Below, piece by piece: positions 1 through 64,000 of a DNA stretch of 64,000 bases (position 1 is the stretch's first letter; the number at the start of each line of letters is the position of its first letter). Origin of the DNA: Paenibacillus sanguinis 2301083 = DSM 16941 (GTDB lineage Bacteria; Bacillota; Bacilli; Paenibacillales; Paenibacillaceae); assembly GCF_000374825.1 (NCBI RefSeq), contig NZ_KB895381.1, positions 62,001 through 126,000 on the forward strand, written 5' to 3'. The position numbers and the translations under genes were made by a program. A model generated the notes under the pieces. It saw nothing but the letters and a program-made list of their open reading frames with translations. It had not been told where the DNA came from and ran no database searches.

Positions 1-2352
1 TGGAAGGTTCGCATCTGGGATGAACATGATGCTGTGGGCGAATGGAGTGAGGCGGCCTTTTTTGAAATGGGCTTGCTGGAAGGAGAGGACTGGAAGGCCA
101 AATGGATCAGTGGGGACTATGAGCCGAAACCGGGGGAACGGTACCCGGTCGATTTATTCAGGAAGACATTCCAGGTCCCGGCATTTGTGAAGGCCAGAAT
201 GTACATTACAGCCTGCGGCTTGTATGAAACGAGCTTGAATGGGGTGAAGGTGGGCGATCTGGTGCTGACCCCGGGTGTAACCAGCTATGAAAAAAGGGCG
301 CAGTATCAGGTGTATGATATCACTGAGCAATTGCATAGCGGCGAGAACCTATGGAATATCTCTCTTGGCGATGGCTGGTTCAGAGGGAAATTGGGGGTTT
401 TTGGCGCGACCAATGTGTTCGGAACACGGACCTGCGTTTTGGCGCAGATTGAAATAACAGATGCGGATGGAAAAATCACTTATATAGCAACGGATGGCAG
501 CTTCAGCTGGTGTAACGACGGCCCTGTGCGTTTTAATGATATGAAAGACGGAGAAACGATTGATGCGGCGGCTGTGCCGTCTTATCAAGGTCAGGCTCGC
601 GTGACGGAATGGGATACCGTGCTGTGCTGCTCCAACAATGTGCCGGTAAAGGAAAAGGAAATATTGCAGCCGACGGTACTGACAACCCCCGATGGAAGCA
701 CAGTCCTGGATTTCAAGCAGGTGATAGCTGGCTACCCGGAATTCTCGATCCAAGGCACGAAGGGACATACCGTTGTTTTGACCATGGGAGAGATGCTGGA
801 TGAGGAAGGGAATTTCACCCTTTCAAATCTGGTGCAGGAGCATGATTTTGCACCCGAGTATTGTGATGATTCCAGATTCCAGACGATCGTCTATTCCTGT
901 GGCAGTGAGCATAGAGAGACCTGGAAGCCCAAATTTTGTGTCCAGGGGTTCCGTTATGTCAAGCTGGACAACTGGCCGGAGACGGTGAAAGCAGAGAATT
1001 TCAAAGCCATCGCCGTGTATTCAGATATGGAGGTAACAGGGAATTTCACCTGCTCTTCCCCGGATTTGGAGCAATTAGTGAAAAATACGTTGTGGAGTGT
1101 CAAAGGTAACTTTCTTGATGTGCCTACAGACTGTCCGTCGAGAGAACGAGCAGCTTGGACAGGAGACGCCCAATTGTTTTTTAATGCCGGGCGTTATCTT
1201 ACGGACTTTTCGGCGTTTTTTAGAAAATGGATGCAGGATGTGTTTGACGATCAGGCGCCCGATGGGAAAGTATATAACATTGTTCCCCGTGTCGCTCCAC
1301 ATGGAGAACAATTCGATTATGTAGAAGGCTCAAGCGGATGGATCGATGCGGGTATCCTGATTCCCTATAGATACTGGAAAACGTATGGAGACCTGAGAAT
1401 AACTGCACGTTTGTATGAACCTATGAAGAGACTGGCAGACTTTATGGTAAGCAGAATGGGCGATACCTCTGATCCGGATCTGGATCAAAAGTTAGAACCA
1501 AGCGAGTATCGCAAGTATATTGTAACGACAGGTTTTCATTTCGGCGAATGGAATGAGCCGGACGTAGATATGAAGGCTGTAACGCTTCCCAAATTTGAAG
1601 AAGCAACGGCTTATCTAGTGTATTCTCTGAACTGCTTTTCAGAGATGGCGGAAGTATTGGGCGAGCTTGAGGATGCGAAGAAATATCGGGAAATTTCCGA
1701 GCGGGCCAAAGAAGCATATCAATATTACTTTGTAGAGCAGGGAACGATTTTATCCCAGAAAATGGCCAAATTCGTAAGACCGTTGGCACTTGATCTCCTG
1801 GATCCAGCTACGAAGAAAAATGTAGAAAAGGACCTGGTAAAATTAGTTCGTGAACGGGAGCATCATGTAGGTACAGGATTTCTGTCCACACCATTCATTC
1901 TGAAGGTATTAAGTGATGCCGGGGCTTTGGAAGATGCCTACCAAATGCTGGAGAAGGAGGATTACCCAAGCTGGCTTTATGAGATTAAGCAAGGAGCGAC
2001 TACGATTTGGGAGAACTGGAATGGCCAGGCCTCAAGAAACCATTATTCCAATGGCGCTGTTTGTGAGTGGATTTTCAACACGGTGTGCGGTATCCATCTT
2101 GCGGGTGAGAACCGGTTTGTGATCTCGCCTCAACCAGGAGGAAGTCTGACCGAAGCTGCTTTCACGTATCAGAGCATATATGGCAAGGTATCCTGTTCTT
2201 GGCGTAAAGAAGGCAACCGCTATACGTATCAAATCGATGTTCCGGCCGGATGTCAGGCAGAAATCAACATCCCGGGAGTGGAACCGGGGAATATAGAAGC
2301 TGGCAAGCATTATTTTGAGGGTAGCGCTGCGGTCCAGTATGCACCGGAATGA
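1..2352 (+). CDS. GH78 alpha-L-rhamnosidase, 5' end cut by window
   Basis: Removes terminal alpha-L-rhamnose from rhamnogalacturonan or rhamnosylated glycosides by an inverting mechanism. The frame is open from base 1 and continues into an apparent GTG at 34, but the residues before that GTG already align with the paralogue at 29535, so about 75 N-terminal residues lie outside the window. Family hallmarks are the segment DCPSRERAAWTGDAQLF, which carries the acidic catalytic cluster, and FGEWNEPD, which carries the presumed general base, followed by a C-terminal beta-sandwich. No signal peptide can be judged because the start is missing. It is clearly homologous to the 29535 enzyme along its whole length. 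A strong terminator follows at 2420. The family is near certain; the aglycone and linkage specificity are not readable. Confidence 0.93.
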   Translation, partial: WKVRIWDEHDAVGEWSEAAFFEMGLLEGEDWKAKWISGDYEPKPGERYPVDLFRKTFQVPAFVKARMYITACGLYETSLNGVKVGDLVLTPGVTSYEKRAQYQVYDITEQLHSGENLWNISLGDGWFRGKLGVFGATNVFGTRTCVLAQIEITDADGKITYIATDGSFSWCNDGPVRFNDMKDGETIDAAAVPSYQGQARVTEWDTVLCCSNNVPVKEKEILQPTVLTTPDGSTVLDFKQVIAGYPEFSIQGTKGHTVVLTMGEMLDEEGNFTLSNLVQEHDFAPEYCDDSRFQTIVYSCGSEHRETWKPKFCVQGFRYVKLDNWPETVKAENFKAIAVYSDMEVTGNFTCSSPDLEQLVKNTLWSVKGNFLDVPTDCPSRERAAWTGDAQLFFNAGRYLTDFSAFFRKWMQDVFDDQAPDGKVYNIVPRVAPHGEQFDYVEGSSGWIDAGILIPYRYWKTYGDLRITARLYEPMKRLADFMVSRMGDTSDPDLDQKLEPSEYRKYIVTTGFHFGEWNEPDVDMKAVTLPKFEEATAYLVYSLNCFSEMAEVLGELEDAKKYREISERAKEAYQYYFVEQGTILSQKMAKFVRPLALDLLDPATKKNVEKDLVKLVREREHHVGTGFLSTPFILKVLSDAGALEDAYQMLEKEDYPSWLYEIKQGATTIWENWNGQASRNHYSNGAVCEWIFNTVCGIHLAGENRFVISPQPGGSLTEAAFTYQSIYGKVSCSWRKEGNRYTYQIDVPAGCQAEINIPGVEPGNIEAGKHYFEGSAAVQYAPE

Positions 2353-2419
2353 CACAGATCAGCCCATGCTGATCAGAGCATAAATGAACGGATTTTTAGA
2401 GAACGTCCATGTACGACAC

Positions 2420-2455
2420 AAGCCAGTCGCGATCATCATTCGCGGCTGGCTTTTT
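2420..2455 (+). terminator. Rho-independent terminator after GH78
   Basis: Inverted arms AAGCCAGTCGCG and CGCGGCTGGCTT (one G-T pair) enclose a short loop and run into TTTTT. A second, U-less hairpin, GATCAGC/GCTGATC at 2357-2374, directly follows the GH78 stop. Confidence 0.85.
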
Positions 2456-2548
2456 CATGTTGGATCGACAACAACTGTAAATCAAGCACTGAACATGCAG
2501 GAATACAACATTGCCATCTTTGAGCGAGCACAACATGCGTCTGAATGA

Positions 2549-2695
2549 ACAGGAGAGCAATTGCCGTTTGAAGCGATTTTTAAGCAAGTGGGCTATGAGA
2601 GCATGAGCTTTTTCTATAAAAAATTCAAGCGGGCTTACGGAGCTACCCCGCAGACCATTCGCAATAAAGCGATGAAAGTCCATGAAAATGAGTGA
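2549..2695 (+). pseudogene. C-terminal relic of an AraC-family regulator
   Basis: About 48 codons read as the end of an AraC/XylS DNA-binding domain: FKQVGYESMSFFYKKFKRAYG followed by ATPQTIRNKA matches the second helix-turn-helix and its conserved tail. The frame is closed by TGA at 2546-2548, with no start codon or ribosome binding site, and everything N-terminal (cupin or receiver domain and the first helix-turn-helix) is absent. It lies just after the GH78 terminator and ends two bases before the stop of the convergent AraC gene. Between the terminator and the relic (2456-2548) I see nothing else coding. I infer a decayed regulator once linked to the rhamnosidase locus. Confidence 0.7.
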
Positions 2696-2696
2696 T

Positions 2697-3758
2697 CTAC
2701 ATCGTTTTCTTTTTTGACTTCCTATACAACATTGGCGTCATACGGTAGGTCTTCTCAAACAGCCGATAGAAGTAGGTCTTGTTCTCAAATCCCAGATCCT
2801 GAATAATTTTTGCAATGCTGGTGTCCGAATTACGGATACGGCTGGCGGCCTCCCTCATCCTGTAAGACTGGACAAGCTCAATCAGAGTCATGCCCCCTTG
2901 CCTTTTGACAATTTTATTCAGATAATCCGCACTGTAGTGCAGCTCTTGTTCTATATCTTTTCTTGTAATCCGTCCATCTGTCCGGGAAATATAAGCACAT
3001 ACTTGCTCAAATATATGGTCATATAACTTAGAATCCAGATGGTATATATGAAATTGGTATTCTTCTGAACTCGCAAGATGAGACAAAAGACGAACCAGCA
3101 GTCCGTGAACCATGTAGGTATACCCAGGATAGTGTTCGGACAATTCTTGCATCATTTGCTTTATAAAAAGTTCAGAAGATGTCTTCACTGAGCTGGTGTC
3201 TTCATTTACTTTTTTACGGAATTCCAGAAATTTTTTTTGGTATCCGCTGCCCTTCTCCAAATTATTGTTAAAGAAAGCAACTAACTCCTTGCAATTCTGA
3301 ACTTCTGCCACTTCCATCACCAGGGTATGGGCTAATTCCTCAGAAATGCATAAAAACGCAATAGAGCAGTCCTGGTCAAATAATTCAAGATGCTTCACAG
3401 CCCGATTAACCAGGCAGACATCTCCACTTTGATATTGATGCAATCCTGTCTCTATCCTCACGTTAACTATTCCATCCAAAACGATCATCATTTCAAAATA
3501 ATCATGCTGATGCAGATAGTCAGGAGTATCAACATAATCATGCTTATCCAGTATAATCTTTTGGCAACCTGAGAAGCTCATTAAGGTGCAGTCAAGTAAA
3601 AAATGCTTTCCTCGGTAGGAACATTCTTCAACAAATACTCCAAAAGCAGAGTTTAGAGAGCGAATCTTTTTATTTCCTCCATCAGGGTCAATAAAGTAAG
3701 CACCTAATTGAGATAATGAAGTATAAAATTTATCATTGGCAGTCTGATTTCGCGTCAT
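2697..3758 (-). CDS. AraC-family transcriptional regulator (cupin plus HTH)
   Basis: A 353-residue regulator. Residues about 60-160 form an AraC-type cupin (HQHDYFEMMIVLDG), the sugar-sensing domain. Residues about 250-350 hold two helix-turn-helices, with the typical FENKTYFYRLFEKTYRMTP and a basic KKSKKK-like end. It is divergent from the GH2 gene at 3921 across a 162-bp gap that holds a cre-like site, so it is the obvious candidate activator of that gene. A second AraC regulator sits directly downstream of the same GH2 gene. Base composition is more AT-rich than the hydrolase genes, as is common for regulators. The effector is not readable; a beta-galactoside or arabinogalactan fragment is a guess from context. 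Confidence 0.9.
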   Translation of the reverse strand: MTRNQTANDKFYTSLSQLGAYFIDPDGGNKKIRSLNSAFGVFVEECSYRGKHFLLDCTLMSFSGCQKIILDKHDYVDTPDYLHQHDYFEMMIVLDGIVNVRIETGLHQYQSGDVCLVNRAVKHLELFDQDCSIAFLCISEELAHTLVMEVAEVQNCKELVAFFNNNLEKGSGYQKKFLEFRKKVNEDTSSVKTSSELFIKQMMQELSEHYPGYTYMVHGLLVRLLSHLASSEEYQFHIYHLDSKLYDHIFEQVCAYISRTDGRITRKDIEQELHYSADYLNKIVKRQGGMTLIELVQSYRMREAASRIRNSDTSIAKIIQDLGFENKTYFYRLFEKTYRMTPMLYRKSKKKTM

Positions 3759-3813
3759 TATTTCTCATCTTCTCCTTTTCTCAGAAGCTCTGAATAGGAT
3801 ACCATAATCAAAA

Positions 3814-3827
3814 TAAAAGCGCTTACA
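3814..3827. promoter_or_regulatory. Candidate CcpA cre site
   Basis: TAAAAGCGCTTACA matches the cre consensus TGWAANCGNTNWCA at all but the second position. It lies in the divergent AraC/GH2 intergenic region, about 95 bp upstream of the GH2 start, so it could give glucose repression of either gene. Confidence 0.55.
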
Positions 3828-3920
3828 GATATCGTAAACAATAAACAGGTTGCTATACACTCATCTTATTAAAGTATTTCATGAAGATCAAATCTTATAT
3901 ATGAAAGGAAGTCGTAGAGG

Positions 3921-6410
3921 ATGATAAGACAAAATTTTAACGACCACTGGATGTTCTCCAGGGATAGCAAAAGCATGATGGGTGCTCTTTACGGTCAGTC
4001 CAATGTACCGGTAGAGGTAACTCTACCTCATGATGCCATGATTCTGGAGAAACGAGCTGCAGACAATCCCACAGGCAATGCCGGCGCTTTCTATCCAGGG
4101 GGGAATTATGTATATACCAAAACCTTCCAGGTAGCTGCCGAGGATGCTGGTAAAACAATGCTGCTGGAATTTGAAGGAGTTTACAACCGAGCGCGGGTTT
4201 TTATCAATGATGCTTTTGCGGGATCATGCCATTACGGCTATACAAATTTCTATATCAATATGACACCTTATTTGAAATTCGGAGCGGAAAATACAATTAC
4301 TGTTTATGCTACTAATCAGGATGTGCCGAACAGCCGCTGGTACACCGGTTCCGGCATCTACCGTCCCGTCCATCTGCTGATAGGCAACGCCGCGAGAATC
4401 AAGGAGGATGGCGTAAAAATTACGACACCGATAACAGCGGAGGATGTTTCTACCGTAGAAATTGCCTGCACCGTACAGTACGATGACATGCAGACTTTAC
4501 AATCTGTTCTGCAAACCCAGCTCATTGGTCCAGATGGCACGGTGGCAGCCTCTGAAAACACCCCGGTAACTTTATATCATGGAAAAGAACTGGTCATCCG
4601 TCAGCGTCTCTTTATATACAATGCCCAACTGTGGTCCTTGGAAAATCCCAACCTGTATACCTGCATGACGAAACTAGTGATAGATGGCAAAGTTCAGGAT
4701 GAATCTATAGAGACTTTTGGCATACGTCATATCCAGGTGGACCCTTTGTACGGTCTGCGTCTGAATGGAGTACGTGTACTGCTGCGTGGAGCTTGTATCC
4801 ATCATGACAATGGCGTCATTGGCAGTGTCACCCTGGCACGTGCAGAAGAGCGTCGGGTAGAACTCCTCAAGGCAACTGGCTTCAACTCCATTCGTATGGC
4901 TCATAACTCTACATCCAGGGCTTTGCTGGATGCCTGCGACAGGTTAGGCATGCTGGTTCTGGAGGAAAGCTATGATATGTGGAATCAGAGTAAAAACCCT
5001 TATGACTATGCCATGGACTTCGCGGATCACTGGGAAAAGGATATTGAGGCTATCGTGGCCAAGGATTTCAACCATCCTTCCGTATTTATGTACTGTGTAG
5101 GCAATGAGATCGGAGAAATAAACCAGCCCGCCGGCGCAGCTATAAACCGTGCCTTATGCGAGAAGTTCCGCACCCTGGATCCTACAAGGTACACCACCAA
5201 TGCAGTCAATGGTCTTGTCGCCACAATGAGCAATATCATGCCTGTGATGTCTGACTTGGGCCTGATTCCTCCAGAGCAGCTGCCAGCCGCAGCCGACCTG
5301 CAGTCCGAGGGAGAACAAACTCAGGGCGATATGGACATTAACGATATGATGACCAAGCTCATGGGTCAAATGAACTATCTGAGCATTCATCCAAAGGTTG
5401 GTGACACTCTGGATGAGTCCTTCTCCGGTATGGATATTTGCGGATACAACTATATGAGCGGACGCTATCCCTTGGACCCGAAGCAATATCCGAATCGAAT
5501 TTTCTATGGATCGGAAACGATGCCTTCAGATATAGATGTAAACTGGAAATATGCCAAGGAGATTCCTCAAATGCTGGGGGACTACACCTGGACCGGATGG
5601 GACTACATCGGTGAATCCGGTGTTGGTGTACCCGGATATGGCAGCGAGTCAGGATTTTTCAGCCCGTACCCTGTTTACCTGGCTCATGTGGGAGACATCG
5701 ACATCACAGGTTTCCGCCGTCCTATGTCCTATTATCGGGAAATCGTATGGGGGCTAAGAAAGGCCCCATATATAGCTGCTCAACTGCCCCAGCATTATCA
5801 TGAAAAAATGAACGGCACTCCATGGAGTGTCAGTGACTGTATTGAAAGCTGGACCTGGCCGGGATATGAGGGACAACCCATCAAAGTTGAAGTATATTCT
5901 GATGCTGAAGAGGTGGAACTCTTCTTAAACGGTAAATCTGTAGGAAAGCTGCCTGCCGGAGAAGAAAACCGTTTCAAAGCTATCTTTGATATGGAATATC
6001 AGCCAGGCACCCTGGAGGCCGTGCAATATCATGGAGGCAAGGAAACTGGACGTTTCAGCATCCACACGGCTAAATGTGAAGTTCAGCTTTCCGTCGCAGC
6101 GGACCGCCAGACCTTGCGTGCAGGTGGGCAAGATGCTGCTTACTTGATGATTTCGCTGACAGACAGATCCGGTGTGGTGAATACTGCTGTTGACCGCAAA
6201 GTCACTGTCGAAGTGTTGGGTGAGGCAACCTTGCAAGGCTTTGGCAGTGCTGATCCCAAAAGCGAGGAAAATTTCTATGATTCCGAGCGTACTACCTATC
6301 ATGGAAGAGCATTGGCAGTCATCCGTTCAGGGTTAGCAAAAGGCTCTGTTAGAGTGACTGTCAGTGTAGAAGGGTGCGAGTCACAGACCATGGATATTAA
6401 TGTAGTTTAG
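3921..6410 (+). CDS. GH2 beta-galactosidase-type glycoside hydrolase
   Basis: An 829-residue retaining exo-hydrolase, probably a beta-galactosidase, although GH2 also covers beta-glucuronidase, beta-mannosidase and arabinosidase activities. Order: N-terminal sugar-binding jelly roll (about 1-155), immunoglobulin-like domain (about 160-270), TIM barrel, and two C-terminal beta domains. The acid/base is Glu396 in GNE and the nucleophile is Glu532 in YGSE. A Met/Asp-rich insertion of about 60 residues (about 430-500) lies between them. There is no signal peptide, so it acts in the cytosol on imported oligosaccharides. The start has an AAAGGAAG ribosome binding site. It forms a transcription unit with the AraC gene 28 bp downstream. 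The paralogue at 14751 has the same architecture and the same insertion. Confidence 0.92.
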   Translation: MIRQNFNDHWMFSRDSKSMMGALYGQSNVPVEVTLPHDAMILEKRAADNPTGNAGAFYPGGNYVYTKTFQVAAEDAGKTMLLEFEGVYNRARVFINDAFAGSCHYGYTNFYINMTPYLKFGAENTITVYATNQDVPNSRWYTGSGIYRPVHLLIGNAARIKEDGVKITTPITAEDVSTVEIACTVQYDDMQTLQSVLQTQLIGPDGTVAASENTPVTLYHGKELVIRQRLFIYNAQLWSLENPNLYTCMTKLVIDGKVQDESIETFGIRHIQVDPLYGLRLNGVRVLLRGACIHHDNGVIGSVTLARAEERRVELLKATGFNSIRMAHNSTSRALLDACDRLGMLVLEESYDMWNQSKNPYDYAMDFADHWEKDIEAIVAKDFNHPSVFMYCVGNEIGEINQPAGAAINRALCEKFRTLDPTRYTTNAVNGLVATMSNIMPVMSDLGLIPPEQLPAAADLQSEGEQTQGDMDINDMMTKLMGQMNYLSIHPKVGDTLDESFSGMDICGYNYMSGRYPLDPKQYPNRIFYGSETMPSDIDVNWKYAKEIPQMLGDYTWTGWDYIGESGVGVPGYGSESGFFSPYPVYLAHVGDIDITGFRRPMSYYREIVWGLRKAPYIAAQLPQHYHEKMNGTPWSVSDCIESWTWPGYEGQPIKVEVYSDAEEVELFLNGKSVGKLPAGEENRFKAIFDMEYQPGTLEAVQYHGGKETGRFSIHTAKCEVQLSVAADRQTLRAGGQDAAYLMISLTDRSGVVNTAVDRKVTVEVLGEATLQGFGSADPKSEENFYDSERTTYHGRALAVIRSGLAKGSVRVTVSVEGCESQTMDINVV

Positions 6411-6438
6411 CAAATCATCCATTTGAGGGGATGGAACG

Positions 6439-7374
6439 ATGAAATATCTTTACAAAAAAGAATTGATCAAATATACAGATAATTTACCTATAAAGATGTA
6501 CGTTTGTCGAATTGAATCTGTACCTTTGCATTGGCATCAGGAAATGGAGATTCTTTTACTGGTCAAAGGCAAACTCCAAATCAATGTGGAAAATAATAAT
6601 TATGTTATGGAAAAGGACGACTTGATGCTCATTAATTCCAATCATGTACATTCTTTTGTGGGGGCCGACCCTCAGAACCTGGCCGTAATTATTCAGTTGG
6701 ATATGAATATGTTTAAGGGCCTGCATCCCCAAATTGAAAAGATGGAGTTTACATGCAATAGCATGGCAGATGCAAGAGCACAGGAGAAATATGCTATTCT
6801 AAAAAAATTATTAGTCGATATTTTAAAGGCTTTTGATACTAAAGAAACAGGATACATTCTGGAAATATATATCATTCTTCAGCAGATGATCCTCAACCTG
6901 GTGAGGAAATTTGAACAAAAACTAATTGATGAAGAGAATATGGAAAAGTCAAACGATAATCTAAAAAGGTTGGAGCGAATCTTGCATTATATTGATCAAA
7001 ACTGTGACCGCAAAATCACGCTAGATGAAATATCCAAACGGGAATACCTGAGCACGTATTATTTTTCCCATTTCTTTAAGGACAAAATAGGGATGAGCTT
7101 TCAATCCTATTTGAAACACATTCGCTTGAAGAAGGCATACGAGATGCTGTTATATACCGATGAGAAAGTAGTGGATATTGCCATGCAAAGCGGATTCGCA
7201 AACTCCCAGGTGTTTGGCTCCAGCTTCAAGGCCCAATATGGAATGACTCCAAAACAGTGCAGAGTTGAGTCCAAGCGTGGGAAGCTGGAACTGAGGAATA
7301 GTGAAAAAGAAAAGGATCATAAGTATGTAGACGAAGATTTCAGACAGGTTTTTGATTCGCTGCAATTCGATTAA
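6439..7374 (+). CDS. AraC-family transcriptional regulator
   Basis: A 311-residue AraC regulator. The N-terminal cupin (PLHWHQEMEILLLVKGKLQI) should bind the inducer. The C-terminal domain (about 180-275) has both helix-turn-helices, with REYLSTYYFSHFFKDKIGMS and the closing GFANSQVFGSSFKAQYGMTP. A charged tail of about 35 residues follows. GAGGGG eight bases upstream supports the ATG. It is the second gene after GH2 and precedes the ketose operon at 7473 by about 100 bp, so it may control either. A TATAAT-like hexamer at 7439-7444 in that gap suggests that the ketose operon has its own promoter. Confidence 0.9.
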   Translation: MKYLYKKELIKYTDNLPIKMYVCRIESVPLHWHQEMEILLLVKGKLQINVENNNYVMEKDDLMLINSNHVHSFVGADPQNLAVIIQLDMNMFKGLHPQIEKMEFTCNSMADARAQEKYAILKKLLVDILKAFDTKETGYILEIYIILQQMILNLVRKFEQKLIDEENMEKSNDNLKRLERILHYIDQNCDRKITLDEISKREYLSTYYFSHFFKDKIGMSFQSYLKHIRLKKAYEMLLYTDEKVVDIAMQSGFANSQVFGSSFKAQYGMTPKQCRVESKRGKLELRNSEKEKDHKYVDEDFRQVFDSLQFD

Positions 7375-7472
7375 AAGATCAACAATATTTAATGTATGGT
7401 TCAGCAAGTTATAGCAAGAATCTGTTCAATCGATTTTCTATAATAGAGAAGCCTGGATGAAAGGAGGAGAAA

Positions 7473-9008
7473 ATGGATTTAATAGGACTGGATATTGGAT
7501 CAACCGGCACAAAATGTTTAATTGTTGATCAGGATGGCAAAGTGTTGGCCCATGCATATAGGGAATACGAAATGGAGTGCCCGGATACTGGATATTTTGA
7601 ATTAAATCCTCTAAAGGTTTGGGAAGCTGTGCATCGTGTTCTGAACTCCGTAATGAAACAGTATCCAAAAATAAATAAGACGCTTGCAGGCCTTTCGATA
7701 TCTTCCTTTGGAGAAGCGGCGGTTTTACTTGACCATGAAGGAAAGGTATTGGGAAACAGCCTGCTGTATATCGACAGCAGAGGGCGCGAGCAAGTAGAAA
7801 AGCTAGTGGAAAAAATCGGAGAAGAGACGATAGTTCACAAAACCGGCCTTAAGCCACATTCTATGTATACGCTTTCAAAATTGATGTGGTACCGCGAGAA
7901 ACAGCCGGAGTTGTACGAAAGGATCCATACTTTTCTTCCATTTGGCCCCTTTATTCTTCATAAGCTGGGTGCAAGACCTGTTATGGATTACTCGTTAGCT
8001 TCAAGAACAATGGCGTTTGATGTCCACACGCTTAAGTGGGATAAGGATATTATCGAGGCGGCGAGTTTGAGTCCGAAGATATTCCCGGAGGCTGCGGAGC
8101 TGGGAACAGTGGTTGGGCAGATTTCGCATGAGGCTGCGTTGGAGTTCGGATTGCCTTCCGAGCTGAAATTGGTATTGGGTGGACACGATCAGGTATGCGC
8201 TGCGATTGGGGCAGGCATCACGGAAGAGGGTTTGGCTGTTGATGGAATTGGCACTGTGGAGTGTATTACTCCGGTATTTAGTAAAGAAAAAATCAGCAGC
8301 AAAAAAATCGCATCCAACAACCTGGCTTTGGTTCCTTTTATGAATGGGAAATACACAACATATGCGTTTAATTTTACCGGAGGCTCCTTGCTGAAATGGT
8401 ATAGGGATCAGTTTGGATATGAAGAGAAGCTTGAAGCAGAGCTTTCCGGAAAAAGTGTCTATGACATTATGGGCGAGAAGGCTGGAGACAATCCGACAGA
8501 TCTTCTGGTGCTCCCGCACTTTGCAGGCGCAGGAACACCGCATATGAACCCATTGGCTAAAGGCGCCATATTAGGCCTGGATTTCAACACCACGAAGTCT
8601 GAGCTGTACAGAGCTCTGATGGAAGGCGTCACGTATGAAATGAGGCTTAATATAGAGTATCTGGAGCAAGCCGGCATCCTGGTAGATGAATTGCGGGCAT
8701 GCGGCGGCGGAGCCAAGTCTGATCTGTGGCTGCAAATCAAAGCGGATATTATGAATAAAACCATTGTAGCCCTGGATATAGAAGAAGCCGGAATTTCAGG
8801 CGCCATCATTCTTCTTGGAGTAGCGCTTGGTGTGTTTCCTTCCTTCAAGGAAGCTACTCGGCGGTTGGTAAAAGTCAATAAAATATTCCATCCACAAGCC
8901 CGGTACAAGAAGAAATACGATGAGAATTATGCAAAGTACAAAAAATTATATAAGGCAGTATGCGAAGTGATGTCCAATGAAGTTTTAGAAGAGCGGCCTG
9001 TGAAGTGA
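7473..9008 (+). CDS. FGGY-family carbohydrate kinase (ketopentose or ketose kinase)
   Basis: A 511-residue ATP-dependent sugar kinase of the FGGY family. The N-terminal phosphate motif is GLDIGSTGTKCLIVDQDG. The C-terminal adenosine site is CGGGAKSDLWLQIKADI, and LPHFAGAGTPHMNPLAKG precedes it as in xylulokinases. It is shorter than classical AraB ribulokinases (about 560 residues) and looks closer to xylulokinase-type members. AAAGGAGG lies six bases upstream of the ATG. It is the first gene of a four-gene operon ending in L-arabinose isomerase, so L-ribulose or a related ketose is the likely substrate. Whether it phosphorylates C1 or C5 cannot be read, and that decides whether the aldolase next door can use its product. 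Confidence 0.88.
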   Translation: MDLIGLDIGSTGTKCLIVDQDGKVLAHAYREYEMECPDTGYFELNPLKVWEAVHRVLNSVMKQYPKINKTLAGLSISSFGEAAVLLDHEGKVLGNSLLYIDSRGREQVEKLVEKIGEETIVHKTGLKPHSMYTLSKLMWYREKQPELYERIHTFLPFGPFILHKLGARPVMDYSLASRTMAFDVHTLKWDKDIIEAASLSPKIFPEAAELGTVVGQISHEAALEFGLPSELKLVLGGHDQVCAAIGAGITEEGLAVDGIGTVECITPVFSKEKISSKKIASNNLALVPFMNGKYTTYAFNFTGGSLLKWYRDQFGYEEKLEAELSGKSVYDIMGEKAGDNPTDLLVLPHFAGAGTPHMNPLAKGAILGLDFNTTKSELYRALMEGVTYEMRLNIEYLEQAGILVDELRACGGGAKSDLWLQIKADIMNKTIVALDIEEAGISGAIILLGVALGVFPSFKEATRRLVKVNKIFHPQARYKKKYDENYAKYKKLYKAVCEVMSNEVLEERPVK

Positions 9009-9035
9009 ATGAAAATTAGATAGGAGATGCTAAAA

Positions 9036-9914
9036 ATGTCATTGGTATCCTTGAAAGAACTGATGCAGGATGCGGAAGCAAGGTCATACGCTGTCGGGGC
9101 TTACAATGTGATTAATTTGGAGATGATCAGGGGGATAATCGCAGGGGCGGAGCAAGCGAAGTCGCCCGTAATTCTTTCCTTCGCAGAGGTTCATATTCCG
9201 CTTGTTCCGCTTGAAGTCATCGGCCCGATTATACTGGATGCCGCCAGACGAGCCAAGGTTCCGGTTGCTGTGCATCTGGATCATGGACAAGATCATACGA
9301 TTCTGATCCGTGCCATGAAGCTTGGCTTTTCCTCGGTGATGTTTGACGGTGCGTTGTTGCCGCTTGAAGAAAATATCAGGCAGACCAATGAGATCAGTAA
9401 AGTTGCCAAAGCTCTGGGTGTTTCCGTCGAAGCCGAACTAGGTCAAATCCTTCGTCCTGAAGGTGGCGGAGCTGAGGAAGAGATGGAAGAGTACGATTCG
9501 GATGATATCTACACCAACCCGGAAGAGGCTAGAAAATTTATTGAGCATACAGACATCGATGCTCTGGCCGTGGCTTATGGTACTGCACATGGTGTGTACC
9601 TCAAAGAACCTGTTCTCGATTTTGACCGCCTGAAACTGATTAAGGATATAACGGGTATGCCGCTGGTCATGCATGGAGGCTCCGGTCTGGATGAAGCGGC
9701 CTATGTCAAATCCATACAATGCGGCATTCGCAAGCTCAATTATTATTCCAATATGGCTTATGAAGTGGCCAATACCATCCAGTCGAAATTAACTGTAAAC
9801 CGTACGCAAAACAAAAAAAATTATTACCATGATATTTCCAAGTGGGCCATGGAAGCTATTCAGGCGGATATTGAGCGAACCATGAGAATATTCGGGAGTG
9901 CGGGAAAAGCCTAG
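9036..9914 (+). CDS. Class II (zinc) ketose-bisphosphate aldolase family protein
   Basis: A 292-residue member of the FbaA/GatY/KbaY class II aldolases, which cleave phosphorylated ketoses to dihydroxyacetone phosphate plus an aldehyde through a zinc-bound enediolate. Zinc and active-site motifs are present: VHLDHGQD with the catalytic Asp and first zinc His, AEAELGQI, AYGTAHGVY and VMHGGSGLD. An ATG at 9027 is in frame but overlaps the ribosome binding site TAGGAG; the ATG at 9036 has correct spacing and is preferred. It lies 27 bp after the kinase. Because the operon has no araD, this enzyme may cleave the kinase product, for example a ketopentose 1-phosphate to dihydroxyacetone phosphate and glycolaldehyde. 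The fold is certain; the substrate is inference. Confidence 0.9.
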   Translation: MSLVSLKELMQDAEARSYAVGAYNVINLEMIRGIIAGAEQAKSPVILSFAEVHIPLVPLEVIGPIILDAARRAKVPVAVHLDHGQDHTILIRAMKLGFSSVMFDGALLPLEENIRQTNEISKVAKALGVSVEAELGQILRPEGGGAEEEMEEYDSDDIYTNPEEARKFIEHTDIDALAVAYGTAHGVYLKEPVLDFDRLKLIKDITGMPLVMHGGSGLDEAAYVKSIQCGIRKLNYYSNMAYEVANTIQSKLTVNRTQNKKNYYHDISKWAMEAIQADIERTMRIFGSAGKA

Positions 9915-9949
9915 AGCTTTTTCTGTCTGATTCAGGGGGAACTGCGAGA

Positions 9950-10999
9950 ATGGTAAAACTTTATGGCAAGAAATGGGCTCGTCGCGAGTTGGAGTCAAGG
10001 GTAGGCAGGATTGAACAACTCGGGGGAGTGCAGGCATTCGTCATGAGAGAGGGGCCGGAGGACGGGCAAGCGGTGTTTCGGGTGCGGACTGGATCAGGCC
10101 TCTCCTACTGGGTTCATCCCGGGAAGGGAATGGATATCTCGCTTGCCGAATTTGGCGGTATTCCTGTTAGCTGGTCTGCCAGCAATGGCGCCCCTCATCC
10201 TTCCTTCTTTAGAGAAGAAGGAGATGCTTGGCTCCGTACCGCTTCAGGCGGTTTATTAATGACATGTGGCTTATCCCAGGTGGGAGCAGCCGGCGAAGAT
10301 GAGTATGGAGCTTATAGCTTGCATGGACAAATCCATCATATGCCAGCCCGCCAGGTATCCTGTCTTGCCGAATGGCAGGGGGACGAATATGAAATGCGCA
10401 TCCGTGGTGTATTGGATGAAACCTCAATTTTTGGTCATGTACTCCGCCTTACGCGGACAATTATCAGCAGGCTTGGAGAGAACAGTCTAAAAATTATTGA
10501 CATCGTAGAGAACCTGAGTTTCAAGCCGGTACCACATATGCTGCTGTATCATTTCAACTTCGGTTTTCCTTTGCTGGCGGAGGATACCAGAATTGTGCTG
10601 CCGGCAAGCAATTGCACCCCGCGTGATACGGATATGGATATGTCCAGCTTAACGGAGTGGCAGGCACCTGATCCATTGTTCAAGGAACAAGTGTATTACC
10701 ATGAACCGATTGAGCAGCAAAAGAACGTTGTTGCCCAAATCATCAGCCCCTCTTTTCCTTTACATGGTGCAAATTCCTCCGGGAATGGTCTTACTGTGGA
10801 GCTGAAGTGGAACCCGGAGACATTGCCGAGATTAGTGCAGTGGAGAATGCCAGGGGCCGGTGAGCATGTACTGGGATTAGAACCGTCCAATTGCTGGACA
10901 AAAGGGAGAGCGGAAGAACGCAAGGCAAAGACACTCAGGATGCTTGAACCTGGGGAAGCCATTCGATATGAGCTTGAATTGAATTTTAAAATTGATTAA
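9950..10999 (+). CDS. DUF4432 family protein, aldose 1-epimerase-like
   Basis: A 349-residue protein of the DUF4432 family, a galactose-mutarotase-like beta-sandwich. Characteristic segments are GSGLSYWVHPGKGMDIS, the early LTCGL-like stretch MTCGLSQVGAAG, SLHGQIHHMPA with the expected conserved His, and the late EHVLGLEPSNC. Members often sit in pentose and uronate operons and may interconvert sugar anomers. It is third in the operon and its TAA overlaps sequence just before araA. An anomerase feeding the isomerase is plausible; no activity can be proven from sequence. Confidence 0.82.
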   Translation: MVKLYGKKWARRELESRVGRIEQLGGVQAFVMREGPEDGQAVFRVRTGSGLSYWVHPGKGMDISLAEFGGIPVSWSASNGAPHPSFFREEGDAWLRTASGGLLMTCGLSQVGAAGEDEYGAYSLHGQIHHMPARQVSCLAEWQGDEYEMRIRGVLDETSIFGHVLRLTRTIISRLGENSLKIIDIVENLSFKPVPHMLLYHFNFGFPLLAEDTRIVLPASNCTPRDTDMDMSSLTEWQAPDPLFKEQVYYHEPIEQQKNVVAQIISPSFPLHGANSSGNGLTVELKWNPETLPRLVQWRMPGAGEHVLGLEPSNCWTKGRAEERKAKTLRMLEPGEAIRYELELNFKID

Positions 11000-11013
11000 T
11001 GGAGGAGAGCAAT

Positions 11014-12507
11014 ATGCTGAAAGCTAGACGCTATGTATTTTGGTTCGTGACAGGAAGTCAAGAACTGTATGGTGATGAGGTATTGGCTCAAGTGGAGAGC
11101 AACTCCAAACAGATGGTTGCAGAATTGAATCAAGAGGGCGGCCTTCCTTATTCCATTCAGTTCAAGGAAGTGGTGACTACCCCGGAAGCCATTCGTCGTG
11201 TTTGTCTTGAGGCCAATTCCAGTGACGACTGCGCGGGCATTATCACCTGGATGCATACCTTCTCTCCAGCCAAAATGTGGATTTCCGGATTGACCCAGCT
11301 CCGTAAACCGTTGCTGCATCTGCATACCCAGTACAATGTAGAAATTCCTTGGGACAGTATTGATATGGAATTTATGAACTTGAACCAAGCGGCGCATGGC
11401 GACCGTGAGTTTGGTTTTATCTGTTCCCGTCTCGGCATTGCCAGAAAAATCATTGCTGGTCATTGGCAAGATGAAGAAGTACGCATAAAATTGGGGGCGT
11501 GGATGAAAACCTCGGCCGGCTATACCGAGAGCCAAACCATGAAAATCGCCAGATTTGGTGATAACATGCGTAATGTGGCGGTCACTGAAGGCGATAAAAT
11601 CGAAGGTCAAATCAAATTTGGCTGGACAGTTAATGGTTATCCCGCTGGCGACCTGGCTGAACGGGTTCAGGAAGTGAGCGACAGCAAGGTGCGGGAACTG
11701 ATGGATGAGTATGCTGAATTGTATGACTTCACTGAAAATGGCCGTGTTGAAGGAGCAGAGCGGGAAGCAATCCGTGAACAGGCAAGGATGGAGATTGCCC
11801 TGACTGAATTCCTGAATGCAGGCGGTTATACAGCGTTCGTAACCAGCTTTCAGGATCTGCATGGCCTGAAGCAGCTTCCGGGCCTGGCGGCACAACGGCT
11901 GATGGCTGCAGGCTATGGATTTGGCGGCGAAGGAGATTGGAAAACAGCCGCTTTAGTACGGTTGATGAAAATAATAGCCGACAACAAAGGAACTTCTTTC
12001 ATGGAAGACTACACTTATCACATGAAAAAAGGCAGTGAAATGGTATTGGGTTCGCATATGTTGGAGGTCTGCCCGACTTTAGCTTCTGATAGACCTAGGA
12101 TTGAAGTACACCCGCTTTTTGTAGGCGGTAAAGCTGATCCGGCCCGCCTTATCTTCAATGGGGGGAGCGGCAAGGGAGTTAATGCAACAATAGTGGATAT
12201 GGGCAACCGTTTCCGTTTAATTGTCAATGAAGTCAGTGCAGTACAGAATGAGAAGAAGATGCCTAATCTGCCTGTGGCAAGCTTGCTGTGGCAGCCGGAA
12301 CCTTCTCTGACCGGAGCAGCGGAGGCCTGGATTCTGGCCGGCGGCGCACATCATTTTGGCTTCTCGTTCCATGTATCCAGCGAGCAGTTGCGTGACTGGG
12401 CCAGAATGGTTGGCATCGAGTGCTTGGTCATCAATTCTTCGACCCAGTTTGAAGCACTGGAGAATGAAATTCGCTCGAATGATCTATATTACCGCATGAA
12501 CCATTGA
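11014..12507 (+). CDS. araA: L-arabinose isomerase
   Basis: A 497-residue Mn-dependent isomerase converting L-arabinose to L-ribulose in the cytosol. Metal and catalytic residues are all visible: Glu306 in GYGFGGEGDW, Glu331 in SFMEDY, His348 in GSHMLEVCP and the second His of GGAHHFGFS, spaced as in the Escherichia coli enzyme. The N-terminus YVFWFVTGSQELYG is diagnostic. An upstream in-frame ATG at 10999 overlaps GGAGGAG, so the ATG at 11014, seven bases after that ribosome binding site, is preferred. It is the last gene of the operon; a 12-bp stem hairpin follows. No araB-length kinase and no AraD epimerase are present nearby. Some members also isomerize D-galactose to tagatose. Confidence 0.95.
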   Translation: MLKARRYVFWFVTGSQELYGDEVLAQVESNSKQMVAELNQEGGLPYSIQFKEVVTTPEAIRRVCLEANSSDDCAGIITWMHTFSPAKMWISGLTQLRKPLLHLHTQYNVEIPWDSIDMEFMNLNQAAHGDREFGFICSRLGIARKIIAGHWQDEEVRIKLGAWMKTSAGYTESQTMKIARFGDNMRNVAVTEGDKIEGQIKFGWTVNGYPAGDLAERVQEVSDSKVRELMDEYAELYDFTENGRVEGAEREAIREQARMEIALTEFLNAGGYTAFVTSFQDLHGLKQLPGLAAQRLMAAGYGFGGEGDWKTAALVRLMKIIADNKGTSFMEDYTYHMKKGSEMVLGSHMLEVCPTLASDRPRIEVHPLFVGGKADPARLIFNGGSGKGVNATIVDMGNRFRLIVNEVSAVQNEKKMPNLPVASLLWQPEPSLTGAAEAWILAGGAHHFGFSFHVSSEQLRDWARMVGIECLVINSSTQFEALENEIRSNDLYYRMNH

Positions 12508-12530
12508 TAATAAGCTTATTATGAAAAACA

Positions 12531-12558
12531 GCCAGATGATGGTTATCCATCATCTGGC
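12531..12558. terminator. Hairpin terminator between convergent genes
   Basis: A perfect 12-bp stem, GCCAGATGATGG/CCATCATCTGGC, with a TTAT loop. It lies 24 bp after araA and 22 bp from the stop of the convergent EFR1 gene. The A/T tracts flanking it are short, so it may work in both directions but only moderately. Confidence 0.65.
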
Positions 12559-12579
12559 CGTTTCCATGGAGTGATTAAA

Positions 12580-13350
12580 TTAAGGAGCGTTGTGTTTCAG
12601 CATTTCCTTCAAGGTTATTTCCGGATGATGATATTGCTCTGACTTTGAAAGGGTTCGCCCTCTTAGCTGAATAGCAGCATTGGGGCACCAGTGAACGCAG
12701 GCTAAGCATTGTACACAGGCTTTCCCGAATTCGATTTTCCCGGCTTCAATTTTTATATTATTTTGGGGGCATATTTTTTGACAAGTCCCGCAATGTACAC
12801 ACAAATCATAATTAACCGATTTTTTTAATAATTTATCCAAGACAAAACCGCTGATGGCGGCATGAGTCAACGTGTTTTTTAAACCGTAGCTGATTGTACT
12901 TGTATCGATCCGGTTTTGGGAAATGTCTGATGCGATCTGTTCCGCTAAGTTTTTTTGGTTGCTTATGCTGCTACCATAATATACGGTGGGAGGGGAGATT
13001 AATGGCGTACAGTTATCCGTCATAGTTATCTCTCTCCCATAAGATAGCTTGAGGTTTTTTTTGGTCAGAAGCTTGCTAAGGGAATACAACGCATTCCCGG
13101 CATCTCCTCCACATGTGGCTATGCCGTAGATATAAGCGGATGGATTAAATTCCATCTTTTCCACAAAATGCGCTACTGGATCGGGAATATCGCAACAATA
13201 TACGGGGAATATAATTCCTATTTTGGCCTCATCCATTTTGGAATAGCGTTGCAAAGCTGCATTAATATGCAGGATTGGTTCATTAAGTAGTCTGGATAAA
13301 AGCTTTGCCATGCTCAAAGAATTGCCTGTTCCTGAAAAATAAATGATCAT
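12580..13350 (-). CDS. EFR1-type flavodoxin-like/ferredoxin fusion protein
   Basis: A 256-residue electron-transfer protein. Residues 1-150 are flavodoxin-like, with the phosphate loop FSGTGNSLSMA and a CGGDAGN segment. Residues about 178-225 hold two 4Fe-4S clusters, CVHCGTCQKICP and CVQCLACVHWCP. This is the EFR1 (flavodoxin plus 2[4Fe-4S] ferredoxin) architecture found in many anaerobic and facultative Bacillota. GGGGAGG is well placed before the ATG. The gene stands alone, convergent with araA and divergent from the epimerase at 13556. It may supply low-potential electrons, but no partner is identifiable here. Confidence 0.87.
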   Translation of the reverse strand: MIIYFSGTGNSLSMAKLLSRLLNEPILHINAALQRYSKMDEAKIGIIFPVYCCDIPDPVAHFVEKMEFNPSAYIYGIATCGGDAGNALYSLSKLLTKKNLKLSYGREITMTDNCTPLISPPTVYYGSSISNQKNLAEQIASDISQNRIDTSTISYGLKNTLTHAAISGFVLDKLLKKSVNYDLCVHCGTCQKICPQNNIKIEAGKIEFGKACVQCLACVHWCPNAAIQLRGRTLSKSEQYHHPEITLKEMLKHNAP

Positions 13351-13555
13351 AAGAAACCTCCCCTTTGAATGAAGACCGTTGTTGACAGTTTGATAATGCC
13401 AGTATCCATAATCAAACCTCCGGAAAAATACTCTGAATGCATATTATTATACCTTATAACTTAACCTAATAATGAGCTATACTAAATATAGTGAAAATAT
13501 TCACGAAGCTATTTCGGCAAGAGAAATAATCGAAGCGAAAGGAATGGGTTCAGAC

Positions 13556-14524
13556 ATGAAAAAGGTATTCGTATTAGGCGGTACAGGATTTCTTGGTTTC
13601 TATACTACAAAGGAGTTACTGAAACGCGGGTACTCGGTTTCAACCGTAGCTTTGCCGCCTATGCCGGCAGAAACCTTGCTTCCGAAGGAAGTGGACTGTC
13701 AGCTTGGCGATATTACGAAAATGAGTGACGAGCAGGTTCTGACTTTGCTGGACGGTTGTTACGGATTTGTATATGCGGCGGGTGTGGACGAGCGTGTATT
13801 GCCGGATGCGCCTGCTATGAAATTTTTTTATGAACAGAATGTGCTTCCCACTCAGCGGATGGCTCGTCTCGCCAAGAAAGCGGGGGTTAAGAAGTTTGTA
13901 ATTTTTGGTTCCTACTTCTCCCACTTCGCAGAGGCCTGGCCTGATCTGGAGCTGAAGAAGGTAAATGCCTATCCAAGAACAAGACTGCTCCAGGAAGAGG
14001 TAGCTTTTATGGAAGGAGAAGGAGGTATGGATGTAATGTCTATCCGCCCTTCTTACATCTTTGGGGTTATGCCCGGCAGACTGCCTTTGTGGAGCGTTTT
14101 CGTGGATCAGGTTCGGAACCAGGAGGTTGTTCCTGTCTTTGGTGGAGGTACCGCTATGGTAACTGTTCAACAGGTAGCTGAAGCGGCGGTTGGAGCTATT
14201 GAGAACGGAACTCACCGGACAGGCTATGCCATCGGTGATACAAACATGAAATTCAAGGATTTCTATCAGATGATTGCTGATGTGCTCGGCCAGAAAGAGA
14301 CCAAGATTACTGTTGTGCCATTGGAGCAAATGCTGCCGACGATGGAGGAACTCGATGCTAAGTGCGCTGCGGAAGGAAAAGAGCACGGGATTCATATGAT
14401 TTACAGCGCAATGATTCAAGACCGGGATGCTTATCTGAATCCTGAAGATACGATGACCGTTTTGAATATTAAAAAAGCGGATATTCCGGCTGTGATTAAA
14501 GAAACAATCGCTGTGTGTGTATAA
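13556..14524 (+). CDS. NAD(P)-dependent epimerase/dehydratase family protein
   Basis: A protein of about 322 residues with an extended-SDR Rossmann fold: MKKVFVLGGTGFLGFYTTKE is the dinucleotide-binding turn, and YPRTRLLQEE takes the place of the usual YxxxK, with Tyr but no Lys at the standard distance. The longer in-frame start at 13472 adds about 28 poorly conserved residues; AAAGGA at 13538 and the immediate Rossmann strand favour ATG 13556 (13544 is too close to that site). The missing Lys suggests a noncatalytic or NmrA-like sensor role, or a divergent reductase. It is a single gene with its own terminator. The substrate is unknown. Confidence 0.82.
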   Translation: MKKVFVLGGTGFLGFYTTKELLKRGYSVSTVALPPMPAETLLPKEVDCQLGDITKMSDEQVLTLLDGCYGFVYAAGVDERVLPDAPAMKFFYEQNVLPTQRMARLAKKAGVKKFVIFGSYFSHFAEAWPDLELKKVNAYPRTRLLQEEVAFMEGEGGMDVMSIRPSYIFGVMPGRLPLWSVFVDQVRNQEVVPVFGGGTAMVTVQQVAEAAVGAIENGTHRTGYAIGDTNMKFKDFYQMIADVLGQKETKITVVPLEQMLPTMEELDAKCAAEGKEHGIHMIYSAMIQDRDAYLNPEDTMTVLNIKKADIPAVIKETIAVCV

Positions 14525-14546
14525 GGTATAGAGAAAGATAAACAGA

Positions 14547-14593
14547 AGGTACGTAAATGGAAACACTAACTTTGCGTGCCTTTTTATTTTTTT
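14547..14593 (+). terminator. Rho-independent terminator
   Basis: Arms AGGTACGTAAA and TTTGCGTGCCT (two G-T pairs) are followed by an extended T-rich run at 14581-14593. Confidence 0.75.
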
Positions 14594-14750
14594 GTAATGA
14601 TGATGCGAGTCGCCGGGCTGCGCGATGCTTGCCACATTTCCTGCTTGTTTCATATTGTACAAAAAATTAGTTCACATTGTGTATTCAGTATTCAATGATA
14701 ATCGCCTAAAATTGATGATAAAATGATTCTATGAAAGGATGAGATAATTC

Positions 14751-17198
14751 ATGATCAGAACTTCATTTAATGATAACTGGACAGTTGGCCCCAAAGCGGG
14801 ATTTTTCTCGGAAATTGCGACTGCATCGGTAGCTCCCAAAATGGTTACGCTTCCGTATGACGCGATGATCGGGAACAAGAAGCTTAAACCCGAAGAAGGC
14901 GGGAATGCCGCAATCGGTTTCTTTCCGGAAGGAGGCTACGATTACAAGAAAAAATTCTTCGTGCCTGCAGAATACAAAGAAAAGCGAGTTACCATCGAAT
15001 TTGAGAGCGTATACATGAATGCGATGGTGTACATCAACGGCGATTTTGCCGGACAGCATCCAAACGGATACTCGAATTTCTACATTAAAGCGGACCCGTT
15101 CCTGAAATACGGTGAAGAGAATGAAATCAAGGTCGTTGCCATGAATTATAAAGACGCCCGTTGGTATTCGGGTGCGGGCATCTATCGCAACACCAAGTTG
15201 ATTGTCGGCAATCTGGTGCATATTGCCCTTGACGGTGTGAAAGTTGCGACACCGGATGTTCAGAACGATCGGGCTGTAGTTACTGTAGCTACTATAATTG
15301 AGAATGAGGGACTCCACACACAAACAGTTAACGTACAGACTGAAATCATTGACGCTGACGGTAACGTCGTAGCTCGCGAAATATCGCCAATTACGACCTT
15401 TGCAGGGGAAAGCGCTACCCTTCGACAACGTGTATATGTCAGACAGCCGTTGCTTTGGAGCGTTGAAAAACCAAACTTGTATCGGTGCCAAACTCACATC
15501 ACATCCTTGGATGGAGAAATGCTGGACGAGGAAATGACTACCTTTGGCATTCGTACGTTAACATTGGATGCAGATAAAGGACTCTGTATCAACGGTGAGG
15601 CCGTCAAGCTGCGTGGAGCTTGCATTCATCATGATAATGGGGTAATTGGGGCCGCGACGATTGATCGCGCCGAGGAGCGCAGAGTGGAGATTCTGAAGCA
15701 GGCAGGCTTCAATGCGCTGCGCAGTTCGCATCATCCCATGAGCAAGGCGCTTCTTGACGCTTGCGACCGTCTAGGAATGCTGGTGATGGACGAAAGCTTC
15801 GACATGTGGACTTCTACAAAGATGGATCATGATTACGCGCTTCATTTTCCTATATGGTGGGAGAAGGATATCGAGGCGATGGTAAATAAAAATTACAACC
15901 ACCCTAGTGTCATTATGTATACGATTGGCAATGAAATTCCGGAAACCGGAAGAGCGATCGACTCGGTTTGGGGCCGTCGTATGGCCGAGAAAATTCGCAC
16001 CCTCGACAATACTCGTTACATCACTAATTCTATCAATTTCATGGTTTCTGCTCTTGACGATATCATCAAGATGATGAAAGCTGATCAGCCGGATGACAGT
16101 GAGGGCAGCAGTGAAGGCATCAACACGATGATGAATAACCTGGGAGATCACATGGCTGCGGTTGTTGCAAGCGACCTTGCGAAGGAAAAAACGGCTGAAT
16201 CATTTGCCTATGTCGACATTGCTGGCTATAACTATGGGGAAGCACGTTATATGATGGATTTGGAGCAGTTTCCGAACCGTGTGATTGTTGGTAGCGAGAC
16301 AAATCCCAATCAAATAGACATAAATTGGAAGATGGTAAAGGAGAACAATAGAATCATTGGCGATTTTACCTGGACTGGCTGGGATTATCTTGGTGAGTCG
16401 GGAATTGGCCGAGTCGCTTATGATCCTGCTGAATTGGCCTCCGGTGTTGTAGGCGGATATCCGTGGTTTGTGGCCTGGTGCGGAGATATAGATATTATAG
16501 GTAACCGGCGGCCCGTATCCTATTACCGCGAAATTGTATTTGGGCTTCGCAAGGAACCCTACATTGCCGTTCAACGGCCGGAACATTATGATAAGCAGCC
16601 GATCCCGATGATGTGGAGCTGGAGTGATTCCGTGTCTAGCTGGTCCTGGAACGGGTATGAAGGTAAACCGATCAAAGTGGAAGTGTACGCCGATGCGGAA
16701 GAAGTCGAGCTTCAGGTGAATGGCGTATCGGTAGGCAGAGCCGCTGCAGGTGAGCAGAATCGTTTTAAAGCGGAGTTCGAAACGGTCTATCATCCAGGTG
16801 AAATTGTAGCGGTGGCTTATAACGGTGGACAAGAAATTGGTCGGATGAAGCTCCATTCAGCCACTGGAGATGTCATGTTGAAGGTGGAGGCGGATCGAAC
16901 GAATATTGCCGCAACAGACAGTGATCTGTCGTTTGTTATGATCAGTCTGACAGACGAGCAAGGTAATCTGTATAACACTGCTGACAGGAAGGTCTCTGTG
17001 AAGGTAGAGGGCGCAGGTGTGCTACAGGGCTTTGGCAGCGCCAATCCGAAGTCGGAAGAGACCTTTTTTGAAACTGAACACACGACTTTTGACGGGAAAG
17101 CCTTGGCTGTTGTGCGTCCGACCAGCACTGGATTGATAACAGTCACGGTCACCGCGGAAGGCTGTACTCCAAAAACCGCACAGATAAACGTTTCTTGA
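14751..17198 (+). CDS. GH2 beta-galactosidase-type glycoside hydrolase (paralogue)
   Basis: An 815-residue GH2 enzyme with the same layout as the 3921 gene: jelly roll, immunoglobulin-like domain, TIM barrel, two C-terminal beta domains, no signal peptide. The acid/base is Glu395 in GNE and the nucleophile is Glu516 in VGSE. The insertion between them (about 430-485) is again Met/Asp-rich but differs strongly in sequence, whereas the surrounding barrel is well conserved. AAAGGATGAG precedes the ATG. It is monocistronic with its own terminator, without an adjacent AraC gene. It is likely an ancient duplicate specialised for a different linkage or aglycone. Confidence 0.92.
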   Translation: MIRTSFNDNWTVGPKAGFFSEIATASVAPKMVTLPYDAMIGNKKLKPEEGGNAAIGFFPEGGYDYKKKFFVPAEYKEKRVTIEFESVYMNAMVYINGDFAGQHPNGYSNFYIKADPFLKYGEENEIKVVAMNYKDARWYSGAGIYRNTKLIVGNLVHIALDGVKVATPDVQNDRAVVTVATIIENEGLHTQTVNVQTEIIDADGNVVAREISPITTFAGESATLRQRVYVRQPLLWSVEKPNLYRCQTHITSLDGEMLDEEMTTFGIRTLTLDADKGLCINGEAVKLRGACIHHDNGVIGAATIDRAEERRVEILKQAGFNALRSSHHPMSKALLDACDRLGMLVMDESFDMWTSTKMDHDYALHFPIWWEKDIEAMVNKNYNHPSVIMYTIGNEIPETGRAIDSVWGRRMAEKIRTLDNTRYITNSINFMVSALDDIIKMMKADQPDDSEGSSEGINTMMNNLGDHMAAVVASDLAKEKTAESFAYVDIAGYNYGEARYMMDLEQFPNRVIVGSETNPNQIDINWKMVKENNRIIGDFTWTGWDYLGESGIGRVAYDPAELASGVVGGYPWFVAWCGDIDIIGNRRPVSYYREIVFGLRKEPYIAVQRPEHYDKQPIPMMWSWSDSVSSWSWNGYEGKPIKVEVYADAEEVELQVNGVSVGRAAAGEQNRFKAEFETVYHPGEIVAVAYNGGQEIGRMKLHSATGDVMLKVEADRTNIAATDSDLSFVMISLTDEQGNLYNTADRKVSVKVEGAGVLQGFGSANPKSEETFFETEHTTFDGKALAVVRPTSTGLITVTVTAEGCTPKTAQINVS

Positions 17199-17241
17199 TA
17201 TAACAAGTATCGAAGCGGTACGTTCGAGGAGTTAATAAAAC

Positions 17242-17281
17242 AAAAGCAGCCTATCCCCGGATTGAGGATAGAGCTGCTTTT
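17242..17281. terminator. Bidirectional terminator between GH2 and EamA
   Basis: Long stem AAAAGCAGC-CTATCC against GGATA-GAGCTGCTTTT with a small bulge; A-runs and T-runs on the two sides suit termination from both convergent genes. Confidence 0.8.
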
Positions 17282-17301
17282 GATTGACCAGAGACCTACA
17301 T

Positions 17302-18186
17302 TTATGCTCTTTTCTTCTCCATTATCACGAACAGGACTCCCGTGAGAATGAGGGTGGCCCCTATCCAAAACATGACTCCTATCGTTTCTTCCAATAGAAG
17401 CCAGCCGAGGAAGGTTCCGACCAAAGGTTGAAAGAAGAAAAACAGTCCGCCGCTTGACACATTCAGAAGTTGTAGTCCACGATTCCAAAGGAGAAATCCC
17501 CCGGCAGTTGACACAACTCCCAGATATAAAATGCCGCCCCAAATTTTGGGGTGTGCCAATTGAGCCATATCCAAGTCAGGCAAACGCGGTAAGACAAAGG
17601 GCGTCAATAGGATAAGGGCTACCAAAATGGAATAGGTAATGATTACAATCTGCGAATAATCACTGGGCACACGCATTACAAGAACCGACATAAGCGCCCA
17701 TGTTAATGCTGCAATAAGCAGTGCGATACCGCCAAGTTTGCTGGAAAGCTCAAAATTCCCAACGCCTATAATGAGGAATACACCCATTGTCGCCAAGACA
17801 ATAGAGATGCCTTGCTTTAGAGTCACCCGTTCCTTTAGGATGAGCCAGGCGAAAATAACCATAAAGACTGGTGTTGAAGACGTGATGATGGCTCCCATTT
17901 GGGCTGTGGAAAGCATGGTTCCTATCTCCTGAGCCACAATCGAGATGGCATAACCAATGAACCCGATAGCGACGATGAGCATGATATCCCGTTTACGAAT
18001 ACGCCAGTTCTGCTTGGTAATCAAGCCAATCACCAACAAAGCGATCATGGCTACCAAGTAACGCAGCCACACCAGTTCCAAAGGAGGTATGACGGAAACG
18101 ACTACTTTCACAACAACGTACATTCCACCCCAGATACTGGACGCTACAGCTAAATAAATTGAACCTAATAAGGTTTTGTTCATCAT
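17302..18186 (-). CDS. EamA (DMT superfamily) transporter
   Basis: A 294-residue integral membrane protein with ten predicted helices in two EamA repeats, the second starting near GIALLIAALTWALMSVL. Members export amino acids, nucleosides or toxic metabolites. The short charged tail IMEKKRA should face the cytosol. GGAGGG lies before two adjacent ATG codons (18186 and 18183). The leader holds a hairpin that covers this ribosome binding site and a possible 18-codon leader peptide, suggesting translational control. It lies in the same direction as the second EamA gene upstream, but a 299-bp gap separates them. The substrate is unknown. Confidence 0.88.
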   Translation of the reverse strand: MMNKTLLGSIYLAVASSIWGGMYVVVKVVVSVIPPLELVWLRYLVAMIALLVIGLITKQNWRIRKRDIMLIVAIGFIGYAISIVAQEIGTMLSTAQMGAIITSSTPVFMVIFAWLILKERVTLKQGISIVLATMGVFLIIGVGNFELSSKLGGIALLIAALTWALMSVLVMRVPSDYSQIVIITYSILVALILLTPFVLPRLPDLDMAQLAHPKIWGGILYLGVVSTAGGFLLWNRGLQLLNVSSGGLFFFFQPLVGTFLGWLLLEETIGVMFWIGATLILTGVLFVIMEKKRA

Positions 18187-18194
18187 TTTAGTCC

Positions 18195-18230
18195 CTCCGT
18201 ATAATTCAGGTCACGAATACCCTAACGGAG
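18195..18230 (-). promoter_or_regulatory. Hairpin sequestering the EamA ribosome binding site
   Basis: Read on the minus strand, CTCCGT (18230-18225) can pair with ACGGAG (18200-18195), which is part of the Shine-Dalgarno of the 18186 gene. A second, upstream set of pairings (ACTCC with GGAGT, CCCTT with AAGGG) around 18240-18275 could compete with it. This is what a translational attenuator looks like; no known riboswitch class was recognised. Confidence 0.45.
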
Positions 18231-18254
18231 AGAGAGGTAATCCCCTTCACTCCA

Positions 18255-18311
18255 TTAAGGGCGGAAGGAGTTCGCAGGAACATCGTTTTCAAACAATGGA
18301 GCACGATACAT
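18255..18311 (-). CDS. Possible 18-residue leader peptide
   Basis: A minus-strand ORF reads MYRAPLFENDVPANSFRP then TAA. A GAGGTG ribosome binding site (18324-18319) sits seven bases before its ATG. It ends 68 bases before the EamA start, just upstream of competing hairpins that include the EamA ribosome binding site. Ribosome stalling or drop-off on it could expose that site, as with antibiotic-resistance leaders. The rest of the 18312-18485 gap shows no other coding signal. The evidence is positional only. Confidence 0.42.
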   Translation of the reverse strand: MYRAPLFENDVPANSFRP

Positions 18312-18485
18312 GTAGTTTCACCTCAACTTTTAAATAGAAAATCAGGATGATATGGAAATGGTTGCCGCTGGCGTTCACTTCCTCTATGCAATATTAACAT
18401 AGGATTAACTAACGTGCTAACGACTAGAATTCAATATTGATTAAGTTGTTCAGATTTGTCATATCTAAGTAGCTGTCGCAACCTT

Positions 18486-19436
18486 TCATACCCGCATGTT
18501 GCTGCGAGACCAATTACTGTAAATGGTAAGCAGTGATCCCACGAGAATAATGACGATGCCAATGATCAAATGCATGGTTAATTGTTCTGATAGGATCAGG
18601 AATGATAATAGCGGAGCGAGTCCCGGTTTTATAAAAAAAGGGATAGAAGCCATCGAAACGTTCGATAGCTCCATAATCAAGAAGTACATTACAAACGCAG
18701 CGGCGCTGTTTCCAATACCGGCAAGCAGCAGCAACGGCACATTTTCCCAGGCGATTCCCGACCATATAGGGATACTAGCGAATGCATCCAAACCGGGAAC
18801 ACGGGAAAGGAAGGCCGCAGCAGATTGAAAATGCGTAAGCAGCATCAGTCCAAGCAATTCCAGACTGCCGATCAGAAGCGTAAACCCGGTAACGGAAAGT
18901 CCGTTTAATCCAGTACGAGTGCTCACCAGGCGAGAAATCATGCTGTAGACGGAAAAGGCAATTGCGCTGAATAGCGCGAACGTCAGACCAAGCGGTTCGT
19001 TCAAATTGACGGGGTTGACGATGACGAGCAGCCCTGCCATGGAGAGAACGACAGAAAGCAAGGTCAGTCTGGTCAGCTTTTCCTTTAAAAACAGGTAAGA
19101 AAACAGCAATGTAAATACGGGATTGCAACTAAATATTACCGCGACAGTAGATGCCTTGGCATGATCTACCGCCAACTGAAACAAAATCATGCTGACCGTG
19201 ACTACTACAAACCCGTTAAGTGCCAGCAACATCCAGTCATTTAGTCTTGGTCTGATGTTTTTCTTGCGCATGGAGATCACGGATGGAATGAACAGTGCCA
19301 GTCCACCGATAATGAAGCGGAGAAACGTAAGCTGTACCGGATGAAAGGTATTTCCCGCTATTTTTAAAGTGATTTCCAGTGAACTGATTAACAAGCTGCT
19401 TATAAGAAGATAGAAAATAATTTTTTTGTACGGCAT
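18486..19436 (-). CDS. EamA (DMT superfamily) transporter
   Basis: A 316-residue membrane protein with ten hydrophobic segments in two EamA repeats (second from about LGLTFALFSAIAFSVYSMIS). It is only distantly related to the neighbouring 17302 transporter. GAGGGAG precedes the ATG. It is divergent from the LysR regulator at 19542 across about 105 bp, the classical arrangement in which the LysR protein controls the exporter. The substrate is not readable; amino acid or metabolite export is the family norm. Confidence 0.88.
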   Translation of the reverse strand: MPYKKIIFYLLISSLLISSLEITLKIAGNTFHPVQLTFLRFIIGGLALFIPSVISMRKKNIRPRLNDWMLLALNGFVVVTVSMILFQLAVDHAKASTVAVIFSCNPVFTLLFSYLFLKEKLTRLTLLSVVLSMAGLLVIVNPVNLNEPLGLTFALFSAIAFSVYSMISRLVSTRTGLNGLSVTGFTLLIGSLELLGLMLLTHFQSAAAFLSRVPGLDAFASIPIWSGIAWENVPLLLLAGIGNSAAAFVMYFLIMELSNVSMASIPFFIKPGLAPLLSFLILSEQLTMHLIIGIVIILVGSLLTIYSNWSRSNMRV

Positions 19437-19541
19437 AGTTCCGTCTCCCTCTGTTAATTTCTTTTGACTGAGTTATATAATAAGGTACAAAGGAAGATAA
19501 CTAAAATGAATTTTAGCATGAGGGGGTATGAGTAAAAGGTT

Positions 19542-20426
19542 ATGAACCTTCACAACTTGCACATTTTTACGGTCGTGGCAGAGAAAATGAATATTACGGA
19601 AGCAGCGAGAGAGCTGTACATCACTCAACCAGCAGTAAGCAAAGCCATTAAGAACCTGGAGAACCAACTGAATCTCCGACTGTTCTGGAGGGATAAGCGA
19701 AACGGATTAATGCTGTCTGAAACGGGCAAGGAGATTTTGATTCTGGCACGGCAACTGCTCATGATTGAAGAAAAGATTCGTCAAATTGCCAACCGAGAAA
19801 ATGGCCTTGTGGATTGTATTGTAAAAGTTGGCGCGCTTCCCTCAATATCCAGCTATTTGATGCCTACGGCAATGTCGCTGGTCAAATCCCGGTATGAATC
19901 TCTCCGAATTCAGCTTGCTGAAGGATCGTCAAACGAGATCAAAAGCTGGGTGGAAGAACGATCGGTGGAAATCGGGATTGTATTGGCTCCGTTTGACTCT
20001 TTTGATCGTCAATTACTATATGAAGATGATATGGTGGCGGTACTGCCGCAGACGCATCCCCTCGTTTCTTCTGAGGAAATTGATCTGATGAAGCATCAGG
20101 AGGAGCTGATTTTTTGCCGAAGCGGATATGAAGGGACATTATCCAATTTGCTCGCAGATCGGTATAAGGAGATTACTAGCCATTTGATTGTGCAATCCGC
20201 CGAAACGCTGGTGAATATGGTTCAGCATGGTTTGGGTATCGGAATCATTAGTCGCATCTCTCAAGCTACGCTCCGCCACAATCTGATCGTCAAACCTATT
20301 TCTCCTTCTATTTCTCAACAAATGGGGATCATTGTTCATTCGCTTGAAGAATTGACCCCCGCAGCCCGGGTTGTTCATGACATTTTGGCTGGATTAGGGA
20401 GCGATTATGGCTCAAACCATAGATAA
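19542..20426 (+). CDS. LysR-family transcriptional regulator
   Basis: A 294-residue LTTR. The N-terminal winged helix-turn-helix is evident: LHIFTVVAEKMNITEAARE followed by ITQPAVSKAIKNLENQL. The linker helix and two-lobed effector domain follow (about 90-290, with the start SVGxxP-like VGALPSISSYLMP). It is divergent from the EamA gene at 19436, which it probably regulates from the shared intergenic region. An AAAAGG element is five bases from the ATG. A hairpin terminator lies downstream at 20498. Confidence 0.92.
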   Translation: MNLHNLHIFTVVAEKMNITEAARELYITQPAVSKAIKNLENQLNLRLFWRDKRNGLMLSETGKEILILARQLLMIEEKIRQIANRENGLVDCIVKVGALPSISSYLMPTAMSLVKSRYESLRIQLAEGSSNEIKSWVEERSVEIGIVLAPFDSFDRQLLYEDDMVAVLPQTHPLVSSEEIDLMKHQEELIFCRSGYEGTLSNLLADRYKEITSHLIVQSAETLVNMVQHGLGIGIISRISQATLRHNLIVKPISPSISQQMGIIVHSLEELTPAARVVHDILAGLGSDYGSNHR

Positions 20427-20497
20427 TTCCAGACAAAACTGCGGGATAACAGCTAGTTTGTCTGATCCATATTGGAAATGGTATATTTTCTTGTAAT

Positions 20498-20524
20498 ACC
20501 CAGCGTGTGGTGCTGGATTTTTTA
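20498..20524 (+). terminator. Rho-independent terminator after LysR
   Basis: Short stem CCAGC/GCTGG with a GTGTGGT loop followed by ATTTTTTAG. Confidence 0.65.
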
Positions 20525-20554
20525 GCATCATTATCAATGTAGAGGAGTGATCAT

Positions 20555-22852
20555 GTGACTAGAAATCTTGCTTCGCTAATTACACAAATGACACTTGAAG
20601 AGAAGGCGGGGTTTTGCTCTGGCGATACATTCTGGACAACCAAGGCCATTGAGCGCCTGGAAATTCCGTCGATCATGATGACGGATGGCCCGCACGGCCT
20701 ACGCAAGCAAGCCGGAGAAGCGGATCATTTGGGGCTAAATGAAAGCGTTCCGGCGACTTGTTTTCCGTCAGCTGCCGGGCTGGCCAGCTCCTGGAACCGC
20801 GAGCTTGTCCGCAGGGTGGGGGAAGCACTGGGCAAGGAGAGTCAGGCCGAGGGCATTTCCATCCTCCTTGGCCCAGGAGTGAATATCAAGCGCTCCCCGT
20901 TGTGCGGCCGCAATTTTGAATATTTTTCGGAGGACCCCTATCTTGCGGGAGAGCTTGCGGCAGAGCATATTGCAGGCGTACAAAGTCAAGGTGTCGGGAC
21001 GTCGTTAAAGCATTTTGCAGTGAACAATCAGGAGCACCGGCGAAATACGACCGATGCCATTGTGGATGAACGAACCTTGCGGGAGATTTATTTAACCGCG
21101 TTTGAAATTGCGATCAAGAAGTCGCAGCCGTGGACGGTGATGTCGGCCTATAACCGGTTGAATGGCACATACTGCTCGGAGCATAAAACCTTATTGACAG
21201 AGATTTTGAGAGACGAGTGGGGCTTTGAAGGAATTGTCGTCTCCGACTGGGGAGCTGTCAATGAGGCGGTGGCAAGTGTAGAGGCAGGCATGGATCTGGA
21301 AATGCCGTCCAGCCATGGTATCGGTCAGCGGAAGATTATCGCAGCGGTCGAGCAAGGACAGTTGTCTGTTGAGGCTCTGGACCGGGTAGTCGAGAGATTG
21401 CTGACGGTTATTTTTAAGGCGGTCGACAATCAGAAGCAGGATGCTTCGTATGATCAGGATGAACATCATCAGCTTGCCAGAGAGGTTGCACGGGAGACGA
21501 TGGTGCTGCTGAAGAATGACAGTCAACTGCTTCCGCTGCCGAAGGCGGGAAAAATTGCGATAATCGGAGCCATGGCAGAGCAAGTTCGCTATCAGGGAGG
21601 CGGTAGCTCCCATATTAAGCCGACAAAGCTGATTAGCATTCGGGAGGAAATTGAAAAGTCTGCGGGCGCAGCGGAAATCCGGTATGCCAAGGGCTACCAG
21701 CTGGAAGTTGACGACAATGACGGGCTGCTGCTCGATGAAGCGAAGCAGGCAGCCGCGGGGGCGGATACCGCGATCCTGTTTGTGGGCTTGCCCGACCGGT
21801 ATGAATCCGAGGGATATGACCGGACGCACCTGGATTTGCCTGCTAATCAGGTCGAGCTGATTGAGCAGGTGGCAGCGGTTCAACCCAATGTCGTCGTGGT
21901 GCTAAGCAATGGCTCGCCGGTGGTTATGCCATGGCTGGGCCGCGTAAAGGCTGTGCTTGAGGCGTATCTGGGAGGCCAGGCGCTTGGCGGAGCCATTGCT
22001 GATCTGCTGTTTGGCGATGCCAACCCAAGCGGCAAGCTGGCGGAGACATTCCCGCAGAGCTTAAGTCATAATCCTTCGCATCCGTTTTTTCCTGGAGAAG
22101 GCGACCGCACCGAGTACAGAGAAGGCATCTTTGTCGGGTATAGATATTACGATATCAAGGATATCGAGCCACTGTTTCCGTTCGGATACGGACTAAGCTA
22201 TACGACGTTTGCCTATTCCGACCTGGAATTAGACAGCGACCAAATGACGGATCAGGGGACGGTACAGGCAAAAATAAAAGTGAAAAATACAGGCAGCAGA
22301 TTTGGTCAGGAAATCGTTCAATTGTATGTTCACCGTTCATGTTCAAAGGTGCTCCGCCCGGAAAAAGAGCTAAAGGGCTTTGCCAAAGTTGCACTTGAGC
22401 CGGGAGAAGAACAAACCGTCACGTTCCATTTGGATAAGCGAAGCTTCGCTTATTACAACGTTGATTTGAAGGATTGGCGCATTGAGTCTGGGGAGTATGA
22501 AATTTTGATCGGAAGCTCCTCACGAGATATCACGCTTCGGACGGTGTTGAGGGTGCAATCCACGGAGGAAATTGTTCCGACATTCCATCGGAATACGACA
22601 CTTGGCGAGTTGATGGAGAATCCTGCTGCCCAGTCGATTCTCGCTCAAATGCCGGGAATGTCGCCTTCGACAGAAGCAACGGAGACATCGGAAGCTGTGT
22701 CAGAGGATATGATGATGGCGACTATGCGAGATTTGCCGCTGCGGGCCTTGCTTCCGTTCTCCGGCGGCGCCATGACAGAGGAGACGCTGACGGGTCTGCT
22801 GGAGCAGCTAAACCAGGCTGTGCGCGTCTCCAAAAACCATGAATCAGAGTAA
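20555..22852 (+). CDS. GH3 beta-glucosidase-type glycoside hydrolase
   Basis: A 765-residue retaining exo-glycosidase. Domain order: TIM barrel (about 1-290) with [12 protein letters not shown] and the nucleophile Asp in [10 protein letters not shown]; alpha/beta sandwich (about 310-510); fibronectin-III-like domain (about 560-640); then a C-terminal tail of about 95 residues that is Met/Glu-rich and helical, often seen in Bacillota GH3 enzymes. It starts with GTG preceded by AGAGGAG; the overlapping ATG at 20553 runs directly into TGA. No signal peptide, so cytosolic hydrolysis of imported beta-glucosides or xylosides is expected. The SDR gene follows after 81 bp from its own start region. 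Confidence 0.93.
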
Positions 22853-22933
22853 TCTGTCACTCAGTAATGAAATAGGTTATACTTTGAAGATATGAGGTCC
22901 ATTTGCGGCCCTATTTTGAAGGGAGTGAAGATT

Positions 22934-23617
22934 ATGAGCTTGTTGCAGCAACGAGTGGCGATTGTAACCGGAGCAGGAACAGGGATTGGAAGGGAAACAG
23001 CGCTGCAGCTGGCAGCCGAAGGCGCGTTGGTCATACTCGTCGGTCGACGAAAAGAAAAGCTTGAAGAGGTTGCTCGGCTGATTGAGCAAAGGGGTGGCCG
23101 CAGTCTGGTTTGTCCAGCAGATGTTACAAATTCAGAAGAAGTACAAAACTTGAAACAGCTTGTGCTGAGCCAGGTAGATCGAGTAGATATTTTGGTCAAT
23201 AACGCAGGTGGAACCGGGCCGTACAGCCTGATTCATGATATGAGCTATGAAACCTGGGATCATATTATTCAACTGAATCTATATAGTGTATTTCTAATGA
23301 CGAATGCCTTTTTGCCTGTGATGCGTTCTCAACAATACGGTCGGATAGTAGGCGTTACTTCTTCGCTTGCGACTTCAAATTTTGAAAGTCTGGGTGCTTA
23401 TTCTGCGGCGAAGGCGGGGATGGAAGCTTTTATTCGAGCGGTAGCCTTGGAGGAAGGGAAGTATGGGATTTTGGCCAACTTGTTTGATCCAGGCAACCTC
23501 AAAACAGAACAAAACCCTTATGGTCAGGGCGACCCCAGTACGGTAATCCATAAGCTGGTTCCACTGACCTGCTTATCTTCAGATGGCCCAACGGGACAAA
23601 CGGTACGAGCCTATTAA
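22934..23617 (+). CDS. SDR-family oxidoreductase
   Basis: A 227-residue classical short-chain dehydrogenase. It has the TGAGTGIG cofactor turn, the NNAGG motif, and the catalytic Ser-Tyr-Lys set (Ser in GVTSSLA, YSAAK). The longer in-frame ATG at 22892 adds 14 atypical residues; the ATG at 22934, preceded by GGGAGTGAAG, is favoured. The C-terminus ends at TGQTVRAY, slightly short of the usual VDGG-type end, so it may be a trimmed member. The substrate, perhaps a sugar or 3-oxoacyl compound, cannot be read. A bidirectional terminator follows. Confidence 0.87.
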   Translation: MSLLQQRVAIVTGAGTGIGRETALQLAAEGALVILVGRRKEKLEEVARLIEQRGGRSLVCPADVTNSEEVQNLKQLVLSQVDRVDILVNNAGGTGPYSLIHDMSYETWDHIIQLNLYSVFLMTNAFLPVMRSQQYGRIVGVTSSLATSNFESLGAYSAAKAGMEAFIRAVALEEGKYGILANLFDPGNLKTEQNPYGQGDPSTVIHKLVPLTCLSSDGPTGQTVRAY

Positions 23618-23641
23618 AAGAAACAGCTTCCAAAATGGCAA

Positions 23642-23678
23642 TAAAGGAGCAGGATGCTTATTAGCATCCGCTCCTTTA
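23642..23678. terminator. Bidirectional terminator between SDR and AraC
   Basis: Arms TAAAGGAGC-A-GGATGC and GCATCC-GCTCCTTTA with a TTATTA loop; one bulged A. It serves the convergent genes at 22934 and 23750. Confidence 0.8.
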
Positions 23679-23749
23679 TGTTTTGGGTCGCTTGGACTAG
23701 AAGATAGCAGGTGTTCACTCCATGGCTTGGCCATTGAGAGAAGCTAGCT

Positions 23750-24835
23750 CTATGGATGGGGGCTATCCGCTTGTTCAGCCCTGTACCTGGAAGGCGGAAT
23801 GCCAGTATGTTGTTTAAATATGCGGCTAAAATGGGAAACATCCGAGAAGCCAGTGAAGTCCGCTATATCCTCTAGCTTTATATTTGACTCCAACAGGTAT
23901 TGGGTGGCCTTCTTCAACTTCACATCTATCAACAGCCTGGAGAAGCTGGTTCCTGCTGCCTGTTTAACGATTTTACAGATATATTGCTTGCTTAGATGCA
24001 CGTATTCTGAAGTCGAGGCCAGCGTCGCTGTTCTGAAGTCTTTGTTGATATAATTCATGATCTCATTGAAATGGACCTCTGCATTTGTGAGCGCGACAGG
24101 CGTCTCGATCTCGGATTGCTTGTGGCGAAACAAGAAGCTGAACAACAGCTTTAAGTAGCACTCCATAATATTGTTGCGGAACTCGTCCCCCCACAGATAT
24201 TCGCTGAATAGGCGAAGGATGGTTTCCTTTACGTCCTTATTGCTGCCGGTATGAAAAAGGATGTAGTTCGCTTCTTCCTGGCTGCTTTTCTCGAACAGGA
24301 CCTTGTTAAAAAAGTGGATGAGTGGGGGATTATGATGAAACAACTCAAAAAAGAGAGAATTAATATACTTGCGTCTGATCATCACATAAATACAAATACT
24401 GCCCTCCGTCATTTTCACTGAATGCATCGTATCGGGCGGCATGACAAACAAATCTCCTTCGGTCAGTGTAAATGTCCTGTTTGTCAGGGTTAGAATGCCT
24501 GTACCTTTATGGATATAGATACACTGAAGGTAATTGTTGGAATGCATCATGTCCAGTGAGAAGTTGATATGCTTCGTAACAGCCATATTGAGGTCTGCCA
24601 AAATCAGCATGTTTTCATCGAGTTTTGTGAAATCCGTAATGTACTTGGGAGTATCTTCTGTATAGTGTGGCCAATATAAACGTATCAAATGATTTTTTTT
24701 AATATAATTATTCGATAAAAATTTGATATAGGTTGAGTACTCCTGTAAGGAAAGCTGCCCATCGGCATTCTCCTTGTAAAATTCCTCCATATTCGTCAAT
24801 ACATAAAGGATATGATCGATTTTCTCTGTAAGCAT
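23750..24835 (-). CDS. AraC-family transcriptional regulator
   Basis: A 361-residue AraC regulator. A cupin domain (about 100-180, with GTGILTLTNRTFTLTEGDLF and PPDTMHSV) precedes the C-terminal double helix-turn-helix (about 250-350, with VHLSKQYICKIVKQAAG and GFSDVSHFSRIFKQHTGIPP). A ribosome binding site GAGGAGG lies before its ATG on the minus strand. It is divergent from the GH39 operon (24997 onward) across about 160 bp and is therefore the probable activator of that xylan/rhamnoside module. The inducer is likely an imported xylo- or arabino-oligosaccharide; that is inference. Confidence 0.92.
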   Translation of the reverse strand: MLTEKIDHILYVLTNMEEFYKENADGQLSLQEYSTYIKFLSNNYIKKNHLIRLYWPHYTEDTPKYITDFTKLDENMLILADLNMAVTKHINFSLDMMHSNNYLQCIYIHKGTGILTLTNRTFTLTEGDLFVMPPDTMHSVKMTEGSICIYVMIRRKYINSLFFELFHHNPPLIHFFNKVLFEKSSQEEANYILFHTGSNKDVKETILRLFSEYLWGDEFRNNIMECYLKLLFSFLFRHKQSEIETPVALTNAEVHFNEIMNYINKDFRTATLASTSEYVHLSKQYICKIVKQAAGTSFSRLLIDVKLKKATQYLLESNIKLEDIADFTGFSDVSHFSRIFKQHTGIPPSRYRAEQADSPHP

Positions 24836-24996
24836 CTTAACCTCCTCTTCATGAAACTTCTTCTTGATCTATAGTCTAGTCCATTGTTTCATCCTGTTCA
24901 AGCTGCTGGTTAACCCCAGCCATTCCATCCCTCCGCCCAAAGGTATAACCTGAGCCTTATAGGGTGACCCTAATTCAACAGAAAGAGGTGTTTTTT

Positions 24997-26487
24997 ATGA
25001 AAGCGAATTTTTCCATAGATCTCGCTGCAAATACAGTGGAATTCCCTCACTATTGGGAATTGTGTGTAGGGAGCTGTCACGCTTATACGGCTCTTCGCGC
25101 AGATTATCAGCGGATGTTAAAGAAGGCACATGATGAACTTGGCTTCCAATACGTTCGTTTTCACGGCCTGCTGGATGACGATATGTCTGTCTATACCGTT
25201 AATATGCTTACGGGGCAAGAGCTGTATTCTTTTCATAATATCGATGTGATCTTCGACTTTCTGCTGAGCATCGGGATGAAGCCGTTTATCGAGCTCGGAT
25301 TTATGCCTTCCGCATTGGCGTCCGGTGAACAGACCTGTTTCTTGTATAAAGGGAATATTACACCACCTAAAAGCTATGACAAATGGTCTGAATTGTTGGA
25401 TGCGCTTACCAGACACTTGGTGGACCGCTATGGCATCGAGGAGGTTCGCACCTGGTTTTTTGAAGTGTGGAACGAGCCGAACCTGAAATTCTTCTGGGCC
25501 GGAACCCAGGATGAGTATATGAAGCTGTATGAATATTCGGTTAGGGCAATTAAGCAGGTAGATCCCTTGCTGAAGGTTGGCGGGCCGGCTTCCTCCGGCA
25601 ATGCCTGGATTCCCGACTTTATTGAATATTGTCAAAAGAACGAGGTTGCGGTTGACTTTATTTCAACCCATCATTATCCGACCTCCGATCCGCTGAGCAC
25701 GCACCATGAAGTCGATATCGAAGCGATGATGCGTCTGGGCGAGGAAGAAAGAATGCAGGCCTTTGCAGCATTGATGGACCCGTACTATGAGCGGGGAGTG
25801 ATGGCTGTGATGGCGCAAAAGGCCAAACAGGAGGCCGGAGATCTCCCGCTCTATTATACGGAATGGAATTCGGCTGCATTTCCGTACAAGCAGGATGATC
25901 CGTATGCCGCTGCTTTCATTGTGAAGACGTTAGCTGATAATGCCGGCCTTGTTGAAGGCTATTCGTTCTGGACGTTCTCCGACATTTTTGAAGAGTCTGT
26001 GCAGCAATCCCTGCCGTTCCATGGGGGATTTGGGCTGCTGAATATTGACGGTGTTCCCAAGCCTTCTTACCAGGCGTTTCGCATCATGCATGAGCTGGGA
26101 ACGGAACGAATTCCTACGGAGACCTGTGAGGTCAAGACGCTGGAGCTGCTTGCCACGAAGAAAAATGGCGGGCTCTCTATGGTGCTGCACAATCATAATG
26201 CGCCGGAAGCGGATATTGCGGCTGTGGAGGTGGGCATTATATTTAAAGGGGATTTAACCGGGAAACAAGCCATCGTAAGGACAGTCGATGAATACCATGC
26301 CAATCCCAAAGCCAAGTGGCTGGAGCAAGGCAGCCCGGAATATCCTTCACCGCAGCAACTGGAGCAATTGTTCCAGGCTGCGGAGATGCTTGCTGTACCT
26401 GTCGATCTGAAGCAGCTCCCAGGCGGGGAATGGCTGCTGGAGCTGAATGTGGAGCCGCATAGCGTAACTGCTATTGATATTCAGTAG
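24997..26487 (+). CDS. GH39 beta-xylosidase-type glycoside hydrolase
   Basis: A 496-residue retaining enzyme of family GH39, typically a beta-xylosidase acting on xylo-oligosaccharides. The acid/base is Glu160 in FEVWNEPN and the nucleophile is Glu289 in YYTEWNS, both in a clan-A TIM barrel (about 1-350), followed by a beta-sandwich (about 360-496). An in-frame start at 24964 has no ribosome binding site; ATG 24997 has GAAAGAGGTG at good spacing and the family N-terminus. No signal peptide, so it is cytosolic. It is the first gene of an operon with the esterase (25-bp gap), a GH43 relic, a symporter and GH78. Confidence 0.92.
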   Translation: MKANFSIDLAANTVEFPHYWELCVGSCHAYTALRADYQRMLKKAHDELGFQYVRFHGLLDDDMSVYTVNMLTGQELYSFHNIDVIFDFLLSIGMKPFIELGFMPSALASGEQTCFLYKGNITPPKSYDKWSELLDALTRHLVDRYGIEEVRTWFFEVWNEPNLKFFWAGTQDEYMKLYEYSVRAIKQVDPLLKVGGPASSGNAWIPDFIEYCQKNEVAVDFISTHHYPTSDPLSTHHEVDIEAMMRLGEEERMQAFAALMDPYYERGVMAVMAQKAKQEAGDLPLYYTEWNSAAFPYKQDDPYAAAFIVKTLADNAGLVEGYSFWTFSDIFEESVQQSLPFHGGFGLLNIDGVPKPSYQAFRIMHELGTERIPTETCEVKTLELLATKKNGGLSMVLHNHNAPEADIAAVEVGIIFKGDLTGKQAIVRTVDEYHANPKAKWLEQGSPEYPSPQQLEQLFQAAEMLAVPVDLKQLPGGEWLLELNVEPHSVTAIDIQ

Positions 26488-26512
26488 AACCATGAACTGG
26501 AGGATTTCAACC

Positions 26513-27553
26513 ATGGAGATCATAATCAAAAAGGTGCCGGACTCCCCTTTGGCGGGCGGACTCGATCCAAGAGTCAGACAAATAGCAACAGAGCAGGCCG
26601 AGAAGCTGGCTTCCTTGGGTCAGCAGGATATGAAAGAGCTTAAAGCTGATTTTGCTTCTTACATTGAACAGGTCAGGGCAATGATGGGCTGGCCGAATCA
26701 GGATATCACAACTATGGAGGTCACAACGGAGGAGATCCGTATTCCCGGACGCGATGGAGAAATACGTGCGAGAAGTTATACGGTACAAGGCAACCGGGAT
26801 TATAAACCGGCTGTCGTATTCTTTCACGGCGGCGCCTTTATTGCCGGAACGATCCAGACGGTAGAAAATGCATGTAAATATCTTGCTGAACAAAGCAGTG
26901 CAGTAGTTGTGAGTGTCGATTACCGCCTTGCGCCGGAGCATCCCTTCCCGGCAGGAGTACATGATTGCTTTGACGCAGTGAAATGGGTATACGAGAACTC
27001 GGCAAATTTGGGGATCAATCGTGAACAAATCACAGTAGCTGGCGATAGTGCAGGCGGAAACCTGGCGGCAGTATGCGCGCTAATGGACCGTGACCTTGGC
27101 ACAGGAATGATTAAATACCAGGCGTTGCTCTATCCCACAGTCAATATGGCCGGTACTGAAACTGATGATTTCAAGTGGAGCATTGATCAGTACGAGATCA
27201 ATAATAACCATGAGCTAACTCTCGGCACCATCTATGCTTTAAGCAGTGTAGCTGGAATAGCGCCTTTGTATGTGCCTGATAATGTGCAGGCCGCAGACCC
27301 TTATATTTCGCCGTTGCATGGCCATCTTGAGGGACTGCCCCCGGCGATTATTATTGTCGGTGAATTTGATTATCTTCGCCTGGAGGGAGAGGCTTATGGC
27401 CGAAAACTGGAGCGCTCTGGCGTACCGGTGCGGATGATTCGTTACGCCGGCATGGATCACGGGTTCATAGATAAAATCGGTTTGTATCCTCAGGCAGCAG
27501 ATTGCATCCAAGAAGTTGCACAGGGCATGAAGGAATTATTTTCTTCGGATTAA
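26513..27553 (+). CDS. Alpha/beta hydrolase, hormone-sensitive-lipase family esterase
   Basis: A 346-residue carboxylesterase. Oxyanion-hole motif FFHGGAFIAG, nucleophile elbow GDSAGGN, catalytic Asp in GEFDYLR and His in MDHGFID, all in family order. Start chosen at ATG 26513, preceded by GGAGG; the earlier in-frame codon at 26474 lies inside the GH39 gene. No signal peptide or membrane segment. Its place between GH39 and a GH43 relic suggests removal of acetyl or similar ester groups from imported xylo-oligosaccharides, but this family is broad and the substrate is inferred from context only. Confidence 0.88.
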   Translation: MEIIIKKVPDSPLAGGLDPRVRQIATEQAEKLASLGQQDMKELKADFASYIEQVRAMMGWPNQDITTMEVTTEEIRIPGRDGEIRARSYTVQGNRDYKPAVVFFHGGAFIAGTIQTVENACKYLAEQSSAVVVSVDYRLAPEHPFPAGVHDCFDAVKWVYENSANLGINREQITVAGDSAGGNLAAVCALMDRDLGTGMIKYQALLYPTVNMAGTETDDFKWSIDQYEINNNHELTLGTIYALSSVAGIAPLYVPDNVQAADPYISPLHGHLEGLPPAIIIVGEFDYLRLEGEAYGRKLERSGVPVRMIRYAGMDHGFIDKIGLYPQAADCIQEVAQGMKELFSSD

Positions 27554-27671
27554 GAATAGAAATGTTAACGGTCTCAAAATGATTTCATTGCCGACGCACC
27601 ACATAATTACGGAAGGATGATTGTAGTCTCTCAGGATCATCGAGGCCAAATCTCCTTGCCAATCGTGCTCG

Positions 27672-28117
27672 TTTAATCCGATTTTACCAAGCTACGAGTA
27701 TATTCCTGATCCCGAGCCGTATGTGTTTGACGGGCCGGGTGTACGTCATTGGTTCACATGATGAGCTGTGTTATGCCACAAGCAAGCATTCGGACTGGGG
27801 CTTTCAATATGGCGGAACCATCATCTCCAATGGAGATATTTATCTGGATGGCAGACCCAAGAAGGCGGCGCTGAATTACTTTGGCCATAACCATGGAAGC
27901 CTGGTAGAAATTCATGGTGATTGTCTCCACCAAGCTCGGCGGAGCCGCAATCGCTGAAATTGAAATAAAGGTTGCAGATCATTGGACAACTTTTGGCAGA
28001 AGCATGAATCCGCTAACAGGGATTTTTCCGCTCTACTTGAGGTTTGAAGGAACAGGGAAGCTGGATTTGCTTGACTTTGAATTGGAAAAAATTAGGCAAG
28101 GAGAATTCACACCATGA
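27672..28117 (+). pseudogene. GH43 glycosidase gene, frameshifted and internally deleted
   Basis: Three pieces in three frames line up with a GH43 arabinofuranosidase/xylosidase. Piece one (27675-27740) reads NPILPSYEYIPDPEPYVFDG, the family N-terminus. Piece two (about 27736-27930) starts GRVYVIGSHDE but then jumps to late-domain sequence GFQYGGTIIS and NHGSLVEIHGD. Piece three (27914-28117) resembles a C-terminal CBM6-like domain and ends FELEKIRQGEFTP. About 200 middle residues, including the general acid, are missing. The relic stop TGA overlaps the ATG of the symporter, preserving an ancestral ATGA coupling. Bases 27554-27671 hold nothing else recognisable. Confidence 0.8.
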
Positions 28118-29520
28118 TAGAGGATAACGAGATTAGGGAAGAGCAGTCGGCTGCCAGCTCTGATGAAATCCCTTTACAGCTTCATAAAGGACAGCTGCTT
28201 GGCGATAGCCTTGGGATGGCGGGCAATGGGCTGATCGCCATCATCTATTCTTCTTTTGTCATGTATTATCTGACAACAGTCGCTCATCTGGACGGAATTG
28301 TGCTGGGGAGCCTGGTGCTGGTCGGCTCCATAATAGGGGCTTTTGCAAGCTTTGCTACGGGAATTTTGATTGATAAACTTAACTCCAGATACGGGAAGGT
28401 ACGACCCTGGTTGCTGGTAGCGATCCTGCCGATGGCAGGATCGCTTCTGCTTCTGTTCTCCATCCCGGAGAGCCTGTCAGTATCCGTGAAGATGATCTGG
28501 GCCGGGGCATGCATCATCTTCTTCAATATCGGCAGCTCCATGTTCAGCTCAGCCTCCGGTTCGCTAATCCCGATGGCCACCCGCAACCCGCTTGAAGTAG
28601 CCAAAATGGGCTCGGGACGCGCATTGGGCACGATGGCCGGAGCAATGCTTGTAACCCTGGGTTATGTGCCTGTCATCGGGTTGCTGGGCGGAGATCAGCG
28701 GGCTTACTTTATCGTAACCGCTGTCCTGATTGTCATCGGAACGGGGCTTGTTGTGAATCAATTTCGCACCTCGCGAGAAAATGTCAAGACGATTAGCCGG
28801 GATGAAAGCGGAACGGAGAAGAAGGTTCCCTTCAAGGATGCCATCCTCTCGATCTTGAAAAATCCGTACTTTCTTGCAGCTTGCCTGATTATGTTTGCAT
28901 CAACCGCTATGCTTTCATTGAATAATGCAACGACAGTCTACTATGCCAGGTATGTGCTTGGCAATATCAATCTGCAAAGCCTGTTGGCTGTTGCGGGGGC
29001 GGCTCCGGCACTGCTGATCTTTGCCATTTTGCCCAAGCTGGTCGAAAAGCTGGGCACTCGGTGGATCGTTGCCATAGCAACTCTGCTGGTGATCGTCGGT
29101 TGCCTGATCCGTACGGCAAATACAAGCAATGTACCTTTGGCCTTCATCGGCTTTATCCTCTCCGGAGTGGGATCTATCCCTTTATCGGCTCTAATTACCG
29201 TGCTCGTCAACAGCACGATTGATTACGGCGAATGGAAGAGCGGGATCCGCTCCCCCGGACTGATGATGAGTCTGATCGGGATCGCCACGCTTATGGCAAG
29301 CTCGTTGAGTGTCTCCAGCATCGGCTGGATCCTGGGCGCAACCGGGTTTGATGGAGCTGTCGAGCAGCAGTCGGAGCAAGCGATGCAAGGCATCCTTACG
29401 ATCAGTCTTTATCTGCCTATCATCCTGGCGGCTCTGCCCTTCGTGTGCATGCTCTTCTGGAGACTGGAGAAGAAGCTGCCGCAAATTGTCAATGAGCTGA
29501 GAGCAAGAAACGGAGAGTAG
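28114..29520 (+). CDS. GPH-type sugar:cation symporter (MFS)
   Basis: A 468-residue membrane transporter with about twelve helices, of the glycoside-pentoside-hexuronide (MelB/XynB-like) family. The early GDSLGMAGNGLIAI-like helix, the cytosolic loop LIDKLNSRYGKVRPWLL (the conserved D-x-x-x-x-R-x-G-x-x-R-P-W signature) and the late DYGEWKSGIRSPG motif are diagnostic. It imports di- or oligosaccharides with Na+ or H+. Its ATG overlaps the stop of the GH43 relic; GGAGAATTC lies upstream. The operon partners GH39 and GH78 suggest a xylo- or rhamno-oligosaccharide substrate. Confidence 0.93.
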   Translation: MIEDNEIREEQSAASSDEIPLQLHKGQLLGDSLGMAGNGLIAIIYSSFVMYYLTTVAHLDGIVLGSLVLVGSIIGAFASFATGILIDKLNSRYGKVRPWLLVAILPMAGSLLLLFSIPESLSVSVKMIWAGACIIFFNIGSSMFSSASGSLIPMATRNPLEVAKMGSGRALGTMAGAMLVTLGYVPVIGLLGGDQRAYFIVTAVLIVIGTGLVVNQFRTSRENVKTISRDESGTEKKVPFKDAILSILKNPYFLAACLIMFASTAMLSLNNATTVYYARYVLGNINLQSLLAVAGAAPALLIFAILPKLVEKLGTRWIVAIATLLVIVGCLIRTANTSNVPLAFIGFILSGVGSIPLSALITVLVNSTIDYGEWKSGIRSPGLMMSLIGIATLMASSLSVSSIGWILGATGFDGAVEQQSEQAMQGILTISLYLPIILAALPFVCMLFWRLEKKLPQIVNELRARNGE

Positions 29521-29534
29521 GAAAGGAGAGCGAG

Positions 29535-32081
29535 ATGATACACGCACAACAACTAAAAACCGAGTATCTGGTGAACCCCCTTGGCATTGATATTGCTGAG
29601 CCACGCGTGATGTGGACGGTGGCAGGGGCCATCAAGCAGTCCGCTTATGTCATCCAGGTGAAGGTGGAGGGTGGAGAGACCTATACCAGTGAGAAGATCG
29701 AAACGGATGAAATGTTTGCCCCGATCCCGCTTGTGCTGAACAGCCGCGACAGTGTTGCCTGGCAGGTGAAGCTTTATGATGAAGCCGGGGAAGAGGGTCC
29801 CTGGAGCGAGCCTGCGCTGTTTGAAATGGGGTTGCTCCGGCCTTCCGACTGGAGGGCGAAATGGATCATGGGCAATTATGAGCACAGCAAAAAGAAAAAG
29901 GTGCGTTATCCGGTCGATTGCTTTAAAAAGGAATTCAGCACCTCCGGAGAAATCAGCAAGGCCAGATTGTATATTACAGCAAACGGAATCTATGAAGCGA
30001 AGCTGAACGGCAAGCGGGTGGGGAATCAGTATTTTACACCCGGATCTACCAATTACGATGTAAGGACCCACTATCAGACCTTTGATGTCACCGATATGCT
30101 GGCACAGCATAACACGCTGGAGGTCGAGTTGGGGGATGGCTGGTATGCCAGTAAAGCAGGAGTTTTTGGAGGAAGCAAGGTGTTCGGGTATGAACCCAAG
30201 CTTCTCGCCCAGCTTGAGATCACGGATAAGCAGGGGGAAATAGCCACGATCGTCTCCGATAAGAGCTTTGCCTGGAGCAATGACGGCCCGATCCGTTATG
30301 CGGATATGAAGGACGGAGAAATCATTGAAGCGTGGAGAAAGCCCTCTTACGCTTCCGTCGCTCTGGAGACGACCTATCACGGAATCGTCTGCTGCTCCAA
30401 CAATGTCCCTGTTGTAGAGAAGGAGCGCTTGAAGCCTGCAGTGCTCCAAACACCGGACGGACAAACTGTGCTGGACTTCAAGCAGAATATTGCCGGTTAT
30501 GTTGAGTTTCGTGTCAAGGCGCCCAAAGGGCATAAAATTACACTGGTGATGGGAGAAACGCTGGACGAGAACGGAAATTTTACGATCAAGAATATTTCCT
30601 ATGATGGGGAGTACACCAAATCACATCTGCAAAAATTGGAATATATGTGCAGCGGAGACGGCGAAGAGGTCTACAAGCCCAAGTTCTCCGTTCAGGGCTT
30701 CCAATATGCGCTGGTACAGAATTGGCCCGGGGAAGTGACCGCAGAAGCCTTTACGGCCATAGCCGTCTATTCGGATATGGAGGTTACGGCCGACTTCAGC
30801 TGCTCTCATGAGGGAATCAACAAAATCGTCGAGAACACTTTATGGAGCGTTAAAGGAAATTTCCTGGATGTGCCGACGGACTGCCCGACCCGGGAGAGAG
30901 CAGGCTGGACAGGGGATGCGCAGCTGTTCTTTAATACGGGGACGATCTTTATGGATCAGGCGGCCTTTTATAGAAAATGGATGAGAGATGTCAGCGATGA
31001 GCAAGCAGAATCCGGACTGGTCTATAACATTAATCCGCGGGTAAGCAATTTCCGCACTTCCTTGTCCATTGAAGGCTCCAGCGGCTGGGGCGATGCCATG
31101 ATTCTGATTCCTTATCGCTACTGGAAGCGTTACGGAGATGACAGCCTCATGAAGGCGCAATATGAGGCTATGGTAAAGTGTGCCGAATTTTTCATCAGAA
31201 GACTGGGCAAATATAATCTGTTCTCCACCTTCAAATTCCGCAAGAATCGGGAGCAGCGCAAGTATATCGTGGGTGTGGGCCGTCATTTTGGCGAATGGAC
31301 CGAGCCCAAGGGGACGGAGACCAAATTGGCGCTGGCACTCCCCAGACCGGAGGAAGCCTCGGCTTATTTGGCCTACTCGCTGACCTGCCTTGGGGAGATG
31401 ACCGAGCATCTGGGGAAAACGGAGGAAAGCCGCAGATACAACGATCTGGCAAAAAAAATCAAGGCAGCCTACCAGGTTTATTTTACCGAAAATAATACGA
31501 TCCAAACGAAAAGAATGGCGAAGCTGGTGCGGCCTGCGGCTCTTGACGTTGTGGATGACAAGGTGAAGCAGAACCTGCAGCAGGAGCTTGTGAGCCTTGT
31601 GCGCGAGCGGAACTACAAGATCGGAACCGGATTTCTGTCTACTCCGTTCCTGTTGGGCATGCTGTCCGATGCCGGATATGCCGAGGATGCCTACAAAATG
31701 CTGGTTCAGCCCGAGCTTCCCGGCTGGATGTACCAGGTGAATCACGGTGCTACAACGATGTGGGAGAACTGGACGCCGGATGCCTCGCTTAATCATTATT
31801 CCAAGGGAGCCTGCTGTGAGTGGCTGTTCAGCAATGTATGCGGAATCAACATTCCCGGGCAAAGGAATCACTTTCTCATCAAGCCCACGCTATGCGAAGA
31901 CTTGAAGCATGCCAGGCTGGCCTATTCCAGCGTATATGGAAAAGTAATCAGCGGATGGGAAAAAGCAGGCAGTAGAGTCACCTACACCATCGTGATTCCC
32001 GGGAATTGCAGCGCAGATATTTTGCTGCCTGATGGCGAACAACATCGAGTGGGTGCAGGGACCTATAAATATGTGAAATGA
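29535..32081 (+). CDS. GH78 alpha-L-rhamnosidase
   Basis: An 848-residue cytosolic (no signal peptide) alpha-L-rhamnosidase. N-terminal beta domains (about 1-340) precede an (alpha/alpha)6 barrel. The acidic site segment is DCPTRERAGWTGDAQLF with Glu454, and the presumed general base is Glu587 in HFGEW. A C-terminal beta-sandwich closes the protein. GGAGAG lies seven bases upstream of the ATG, 14 bp after the symporter. It is full length and gives the yardstick for the truncated paralogue at position 1. It is the last gene of the GH39 operon; downstream there is a small coding relic and a terminator at 32235. Confidence 0.95.
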   Translation: MIHAQQLKTEYLVNPLGIDIAEPRVMWTVAGAIKQSAYVIQVKVEGGETYTSEKIETDEMFAPIPLVLNSRDSVAWQVKLYDEAGEEGPWSEPALFEMGLLRPSDWRAKWIMGNYEHSKKKKVRYPVDCFKKEFSTSGEISKARLYITANGIYEAKLNGKRVGNQYFTPGSTNYDVRTHYQTFDVTDMLAQHNTLEVELGDGWYASKAGVFGGSKVFGYEPKLLAQLEITDKQGEIATIVSDKSFAWSNDGPIRYADMKDGEIIEAWRKPSYASVALETTYHGIVCCSNNVPVVEKERLKPAVLQTPDGQTVLDFKQNIAGYVEFRVKAPKGHKITLVMGETLDENGNFTIKNISYDGEYTKSHLQKLEYMCSGDGEEVYKPKFSVQGFQYALVQNWPGEVTAEAFTAIAVYSDMEVTADFSCSHEGINKIVENTLWSVKGNFLDVPTDCPTRERAGWTGDAQLFFNTGTIFMDQAAFYRKWMRDVSDEQAESGLVYNINPRVSNFRTSLSIEGSSGWGDAMILIPYRYWKRYGDDSLMKAQYEAMVKCAEFFIRRLGKYNLFSTFKFRKNREQRKYIVGVGRHFGEWTEPKGTETKLALALPRPEEASAYLAYSLTCLGEMTEHLGKTEESRRYNDLAKKIKAAYQVYFTENNTIQTKRMAKLVRPAALDVVDDKVKQNLQQELVSLVRERNYKIGTGFLSTPFLLGMLSDAGYAEDAYKMLVQPELPGWMYQVNHGATTMWENWTPDASLNHYSKGACCEWLFSNVCGINIPGQRNHFLIKPTLCEDLKHARLAYSSVYGKVISGWEKAGSRVTYTIVIPGNCSADILLPDGEQHRVGAGTYKYVK

Positions 32082-32102
32082 AAATGAGTGATCTGCACAG
32101 TA

Positions 32103-32180
32103 CAGGCGATGGTAATCCGGGAAATTGCGAGTTTTCTGCTGCCTTCGGTGCAGATTGACGAGTTAAGACAGCCGTGGTAG
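32103..32180 (+). pseudogene. Possible 25-codon coding relic
   Basis: The frame QAMVIREIASFLLP then SVQIDELRQPW and TAG has protein-like composition but lacks a usable start and ribosome binding site. It follows the 17-nt stretch ATGAAAATGAGTGATCT (32078-32094) that also ends the AraC relic near 2682. I do not recognise the parent protein. The rest of 32181-32302 holds only the terminator and the ribosome binding site of the next gene. Confidence 0.3.
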
Positions 32181-32234
32181 GATGACATTGCCAACCAAAT
32201 AGATATAATCAATGTAACTTGACCGGATCACCGG

Positions 32235-32281
32235 AAACACAATAGTTGCCAGAAACAGCTGGCTTCTATCGTGTTTTTTTA
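32235..32281 (+). terminator. Rho-independent terminator or attenuator
   Basis: Arms AAACAC-A-ATAG and CTAT-C-GTGTTT (one mismatch) with an inner GCCAG/CTGGC stem, followed by seven T. It ends only a few bases before the GGAGG of the maturase gene, so it could terminate the GH78 operon or attenuate the maturase. Confidence 0.72.
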
Positions 32282-32302
32282 TTTTGGAGGAGGCTGGATT
32301 CT

Positions 32303-33562
32303 ATGACTTTACCATGTTCAGTTGACAGAGTAAGCGGTTCGTTAAGCATTATGTGGAAAACGGTCTCAGAGGACTGCAATCTGGCTTGTGATTATTGCTA
32401 TTACAGCAGTTGTGCAGGCAAGCCAGGCCCCAAAATCAACCGGATTGCCCCTGAACTCCTGGATAGCTTTATCAGGTCCTATATGGCCCGCACTAGTGGA
32501 GCAGCTTCTTTCGCCTGGCAAGGGGGAGAGCCGCTGCTTGCCGGACTGGCTTTTTTCCAGGAGGTTGTCTCCCTGCAGGCCCGGTACGCCAAGCCGAACA
32601 CCATCATCGCCAATTCCCTCCAGACCAATGCTACGTTAATTACAGAGGAGTGGGCTCGCTTTTTCAGACAATATCACTTCCTGATTGGAGTCAGCCTGGA
32701 CGGACCGGAGCATATTCATGATAAAAGGCGCGTGTACAGCAATGGAGCAGGCAGCTTTGATCGAGTGATGGCGGGGATTGAACAGCTCCGGCGCCAGCAG
32801 GTGGAATTCAATATTTTGACGGTAATCCACGAGGGGAATGTTGGAAGGGCGCGTGAGCTGCTGGATTTTTATAAGGAAAACGGGTTTGGCTATATTCAGT
32901 TTATTCCGGCGATGGATTTCATGGCGCAGGAAACAGGGAAGCAAGCTCAATTCCGTATTACACCAGAGCAGTACGGACAGTTTTTGTGCGAGGCATTCGA
33001 TGTTTGGTATAACGAGGGGAATCCTGTCCTGTCGGAACGGTTCTTTGACAATCTTCTGCATGCTTATGTTGGAAGACCAGGCGGGCTTTGCATACACCAG
33101 GCGACTTGTCCTACAACGATCATTTTGGAGCAAAATGGTGATGCATATCCCTGTGATTTCTATATTGGCGAGGAATACAGGCTCGGCAATGTGGCCCGCA
33201 ATTCGCTTGAAGAAATTCTTGCTCACCCCGCTTATGCCAAGTTTCTGGCAATGAAGCCGGCGCTGCCGGATGCATGCGCAAGCTGCGAGTATTTGCAGGT
33301 CTGCCACGGTGGATGCCCGCGAAATCGAGCGCAGAACCGGCAGGAGGGCGTGCCTTACCCTGATTACTTCTGCGAGAGCTATAAGATGATCTATGCGTAT
33401 TCGAAAACCCGGATGGAGCAGCTAAGCATTCGCTTGCGGCAGCGCTGGCTGGACGATTATCGAAAAAGCGGGCGTCCTCTGCCAGGCCGAAACGAGCCTT
33501 GCCCATGCGGTAGCGGACGTAAATTCAAGGTTTGCTGCGAGCGGCTTGCCTCAGCACAATAG
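32303..33562 (+). CDS. Anaerobic sulfatase-maturating enzyme (radical SAM/SPASM) with SEC-C tail
   Basis: A 419-residue radical-SAM enzyme that oxidises the active-site Cys or Ser of sulfatases to formylglycine. The SAM cluster motif is CNLACDYC (Cys25, Cys29, Cys32); GGEPLL and the SPASM region (CDFYIGE, then CASCEYLQVCHGGCPR and a later Cys) fit the anSME subfamily. The last 25 residues, RNEPCPCGSGRKFKVCC, form a SEC-C zinc motif, a known add-on in this group. Start ATG 32303 follows GGAGGAGG; the longer frame from 32246 runs through the terminator hairpin and is rejected. Its target is probably the Cys-type sulfatase at 41415. Oxygen sensitivity of the clusters implies anaerobic or microaerobic use. 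Confidence 0.92.
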   Translation: MTLPCSVDRVSGSLSIMWKTVSEDCNLACDYCYYSSCAGKPGPKINRIAPELLDSFIRSYMARTSGAASFAWQGGEPLLAGLAFFQEVVSLQARYAKPNTIIANSLQTNATLITEEWARFFRQYHFLIGVSLDGPEHIHDKRRVYSNGAGSFDRVMAGIEQLRRQQVEFNILTVIHEGNVGRARELLDFYKENGFGYIQFIPAMDFMAQETGKQAQFRITPEQYGQFLCEAFDVWYNEGNPVLSERFFDNLLHAYVGRPGGLCIHQATCPTTIILEQNGDAYPCDFYIGEEYRLGNVARNSLEEILAHPAYAKFLAMKPALPDACASCEYLQVCHGGCPRNRAQNRQEGVPYPDYFCESYKMIYAYSKTRMEQLSIRLRQRWLDDYRKSGRPLPGRNEPCPCGSGRKFKVCCERLASAQ

Positions 33563-33620
33563 GCAGCTTGCTTGATGTAACTCGAATGAGACACCAGGGT
33601 CTAGATAGTGATAGAAACAG

Positions 33621-33637
33621 GTCGGAAAACTGATAGA
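33621..33637 (+). promoter_or_regulatory. Shared upstream element, copy 1
   Basis: GTCGGAAAACTGATAGA lies 58 bp before the permease gene at 33696. A copy with a single mismatch is at 39020-39036 before the binding-protein gene, and similarity continues for about 30 bp in both. I infer a binding site or promoter element of the response regulator at 37392. Confidence 0.6.
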
Positions 33638-33695
33638 TTATATCCGATAATTCCTATATGATTACATAAAAGAGGAATAGGGAAGGAAGATTGGA

Positions 33696-34649
33696 ATGAG
33701 TCAAGCTGCGACTGCCCGCGGGATTGCAAAGGAGGCACCTCAGAAGCGTCGCTTTCGCAAATATTTACCGCTCACGATAATGGTGCTGCCAGGTGTGCTG
33801 TACTTTTTGTTAAATAATTATCTCCCTATGTTTGGACTCGTGATCGCATTCAAGGATATAGATTTTTCACAAGGAATTTTGGCTAGCGATTGGGCAGGGC
33901 TGCAGAACTTCGAGTACTTATTCAAGACTTCGGACGCTTATATTATTACTCGCAATACGCTCCTTTATAACGGCGCCTGGATTATCCTGACGGCAGTGAG
34001 CGGCATCATGCTTGCAGTGCTGTTAAATGAAGTTCGTCAGAGGTTTTTTGCGCGATTTTACCAGAGCATTATTCTGTTGCCGCATCTAATCTCGATCATC
34101 ATCGTTGCGTATCTGAGTTACGCGATGCTCAGCCTGGATACCGGATTCATCAATACAACGATTTTGCCGGCTCTGGGGATAGACAAAATAATGTTTTATT
34201 TTGAAGCAAAGTATTGGCCCTTCATTCTGACCGTCGTTCATATGTGGAAGGGTCTTGGATATTCCGTCATCATTTATTACGCTGCGATTATCGGGATTGA
34301 CGAAGAATATTACGAAGCCGCGCGATTGGATGGAGCCGCGAAATATCAGCAAATCCTGTATATTACAATCCCGTTGATCACTCCGGTTATTATTATGCTG
34401 ACACTTCTCGCAATCGGGAGAATCTTCTATTCCGACTTCGGATTATTTTATCAAATACCAATGAACTCTGGTGCGATTTATGAGACGACTAATGTCATCG
34501 ACACCTATGTCTACCGCGGTCTGCTTGGCCTCGGAGATATTGGAATGTCGGCGGCAGCCGGGTTCTACCAATCCATCGTGGGCTTCATTCTTGTCCTTAC
34601 CGCCAATATGATCATACGTAAATTCAGCAGAGACAATGCGATGTTCTAG
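33696..34649 (+). CDS. Sugar ABC transporter permease (LplB type)
   Basis: A 317-residue CUT1 permease with six membrane segments. The cytosolic ATPase-docking EAA loop is YEAARLDGAAKYQQIL followed by ITIP. The N-terminal MVLPGVLYFLLNNYLPMFGL helix and FKDIDFSQG are typical of LplB/YteP-like proteins. It pairs with the permease 11 bp downstream and with the lipoprotein at 39107. There is no ATPase gene nearby. It probably imports a complex oligosaccharide, and given the neighbours, possibly a sulfated one. Confidence 0.93.
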   Translation: MSQAATARGIAKEAPQKRRFRKYLPLTIMVLPGVLYFLLNNYLPMFGLVIAFKDIDFSQGILASDWAGLQNFEYLFKTSDAYIITRNTLLYNGAWIILTAVSGIMLAVLLNEVRQRFFARFYQSIILLPHLISIIIVAYLSYAMLSLDTGFINTTILPALGIDKIMFYFEAKYWPFILTVVHMWKGLGYSVIIYYAAIIGIDEEYYEAARLDGAAKYQQILYITIPLITPVIIMLTLLAIGRIFYSDFGLFYQIPMNSGAIYETTNVIDTYVYRGLLGLGDIGMSAAAGFYQSIVGFILVLTANMIIRKFSRDNAMF

Positions 34650-34660
34650 GAGGAATAGTC

Positions 34661-35545
34661 ATGACATACGAAAACCGCATCTGGCAATGGCTTGCACACA
34701 TGGTCTATCTACTATTGACGATCGCTTGTGTGGCTCCTTTTATATTGCTGCTCGTGTCTTCCTTTACGGATGAGACTGAAATTATGCGCAACGGCTACTC
34801 CTTCTTTCCAAAAGTGTTCAGTACAGCAGCATACGAATACCTGCTCAGCGGCAGCTCCAGCATTTTCAGAGCCTATGGGATTACCCTGTTTGTAACCATT
34901 GTCGGAACGACGGCTGGACTTTTGATTGCAGCGTTGCTGGCGTATCCTCTCTCCCGTGCGGATTATCCGGCAAGAAAGGCATTGGCCTTCTTCGTCTTCT
35001 TCACAATCCTGTTCAATGGCGGACTTGTTCCGACGTACCTAGTGTATACTCAGTTGTTCGACCTCAAAAATACACTGGCCGGCTTGATCGTACCTGGCTT
35101 GTTGACGAACGGATTCTATGTACTTTTGTTACAGACGTTCTTCAGAACATCTGTTCCGTTGGCTGTCATCGAATCTGCGAGTATTGATGGTGCCGGTGAG
35201 TTTCGGATATTTTGGTCTATCGTCTTGAGACTATCCACTCCGGTACTGGCAACCGTTGGTTTACTCCAGACCTTGTCGTACTGGAATGACTGGATGAATG
35301 GTACGATTTATTTAACAGATGTCAAGCTGTACGGGATTCAAAATCTATTAAACCGCATTTTGTCTGATGCCCAGTTTATAGCCAACAGCAATTTCGGCTC
35401 GGAGATCATCAACATAGCGGCAGCACCGCTGGAGACCGTTAAAATGGCAATCGCGGTCATCGGGATTATACCGATTCTTGTTGCGTATCCATTCTTCCAG
35501 AAATATTTTGTAAAGGGCATCTCGATTGGAGCAGTGAAGGGATAG
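34661..35545 (+). CDS. Sugar ABC transporter permease (YtcP/AraQ type)
   Basis: A 294-residue CUT1 permease, the partner of the 33696 gene. It has six hydrophobic helices and an EAA-like loop, IESASIDGAGEFRIFW followed by IVLRLSTP. The end, FFQKYFVKGISIGAVKG, is the conserved C-terminus of YtcP-like permeases. AGGAGGAATAG precedes the ATG. A terminator (35575) separates it from the sensor kinase, so the regulators may be made at lower levels than the transporter. Confidence 0.93.
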   Translation: MTYENRIWQWLAHMVYLLLTIACVAPFILLLVSSFTDETEIMRNGYSFFPKVFSTAAYEYLLSGSSSIFRAYGITLFVTIVGTTAGLLIAALLAYPLSRADYPARKALAFFVFFTILFNGGLVPTYLVYTQLFDLKNTLAGLIVPGLLTNGFYVLLLQTFFRTSVPLAVIESASIDGAGEFRIFWSIVLRLSTPVLATVGLLQTLSYWNDWMNGTIYLTDVKLYGIQNLLNRILSDAQFIANSNFGSEIINIAAAPLETVKMAIAVIGIIPILVAYPFFQKYFVKGISIGAVKG

Positions 35546-35574
35546 TAGTGTATGGCAGCAGTGTGAATAAGTGA

Positions 35575-35607
35575 GCCTCGTTTTTGTAACAGCAAAAACG
35601 GGGTTTT
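35575..35607 (+). terminator. Rho-independent terminator (probably partial)
   Basis: Arms CCTCGTTTTTG and CAAAAACGGGG (one G-T pair) followed by TTTT, between the second permease and the sensor kinase, which read in the same direction. Confidence 0.75.
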
Positions 35608-35635
35608 CCACGTTATGGGCGGGAGGATGAAACGG

Positions 35636-37417
35636 ATGCTAAGGGGATGGTCTCTCAATTCGCTGCAGGTCAAACTGGTTACAGGTGTGCTGATTCTGAC
35701 CTTGCCTTTAATTTCAATGTTCATCGTTGGCAGCCATTATGCGCTTGGTGTGGTACGCTCTCAAGTTAGTGAATCTTACCGGAGCATGATGACATTGTAT
35801 ATGAACCAAATTGATAAAGGACTGGATGATGTCGATCAATACATGAACGTTCTAGTCGGAAGCGGGCTGGAATTGTCTGCGATTAGCCATGCAACCCATC
35901 CTGACGATTATTATCGTGCCAAAATATCTCTCTTTGGCCGATTGCGCGAAGACATTGTATTATATCAGGCCATCGACAGCTTCTTTATGTATTCGCCAAA
36001 ACAACGCGACTTTCTCCCGGTCCAGAGTAAGCAAGCAGATTACAATGAATCGTTGCAGGTTCAGGAATATATCGTCCGACTTATCAAGGCATCACCGAAT
36101 AGGAACGGCTTTCATTCAAAGAGCTGGGAAGCGCATCAGATCAATGGGAAATATTATTTGATTCACATCATGCGCGCGGACGGTGTGTATTTCGGAGCTT
36201 ATCAAGCGGTGGATTCGCTTATGATCCCGCTGGAATTCATTCGCATCGGAACCCGTGGCGCTTCCTTGTTCGCTACATTGGACGGTACTCCGATGACAAA
36301 TGCCGAGATCGTTCGTGATCCTTCTGTCCGTTTCCTTCCAAAGGAAGAGGGGTACCAGCTGTCAGGCCGGGAGGTCAAATTTCTGATTGTTGGCGAAGCG
36401 TCGCAGAAAGGAGACTTCAGTCTAATTGCCGTCATTCCTGATGAGCAAATTTTGGAGAAGCTGCCTTTATTTCAGCGGCTTTCTTCTTTCGCGCTTTTGC
36501 TGATGCTCTTCATTATCCCCATCGGCCTGTTCTTTCTTCGGAGGGTCGTGTTACTGCCTGTCGAACAGCTTCTGCTAGCGATGGAACGAGTTCAAGCAGG
36601 AGACTTAGGTACACGGATTAACCGCCGTGCGACAGCCGATGAATTTATTGCCGTTTATCGAAACTTTAACAATATGATGAGCCGCATCCAGGAGTTGACC
36701 GTTAATGTATATCAGGAGAAGCTTAACAAGCAGCGGGAGGAACTGCAACGGCTGCAACTCCAGATTAATCCTCATTTTTTCCTGAACTCCCTGAATATCA
36801 TCTATCACTTGGCGAAAGTAAAGAATTTCGAGCTGATCAAGGAAATGTCCCAATGCCTGATCCGGTATTTCCGCTTTATGTTTCGCAGCAACATGACCTT
36901 TGTGCGGTTAGAGGATGAATTGGAGCATACCAGAAATTATCTTCGAATTCAGGAGCTCCGTTATCCCGAGCAACTGGTGAGTACGATCGAAGTGGCTGAT
37001 GGGATGCTGGAGAATCTTGTGCCGCCTTTAATTATTCAAACCTTCGTCGAAAATACGATCAAGCATGCCGTTACTTTGGACAATCCGATTCAGCTTTTTG
37101 TGCAGGCATATACATTCATTGAGCGGAACGATACCTTCATGAAGATAGTTATAGAAGATACGGGCAACGGGTTTGATGAGCTTGTGCTCAGCGAGCTGAA
37201 CGCGAACCATTCGCTTGAAAATGAAAATGGGGAGCATATCGGCGTCTGGAATGTGCGCCGCAGATTGAAGCTGTTATATGGCGATACGGCCAAGATCGAA
37301 TTCGCGAACCGGTTGCCTCACGGAGCCGCGGTAATCATTACCCTGCCCTTGCAGCAGATGGACAAGAGCGTAACGGAAAAGGAGGCTGCCTATGTTCAAC
37401 CTGTTGATCGTCGATGA
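35636..37417 (+). CDS. Sensor histidine kinase (YesM/LytS type)
   Basis: A 593-residue membrane kinase. Transmembrane segment one (about 10-35) and two (about 280-305) flank an extracellular Cache-like sensor; a HAMP domain (RRVVLLPVEQLLLAMERVQAGD) follows. The His_kinase domain has the phospho-acceptor His380 in INPHFFLNSLN, and the ATPase has DTGNGFDE. In-frame ATGs occur at 35615, 35627 and 35636; GGGAGG is nine bases before the last, which I prefer. It overlaps the response regulator by 26 bp, so the two are co-translated. Together they should sense the glycan, or its loaded binding protein, and activate the transporter through the element at 33621 and 39020. Confidence 0.92.
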   Translation: MLRGWSLNSLQVKLVTGVLILTLPLISMFIVGSHYALGVVRSQVSESYRSMMTLYMNQIDKGLDDVDQYMNVLVGSGLELSAISHATHPDDYYRAKISLFGRLREDIVLYQAIDSFFMYSPKQRDFLPVQSKQADYNESLQVQEYIVRLIKASPNRNGFHSKSWEAHQINGKYYLIHIMRADGVYFGAYQAVDSLMIPLEFIRIGTRGASLFATLDGTPMTNAEIVRDPSVRFLPKEEGYQLSGREVKFLIVGEASQKGDFSLIAVIPDEQILEKLPLFQRLSSFALLLMLFIIPIGLFFLRRVVLLPVEQLLLAMERVQAGDLGTRINRRATADEFIAVYRNFNNMMSRIQELTVNVYQEKLNKQREELQRLQLQINPHFFLNSLNIIYHLAKVKNFELIKEMSQCLIRYFRFMFRSNMTFVRLEDELEHTRNYLRIQELRYPEQLVSTIEVADGMLENLVPPLIIQTFVENTIKHAVTLDNPIQLFVQAYTFIERNDTFMKIVIEDTGNGFDELVLSELNANHSLENENGEHIGVWNVRRRLKLLYGDTAKIEFANRLPHGAAVIITLPLQQMDKSVTEKEAAYVQPVDRR

Positions 37418-38984
37418 CGAGCTTCATGTCGTGAAAGGGCTGTTGGCTGATTTAGATGCAGATCAACTGGAGCTTTCGAATGTATTCACGGCCCATAACA
37501 TCAGGCAAGCGAAGAACGTGCTGAATCGCGAGGCGATCGATATTATGATCAGCGATATCGAAATGCCTCAAGGCTCCGGGTTAGAGCTGTTGGAATGGGC
37601 CAATGAGCAGCTTCCACAGCTGCAGACGATATTTTTGACCAGCTATGCAGACTTTCATTACGCAAAGCAGGCGATCCGGTTAGGAGGGCTAGAGTATCTG
37701 CTCAAGCCTGTTCCGGACGAGGATTTGAAGAAGGCGATCGAGAAAGCGAAGGAGCGAATCCTTCGCCTTCGCAAATCCAGTGCACATGAACGGTTCTGGA
37801 ACTATAATATGCTCTCCGTCATCGAGCATTTTTGGACTGAATTGCTGCAGGGAAAAATCGCTCCTTCTCCTGCTGCGGTTCAAATTGCGCTGGAGACCAG
37901 AAACCTCCCCTATACAAAAGACACGCTCTTTTTGCCTGTTCTTATCGGGGTTAGGAGATGGCATAAGCCACTATCCGCACGCGATGAGAAGCTCATGGAG
38001 TATGCACTTAAGAATAGCGGAACAGAGCTTATCTTAGGTGAGGAGCTTTCGGGACAGATCATGACGATGGATCGCGGCTGTTTACTTCTTGTCATAACTT
38101 ACGAGCAGCTTGCCGCAGAGGCTGTAGAGAATGAACTATTGCTTGAGAGATGCGAAAATTATGTGGAAGCGTGCCGTCGTTATTTTTATTGTGATTTATC
38201 CTGCTATATCGGTTATACGGCTAAAGCCGACGGGATGGAAGCTGCTTTTTCCCAGCTTCAGAGCTTTGAACGAAACAATGTTGTTTATGATCACGGGGTA
38301 TTTCGGATTACCGGGGCAGCACCGTTGCCCAAGTCAGAGGTGCCTATGCCTGATATGAGCGTCTGGGCGAATTTGCTGAAAAATGGAATGAAGGACCGGG
38401 TTGTGAAAGAGATTAGAGAATACCTGGAGGAGAGAGTCGCCTGTTCGGAGGTTCATGCCATGATGCTGCAACAATTTCATGAAAATTTTTTGCAAACCGT
38501 GTATTTCGTCTTATGGTCCAAAGGCCGATTGGCGCATGAACTGTTCAGTGACTCTGATTCTATGGAAATGTCCCGAAATGCCGTGAAATCCGTAGCTAAT
38601 ATGCTGCGATGGGTAGAGCATGTAGTCTGCAAGGCTATATCTCAGGAAAAGGCGGAGCTTCAGCATAATCAGGTGGTTGCAAATATAAAGCAGTATATCA
38701 CTGCCCATCTGGATGAGAGCAATTTATCCAGAAAAGAAATAGCGCAGCACGCTTTTTTGAATCCGGATTATTTGGCGCGGCTTTTCAAGAAGGAGACGGG
38801 GCTGTCGATGATGGAATATTTGCTGCAGGAGCGAATCAAGCTTGCCCAAGAGCTGCTACTGAGCTCAAATTTGTCAGTAGCGGAAATTGCCTCGTCCGTG
38901 GGATACTCCCATCTCTCCCATTTTTCAAGAATGTTTAAGAAGCAGACGGGAGTTAATCCGAACGAGTTCAGGCAGCAAACTTAA
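37392..38984 (+). CDS. AraC-type response regulator (YesN type)
   Basis: A 530-residue response regulator. The receiver domain (1-120) has IVDDE, phospho-acceptor Asp55 in ISDIEMPQGSG, Thr/Ser in LTSYADF and Lys in LKPV. A variable middle (about 135-420) precedes an AraC double helix-turn-helix (about 430-530, HAFLNPDYLARLFKKETG and GYSHLSHFSRMFKKQTG). Its ATG lies within the kinase gene, preceded by AAAAGGAGG. Its likely targets are the two copies of a 17-nt element before 33696 and 39107. The binding-protein gene follows after 122 bp. Confidence 0.94.
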   Translation: MFNLLIVDDELHVVKGLLADLDADQLELSNVFTAHNIRQAKNVLNREAIDIMISDIEMPQGSGLELLEWANEQLPQLQTIFLTSYADFHYAKQAIRLGGLEYLLKPVPDEDLKKAIEKAKERILRLRKSSAHERFWNYNMLSVIEHFWTELLQGKIAPSPAAVQIALETRNLPYTKDTLFLPVLIGVRRWHKPLSARDEKLMEYALKNSGTELILGEELSGQIMTMDRGCLLLVITYEQLAAEAVENELLLERCENYVEACRRYFYCDLSCYIGYTAKADGMEAAFSQLQSFERNNVVYDHGVFRITGAAPLPKSEVPMPDMSVWANLLKNGMKDRVVKEIREYLEERVACSEVHAMMLQQFHENFLQTVYFVLWSKGRLAHELFSDSDSMEMSRNAVKSVANMLRWVEHVVCKAISQEKAELQHNQVVANIKQYITAHLDESNLSRKEIAQHAFLNPDYLARLFKKETGLSMMEYLLQERIKLAQELLLSSNLSVAEIASSVGYSHLSHFSRMFKKQTGVNPNEFRQQT

Positions 38985-39019
38985 TGTTATAAATAAGTAT
39001 TAATAATGATATCGGAATA

Positions 39020-39036
39020 GTCGGAAAAGTGATAGA
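39020..39036 (+). promoter_or_regulatory. Shared upstream element, copy 2
   Basis: GTCGGAAAAGTGATAGA, one mismatch from the 33621 copy, 70 bp before the binding-protein start. A partial extra repeat TCGGAATAG precedes it at 39012. Confidence 0.6.
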
Positions 39037-39106
39037 GGGTATCTGCTAAGATCGCTATCATAAATCTAATGATAAAACTATATCGTAGAAAAGGCGGTCG
39101 AAACAA

Positions 39107-40645
39107 GTGAACAAATCAAAACGGTGGTTTAGGCCAATTGTTGCGGGTATTACGGTGATGTCGCTGCTGCTTACAGCGTGCTCAGCGGAAAGCGCTCCTT
39201 CCGCCTCCAGCGAGAAAGAGCGCAGCAAGGAGACCTCGGATAATTCTTCCGAGGCGTCTGAGCTTGTAATCGCCATTCCGATCTCGCAGCCAGAGCCTAA
39301 AGATATGGAGCTGGTTCAGGAAGAGGTCAACAAGCTCACAAGCAACAAAATCAATGCCACCGTAAAGCTTGAGTTGATCCCGTTCAGCAACTGGCAGCAG
39401 CAAATGAACCTGATGATGAGCTCGGGAGAGAAGCTTGATGTAGTAGTTACAATGGGCTCCTCCGGGTATGCTACCCAGGCAGCAACCGGCAAGCTCGCTC
39501 CGCTGGACGATCTTCTGGCACAGTATGGACAAGGAATTGCAGACCATCTGGATCGGCAATATTTGAATGCCGCAAAGGTCAAGGGTTCGATTTATGGAGT
39601 TCCGGTTATCAAGGCATTTGCCAACAGCTTTAGTTACTTTCTACGGAAGGATTTGGTTGACAAGCACAATATCGATGTCGCCTCGATCCAATCCTTTGCG
39701 GATATCGAACATGTGCTGCAAATCATTAAAGATAAAGAGCCAGGTATCACTCCGCTAGTGCCGGGGGGATCGGGAAATCTGGGTGTTCTGATGGGTTATA
39801 ACTATAATTACGATGGACTTAGCGACGGAATTGGTGTACTCACAGATATTGATACGTTGCAGGTGTCCAACTGGTACGATTCGCAGCAATATAAGGACCT
39901 GGTCGGGATGCTCCGTAAATGGTATCAGGCAGGTTATATTCTTAGCGATGCCGCCACGAACCAGATTTCATCAGTACAGCTTGTCAAAGCAGGGAAAGCC
40001 TTCAGTTATTTTAGCAACAGCAGACCTGGCTTCGTAACGCAAGAAACTATAAATTCTGGGACAGAGATGATCGAGGTTGAATTAACTCCGCCAGTGTCAA
40101 CCACAGCGAATGTAACTATGTTTTTATGGTCGATCGCAAACCAATCGCAACAAAAGGAGAAGGCGATGCAGTTTTTGAACCTTCTCTATTCGGATCAGGA
40201 GCTTGTCAACCTGCTTGATTGGGGAATCGAAGGGAAGCATTACCAGAAAATTGCTGATAATGTGATTGATTTCGCACCTGGCATAGACGCTGCAACGTCA
40301 GGATACCTGCCGAGTTGGAGCTGGTTGATCGGAAACAGCTTTCTGAGCTATGTCATGAAAGGGGACGATCCCGATATTTGGGATAAACTGAAGGCATTCA
40401 ATAGCAGCGCAACGAAATCCAAGGCGCTTGGCTTCAATTTCAATCCTGCACCTGTAAAAAACGAATATACCGCAATTGCAAACGTTTTGGAGCAGTATAC
40501 GGCCGCCCTTGAAACGGGTACTCTTGATCCGGAGAAAATATTGCCTGAGCTGAATGGAAAATTGCAGATATCAGGCATCGACAAAGTGGTTGCAGAGAAG
40601 CAAAGACAACTTGAAGAATGGGCGGAGTTGAATCAAATACAGTAA
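39107..40645 (+). CDS. Extracellular solute-binding lipoprotein for sugar ABC transporter
   Basis: A 512-residue family 1 binding protein. The signal peptide ends in the lipobox LLLTAC (Cys near residue 25), followed by a Ser/Glu/Lys-rich linker, so it is anchored on the outer face of the membrane. The length of about 500 fits LplA/YtcQ-like oligosaccharide binders. It starts with GTG after AAGGCGG. It belongs with permeases 33696 and 34661 although the kinase and regulator lie between, and it has its own copy of the shared element. The SGNH hydrolase follows 43 bp later. Confidence 0.92.
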   Translation: MNKSKRWFRPIVAGITVMSLLLTACSAESAPSASSEKERSKETSDNSSEASELVIAIPISQPEPKDMELVQEEVNKLTSNKINATVKLELIPFSNWQQQMNLMMSSGEKLDVVVTMGSSGYATQAATGKLAPLDDLLAQYGQGIADHLDRQYLNAAKVKGSIYGVPVIKAFANSFSYFLRKDLVDKHNIDVASIQSFADIEHVLQIIKDKEPGITPLVPGGSGNLGVLMGYNYNYDGLSDGIGVLTDIDTLQVSNWYDSQQYKDLVGMLRKWYQAGYILSDAATNQISSVQLVKAGKAFSYFSNSRPGFVTQETINSGTEMIEVELTPPVSTTANVTMFLWSIANQSQQKEKAMQFLNLLYSDQELVNLLDWGIEGKHYQKIADNVIDFAPGIDAATSGYLPSWSWLIGNSFLSYVMKGDDPDIWDKLKAFNSSATKSKALGFNFNPAPVKNEYTAIANVLEQYTAALETGTLDPEKILPELNGKLQISGIDKVVAEKQRQLEEWAELNQIQ

Positions 40646-40688
40646 TGATTTCATTCTGGTGATGTAATCAGAGTAAGGAGATCTAAAC

Positions 40689-41342
40689 ATGGAAAGTCCA
40701 GAAAAGTTATTAGAATTTGGAATGCAAATTCTTCATATGCAGCAAATGCAACAGTTGAAATCTTTTGTTGATTTGAATCGGATCGCCAAGAAGGGCGGAA
40801 TTGTGTTCGCTGGTGATTCCATAACTGCAGGTTTTCCGATCCATGAGATGCTGATCTGCAAGGCGCCGATGTTTAATAGAGGGATCAACGGATATCGCAC
40901 GGATGATGTCAAGAACGGGCTCGAGGAACTTGTTTTTAGTCTGGAGCCGGAGAAGGTGTTTCTGTTAATCGGTACGAATGATTTGAATAATGGAAGCCAC
41001 CCGCAAGAAATTGTGTCCTCTATCGTGGAGATATGTCAGCAAATAAAAAGAAAATTGCCAGCAGCAGTTGTATTTGTTCAATCCGTTTACCCGGTCAATC
41101 GAAGCAGCGAGTTTAGTGAATCCGTATTCCCGATGGTTGGAATTCGAACAAACGAGGCCATCTGTCAAGTGAATGATGGTCTGCGTAAAATCTGCTCCGA
41201 GATGAACCTGAGCTTCATTGACCTTTACCCCAGATTAACGGATGCGGAGGGGGAACTTAATCCCGGCTTTACGTATGACGGACTCCATATAAACATTAAT
41301 GGTTATATAGTCGTTCGTGAGGAGCTCAAAAAATATGTATAA
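40689..41342 (+). CDS. SGNH/GDSL-family hydrolase
   Basis: A 217-residue esterase-type hydrolase. The four blocks are present: Ser in VFAGDSITAG, Gly in RGINGYRTDD, Asn in IGTNDLNNG, and Asp/His in TYDGLHIN. No signal peptide, so it is intracellular. Members act as acetylesterases or as lipases and sialate esterases. Its position between a sugar-binding protein and a sulfatase suggests removal of O-acetyl groups from an imported, modified oligosaccharide. TAAGGAG lies nine bases upstream of the ATG. A small GGGGTG/CACCC hairpin with TTTT at 41350-41370 separates it from the sulfatase. Confidence 0.9.
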   Translation: MESPEKLLEFGMQILHMQQMQQLKSFVDLNRIAKKGGIVFAGDSITAGFPIHEMLICKAPMFNRGINGYRTDDVKNGLEELVFSLEPEKVFLLIGTNDLNNGSHPQEIVSSIVEICQQIKRKLPAAVVFVQSVYPVNRSSEFSESVFPMVGIRTNEAICQVNDGLRKICSEMNLSFIDLYPRLTDAEGELNPGFTYDGLHININGYIVVREELKKYV

Positions 41343-41414
41343 AGCTCGCGGGGGTGAACACCCGTTTTGTTACAAACTGCAATAAAAAAATTTTAAGGAG
41401 AGGGGTTCGCGGCA

Positions 41415-43013
41415 GTGAGCGGTAATCGTGCAAAACGTAAAAATGTTGTTTTCATTTTAACTGACGATCAGGGTGCATGGGCAATGGGGTGTGCCGGGAA
41501 TAGCGAGATAAAGACACCGAATCTGGACCGTTTGGCCAAGGATGGCATTCGATTTGATAATTTCTTCTGCGCCTCGCCGGTATGCTCGCCGGCCAGAGCT
41601 TCTATCATGACAGGAAATATTCCGTCAGGACATGGCGTTGTCGACTGGATTGCCGGCGGGAATATCGATCCGGTCAAGTATCCGGAATTAGTCGATAAAG
41701 CAGCATACAGCGCTGAACGGGTCCCCATCAATTATCTTGAGAATCAGCTCACCTATACGGATATTTTAGCCCAAAACGGGTATACCTGCGCATTGAGCGG
41801 GAAATGGCATTTAGGAAACAGTGCTGAGCCGCAACACGGATTTTCCGAATGGTTTACTGTCCCGTATGGTTATTCCCCTTACCTGCGGCCTAAATTTATC
41901 GAGAACGGTGAGGTTATAGTCGGCGACAAATATGCAACGGACATGATCACGAACAAAGCAATTGAATATATTAAGAAGCTTGCGCCAGACGCCAGGCAAG
42001 GAGACAAACCGTTCTATATTTCGGTTCATCATGTTGCGCCGCATAGTCCCTGGAGCATATCCAGTCATCCGCAAGAGGTCTTGGATGTTTACAAGGACAG
42101 TGAATTCGGCTCCGTTCCCAACCTGCCCATGCATCCGAATTCCATCCTCACCTCGGAGTCTCCTTATATTTCGTTCGACCCTAATAGTGAAACAGACCCG
42201 GAATTGTTGCGAAAAGAAATGCTGAGGGGATATTTCGGTTCCATTACGGCTATGGATGAAGGCATCGGTCATCTTATCATGGAGCTGGAAGCACAGGGGA
42301 TACTTGATGACACGCTGGTCATTTTCACCTCGGACAACGGGATGAATATGGGGCATCACGGAATTTGGGGGAAAGGCAATGGCACCTATCCACAGAATAT
42401 GTATGATACTTCTGTGAAGGTTCCGTATATCATGTCATGCCCTGGCCTGCTGCCGACCGAACGAGTCAGTGATCAAATACTCAGTCAATATGATATTTTC
42501 CCCACACTGGTTGATCTGCTCGGATTGCAGCTTACTGATGAACAAAGATTAGCTCTGAACAAGCTGCCTGGCACCAGCTTTCGTCCACGGACCGAGAAGA
42601 ATGAAGAATCGTCAGAAGACAGACCGGTCATCGTCTTCAGTGAATATGGACCGGTTCGGATGATTCGCAACAAGCGTTGGAAATATATCCATTGCTATCC
42701 GCATGGTCCAAACGAATTTTACGACCTGGAGAAGGATCCGCTGGAAAGCACTAATCTGGCAGATCATCAAGATCATCAAGATCGTATTCTTCGGATGAAA
42801 TGGGAGCTGGACAGTTGGTTTGTAAAATATGTTGATCCAGCGCGAGACGCAACCAAAGATGATAATACAGGAACTGGGCAAATCAATTTGAACGGATTAT
42901 ATTCAGAAGGCGAGAAGGCATTTATTCAATCCCCATTTGTTGGAGTTCCATATGATGAAGTTATCGGAACATTACGGAAGCAAAACAATGCCATGCAAGA
43001 AAAGAAGGAATAG
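41415..43013 (+). CDS. Sulfatase, Cys-type, formylglycine-dependent
   Basis: A 532-residue alkaline-phosphatase-superfamily sulfatase (S1 family). Metal and active-site motifs: TDDQG (calcium ligands), CSPAR with Cys57 as the residue converted to formylglycine, GKWHLG with the sulfate-contacting Lys and His, and SDNGMNMGHHG. It starts with GTG about twelve bases after AAGGAGAGG. No signal peptide, so desulfation occurs in the cytosol, which also fits maturation by the anSME at 32303. A small tandem repeat encodes DHQDHQD near residue 450. The sugar specificity is not readable. A strong terminator follows. Confidence 0.94.
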   Translation: MSGNRAKRKNVVFILTDDQGAWAMGCAGNSEIKTPNLDRLAKDGIRFDNFFCASPVCSPARASIMTGNIPSGHGVVDWIAGGNIDPVKYPELVDKAAYSAERVPINYLENQLTYTDILAQNGYTCALSGKWHLGNSAEPQHGFSEWFTVPYGYSPYLRPKFIENGEVIVGDKYATDMITNKAIEYIKKLAPDARQGDKPFYISVHHVAPHSPWSISSHPQEVLDVYKDSEFGSVPNLPMHPNSILTSESPYISFDPNSETDPELLRKEMLRGYFGSITAMDEGIGHLIMELEAQGILDDTLVIFTSDNGMNMGHHGIWGKGNGTYPQNMYDTSVKVPYIMSCPGLLPTERVSDQILSQYDIFPTLVDLLGLQLTDEQRLALNKLPGTSFRPRTEKNEESSEDRPVIVFSEYGPVRMIRNKRWKYIHCYPHGPNEFYDLEKDPLESTNLADHQDHQDRILRMKWELDSWFVKYVDPARDATKDDNTGTGQINLNGLYSEGEKAFIQSPFVGVPYDEVIGTLRKQNNAMQEKKE

Positions 43014-43027
43014 ACTCTACTTGCAAG

Positions 43028-43059
43028 TCCCCCTCAAAAATCTGTTTTTTTGAGGGGGA
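43028..43059 (+). terminator. Rho-independent terminator after sulfatase
   Basis: Arms TCCCCCTCAAAAA and TTTTTGAGGGGGA around a short loop. The A-rich side also suits the minus strand, but no convergent stop lies close; bases 43060-43229 show nothing else. Confidence 0.82.
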
Positions 43060-43229
43060 TTATTGATGATAGATGCTGCCTTTTTCATGAAGTTTTCAGG
43101 AAAAGGTTCTTTGGAGCTTTTAGAAATGCCCTTTTTAATTTGCCATTCTTGCAGAACCGGCTCTGCTTTTACGGAAGAGCAACAGCCGGTTCTAATTATC
43201 GGTGCGAAAAATGTGATTGGGCAAGCTGC

Positions 43230-43790
43230 CTAAGTTCCTTCTATATGACTGAAAGCGATCAGGGAATGATCCGCCAAAGAGAAGATAAGCTGTGCCACCT
43301 CATTGCTGGATAAGCTGTAATTTTCACGGATCCATTCTTGTATAATAGCCAGGCATCCATTGACCAAATATGCATAAGTATAAGGTTTTACTTTTTCAGG
43401 TACACTAAGCTGGAGGTAGCTATCAATATTTAGCAACACTTCATTAATTAATCGCTGTGCGAATGATACGGGCTCATTTGTCTTGAACAGCATAATGGTA
43501 AACAGCTCATCATTTTTCTTGATATAATCCAGAAATGCAAGTATATACCTGATGTCGTGGTCATGGGCTTCAATTTTTGCCAAGTATTCATGAGTGTTAT
43601 CGATGATTTCCTTCTCCACTTGACTGAGCAGTTCATATACATTGGCATAATGCAAATAGAAGGTGGAGCGATTGATGTCAGCGGAGTTACATAGCTCCTT
43701 GACACTGATCTTGCTAATATTTCTGTCTCTCAGCAGCTTGATCAGGCTTTGCTTCAGCAGCAGCTTGGTCAGTCGTTCGCGTTGATTCAT
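43230..43790 (-). CDS. TetR/AcrR-family transcriptional regulator
   Basis: A 186-residue repressor-type regulator. The N-terminal helix-turn-helix reads ISVKELCNSADINRSTFYLHY, typical of TetR-like proteins of Bacillota. The remaining helices form a ligand domain of unknown specificity. A longer frame starts at 43814, but AAAGAGGTG on the minus strand fits the ATG at 43790, giving MNQRERLTKLL. It is divergent from the epimerase gene at 43976; two palindromes in between are candidate operators, so the pair is probably a self-contained regulatory unit. Confidence 0.88.
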   Translation of the reverse strand: MNQRERLTKLLLKQSLIKLLRDRNISKISVKELCNSADINRSTFYLHYANVYELLSQVEKEIIDNTHEYLAKIEAHDHDIRYILAFLDYIKKNDELFTIMLFKTNEPVSFAQRLINEVLLNIDSYLQLSVPEKVKPYTYAYLVNGCLAIIQEWIRENYSLSSNEVAQLIFSLADHSLIAFSHIEGT

Positions 43791-43860
43791 TACGGGCGCA
43801 CCTCTTTCAAACATAAAAATTTAATAAATTTTTATATAAATCAACAGATTATTTATTAGT

Positions 43861-43916
43861 GTCTAGACTACGACAGATCAGAATGAACTGATGGTTGTAA
43901 AATAGACACCGTGTCT
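43861..43916. promoter_or_regulatory. Candidate TetR operators
   Basis: Two palindromes lie between the divergent genes: GTCTAGAC at 43861-43868 and AGACAC-C-GTGTCT at 43904-43916. Both contain the AGAC/GTCT core. GACAA-N5-TTGTC and a repeated GTGAAGGT follow at 43921-43970. Binding by the neighbouring TetR protein is inferred. Confidence 0.5.
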
Positions 43917-43975
43917 GTATTGTGAAGGTAGACAATAAATTTGTCAATACATGTATAGTGAAGGTGAATAACATT

Positions 43976-45520
43976 ATGAATAAAAAGCGCGTGCTAATTA
44001 CAGGAGCTGCAGGTGGTATGGGCAGTGAAACGTTGAAGCTGATGAAGAATGAATTAGAGAAATGCGAATTGATTCTCTTTGATCTGGATAATGATAACAG
44101 TCGAAAAAAGCTGGGCCCTTATGAAGGAATGGCTGGAGTGAAGGTTGTCTATGGCGATTTGCTGGACTACGACCTGGTTTTTGACTGTGTTAAGGATACC
44201 GACATCATTCTGCACATCGCAGCTTTCGTATCTCCTGCTGCCGATGAGTTTCCAGAGAAAGCGATGAGAATTAATTACGGATCGGCCAAAAATATTGTTT
44301 CTGCTATCAAGCAAAGTGGGCGTGAGCAGGAGATACGGTTTGTATTTATCGGTACGATCGCTGAGACAGGGGATCGTATGCCGCCAATTCACTGGGGAAG
44401 AGTGGGAGACCCGATCAAGCCAAGTGTGTTTGACTACTATGCAGTGTCGAAAATTGCTGCCGAACGCATGGTGATTGAATCCGGGCTGACTTACTGGGTA
44501 TGTCTCCGTCAGACCGGGATTATGGGACCAACGATGAGTCAGATACAAGATCCGATTATGTTCCACAATTGTTTGGAAAATGTACTCGAATATGTATCTG
44601 ACCGGGATTCCGGCCGCCTGATGCGAAATTTGTGCATAAAGGAAATTGACGGAACACTGGACAAAGACTTCTGGCAGCATATCTACAATATTGGCGGAGG
44701 AGAGAGCTGCCGGGTCAGCACGCTGGAGATGTATGAGGTGCTGTACGGCAAGCTTGGGATTACTAATCTCGACTATGTACTCAACCCGAAATGGTATGCC
44801 ACGCGCAATTTTCATGGACAATATTATCTGGATTCTGACAAGCTTGAGAATTATCTGCATTTCCGCACGGACTCGATGGAATACTTTTACCAGACCTACA
44901 TGGATAATTTGGGAGCGCTTGTGCCTGTGGCCAAAGTCATTACCAAGCTTCCAGGAGGCCAAAAACTGATGGGCTCGCTAATCAAGCGTACATTGAAAAA
45001 ACAGGCTGTCAAGAAGCGGGGAACGATCCGTTTTATCGAGGATAATGATATAGAGAGCATTGATGCTTTCTGGGGAAGCAAGAAGAACTGGGAGGAAATT
45101 CCCGCAAAGCTGTCCGACATGAAGAAGTTTACCGAGTGGAAGAAAGTGATCAAGCTCGACCATGGATATGATGAGGATAAGCCGGCATCGCAACTAAACC
45201 TGGAGGATATGCAAGGGGCTGCGAAATTCCGCGGTGGAGAGTGTCTCTCTGACCATATGACTACCGGAGATTGGGGAAGCAAGCTTGACTTTAAATGTGC
45301 CTTCGGGCATACCTTCACTGCTAGTCCCAAGCTGGTGCTGGAGGGTGGACATTTCTGCCCGGTGTGTGAACGAGAGAGCTGGAATTACAGTGAACGTGCA
45401 AAGCGGGAGCCGTTTTTTGCTCAGGTATGGAATCCGCTTCATGGTCCAAATGAGGGGCGGGTTTATAAGAAAGTCGTTTCCGAGTTGGACGTTGATGCGA
45501 GGGGAGAAGCAAAGGTTTAA
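43976..45520 (+). CDS. NAD-dependent epimerase with C-terminal zinc-ribbon-like extension
   Basis: A 514-residue protein. Residues 1-330 are an extended SDR: KRVLITGAAGGMGSETL is the dinucleotide motif and YYAVSKIAAE contains the catalytic YxxxK. Residues about 340-400 are basic and helical. Residues about 420-500 carry Cys and His residues in GGECLSDH, DFKCAFGHTF and HFCPVCERESW, resembling a treble-clef or zinc-ribbon fold. ATG 43976 is chosen, since it starts the Rossmann strand directly and GAAGGTG precedes it; a longer frame from 43922 adds 18 atypical residues. The full-length fusion is unusual. Its substrate is unknown; sugar or nucleotide-sugar modification is the family default. Confidence 0.82.
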   Translation: MNKKRVLITGAAGGMGSETLKLMKNELEKCELILFDLDNDNSRKKLGPYEGMAGVKVVYGDLLDYDLVFDCVKDTDIILHIAAFVSPAADEFPEKAMRINYGSAKNIVSAIKQSGREQEIRFVFIGTIAETGDRMPPIHWGRVGDPIKPSVFDYYAVSKIAAERMVIESGLTYWVCLRQTGIMGPTMSQIQDPIMFHNCLENVLEYVSDRDSGRLMRNLCIKEIDGTLDKDFWQHIYNIGGGESCRVSTLEMYEVLYGKLGITNLDYVLNPKWYATRNFHGQYYLDSDKLENYLHFRTDSMEYFYQTYMDNLGALVPVAKVITKLPGGQKLMGSLIKRTLKKQAVKKRGTIRFIEDNDIESIDAFWGSKKNWEEIPAKLSDMKKFTEWKKVIKLDHGYDEDKPASQLNLEDMQGAAKFRGGECLSDHMTTGDWGSKLDFKCAFGHTFTASPKLVLEGGHFCPVCERESWNYSERAKREPFFAQVWNPLHGPNEGRVYKKVVSELDVDARGEAKV

Positions 45521-45542
45521 ATACACCCCTTCAGGGTGTATT
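45520..45542 (+). terminator. First of two tandem hairpins
   Basis: AATACACCC/GGGTGTATT overlaps the epimerase stop codon and has only a short T-run after it. Confidence 0.6.
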
Positions 45543-45549
45543 GTTCAGC

Positions 45550-45592
45550 AAAGGGCACGCAAGCTGGAAAATTCCATGCTTGCGTGCCCTTT
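45550..45592 (+). terminator. Strong Rho-independent terminator
   Basis: A perfect 15-bp stem, AAAGGGCACGCAAGC/GCTTGCGTGCCCTTT, with a 13-base loop. Confidence 0.82.
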
Positions 45593-45651
45593 GTATTAAC
45601 GCGACAATTCAAAACAAGCTAAATTGTTTGGTAAGCGGTTTCAAAAAACCA

Positions 45652-45666
45652 TTGAAACGTTTCCAA
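45652..45666. promoter_or_regulatory. LacI-type operator before the LacI gene
   Basis: TTGAAACGTTTCCAA has a perfect right half (GTTTCCAA) and a degenerate left half of the palindrome seen intact at 46752. A weaker half-site AAGCGGTTTC lies at 45633. This suggests autoregulation. Confidence 0.6.
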
Positions 45667-45712
45667 AATGATGGTATCATAACCTCATCAAATGATGAAA
45701 TGGGGGGGCAGA

Positions 45713-46681
45713 TTGCCAAGTATTAAAGATGTGGCCACCTTGGCGGGTGTGGCTGTGGGGACTGTTTCTCGTGTCATTAATAATTCGGGCGCTGTCAAGC
45801 CGGATACACGCAGAAAAGTTGAAGAAGCCATACAACAATTAAATTATACGCCAAATGAAATTGCCCGAAATTTTAAAATGCGCAGATCGAGAATGGTTGC
45901 TTTACTACTCCCAAGTATCTGGCACCCCTTTTTTTCGGAGTTGGCTTATTACATTGAGGACGAATTGGACCGTGAAGGCTTCAAATTAATGTTATGCAAT
46001 AGTGGAGGCAAGCCTGAGAAGGAATTGTATTATTTGGATATGCTTCGCCAGAATAAAGTAGCTGGCATTGTGGGGATTACGTACAACGACATTGAAAGTA
46101 ATGTAAGCATGGATATTCCTATTGTGAGCATTGACAGACATTTTAGTAAAAAGATCACTTGTGTTACTTCGGATAACTATGAAGGGGGACGCCTTGCATT
46201 AAGGGAGCTGGTCAGAGCAGGATCCAGAAAGCCTGCATTTTTGGGAAGCGTCACCTCTGTATACAGTGAAACGATGAAGAGGAGAGAGGGATTTATTGAT
46301 GAGGCACGGGCATTAGGGGTAGATTATGTAATCTATCAGAAGCCCGATCCTGTAGTGAACGATGAAGCCTATTTTGAACCATTTTTGGATCAGCATCTTG
46401 ATATCGACGGGATTTTTGCTATTACTGATATGTTTGCAGCCAAATATATAGAAAGAGCCAAGCGACGAGGAATTCGTGTTCCAGAGGATGTTAAAGTTAT
46501 TGGCTATGACGGGATTCAGGATCATCCCTATTTTCATCCGATATTGTCAACGATTCGGCAGCCTGTAGAGGAGATGGCTCGCAACACAATCCGGCTTCTC
46601 TTCAGAAAGATTGAAGGCGAGACATTGGATCAAGAGGTGTACTGTTTTCCTGTTTCATTTAGACCTGGTGAAACCACTTGA
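45713..46681 (+). CDS. LacI-family transcriptional regulator
   Basis: A 323-residue LacI/GalR repressor. The DNA-binding domain starts PSIKDVATLAGVAVGTVSR, with the hinge helix near residue 50, followed by a periplasmic-binding-protein-like sugar domain. The first in-frame ATG (45692) has no ribosome binding site and adds MMKWGGR; the TTG at 45713, after GGGGGG and matching the usual MPSIKDVA start, is favoured. It precedes the fructan ABC/GH32/GH172 operon. The palindromes at 45652 and 46752 are the probable operators. The inducer is likely a fructo-oligosaccharide or its breakdown product. Confidence 0.9.
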   Translation: MPSIKDVATLAGVAVGTVSRVINNSGAVKPDTRRKVEEAIQQLNYTPNEIARNFKMRRSRMVALLLPSIWHPFFSELAYYIEDELDREGFKLMLCNSGGKPEKELYYLDMLRQNKVAGIVGITYNDIESNVSMDIPIVSIDRHFSKKITCVTSDNYEGGRLALRELVRAGSRKPAFLGSVTSVYSETMKRREGFIDEARALGVDYVIYQKPDPVVNDEAYFEPFLDQHLDIDGIFAITDMFAAKYIERAKRRGIRVPEDVKVIGYDGIQDHPYFHPILSTIRQPVEEMARNTIRLLFRKIEGETLDQEVYCFPVSFRPGETT

Positions 46682-46751
46682 TTATTTCCTTGTTTACGAT
46701 TTCAGATTATGAGAAAAACATCATCATTCATGACGTTTTTCTTTTAATAAA

Positions 46752-46767
46752 TTGGAAACGTTTCCAA
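46752..46767. promoter_or_regulatory. LacI-type operator before the ABC operon
   Basis: A perfect 16-bp palindrome, TTGGAAACGTTTCCAA, 33 bp before the permease gene; this is the canonical CG-centred LacI/GalR operator shape. Confidence 0.72.
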
Positions 46768-46799
46768 CTCTTAATGCGGTATAGAAAGGGGTAGAAAAG

Positions 46800-47744
46800 A
46801 TGAATTCAAGCCGCACTGATCAATCTGTAGTCAAGGTAAAACGTAAAACATGGATCCAAGTAAAAAGAAACTACGAATTGTATCTCTTCCTGCTGCCTAT
46901 CATGATCGTCTATCTTGTATTCAGGTATTACCCGATGTATGGCGTGCAGATCGCCTTCAAGGATTTTTCACCGAGTTTGGGCATCTGGGGCAGTGAATGG
47001 GTAGGCTTCCAACACTTTATCGATTTTTTCAACTCTTATAACTTCTGGGACATTATCAACAACACGCTGATATTAAGCTTTATGTCGCTCATATTCAGCT
47101 TTCCGGCCCCGATCATCATCGCCATTATGCTCAATCAAATGATGGGCAAACGGTACAAGAAATTTATCCAAACGGTTATTTATGCGCCACACTTTATTTC
47201 TACCGTAGTGCTGGTTGGCATGCTTCATGTTTTCTTGTCACCCAATAGCGGAATAGTTAACCATCTCATTGCCTTCTTTGGCGGGGAGCCAATTCTGTTC
47301 ATGGCTGACGAGGGCTGGTTCCGCCCTCTCTACGTTTTGTCCGGAATTTGGCAGGAAACCGGATTCTCCACGATTATCTATCTGGCTGCCCTGGCAGGTG
47401 TTAACCCTGAGCTTCATGAAGCCGCCATTGTGGACGGAGCGAGCAAATGGAAGCGAATATGGTATGTAGATATCCCGAGCATCTTACCTACCATTGTGAT
47501 TTTGCTTATTCTTGCACTTGGGAACATCATGAGTATTGGCTTTGAAAAAGCTTTCTTGATGCAGAGCGATCTAAACTATGCTACCTCCAATATTATCCCG
47601 ACTTATGTGTACGAACAGGGGATTCAAAAAGCACAATATAGCTTTTCTACAGCGGTAGGGCTGTTTAATTCCATCATCAATATCCTTCTGATTGTTACCG
47701 TCAACCGGATTGCCAAAAAACTAACGGAGACCAGCTTGTGGTAG
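46800..47744 (+). CDS. Sugar ABC transporter permease (LplB type), fructan locus
   Basis: A 314-residue CUT1 permease with six membrane helices. The EAA loop is HEAAIVDGASKWKRIW followed by VDIPSILP. FRYYPMYGVQIAFKDFSP is the hallmark of the LplB branch. AAAGGGGTAG precedes the ATG. It is the first gene of the operon and is followed directly by the partner permease, the binding protein, two GH32 genes and GH172. It lacks a cognate ATPase in the window. Confidence 0.93.
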   Translation: MNSSRTDQSVVKVKRKTWIQVKRNYELYLFLLPIMIVYLVFRYYPMYGVQIAFKDFSPSLGIWGSEWVGFQHFIDFFNSYNFWDIINNTLILSFMSLIFSFPAPIIIAIMLNQMMGKRYKKFIQTVIYAPHFISTVVLVGMLHVFLSPNSGIVNHLIAFFGGEPILFMADEGWFRPLYVLSGIWQETGFSTIIYLAALAGVNPELHEAAIVDGASKWKRIWYVDIPSILPTIVILLILALGNIMSIGFEKAFLMQSDLNYATSNIIPTYVYEQGIQKAQYSFSTAVGLFNSIINILLIVTVNRIAKKLTETSLW

Positions 47745-47755
47745 GAGGGATTATC

Positions 47756-48652
47756 TTGAACCGAATATTGAAGAGAAAAAGCAAGGGAGATATCCTGTTT
47801 GACACCGTCAATTATTTGCTGCTAACCATCATCATGCTGCTTGTGTTATTTCCGCTTTATTTTGTATTAGTTGCTTCATTCAGCGACCCCAATCTGATTT
47901 ATGCCGGAGAAGTATGGCTGTATCCCAAGGGGTTTACGCTAGATGGCTATGAACGGATTTTTAATGACTCTTCGATCTGGCTGGGTTATGCCAACTCCAT
48001 TCTCTATGCAGTCGTAGGTACCCTGATCGGCGTTGCGGTTACCCTATTTGCCGCTTATCCGCTAGCTCGCAAGGACTTAATCGGAAGATCGGTCATCATG
48101 TGGTTTTTACTGATCACTATGTTTTTTAGTGGGGGCTTAATTCCTTCTTATTTGCTAATTAAAGATCTGCATATGCTCAATACGATTTGGGCGCTGGTTA
48201 TTCCGGGAGCAGGCGCCATCTTCAATGTCATTATTGTAAGAACCTTTTTTCAGTCTACTCTCCCTGATGAGATGTGGGAGGCAGCCTCAATGGATGGATG
48301 CTCGAACACCCGATTTTTTTGGAGTATGGTGTTGCCTTTGTCCAAATCGATTATTGCAGTGATGGTGCTGTATCATGTCGTTGGCTTCTGGAACGGGTTT
48401 TTCGATGCTTTGATTTATTTAAATGATGAGAGCAAGTATCCGCTTCAATTGGTATTGCGCAATATCCTTGTACAGAATCAAGTCAGTTCCGGCATGATGA
48501 TTGACGTGGAATCCTATGCGGCAAAGATGCGAGTTACTGAATTGATTAAATATGGTGTTATTATCGTCTCTTCACTTCCGTTATTGATTTTATATCCATT
48601 TCTCCAAAAGTACTTTGTTAAAGGCGTCATGATTGGCTCCATTAAGGGATAA
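47756..48652 (+). CDS. Sugar ABC transporter permease (YtcP type), fructan locus
   Basis: A permease of about 299 residues, the partner of 46800. It has six helices, an EAA-like loop WEAASMDGCSNTRFFW, and the C-terminus FVKGVMIGSIKG. The frame opens at a GTG (47738) overlapping the previous stop, but TAGGAGGG at 47743-47750 directs initiation at the TTG at 47756. The 103-bp gap before the binding protein holds a short frame described separately. Confidence 0.92.
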   Translation: MNRILKRKSKGDILFDTVNYLLLTIIMLLVLFPLYFVLVASFSDPNLIYAGEVWLYPKGFTLDGYERIFNDSSIWLGYANSILYAVVGTLIGVAVTLFAAYPLARKDLIGRSVIMWFLLITMFFSGGLIPSYLLIKDLHMLNTIWALVIPGAGAIFNVIIVRTFFQSTLPDEMWEAASMDGCSNTRFFWSMVLPLSKSIIAVMVLYHVVGFWNGFFDALIYLNDESKYPLQLVLRNILVQNQVSSGMMIDVESYAAKMRVTELIKYGVIIVSSLPLLILYPFLQKYFVKGVMIGSIKG

Positions 48653-48678
48653 TGCTAACGTTTGCTTTGAGGGAGGTG

Positions 48679-48759
48679 GTGCATAAATTCAGATTCATGA
48701 AGCAGAACGCGGTGAGGAAATTCAGCTTGCGGAATGATCAAAGGGAGGGGAATATATGA
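48679..48759 (+). CDS. Possible 26-residue upstream ORF coupled to the binding protein
   Basis: A GTG after GAGGGAGG opens a frame beginning MHKFRFMKQNAVRKFS; its TGA overlaps the ATG of the binding protein as ATGA. It is basic with no recognisable family. It could be a chance ORF or a coupling device that boosts translation of the downstream lipoprotein, which also has its own GGGAGGGG. Confidence 0.25.
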   Translation: MHKFRFMKQNAVRKFSLRNDQREGNI

Positions 48760-50372
48760 AGTCGTTATTCACAGGTGCAGGTGTTCTTATGCTGGTTGGT
48801 GCATTGCTGCTTAGCGGATGTACGGGAGATAGCGCAAGCAACCAGGCAAAAAAATCAGAACCGGATGCAAACTTTAACAAAACGGGTCTACCCATTGTAA
48901 ACGAAAAGGTATCTTTAAGAATGGTATCTCCCAAGGCTGCCTTGGCCCCCGTGTATTCTGAAATGGAGATATTTAAACGCCTGGAGCAGCAAACCAATGT
49001 AAATATTGAGTGGGAGAACATTCCGGATACGGATTATGCAGAGAAGAAAAACTTGCTGTTGGCTAGTGGAAATCTACCTGATGCCTTCTATGCTGCGGGA
49101 TTTTCGGATTACGAGCTAATTAATTATGGGCAGGATGGTACAATCATTCCGCTGGAGGAGCTTATTGAAGCGTATGCACCAAATTTGAAAGCGCTTTTTG
49201 AACGCCGGCCTGACATTAAAGCAGCGATCACAACACCTGATGGACATATCTTTGGTCTGCCATCATGGGAGGAAAATAATCTCGGAACGAACCCCTTCTT
49301 TCACGTAATTAATAAAAAATGGCTGGATAACTTGGGATTAAAGATGCCTGAAACCCTCGATGAATATACAGAAGCGCTAGTAGCCTTTAAAACCCAGGAT
49401 CCGAACGGGAACGGCAAAGCTGATGAAATTCCGTTAAGCTTTATGCATATGCAATGGTGCATGGATATTGCCGGGATCTTTGGCGCCTTTGGAATGCCGG
49501 ATAATATGGAGCATCGGATTGTACGTGACGGCAAAGTGATTTTCACCGCTGTGCAGCCAGAGTACAAGGAGGCCTTAACCTATTTTCATGAGAAATGGTA
49601 TAAACAAGGTCTGATCGATCCTGAATCTTTCACCCAGGATGCGGCTCAGTATCTGGCCAAAGGAAAATCACCTGAAGTCACGCTTGGGTCTTATATCTGG
49701 TGGGAAGTAGAAGAGGTTGTTGGCTCAGATAGGGGGAAGGATTATGCCTTGCTGTCCCCGCTTAAGGGTCCAAACGGGCATCAATCCATCGGTCGTGGGA
49801 ATGGTGGAGGACCAGCAAGAGGCGCCTTCGTCATCACCAAAGAAAACCGCCATCCCGAAATTACAATGAGATGGATCGATCAGCAGTATGAGCCGTATCT
49901 GGCTGCGCAAATTCACTGGGGACCGTTAGATATTGTGTTTGAGAAGGATGAAAACGGAAAATTGGTCAATTTGCCATTGCCTGAGGGGACCTCTGCCGGT
50001 GAATTTCGGCAGCAAGTGGCGCCTGGGGCCGGGGGGCCGGGTGTTATAACCATTGAAGATTTGGGGAAGGTCGTAGATTTGGAGCCTCGGGCCCAGCAAC
50101 GCGTGAAAGATTTGGAGAAGTACTACGATCCTTATATGGAAAAAGAGAACTATCCGAGCATCTTCTTTGAGCCGGATGAACTGGATCGAATTAATCGAAT
50201 TGAGCCTGAACTGCTGAAATATGTTAACACTCAAAGAGGCAAATTTATTGTTGACGGTGGTGTGGAGCAGAGCTGGGATAGCTACGTCGCAACGCTCGAG
50301 AAAATGGGTCTGAACGAATTGATGGAAATTTATCAAGCGGGCCTGGACCGCTACAATGCGCAATTTAAGTAA
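48756..50372 (+). CDS. Extracellular solute-binding lipoprotein, fructan locus
   Basis: A 538-residue family 1 binding protein. The signal peptide ends in LLLSGC (Cys near residue 22), so it is a lipoprotein on the outer face of the membrane. The segment DPNGNGKADEIP resembles the calcium-binding loop common in LplA-like binders. It serves permeases 46800 and 47756. GGGAGGGG lies eight bases upstream. Placement before three fructan-type hydrolases suggests that it captures inulin, levan or difructose-anhydride oligomers. Confidence 0.93.
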   Translation: MKSLFTGAGVLMLVGALLLSGCTGDSASNQAKKSEPDANFNKTGLPIVNEKVSLRMVSPKAALAPVYSEMEIFKRLEQQTNVNIEWENIPDTDYAEKKNLLLASGNLPDAFYAAGFSDYELINYGQDGTIIPLEELIEAYAPNLKALFERRPDIKAAITTPDGHIFGLPSWEENNLGTNPFFHVINKKWLDNLGLKMPETLDEYTEALVAFKTQDPNGNGKADEIPLSFMHMQWCMDIAGIFGAFGMPDNMEHRIVRDGKVIFTAVQPEYKEALTYFHEKWYKQGLIDPESFTQDAAQYLAKGKSPEVTLGSYIWWEVEEVVGSDRGKDYALLSPLKGPNGHQSIGRGNGGGPARGAFVITKENRHPEITMRWIDQQYEPYLAAQIHWGPLDIVFEKDENGKLVNLPLPEGTSAGEFRQQVAPGAGGPGVITIEDLGKVVDLEPRAQQRVKDLEKYYDPYMEKENYPSIFFEPDELDRINRIEPELLKYVNTQRGKFIVDGGVEQSWDSYVATLEKMGLNELMEIYQAGLDRYNAQFK

Positions 50373-50412
50373 ATATCAGACTATGGCGATACGAAAGGAT
50401 GCTCTTTAACTT

Positions 50413-51966
50413 ATGCTTACGACAGATAAAAATAATCAAATGGCTGAATCCAATAAGCGGCAGGATGAAGATAAATTCAGACCAGGGTTTCACTTTTCAC
50501 CTCCATCTCATTGGATGAATGACCCGAACGGGTTAGTGTTTTACGAGGGTGAATACCATCTGTTTTATCAGTATCATCCCTTTAGCAATCAATGGGGACC
50601 AATGCATTGGGGACATGCGACCAGTCCGGACTTGATCCATTGGGAGCATCGGCCGATCGCTTTGTTCCCGGATGAACACGGGGCTATTTTCTCCGGGTGT
50701 TGTGTGGTGGATTGGAATAACAGCAGCGGACTGTTTGAAGGTTCGCATGGCCTGGTTGCCATCTTCACCCATGCGGACACCTGCCCCAAGACAGGGCAAT
50801 CTCGCCAGCGGCAGAGCTTGGCTTACAGCAGCGACAAAGGCCGAACCTGGCACAAATATGAGGGGAACCCGGTTCTCGTCGACGAGTCCCTGATCGACTT
50901 TCGGGATCCGAAGGTGTTCTGGCATTCGCCAAGCGAGCGGTGGGTGATGGTGATTGTAGCGGGAGACCATGCCCGTTTTTATGGATCGACCAATTTAATT
51001 GAATGGACACAGACCGGTGAATTCGGCAAAGGGGAGGGCTCGCATGACGGTGTGTGGGAATGCCCGGATCTCTTTGCATTGCCTGTGGGTGACAGCGGAC
51101 GCTCCAAATGGGTGCTGATCATCAGCATTGGGGATAATCCGTCCGTTCCGGAAGGGTCGCGCACGCAGTATTTTATCGGCGAGTTCGACGGAAATACATT
51201 CATCAATGACCATCCGGCTGAGCGGATTCTGTGGCTGGATGATGGCCGAGACAACTATGCGGGCGTGACCTGGTCGGATATGCCTGAGCAAGACGGCCGC
51301 CGTGTGCTGATCGGATGGATGAGCAATTGGAAATATGCGAATGAGACGCCGACCGGAGCCTGGAGAGGCGCAATGACATTGCCTCGGGCCTTGTCGTTGA
51401 CGAGCCGTGACGAGGACATCGTGCTGACGCAAATGCCGGTTCGGGAGGTCGAACAACTGCGTGAAGCCTCGGTGAGCCGGGAGCATGTCACCGTGATGCC
51501 GGAGGAGCCGTTCACGCTGCAGACGAACGGGGAACTCCTGGAAATTGAAGCAGACATCGATCTCCGGTACGGGAATGGAGTTCTCATTAAATTGAAATCC
51601 TCCGGGGAGAGCGAAACGAGGATTGGTTACGACGCTGAGCGCGAGAGGATATTCATTGACCGCTCAAGCTCGGGCTTGACCGATTTCCATCCGTTGTTCG
51701 CCTGCGAGCATGGGGCGAGGCTGGCACCGGACCATGGACAAATCAAGCTCCATATCTGGCTGGATCGCAATTCGGTTGAGGTATATGCGAATGAAGGGCT
51801 CGTTGCGCTAACGGATCAACTTTTCCCTGATGCTCCGCTCGAAAGTGTTGGGATAAGCACCCATTCGGGGCGGGTTGTATTGAACTCATTTCATATGCAT
51901 TCGCTTAAATCCGTTCCATTTCCTAATGGTGCCGCCGAGCAGTCTTCAAGGGGGAGTGACGTGTGA
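50413..51966 (+). CDS. GH32 fructan beta-fructosidase / sucrose-type hydrolase
   Basis: A 517-residue GH32 enzyme with no signal peptide. The five-bladed propeller carries the nucleophile Asp37 in HWMNDPNG, the transition-state Asp165 in FRDP and the acid/base Glu216 in WECPDLF. A C-terminal beta-sandwich follows (about 370-500). It should release fructose from sucrose, inulin or levan oligosaccharides in the cytosol. It overlaps the next gene by four bases and is part of the LacI-controlled operon. The 5' spacing from AAAGGA to the ATG is long (about 14 bases). Confidence 0.94.
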   Translation: MLTTDKNNQMAESNKRQDEDKFRPGFHFSPPSHWMNDPNGLVFYEGEYHLFYQYHPFSNQWGPMHWGHATSPDLIHWEHRPIALFPDEHGAIFSGCCVVDWNNSSGLFEGSHGLVAIFTHADTCPKTGQSRQRQSLAYSSDKGRTWHKYEGNPVLVDESLIDFRDPKVFWHSPSERWVMVIVAGDHARFYGSTNLIEWTQTGEFGKGEGSHDGVWECPDLFALPVGDSGRSKWVLIISIGDNPSVPEGSRTQYFIGEFDGNTFINDHPAERILWLDDGRDNYAGVTWSDMPEQDGRRVLIGWMSNWKYANETPTGAWRGAMTLPRALSLTSRDEDIVLTQMPVREVEQLREASVSREHVTVMPEEPFTLQTNGELLEIEADIDLRYGNGVLIKLKSSGESETRIGYDAERERIFIDRSSSGLTDFHPLFACEHGARLAPDHGQIKLHIWLDRNSVEVYANEGLVALTDQLFPDAPLESVGISTHSGRVVLNSFHMHSLKSVPFPNGAAEQSSRGSDV

Positions 51967-54257
51967 GTCCATTAACCGCCAAGCGGGGGCCAGTAATGTA
52001 TTGGGCTTTCGACGAAGGAAGAGGGGACAGCGCTCTGGAGAGTTTGTCCCAAGCTCGGGATGATATTCAATACGTATTTAAGCATGCGGAGTTTGCCGAG
52101 CCACGCGATCCGCAATGGAGACAGGGCGTATTGGGCAGCGGGCTCCTGTTCGACGGGTACTCGACTTATGTTGCCCATTCGTTAAATGAGGATAATTCAG
52201 ATGGCGAGTCAGCATTCCTCACAGAGCTAAGTATTGGAGTATGGGTAGCGCCCCGTTCGTATGAATGGGGGGAAGGCGGCAAGCTGGCCGCGATCGTAAA
52301 CCGCTACAACCGGGAGAGCAAGCAGGGATATCTGCTTGGCATGTTCCGTCACGGCGCTTGGTCGTTTCAACTCGGGCTGGAAGGCGGCGAATGGAAAGAG
52401 CTTTGGTCCCCTGACGGCTATGAGCTGCCCAAAAATGAATGGTCATACGTAAGTGCGGTGTTCGATGGATACCGGGGCGAAATGAAGCTGTATTTGAATG
52501 GCCGCGAAATCGCTTCGTCTCCCGTGCCGCGCGGTTCCCGTCTGGCCGAGGCGTCGGGCACGGAGCTGCTTATCGGCAAAAACAACCATGGCAGCCAGTT
52601 GGTGAGAGCATTCAGCCTGCACATGTTTAGCGGAATGATCGATGAGCTTAAGCTCTATCATCGGGTTCTAAGCGCGGAGGAAGTAGCCGCCTCTTATCAG
52701 GAAGTACTGGATACGGCCCACGGAGGTGTCCATCCTTCCTTACAGTATAATGAGATCAAGCTTGACCGGACACCGCTGCTCTCGGATCGGCATCGGCCGC
52801 AATACCATGTCAGCCCGCCAGCCCACTGGATGAATGAACCTCATGCGCCAATTTATTTTGAAGGGAAATATCATCTATTCTATCAGCATAACCCGCTAGG
52901 GCCCTTCTTTTATCATATCCACTGGGGACATTGGGTAAGCGAAGATCTGGTGCATTGGCGCGACCTTCCCGTGGCGCTCGCGCCGGAGAAGGATGAGCTT
53001 GCGCCGGACGGAATCTGGTCGGGAAGCGCGACTTATGATGCCGATGGCCTGCCTGTCTTGTTCTTTACGGCGGGAAATGACAGCGCTTCGCCAAACCAAA
53101 GCGTGGCGCTTGCCCGCAGCACTTATACTCAAGATGGAGATTCGGATCTGGTGCATTGGGTGAAGCATCCGGAGCCTTTGATCGTGCAGAAGCAGGGCAT
53201 GGGCGCCTTCGGCGATTTCCGGGATCCCTTTGTTTGGCAGGACGATGACGGCTGGTATGCCCTGGTCGGATCTGGAATCGAAGGCGAAGGCGGGGCCGCC
53301 TTGGCGTTTGCCTCAAAGGATATGCTGAATTGGACGTACAAAGGGCCGTTTTATCAAGCGGATCTGCAGAGGTTTCCTTATCTTGGGCCTATATGGGAGC
53401 TTCCCGTGCTGCTTCCGCTTGGCCCCAACAAGCAAGGAGGGAGCAAGCACCTTCTGCTGGTCAGCCCGGTGGGGAAGGGGGCGGATGTCGAGGTGTTTTA
53501 TTGGATCGGCCAGCTTGACAAGCAAAATCTAACCTTTGTTCCCGATCAGGAGGAGCCGCAATTGATCGATGTCGGTGATTTCCACTTTACCGGCCCAAGC
53601 GGAATGGTAGATCCGAAAACCGGCAGAAAGATCATCTTTACGATCGCCCAAGGCGACCGGACGCCCGAGCTGGAATACCAGTCGGGTTGGGCCCATAACG
53701 GCGGCTTGCCGCTAAGCGTGTATTTAAGGGATGACGGACGATTAGGAATCGAACCCATTGAGGAATTGCAATCGCTGCGCGGGAAGAAACGGCTATCTCT
53801 TCAGAATAAGTCACTCGCTGAGGCGAATGAACGGCTCCGGGAGATTCAAGGCGACATGCTTGAGATTCAATTGGAAATTGAGCCGGACGGTGCCCGGCAA
53901 TTCGGAATCAAGCTCCGGTGTACCCCGGATGGGATGGAAGAAACACGGTTGTATTATGATGCCAATCAATCGATGCTCCGGGTTGACCGGACAAAAACGA
54001 CGTTACATCCGAAGGAAAAATGCGGAGGGATTCAGGGCGGTAAGCTGGAGCTGCCGTGTGAGAATCTGAAGCTGCACATTTATTTGGACCGTTCCATGGT
54101 CGAAGCTTATGCCAACGGATTGAAAAGCCTGACGACCCGGGTGTATCCAAGCCGTAAGGATGCTATGGGGCTTGAAATTTGTGGTGACGGCAAGCTGACT
54201 GTCACCTCGCTGGAAATATGGGATATGAAGCCGATCTGGCAAGAAGGGAGATTCTGA
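51963..54257 (+). CDS. LamG-GH32 fusion, variant catalytic motif
   Basis: A 764-residue two-domain protein. Residues about 10-245 are a LamG/concanavalin-like jelly roll, probably carbohydrate binding. Residues about 275-760 are a GH32 propeller plus sandwich. The usual WMNDPNG is replaced by WMNEPHAP, so the nucleophile position is Glu292; FRDP (Asp421) is intact, and the EC motif is IWELP with Glu479 retained and Cys lost. A Glu for Asp at the nucleophile marks a distinct GH32 clade whose product specificity may differ. No signal peptide, so the LamG domain works in the cytosol. Start GTG 51963 overlaps the previous stop. Confidence 0.9.
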   Translation: MSPLTAKRGPVMYWAFDEGRGDSALESLSQARDDIQYVFKHAEFAEPRDPQWRQGVLGSGLLFDGYSTYVAHSLNEDNSDGESAFLTELSIGVWVAPRSYEWGEGGKLAAIVNRYNRESKQGYLLGMFRHGAWSFQLGLEGGEWKELWSPDGYELPKNEWSYVSAVFDGYRGEMKLYLNGREIASSPVPRGSRLAEASGTELLIGKNNHGSQLVRAFSLHMFSGMIDELKLYHRVLSAEEVAASYQEVLDTAHGGVHPSLQYNEIKLDRTPLLSDRHRPQYHVSPPAHWMNEPHAPIYFEGKYHLFYQHNPLGPFFYHIHWGHWVSEDLVHWRDLPVALAPEKDELAPDGIWSGSATYDADGLPVLFFTAGNDSASPNQSVALARSTYTQDGDSDLVHWVKHPEPLIVQKQGMGAFGDFRDPFVWQDDDGWYALVGSGIEGEGGAALAFASKDMLNWTYKGPFYQADLQRFPYLGPIWELPVLLPLGPNKQGGSKHLLLVSPVGKGADVEVFYWIGQLDKQNLTFVPDQEEPQLIDVGDFHFTGPSGMVDPKTGRKIIFTIAQGDRTPELEYQSGWAHNGGLPLSVYLRDDGRLGIEPIEELQSLRGKKRLSLQNKSLAEANERLREIQGDMLEIQLEIEPDGARQFGIKLRCTPDGMEETRLYYDANQSMLRVDRTKTTLHPKEKCGGIQGGKLELPCENLKLHIYLDRSMVEAYANGLKSLTTRVYPSRKDAMGLEICGDGKLTVTSLEIWDMKPIWQEGRF

Positions 54258-54258
54258 C

Positions 54259-55923
54259 ATGAATTCAACGCAACCACAATCTTATTCCTATCAAGACCTC
54301 GTGAAGAGATTATACGACCTCGAGGCGCTGGCAGTGCCACCGCAGCTCGGCGAGAAAGCGGGCTGCTTCTCCAGTTTTGACCGAAGCTCTAGTTATAATG
54401 CCGAGACAGGCCTGTACGAGAACTGGGGAGCCAATGATGATGGGGGAGGCTTTATTCGCAAGGAAGGGGACAGCATCATTGCTATGGAGCTGGACGGACC
54501 CGGTGTGATCTGGAGAGTCTGGTCCGCGCTTCCCGAAGAGGGCCATATCCGGATTTTTATAGATCACTCGGATACCCCTGTAATCGATCAGCCTTTTCGC
54601 GATTATTTTGAAAAATTTAATCAAGAAGGGCCACCGGCCAATTTTCCGAATCTGTCGCCTACGTTATCCCGAGGCAGAAACTGCTTTATTCCCATTCCCT
54701 TTCAACAGCATTGCAAGGTGCTGCTGGATAAAGGTTGGGGGGCTTATTATCACATCACATACACTGTCTTTCCTGCCGGGTCCATTTTGCCATCCTTTGA
54801 CGGCAGCTTCGACAAGGAGTCGGCCATTGCGCTGGCGGAAGCAGACCGGGTATTACAGCGAAGGGGAACCTATTCTTTGATGAAGGAGGAAGGATTATCT
54901 GACGAAACCGTTACGGTAACGGTACCGGCAGGCGATAAAGCGGTGCTTCTTGATAAACAAGGGGCCGGCGCGATCTCCATGATCCGAATCAGGACGGACC
55001 TGGGACGTAAAAGCGAGGAACAGCAGCGGGTGTTGGCCAGACAATTAACTCTGTCGATGAAATGGGACCATGAAACAGACCCTTCAGTATGGGCCCCATT
55101 GGGTGATTTTTTTGGCAGCGCGCCCGGGATCAAGCCGTACCGCTCTCTGCCCCTTGGGATGAATGAGCATGAAATGTACAGTAATTGGTACATGCCGTTC
55201 TCGGAAGGCGCGAGGATCGAGATTGAAAATGAAGGGACGGAAGCATGCGAGATTACGGCGGAGATCCGGTTTACATCTCTACCTAAGTCTCATGCGGAAA
55301 ACCTTCTGCGTTTTCATGCCAAATGGCACCGGGATGAGTACCTGGATCTGGATGTGAAGCGATACGAGGAAGAAGGGGATCGTTGGCCGGATTGGCCTTT
55401 GCTGCTGGCGAAAGGCCGGGGAAGATTCTGCGGCGTCCACCTGCATGTAAACAATACCTGGGAGAAGCCGGCCGAGGAGGCCGAAACCTGGTGGTACGGG
55501 AAATGGGACCGAAAAACGATCGACTGGTGGTGGGGAGAAGGGGACGAAAAATTTTTTGTGGATGGCGAGTCCTTTCCATCCACGTTCGGAACGGGCAGCG
55601 AGGATTATATCGGTTATGCCTGGGCGGCCGAACCGCCGTTCCCGATGTTCGACAGTGCTTACGCCAATCAGCCGTTTATAGAACCAGATGCGAACGGACA
55701 TACCTCGGTCAGCCGCTTCCACATTGGCGACAATATTCCATTCATGAGCTCTTTTGAAGGCTTTATGGAGAAATATAAAGGGAATCACTGGGGGCCGGGC
55801 AACTGCTGTTTATATGCCGCTACCGTTTACTGGTATCAGGAGCGAGGAACGAGTGATGCGTATAAGCCGGTTGCGTTAAATGAACGCTTGAACCACTTGA
55901 AGCTTGGGGATGAAGGAAACTGA
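54259..55923 (+). CDS. GH172 (DUF2961) difructose-anhydride / furanosidase family enzyme
   Basis: A 554-residue DUF2961 protein, now glycoside hydrolase family 172, whose characterised members act on alpha-D-fructofuranosides (difructose dianhydride I synthase/hydrolase) or on arabinofuranosides. The double jelly-roll markers are SSFDRSSSYN near the N-terminus and the acidic run GEGDEKFFVDGE followed by STFGTGSEDYIGYAW, which should contain the catalytic Glu pair. No signal peptide. GAAGGGAG precedes the ATG one base after the previous stop. Next to two GH32 genes, cleavage of difructose anhydride or alpha-linked fructose is the most economical reading. Confidence 0.9.
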   Translation: MNSTQPQSYSYQDLVKRLYDLEALAVPPQLGEKAGCFSSFDRSSSYNAETGLYENWGANDDGGGFIRKEGDSIIAMELDGPGVIWRVWSALPEEGHIRIFIDHSDTPVIDQPFRDYFEKFNQEGPPANFPNLSPTLSRGRNCFIPIPFQQHCKVLLDKGWGAYYHITYTVFPAGSILPSFDGSFDKESAIALAEADRVLQRRGTYSLMKEEGLSDETVTVTVPAGDKAVLLDKQGAGAISMIRIRTDLGRKSEEQQRVLARQLTLSMKWDHETDPSVWAPLGDFFGSAPGIKPYRSLPLGMNEHEMYSNWYMPFSEGARIEIENEGTEACEITAEIRFTSLPKSHAENLLRFHAKWHRDEYLDLDVKRYEEEGDRWPDWPLLLAKGRGRFCGVHLHVNNTWEKPAEEAETWWYGKWDRKTIDWWWGEGDEKFFVDGESFPSTFGTGSEDYIGYAWAAEPPFPMFDSAYANQPFIEPDANGHTSVSRFHIGDNIPFMSSFEGFMEKYKGNHWGPGNCCLYAATVYWYQERGTSDAYKPVALNERLNHLKLGDEGN

Positions 55924-55978
55924 GGGGCAGCACCCATTCCTCAATTTATACAAAGGTCTTCCATTTGCTCTTGCGAAA

Positions 55979-56000
55979 CCGGCACCCGTTCAGGTGCCGG
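55979..56000. terminator. Hairpin between convergent GH172 and LacI genes
   Basis: CCGGCACC/GGTGCCGG with a six-base loop containing the LacI stop codon. It lacks a clear T-tract, so it is a weak terminator in either direction. Confidence 0.5.
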
Positions 56001-57072
56001 TATCGTCGTATGATTTGGCCCTTCCGCCAGGCAGTTTTTTTTCAGTTGATTCCCGAAAAATGATCTGTGTGCGAATATAAGATATCTCATAAGGGAGTTT
56101 GGGGTTTTGAATCCGTGCCAATAGCTTTTGGGCGGCTAATAACCCTATTTCGGTACAAGGAATATGTACTGTAGTAAGTGGAGGGTCTATGATACTTGCT
56201 TCTGGAGCATTATCGAATCCGCAAACCATAACATTTCCTGGAATTTCAATATTCATTTTCTTTAAAGTAGTAATTAGTTGAACAGCAAGATAATCGTTGG
56301 CACATACAAAGGCTTCAGGTAACTGAGATAAATCTTTTATTTTATTGGCAAGCCATTCGTTTTCCCAGTAGAGCGCATCATTGTCAATAATACAAATGGA
56401 TTCATCGACTGGCAGCCCGGATGAAGCCAACGCATGACAAAATCCTTCCCATCGTTCGTAAAAACTAAGACAGTGATAGCGATCTCCTACAAATCCAATC
56501 CTGCTTACTCCTCTTTTGATCATACCTTGAACCATTTTGCTAATGCTATATCGGTTTTCCATCATCAAGATGTCCGCCGAAAGATCATGATGGGATTCTT
56601 CATAGAAAGTGTCAGTAAACAAAACGGGCTTCCCTAGTGAACAAAGCATTTTGCTATATTCAGAGTCAAATAATTCAACGCAAATGATCGCGTCGATTTT
56701 TTGGGGATCAAGTGTAGGTGGAAGTGCCAACGAACGAATGTCATTGTCTTGTAAAATGTGAATCATTAGTGAATACCCATGTTGACTGAGTTCCTTCTCG
56801 AAAGTGGTAAGCAGCATGGAAGCAAAGTGAACTTTGTTCGGCATCAGGCGGGTAATCATGGCAATATTTTTATTAGGAGTTACAGATTTATGTGCTGTAT
56901 CTGAATCAAGTAAGGCAAACTTTTTGTATTTCATCTCTTTAGCAGCTTTTAAAATGACATTGCGGGTTTTGTCAGGAACTTTGCCTGTCCCATTCAGCGC
57001 TTTGGAAACAGTGTTACGGGAAAGACCAAGCGAATCGGCAATGTCTTGAACAGTAACCTTCTTTTTATTTAT
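55990..57072 (-). CDS. LacI-family regulator with ATA (non-canonical) start
   Basis: About 360 residues. Reading back past the first ATG (56934) the frame stays open and encodes a complete LacI DNA-binding domain, VTVQDIADSLGLSRNTVSKA followed by LNGTGKVPDKTR. Between the preceding in-frame stop and this domain there is no ATG, GTG, TTG or CTG. AAGGAG (57087-57082) sits nine bases before ATA at 57072-57070, where MNKKKVTV would be expected; ATT at 57078 is the only alternative and is too close. Either AUA/AUU initiation keeps the repressor scarce, or a point mutation has crippled it, leaving a product from 56934 without its DNA-binding domain. It is divergent from the ABC operon at 57507. Confidence 0.82.
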   Translation of the reverse strand: MNKKKVTVQDIADSLGLSRNTVSKALNGTGKVPDKTRNVILKAAKEMKYKKFALLDSDTAHKSVTPNKNIAMITRLMPNKVHFASMLLTTFEKELSQHGYSLMIHILQDNDIRSLALPPTLDPQKIDAIICVELFDSEYSKMLCSLGKPVLFTDTFYEESHHDLSADILMMENRYSISKMVQGMIKRGVSRIGFVGDRYHCLSFYERWEGFCHALASSGLPVDESICIIDNDALYWENEWLANKIKDLSQLPEAFVCANDYLAVQLITTLKKMNIEIPGNVMVCGFDNAPEASIIDPPLTTVHIPCTEIGLLAAQKLLARIQNPKLPYEISYIRTQIIFRESTEKKLPGGRAKSYDDTGT

Positions 57073-57108
57073 TTTAATTCTCTCCTTAAGATGAAGTTAG
57101 ATTAACAC

Positions 57109-57134
57109 GTAAACCTAATGTTTTGTTTACAATT
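57109..57134. promoter_or_regulatory. Candidate LacI operator near the regulator
   Basis: An interrupted palindrome GTAAAC-N10-GTTTAC. Its right side extends to GTTTACAATT (57125-57134), which recurs inverted at 57374-57383 beside the operon promoter. Confidence 0.5.
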
Positions 57135-57348
57135 GTATTTTAGCATATAGAAAAGTAAAAACAACTGAAGCAATAGATGTCAAGAATGGAGATAAAAAGT
57201 GTGCATAATTTTTGAACTATGCATAAAATGTAAATGTATATTTTTTCATTCTTAATGATAACTATTGATTATGAAAACAAAAATTGCTATATCAAGTGAT
57301 TTTTACATTTTTATTAAAGGTATTTTAACAAAAAAGCAAAAAAATATG

Positions 57349-57377
57349 TTGACATGATAATGGGTGTTTGTTAAATT
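57349..57377 (+). promoter_or_regulatory. Sigma-A-type promoter of the ABC/GH32 operon
   Basis: TTGACA and TAAATT are separated by 17 bp. The -10 box overlaps AATTGTAAAC (57374-57383), the inverted copy of the element near the divergent LacI gene, as expected for repression. The rest of 57135-57348 is AT-rich and shows no coding signal. Confidence 0.65.
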
Positions 57378-57408
57378 GTAAACTAAACAAATGAATAAAA
57401 TGTAAAAT

Positions 57409-57422
57409 TGTAATCGCTTTCT
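57409..57422. promoter_or_regulatory. Candidate CcpA cre site
   Basis: TGTAATCGCTTTCT matches TGWAANCGNTNWCA except for the last base. It lies about 30 bp downstream of the -10 box, a position suited to roadblock repression by CcpA. Confidence 0.6.
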
Positions 57423-57506
57423 GTGGGGTGAAAGGAGGCTCGGATGAATCGGACATATTGAGGAACAAGATGGATACGGAACCCGTTAGCACTAATAATT
57501 CAAGGG

Positions 57507-58436
57507 GTGAAAAAGCTGATAGCTGTGCGAGATAAAAATTGGTTTGTGCGCTTTGGATTATATGTTAGGTTGAATTGGCAGCTTTATCTTATTTTTATGA
57601 TGCCGGCTTTCATACTGCTTGTTGTTTTTAAATATCTCCCGATGGGCGGTATTTTGATAGCATTTCAAGATTATAGCGGAATTAGAGGACTGCTTGGAAG
57701 CGAGTGGGTCGGGCTGGATAACTTCAGCCGCTTTCTTTCCTCAACTGAATTTTGGCGTTTGTTTGGGAACACCTTGCAACTCAGCGTTTATAATTTACTG
57801 TGGAGTTTCTTTCCTCCGATAATCCTGGCCCTCTTGCTTGCCAGAATCAGAAGTAGGGGTATTCGCTCGAAGATTCAGTTATTCATTTATGCGCCCAACT
57901 TTATTTCGATAATTGTTCTGGCTGGTATGGTGTTCGTGTTCCTGTCTCCTGTTGGTCCGATTAATCAGTTTTTCGGTACGCAAATCAACTTTATGGCCGA
58001 ACCTTCGGCGTACCGTACGATTTACATTGCAAGCGGTATATGGCAGTCAGCTGGATGGGCATCTATCATTTATACCGCCGCATTGTCTGGAGTCAGTCAG
58101 GATTTAGTCGAAGCCGCCAAAATTGATGGTGCAAGTTTATGGAAACGTATTCAACATATCGAATTGCCTACTTTGAAACCTATTATGATTATTCAGTTTA
58201 TTCTTTCGGCAGGACATATCATGAGCATTGGCTTCGAGAAGTCATTAGCGCTGCAAACGGATTTAAATTTGGCAACCAGTCAGATTATCCCGACCTATGT
58301 GTATCAAATCGGTATTAATATGGGTGACTACGGATACTCTACGGCTGTTGATCTGTTTAATTCGGTCATCAATATTATTCTGCTGTTGTCTGTCAATAAG
58401 ATTGTTTCAAAACTGAATAATAATGAAGGGTTATAA
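57507..58436 (+). CDS. Sugar ABC transporter permease (LplB type)
   Basis: A 309-residue CUT1 permease with six helices. The EAA loop is VEAAKIDGASLWKRIQ followed by IELPTLKP, and FKYLPMGGILIAFQDYSG is the branch signature. It opens at GTG 57507, directly after AAGGGG, so spacing is poor; another GTG at 57525 has no better site, and the exact start is uncertain. It is the first gene of a four-gene operon with the partner permease, binding protein and a GH32 enzyme. Confidence 0.92.
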   Translation: MKKLIAVRDKNWFVRFGLYVRLNWQLYLIFMMPAFILLVVFKYLPMGGILIAFQDYSGIRGLLGSEWVGLDNFSRFLSSTEFWRLFGNTLQLSVYNLLWSFFPPIILALLLARIRSRGIRSKIQLFIYAPNFISIIVLAGMVFVFLSPVGPINQFFGTQINFMAEPSAYRTIYIASGIWQSAGWASIIYTAALSGVSQDLVEAAKIDGASLWKRIQHIELPTLKPIMIIQFILSAGHIMSIGFEKSLALQTDLNLATSQIIPTYVYQIGINMGDYGYSTAVDLFNSVINIILLLSVNKIVSKLNNNEGL

Positions 58437-58450
58437 AAGGGGGTGTGTCG

Positions 58451-59365
58451 ATGAAAGCAGCGGTTGCAGACGGCAATAACACAGATAAATATTTAAGCTT
58501 GAATGAAAAAATATTTCTATATTTCGGCTTTCTCTTACTTGGGCTATTTGTGACGTTAATTGTTGGACCACTTCTATATGTATTGATTGCCTCATTTATG
58601 GATCCGGTTACCTTGGCGAACAGGGGGATTACCTTTGATATTTCCAAGTGGAACCTGCTTGGTTATAAGCGAGTACTGGGCGATGAAATGATGTGGCGTG
58701 GTTTTGTCAACTCGATTGCTTATTCCATCGGGTTCACCGTCGTATCTGTAACAGTTACTCTATTAGCGGCTTATCCACTTTCACGCAAAGATTTTATGGG
58801 TAGGAAATTCTTTAACACGTTGTTTGTGATTACCATGTTTTTTGGCGGGGGTCTGATGCCGACCTACTTGCTGATCGAAAAAATGAACTTGATCAACTCT
58901 CCCTTGGCTGTAATTTTGCCAAACGCAATTAATGTCTGGCACATCATTCTTGCCCGTGTTTATTACCAGGGACTTCCAAACGAACTGCGAGATGCAGCGC
59001 AAATGGACGGTTCTTCCGATCTTCATTACTTTATTCGTATTATGATGCCGATTTGTAAACCGATTATTGCAGTACTTGTTTTGTATCAATTTGTTTGGCA
59101 ATGGAACAGCTATTTTGAAGCAATGCTTTATCTTGAAGATCAAAATCTCCAGCCGTTACAACTGATTATTCGCTCTATCCTAGTCCAGAATACGATTCAA
59201 TCCGGAATGATGACAGACGCAGAGAGTGTTGCGGATGCTGCTAAGCTTGGCGAACTCCTTAAATATTCTACCATTGTAATCTCCAGCTTACCGTTACTGG
59301 TTATGTATCCTTTCTTCACGAAGTACTTTGACAAAGGGATCATGGTTGGTTCAATCAAAGGGTAA
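58451..59365 (+). CDS. Sugar ABC transporter permease (YtcP type)
   Basis: A 304-residue partner permease. It has six helices, the EAA-like loop RDAAQMDGSSDLHYFI, and the conserved C-terminus YFDKGIMVGSIKG. A GTG two codons upstream (58445) is possible, but AAAAGGGGG fits ATG 58451. It follows the previous stop by 14 bp. Confidence 0.93.
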   Translation: MKAAVADGNNTDKYLSLNEKIFLYFGFLLLGLFVTLIVGPLLYVLIASFMDPVTLANRGITFDISKWNLLGYKRVLGDEMMWRGFVNSIAYSIGFTVVSVTVTLLAAYPLSRKDFMGRKFFNTLFVITMFFGGGLMPTYLLIEKMNLINSPLAVILPNAINVWHIILARVYYQGLPNELRDAAQMDGSSDLHYFIRIMMPICKPIIAVLVLYQFVWQWNSYFEAMLYLEDQNLQPLQLIIRSILVQNTIQSGMMTDAESVADAAKLGELLKYSTIVISSLPLLVMYPFFTKYFDKGIMVGSIKG

Positions 59366-59393
59366 TAAAAGAGAATGCTTAAGGAGGTAAAAT

Positions 59394-61037
59394 ATGAAAA
59401 AACGATCATTACCTAAACTTGCTATTCTTGCGATGGCCGGAATTCTATCCATCGGAGTTCTGTCTGCATGCAATAACAACAAGAATATAACCAACTCCGC
59501 TTTACAAGATGCTTCTGACATCAAATTTCCGTTGGAAAACACAGAAACTATCCGTATTCTTACTCATGCATCAGCAGATTCTCCGAAGGATTTCAATGAA
59601 AAGAGACTGGTTCAGCGCCTTGAGGAAGAAACAAATGTCCGTGTGAAGTGGACAGTGTACCCCGATGAGCAGTGGGGGGAGAAAATGAGACTAGCGCTTT
59701 CCAAATCCAATCTGCCTGACGTTGTCACCAATATGTATATTGGGCAGTATGATGTGCTCAATTACGCCAAACAGGGAGTTTTCATTCCGTTAGAGGAATT
59801 GATCGAGAAATATATGCCCAATCTCACTAAAATTTTGGAACAAAGACCTGAGGTGAGAGCGGCGATTACTGCATCTGACGGACATATCTATACACTTCCT
59901 TTTATAGAAGAGACGGCTCGTGACAAAGAAGCTCATAATGTAATCGGCGCGATTCCTTGGATCAATAAGAAATGGTTGGATGAATTGAATCTTCCTATGC
60001 CTGCGACAACGGATGAATTGGAAGCGGTTTTGAAAGCGTTTAAAGAGAAAAATCCTGAAGGTCGCCAGGACGTCATACCGATGTCATTTCGGCTTAATCA
60101 GGTCAATGAAGACCCGGGTATTTTGCTGGGATCATTTGGATCTGGGGAAAATATGGATCATTATATGGTAACTAATGATAAGAAAGTCATATATACGCTC
60201 GCCCAGGAAGATTTTAAAGAAGGGGTAAACTGGCTGCATAAGTTATATGCCGAAGGATTGATTGATCCGGAGGCGTTTACCCAGTCTGACGGTACTTATA
60301 TTTCCAAAGGACAGGGGGGGCGTTATGGCCTGTTCTTCATGTGGGATAAAGCTGCGATGGTACCAAATCCGCAAGACTATGTTCCCTTGCCGCCTCTCCA
60401 GGGACCGGATGGAACCGTGAATGTGCCCAGACAAAACTACTATTCATTTGACATGGGAGTTACCGCCATTACCAGTACGAATTCTAACCCTGCCCTTACT
60501 GCGGTATGGTTAGATAAAATGTTTGAGCCGCTTCAGTCGATCCAGAATGTTTTTGGAACTTATGACGATCCTAACAATTTCAATATTTTAAAGAAAAAAG
60601 ATGATGGCACTTTTGAATTTCAGCCGATCCCTGAGGGCAAGTCTTATTACTCATTAAGTGCTAAACAAAACATCCGCGGCTCATTTGCAGTTTTGGCTGA
60701 TTATTATGGCAAGTATGTGAATATGCAGAGCAATACAGCAGAGCGCGTTGAAATGATCCGTACGATATATGCGCCTCACATCAAGAGCGACTACTATTAT
60801 CCATCGGTATATTTAAATGCAGAGGATATTACTCGTGTCAGCCAAATTGAGACGGATTTAAGACCTTATGCCGAGAGCAAGAAAGCGGAGTGGATTATGA
60901 AAGGCGGGGTGGATACGGACTGGGAGTCATATCTGAAAAAATTGGATGATATGGGTTTGCCGGAATTACTTCGATTAAAGCAACAGGGCTTTGATGCCTT
61001 CCAGGCGGAGCTGGATTCAAGCAGTTCCTCTCAATAA
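59394..61037 (+). CDS. Extracellular solute-binding lipoprotein
   Basis: A 547-residue family 1 binding protein with the basic start MKKRSLPK, a hydrophobic stretch and the lipobox GVLSAC (Cys near residue 26). Asn-rich sequence follows the Cys. It is clearly homologous to the 48756 binding protein (both share EERPEVRAAI/RRPDIKAAI-like and IDPEAFTQ/IDPESFTQ segments), so the two transporters are related and may take related fructans. AAGGAGG lies eight bases before the ATG. Confidence 0.93.
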   Translation: MKKRSLPKLAILAMAGILSIGVLSACNNNKNITNSALQDASDIKFPLENTETIRILTHASADSPKDFNEKRLVQRLEEETNVRVKWTVYPDEQWGEKMRLALSKSNLPDVVTNMYIGQYDVLNYAKQGVFIPLEELIEKYMPNLTKILEQRPEVRAAITASDGHIYTLPFIEETARDKEAHNVIGAIPWINKKWLDELNLPMPATTDELEAVLKAFKEKNPEGRQDVIPMSFRLNQVNEDPGILLGSFGSGENMDHYMVTNDKKVIYTLAQEDFKEGVNWLHKLYAEGLIDPEAFTQSDGTYISKGQGGRYGLFFMWDKAAMVPNPQDYVPLPPLQGPDGTVNVPRQNYYSFDMGVTAITSTNSNPALTAVWLDKMFEPLQSIQNVFGTYDDPNNFNILKKKDDGTFEFQPIPEGKSYYSLSAKQNIRGSFAVLADYYGKYVNMQSNTAERVEMIRTIYAPHIKSDYYYPSVYLNAEDITRVSQIETDLRPYAESKKAEWIMKGGVDTDWESYLKKLDDMGLPELLRLKQQGFDAFQAELDSSSSSQ

Positions 61038-61073
61038 CAACATCAATCAATCCAAAAAGGGAGAGATGAATAT

Positions 61074-62498
61074 ATGAAATTATTTTATACGGCGGAAAAT
61101 GCCAAGATCGGTGATGTCATCCCCTATTATAACGAGGAAGAAAAGAAATTTGATTTATTTTATCTCAAAAATTGGAACGCTGATTACAAAGGATCGGATA
61201 TTGTCTATGGCTGGCATCGGTTAACTACAGCTGACTTGCTTGAATTTAAGGAACAGCCAAGCGGTATACATGGCGGGACGGGATCGATCATAAAGGTGGA
61301 TGGCGTTTATCATATGTTTTACTGTACGTTTGAGGACAATCCGCAAAGACAATACGTACGGCATGCGGTAAGTAGTGATTATGAACAATGGACAGATATA
61401 CCGGAACATCAGTTTACAGCCGATGGTGAGATTTATGCTTTAACCGATTGGCGTGATCCATACGTTTTTTGGAATGAGGAGGAAAATAAGTGGTGGATGC
61501 TGCTATCTGCGCGAGAGAATGCCCCAACCGAACGGAATGGATGTGTGGGTCTTTGTGTATCTGAAGATCTTATACATTGGGATTATCGGAAGCCTTTGTA
61601 TGCCCCTGCCATCCATCAATCGGCTCATGAATGTCCGGATCTCTTTAAAATAGGAGACTGGTATTATCTTGTATATTCTAATTATACCGACGGTTTTTGC
61701 ACCTACTATCGGATGAGCCGTTCGCTTAATGGTCCGTGGCTGCGACCGGAGGTTGATACCTTTGATGGCCGTGCATTCTATGCGGCTAAGACAGGAACGG
61801 ATGGGGAAAATCGTTATATCTTCGGATGGAATCCTACGCGCCGCGAGAATGGTTGGAAAATCGATCCGCCAACCGATCTTGGGTCCGATTATCGAACATG
61901 GGATTGGGGCGGTGCGATGGTTGTACACAAAATCTTGCAAAACCCGGATGGGACTCTTGGCGTAACGGTACCGGATACGGTCGCATCGGTCGTTCAGAAT
62001 CCGCAGTCTGTTGAATTAAAGCCTTTACGGGGAGAGTGGAATGTAGTAGGAAATACCGCTTCAGTCATTTCTGAAGGCGGATACGCGAGCTTATTGGGCA
62101 GTAAGCTTCCTGAGCTGTGCTGCCTGGAGGCGACGATCCGGTATACCGGGAAACCCACCCGTTTCGGGATTGCATTACAGGTAGATGAGAAGTTTGCTGA
62201 AGGGTATTATCTTTGTTTTGAGCCATGGTTTAACCGGCTGGAGTTTCGTTCCGGCCTGCGGATGTACGAGGCGGGAGGAATGATGTTTCCTTATGCTGTG
62301 GAGATGGAACGCCCCATCGCGCTTATGCCGGATACACCGTATCAAATAAAGATATTCATTGAAGAATCCGTGATGGTTATGTATATAAACGACCAAACCG
62401 CTTTTAGCTCACGCTTGTATAACTACAAAGGGCGTCAATTTGGATTGTTTGTTTCAGACGGAGCAGCAGAGTTTAGTTCGATACGTCTGTTGGGTTAG
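61074..62498 (+). CDS. GH32-type glycoside hydrolase, divergent clade
   Basis: A 474-residue five-bladed-propeller enzyme. The usual WMNDPNG block is replaced by KIGDVIPYY, whose Asp13 takes the nucleophile position; WRDPYVFW supplies the transition-state Asp and HECPDLF the acid/base Glu. The C-terminal sandwich (about 330-474) is short. No signal peptide. GGGAGAG precedes the ATG. It closes the operon with the 57507-61037 transporter. This subgroup is distinct from classical invertases, and the specific fructoside, perhaps a disaccharide or anhydride, is not readable. Confidence 0.88.
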   Translation: MKLFYTAENAKIGDVIPYYNEEEKKFDLFYLKNWNADYKGSDIVYGWHRLTTADLLEFKEQPSGIHGGTGSIIKVDGVYHMFYCTFEDNPQRQYVRHAVSSDYEQWTDIPEHQFTADGEIYALTDWRDPYVFWNEEENKWWMLLSARENAPTERNGCVGLCVSEDLIHWDYRKPLYAPAIHQSAHECPDLFKIGDWYYLVYSNYTDGFCTYYRMSRSLNGPWLRPEVDTFDGRAFYAAKTGTDGENRYIFGWNPTRRENGWKIDPPTDLGSDYRTWDWGGAMVVHKILQNPDGTLGVTVPDTVASVVQNPQSVELKPLRGEWNVVGNTASVISEGGYASLLGSKLPELCCLEATIRYTGKPTRFGIALQVDEKFAEGYYLCFEPWFNRLEFRSGLRMYEAGGMMFPYAVEMERPIALMPDTPYQIKIFIEESVMVMYINDQTAFSSRLYNYKGRQFGLFVSDGAAEFSSIRLLG

Positions 62499-62573
62499 AT
62501 GTTAAGATTCGACGTCGAATCCACTTCTCGAACAGCTTCGTCCTGGGAAGACGACTTTTTGAACTATCTCTGT

Positions 62574-62609
62574 AAGGGCTTATCCGCAAATTTCATGGGA
62601 TAGGCCCTT
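62574..62609 (+). terminator. Rho-independent terminator after GH32
   Basis: AAGGGCTTATCC and GGATAGGCCCTT (one G-T pair) with an eleven-base loop; T-tract short. It closes the 57507-62498 operon. Confidence 0.65.
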
Positions 62610-62681
62610 CTACTTTGAATCAAACGGCAGGAATAGTTTCTTTCACCGGCCGCGGACATTAAAGATAAGGAAGGGGTTCGG

Positions 62682-62830
62682 ATGAAAGATAAGCTCCGCG
62701 AGCACCATCTTGTATTCAGCATATTATATAAACGTTTCCTGCTGATTATCTCTGCCATTCTGATGGCCAGCATCATCTTCGGGGCCTTGCTTTTCCTGCG
62801 CAGCCAGCGGTATTATTCGGAAATCATTCC
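62682..62830 (+). pseudogene. N-terminal stub of a membrane sensor gene
   Basis: After AAGGAAGGGG an ATG opens MKDKLREHHLVFSILYKRFL then a hydrophobic helix and FLRSQRYYSE, the cytosolic start, first transmembrane segment and beginning of the outer domain typical of Paenibacillus sensor kinases or membrane AraC regulators. The family resemblance fades near 62830; the same frame then runs through the terminator at 62923, so the downstream part is not a real gene. I infer a deletion that removed the rest. Confidence 0.6.
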
Positions 62831-62922
62831 TCTTTTTTCATTATATTCACCCCGGATTGATTCCCGGACGGCGATCTTGCTTGCAGCATTCAGAGCTTGG
62901 GATAGTACACAGAATATAATAG

Positions 62923-62964
62923 AAAAAAACGAGCAGAGGACGATCCTCCCGCTCGTTTTTTTTC
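62923..62964. terminator. Strong terminator, mainly for the minus-strand LacI gene
   Basis: AAAAAAACGAGC and GCTCGTTTTTTT arms with an inner GAGG/CCTC stem; A- and T-tracts on both sides allow bidirectional action. Confidence 0.82.
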
Positions 62965-62992
62965 TGGTGTTTCTCCTAGGTACAGTCCGATA

Positions 62993-63991
62993 TCAACTGG
63001 TGCGTCGCACCATCAGTTCTGTCGAGAAGACCTCTTCGGCAAGTGCAATTGGCTCCGTGTCTGACTCAATTGCCTGAATCATCAGCTTGGAAGCCGCTTC
63101 AGCTAATTCATTGATAGGATGTCGAATCGTCGATAGGCTCAATAGCTCGGAGATTGTTGGCATATCATCGACACCCAGAATGGCAAGTTCTTCTGGCACT
63201 GCCAGATCCAAATCCTTGCAGGCCTTTAAGGCTCCGATGGCAGTGATATCGTTCAGGCAAAATAGGGCCCGTGGCAGCTGATTGTTCTTGGCCAGATTAA
63301 TAACAGTGTTATATCCGAAAGCTTCTGTCATATCACCGGTCATCACCGTCGTCAACTTCCCATGCTCCTGCAGCGCATCGCTAGCTCCGTTCAGACGATC
63401 GTCGAAGCCAGGAACATGGCCATGCGGATAAGTGAGAATGATCAAGTGCTCATAACCACGGGACAACAAATGTTCAACCCCGAGTTGACCACTTTGGTAG
63501 TCGTTGACACGCAGGACATGAGCGCCATAAGCAAGATTATGACGTCCTATAGTAATGACCGGAACATGAAAATCCATTAATTTGGGCATAAATTTCTCAG
63601 TATCCATCGTTGCTTTGACAATAATGCCATCGACCATTTGAATATTCATGAAGATCTCTTCGAAATCCAGCAAGATAATTTTATAGCCCAGTGTTTTTAG
63701 CTGTTGCTTGATGACTTTGGCAAAATGCAGAAAATATAAATCCTCAAAATAACCTTCTCCATCGTAGATGCTGTCCGACAGGATAAGCCCGATGGTGTGC
63801 ATTCTACCAGTAATCAAGCTTTTGGCTACCGGGTTTACTTGATAATTTAGTTTCTTGATCGAGAGTCTGATCTTTTCTTTAGTTTCCGAGCCCATCTTTT
63901 GGAAGTTTCCATTCAAAAAGTGAGAAACTGTCGTAGGAGATACACCTGCATCTTTTGCCACTTGCACTAAAGTAACCCTTTTTTTTGCCAT
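62993..63991 (-). CDS. LacI-family transcriptional regulator
   Basis: A 332-residue LacI/GalR repressor. The DNA-binding domain reads VTLVQVAKDAGVSPTTVSHF followed by LNGNF; the hinge region is near residue 55, and the effector domain follows with VDGIIVKAT and the late LAILGVDDMP. The start ATG lies nine bases from the window end, so the promoter and ribosome binding site are not visible. It reads toward the GH32 operon end and is isolated by terminators on that side; its target is probably outside the window. Confidence 0.92.
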   Translation of the reverse strand: MAKKRVTLVQVAKDAGVSPTTVSHFLNGNFQKMGSETKEKIRLSIKKLNYQVNPVAKSLITGRMHTIGLILSDSIYDGEGYFEDLYFLHFAKVIKQQLKTLGYKIILLDFEEIFMNIQMVDGIIVKATMDTEKFMPKLMDFHVPVITIGRHNLAYGAHVLRVNDYQSGQLGVEHLLSRGYEHLIILTYPHGHVPGFDDRLNGASDALQEHGKLTTVMTGDMTEAFGYNTVINLAKNNQLPRALFCLNDITAIGALKACKDLDLAVPEELAILGVDDMPTISELLSLSTIRHPINELAEAASKLMIQAIESDTEPIALAEEVFSTELMVRRTS

Positions 63992-64000
63992 TTTCGGACC

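Follow-up and report, generated by a model that had tools for sequence, protein, structure and literature searches.

Genes and regulatory features at the locus

The DNA analysed here, called the window, is a stretch of 64,000 nucleotides from Paenibacillus sanguinis. A gene of the LacI repressor family lies on its minus strand and is read uninterrupted from 57072 to 55993, without an internal stop, up to the terminator codon at 55992-55990. The N-terminal LacI-type helix-turn-helix was recognised by PF00356 with 39.3 bits against a cut-off of 27, and the C-terminal periplasmic-binding-protein-like effector domain (residues 183-343) by PF13377 with 104.4 bits against a cut-off of 26.5. The features of the gene and of its divergent neighbours are collected in Table 1.

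Table 1. Features of the repressor locus (coordinates of the window).
Feature	Position	Strand	Remark
LacI-family repressor gene	55990..57072	(-)	360 codons and stop; PF00356 and PF13377 above cut-off
LacI helix-turn-helix, residues 7-50	56923..57054	(-)	Pfam match
314-aa ORF from the first in-frame ATG, lacking the helix-turn-helix	55990..56934	(-)	no spaced Shine-Dalgarno
ATA at the start-codon position	57070..57072	(-)	9 nt downstream of AAGGAG; aligned with NTG in 109/109 other distinct homologues examined
Shine-Dalgarno AAGGAG	57082..57087	(-)	read directly; pairing -8.2 kcal/mol, rank 94 of 110
AT-rich intergenic region between the divergent transcription units	57073..57506	.	GC 0.276
Operator-like TTTACAATTGTATT	57126..57139	.	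overlaps promoter-like -10 of the repressor gene; putative function
Operator-like AATTGTAAAC, same motif inverted	57374..57383	.	overlaps promoter-like -10 of the ABC operon; putative function
Divergent operon: permease, second permease-like ORF, solute-binding protein, GH32-type hydrolase	57507..62498	(+)	presumed target

At 1e-5, Pfam gave no match for the second permease-like ORF of the divergent operon. The first permease has a homologue within the fetched flank at 124 of the 134 homologous loci (the window and duplicates counted), so the pairing of repressor and permease is old. The loci without such a homologue include L099, L104 and L176.

The motif TTTACAATT occurs twice in the intergenic region, in opposite orientation, with no other copy within the 64 kb. 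The count alone is weak, since two or more copies were reached in 24 of 100 shuffles of the whole window. When the 450 bases upstream were resampled, two copies appeared in only 3 of 2000 cases. The 9-mer was also found upstream of 79 of the 110 distinct genes of the homologue set, against a resampled mean of 4.5, a comparison that overstates independence because the homologues are related. It is absent upstream of several divergent homologues, for example L002, L168 and L099. Promoter-like sites showed a modest excess in the AT-rich stretch (10 against 5.7 expected, sd 2.4). Regulation of the divergent operon and autoregulation of the repressor are therefore inferred.

Two adjacent ABC-transporter/GH32 gene runs extend from 45692 to 62498, with three LacI genes inside or alongside. 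The upstream run adds a DUF2961 protein and a GH32 enzyme that carries a LamG-like domain, and the whole region looks like a fructan-use island. The other two LacI genes lie at 45692-46681 and 62993-63991, and the pairwise identity among all three is just 22-25%. The GC content, 0.535 in 50413-55923, drops sharply to 0.40 across the repressor gene and further to 0.28 between the divergent units, a step that may mean that the two gene runs differ in origin. The ORFs at 41415 and 43922 share a length of 532 aa and were for that reason considered as duplicates, but proved on comparison not to be.

The codon at the start position

The minus strand reads TAA CTT CAT CTT AAG GAG AGA ATT AAA ATA AAT AAA AAG AAG GTT ACT GTT CAA GAC ATT GCC across the beginning of the gene. 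Only eight codons separate the in-frame TAA from the ATA, and no ATG, GTG or TTG occurs in frame between this stop and the helix-turn-helix. The spacer between AAGGAG and the ATA covers 57081-57073. An in-frame ATT at 57078-57076 follows AAGGAG after just 3 nt. The first in-frame ATG, at 56934, encodes residue 47 of 360, inside the helix-turn-helix match, so its product would lack the DNA-binding domain. Since the sequence AAAGAG directly abuts it, this ATG is without a properly spaced ribosome-binding site. Further upstream, an ATG at 57146 opens a short frame that, read by eye, closes ahead of the Shine-Dalgarno sequence and is out of the frame of the gene. The predicted structure of the start region was not unusual (z +1.34 and +0.84).

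The start position was compared in 134 loci including that of the window. After 24 duplicates had been dropped, 110 distinct genes were left, 109 of them besides the window gene. The loci are a selection, namely the best matches returned by protein searches (in one search the best 80 of 291), and six distant paralogues from the same genome (L003-L008) were left out of the 109 and used for the within-genome count. The codon aligned with ATA was ATG in 103 of the 109 homologues, TTG in five and GTG in one; neither ATA nor any other non-NTG codon was found there. Within the genome, 23 of the 24 LacI-type helix-turn-helix matches have an ATG, GTG or TTG at most 7 codons upstream, the window gene being the sole exception. 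Both counts indicate that ATA fills the start column by more than chance.

The first-pass annotation had described an intact LacI helix-turn-helix frame without an ATG, GTG or TTG start, and had placed ATA nine bases past AAGGAG, exactly where the start is expected. The open frame, the Pfam matches and the uniform NTG column of the homologues bear out both statements, and its prediction that a protein begun at the first ATG would lack the DNA-binding domain also holds. Its choice between ATA and ATT as the start narrows to ATA, the aligned start position in the homologues.

Pairing energies were calculated with anti-Shine-Dalgarno letters not taken from the 16S rRNA of this genome. With -8.2 kcal/mol, the window gene pairs as weakly as the TTG genes (median -8.3), whereas the median of the ATG genes is -11.7 and the infC gene of the same genome reaches -14.0. 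In this comparison of 110 genes, the ATA was not found to be compensated by a stronger Shine-Dalgarno sequence. The five TTG starters (L002, a paralogue in the same genome, and L031, L039, L044 and L131) form one clade, and all five have AAGGAG 9 nt before the TTG, a geometry identical to that of the window gene. Shine-Dalgarno pairing is weak in this clade, whose members may typically be translated weakly.

Probable initiation at AUA and its alternatives

The protein encoded behind the ATA is intact. Near-invariant columns were defined as those at least 97% uniform among the other genes in the alignment (n=100, position 1 excluded). Of these, 87 are retained in the window protein, among them 21 of the 22 in the first 52 residues. 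The substitutions at the other 13 are, as judged by reading, conservative in roughly two thirds of cases. The two Diplocloster copies are the sole genes in which fewer columns are retained. Identity to eight homologues was 0.55-0.63, 0.71-0.77 and 0.28-0.41 at codon positions 1, 2 and 3, respectively, a purifying-selection pattern as would be expected for a selected protein. Internal stops, near-invariant columns and codon-position identities gave no sign of decay beyond the start codon.

A close orthologue, with more than about 50% identity, was not matched in 40 genomes of the genus and 394 of the family, nor in samples of 392 genomes of the order and 398 of the class. Each species is represented by a single genome in these sets, which overlap. 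Of two scans of genome contigs, the first returned no relative and the second none above about 50% identity among the best 80 of 291. Because of this and of the long branch of the window gene, the evidence for selection covers the greater part of the branch but does not extend to its final stretch.

The ATG-started homologues L099 and L104 of Diplocloster (Lachnospiraceae) group with the window gene, possibly after a transfer from one class to another, a reading that a long branch may distort. Their sister placement carried a long-branch warning and is not relied on; nor is the tree without them, in which the window gene falls outside all 39 near homologues. The related clades carry ATG or TTG, and the ancestral codon was likely ATG, although this is not proven.

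As a start codon, AUA performs badly in E. coli and better in those Bacillota that have been tested (PMC13009471, PMC9680021). According to the text of PMC13009471, the natural AUA starts of citZ and of the repressor gene ccpN gave reporters in Staphylococcus aureus about 10% of the AUG activity in the poor medium RPMI, and that of ccpN up to 30% in the rich medium BHI; infC is likewise read from AUA there, and the infC, cvfC1 and ccpN sites have extended Shine-Dalgarno motifs. For sets of non-AUG codons including AUA, PMC9680021 gives 5-20% of AUG in Clostridium butyricum, 7-17% in C. sporogenes and 0.1-0.3% in E. coli behind one leader, and 45-85%, 40-100% and 0.04-3%, respectively, behind another. 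Among 61,358 ancestral AUG starts in 36 groups of close genomes, 363 had become GUG, 113 UUG, 2 CUG and 1 AUU, and AUA is not mentioned in the text of that survey (PMC5622118).

A non-NTG start is also very probable in the infC gene of this genome (L083:1469-1500, contig 11). It reads GGAGGTGGAGA ATT ATC AGT AAG, with ATT ATC behind GGAGG at the homologous start, and the IF3 chain 5me0_Y (PDB) begins at the serine encoded by the AGT that follows. Less likely in-frame starts are an ATG 33 codons and a GTG 23 codons before the Pfam match, both upstream of GGAGG, and a further ATG one codon ahead of the match. For ccpN as a second AUA control, none was recognised among 11 of the 29 HTH_11 matches in the genome, picked mostly by length and read by eye.

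We consider it most probable, at roughly 60%, that the gene encodes a working LacI repressor with a derived AUA start that is used weakly. The codon would have arisen most simply by a single G-to-A change from ATG. Behind AAGGAG, the initiator tRNA would read AUA with perhaps 5-30% of the rate for AUG, less repressor would be made, and the divergent ABC/GH32 operon would be less tightly held. Some repressor is still to be expected from the window gene, because AUA reporters retain activity in Bacillota and because of the probable non-NTG start of infC in the same genome. With none of the 109 homologues carrying a non-NTG start, AUA is not a conserved device; since it is unshared and the pairing is on the weaker side, it is probably no old, tuned one either and looks like a recent step down from ATG or TTG.

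The single lesion in an otherwise intact gene also fits a very recent loss. An ATA would then have replaced ATG (or TTG) within this strain or species and initiation would have dropped to almost none, leaving the repressor effectively absent and the operon constitutive, with no time yet for decay of the rest. The lack of ATA in the homologues examined and of Shine-Dalgarno compensation agrees with such a loss, and the nearby LacI genes might soften its effect. We regard it as a strong rival but the less likely one, since the rest of the gene is without decay and AUA keeps about 10% of the AUG activity or more in Bacillota reporters, which makes a full null unlikely (PMC13009471, PMC9680021). 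The first-pass annotation had set rare initiation against derepression by an ATG-to-ATA change. An ancestral ATG is likely, as the latter assumed, full derepression is the less likely outcome, and the two alternatives are not exclusive. Of the outcome that it had named as refuting, ATG in relatives with a pseudogenised allele only here, just a part was observed: the relatives have ATG, TTG or GTG, but the allele bears no other pseudogene sign.

The AUA could instead be a selected throttle as proposed for ccpN, with initiation sensitive to IF3 and nutrients setting the level of the sugar repressor. The leakiness of the operon would then track the translation state, and the TTG homologues with their equally weak pairing would represent a milder form. 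We find this reading, the milder form included, unlikely.

An error in the sequence or assembly, with ATG or another NTG as the true codon of an ordinary gene, is very unlikely. The genome is a draft in 36 contigs and a change of one base would bring the gene into line with every homologue examined, but the site lies inside a contig of 259,833 bases, far from its ends, the surrounding long ORFs are intact and the window contains no N. Consensus errors from short reads are rare per base.

A start elsewhere, at the ATT, which is in frame and a known rare start, or at ATG 56934, from which the 314-aa frame is open and would give an effector-binding protein with a role other than repressor, is hardly to be expected, as the ATT lies only 3 nt from AAGGAG and the homologues begin two codons downstream of it, while the ATG lacks a spaced Shine-Dalgarno sequence and would discard a helix-turn-helix that has kept 21 of 22 near-invariant columns.

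A gene caller restricted to ATG, GTG and TTG would list at this locus a 314-aa protein without a DNA-binding domain. If the AUA is used weakly, as we favour, the gene brings a LacI-family case into the small group of bacterial repressors known to start with AUA, and it offers a simple test of whether the dosage of a repressor can be set by a rare start codon in Bacillota. Should the AUA be unused, the gene would be a clean, naturally occurring allele in which a single base derepresses a glycan-uptake operon.

Comparison with known AUA-started genes

AUA-started repressors are already known, for example ccpN (PMC13009471); among the papers listed in a search of open-access literature, no LacI-family gene with an AUA start was found. 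Like functional AUA genes, the window gene has no in-frame NTG before its conserved domain and has AUA at the homologous start. It has neither the strong or extended Shine-Dalgarno sequence of the S. aureus AUA cases nor the conservation of the start in relatives that is seen for infC and ccpN, features that are not strictly defining.

Among Bacillota, the ccpN gene of S. aureus and B. subtilis is comparable in that it encodes a helix-turn-helix repressor acting in carbon metabolism and has its AUA downstream of a Shine-Dalgarno sequence. In contrast to the window gene, where no homologue examined shares the AUA and the pairing is weak, its non-canonical start is described as conserved between the two species, with extended Shine-Dalgarno pairing (PMC13009471), and its protein family is other than LacI. 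The infC gene, which encodes IF3 and starts with AUA, AUU or AUC, has an AUN start in common with the window gene. In E. coli this start serves the autoregulation of IF3 (cited within PMC13009471), and the infC of the present genome, unlike the window gene, pairs strongly through GGAGG. The AUA start of citZ in the NCTC 8325 lineage of S. aureus was described for one lineage and is only partly active, as proposed for the window gene; citZ differs in encoding a metabolic enzyme and in having its activity shown by a reporter (PMC13009471). The 109 homologues, LacI repressors encoded next to an ABC sugar permease in Paenibacillaceae and other Bacillota, have about 45-50% identity. They share the start column and the neighbour with the window gene and differ from it in the start codon, which is ATG, TTG or GTG.
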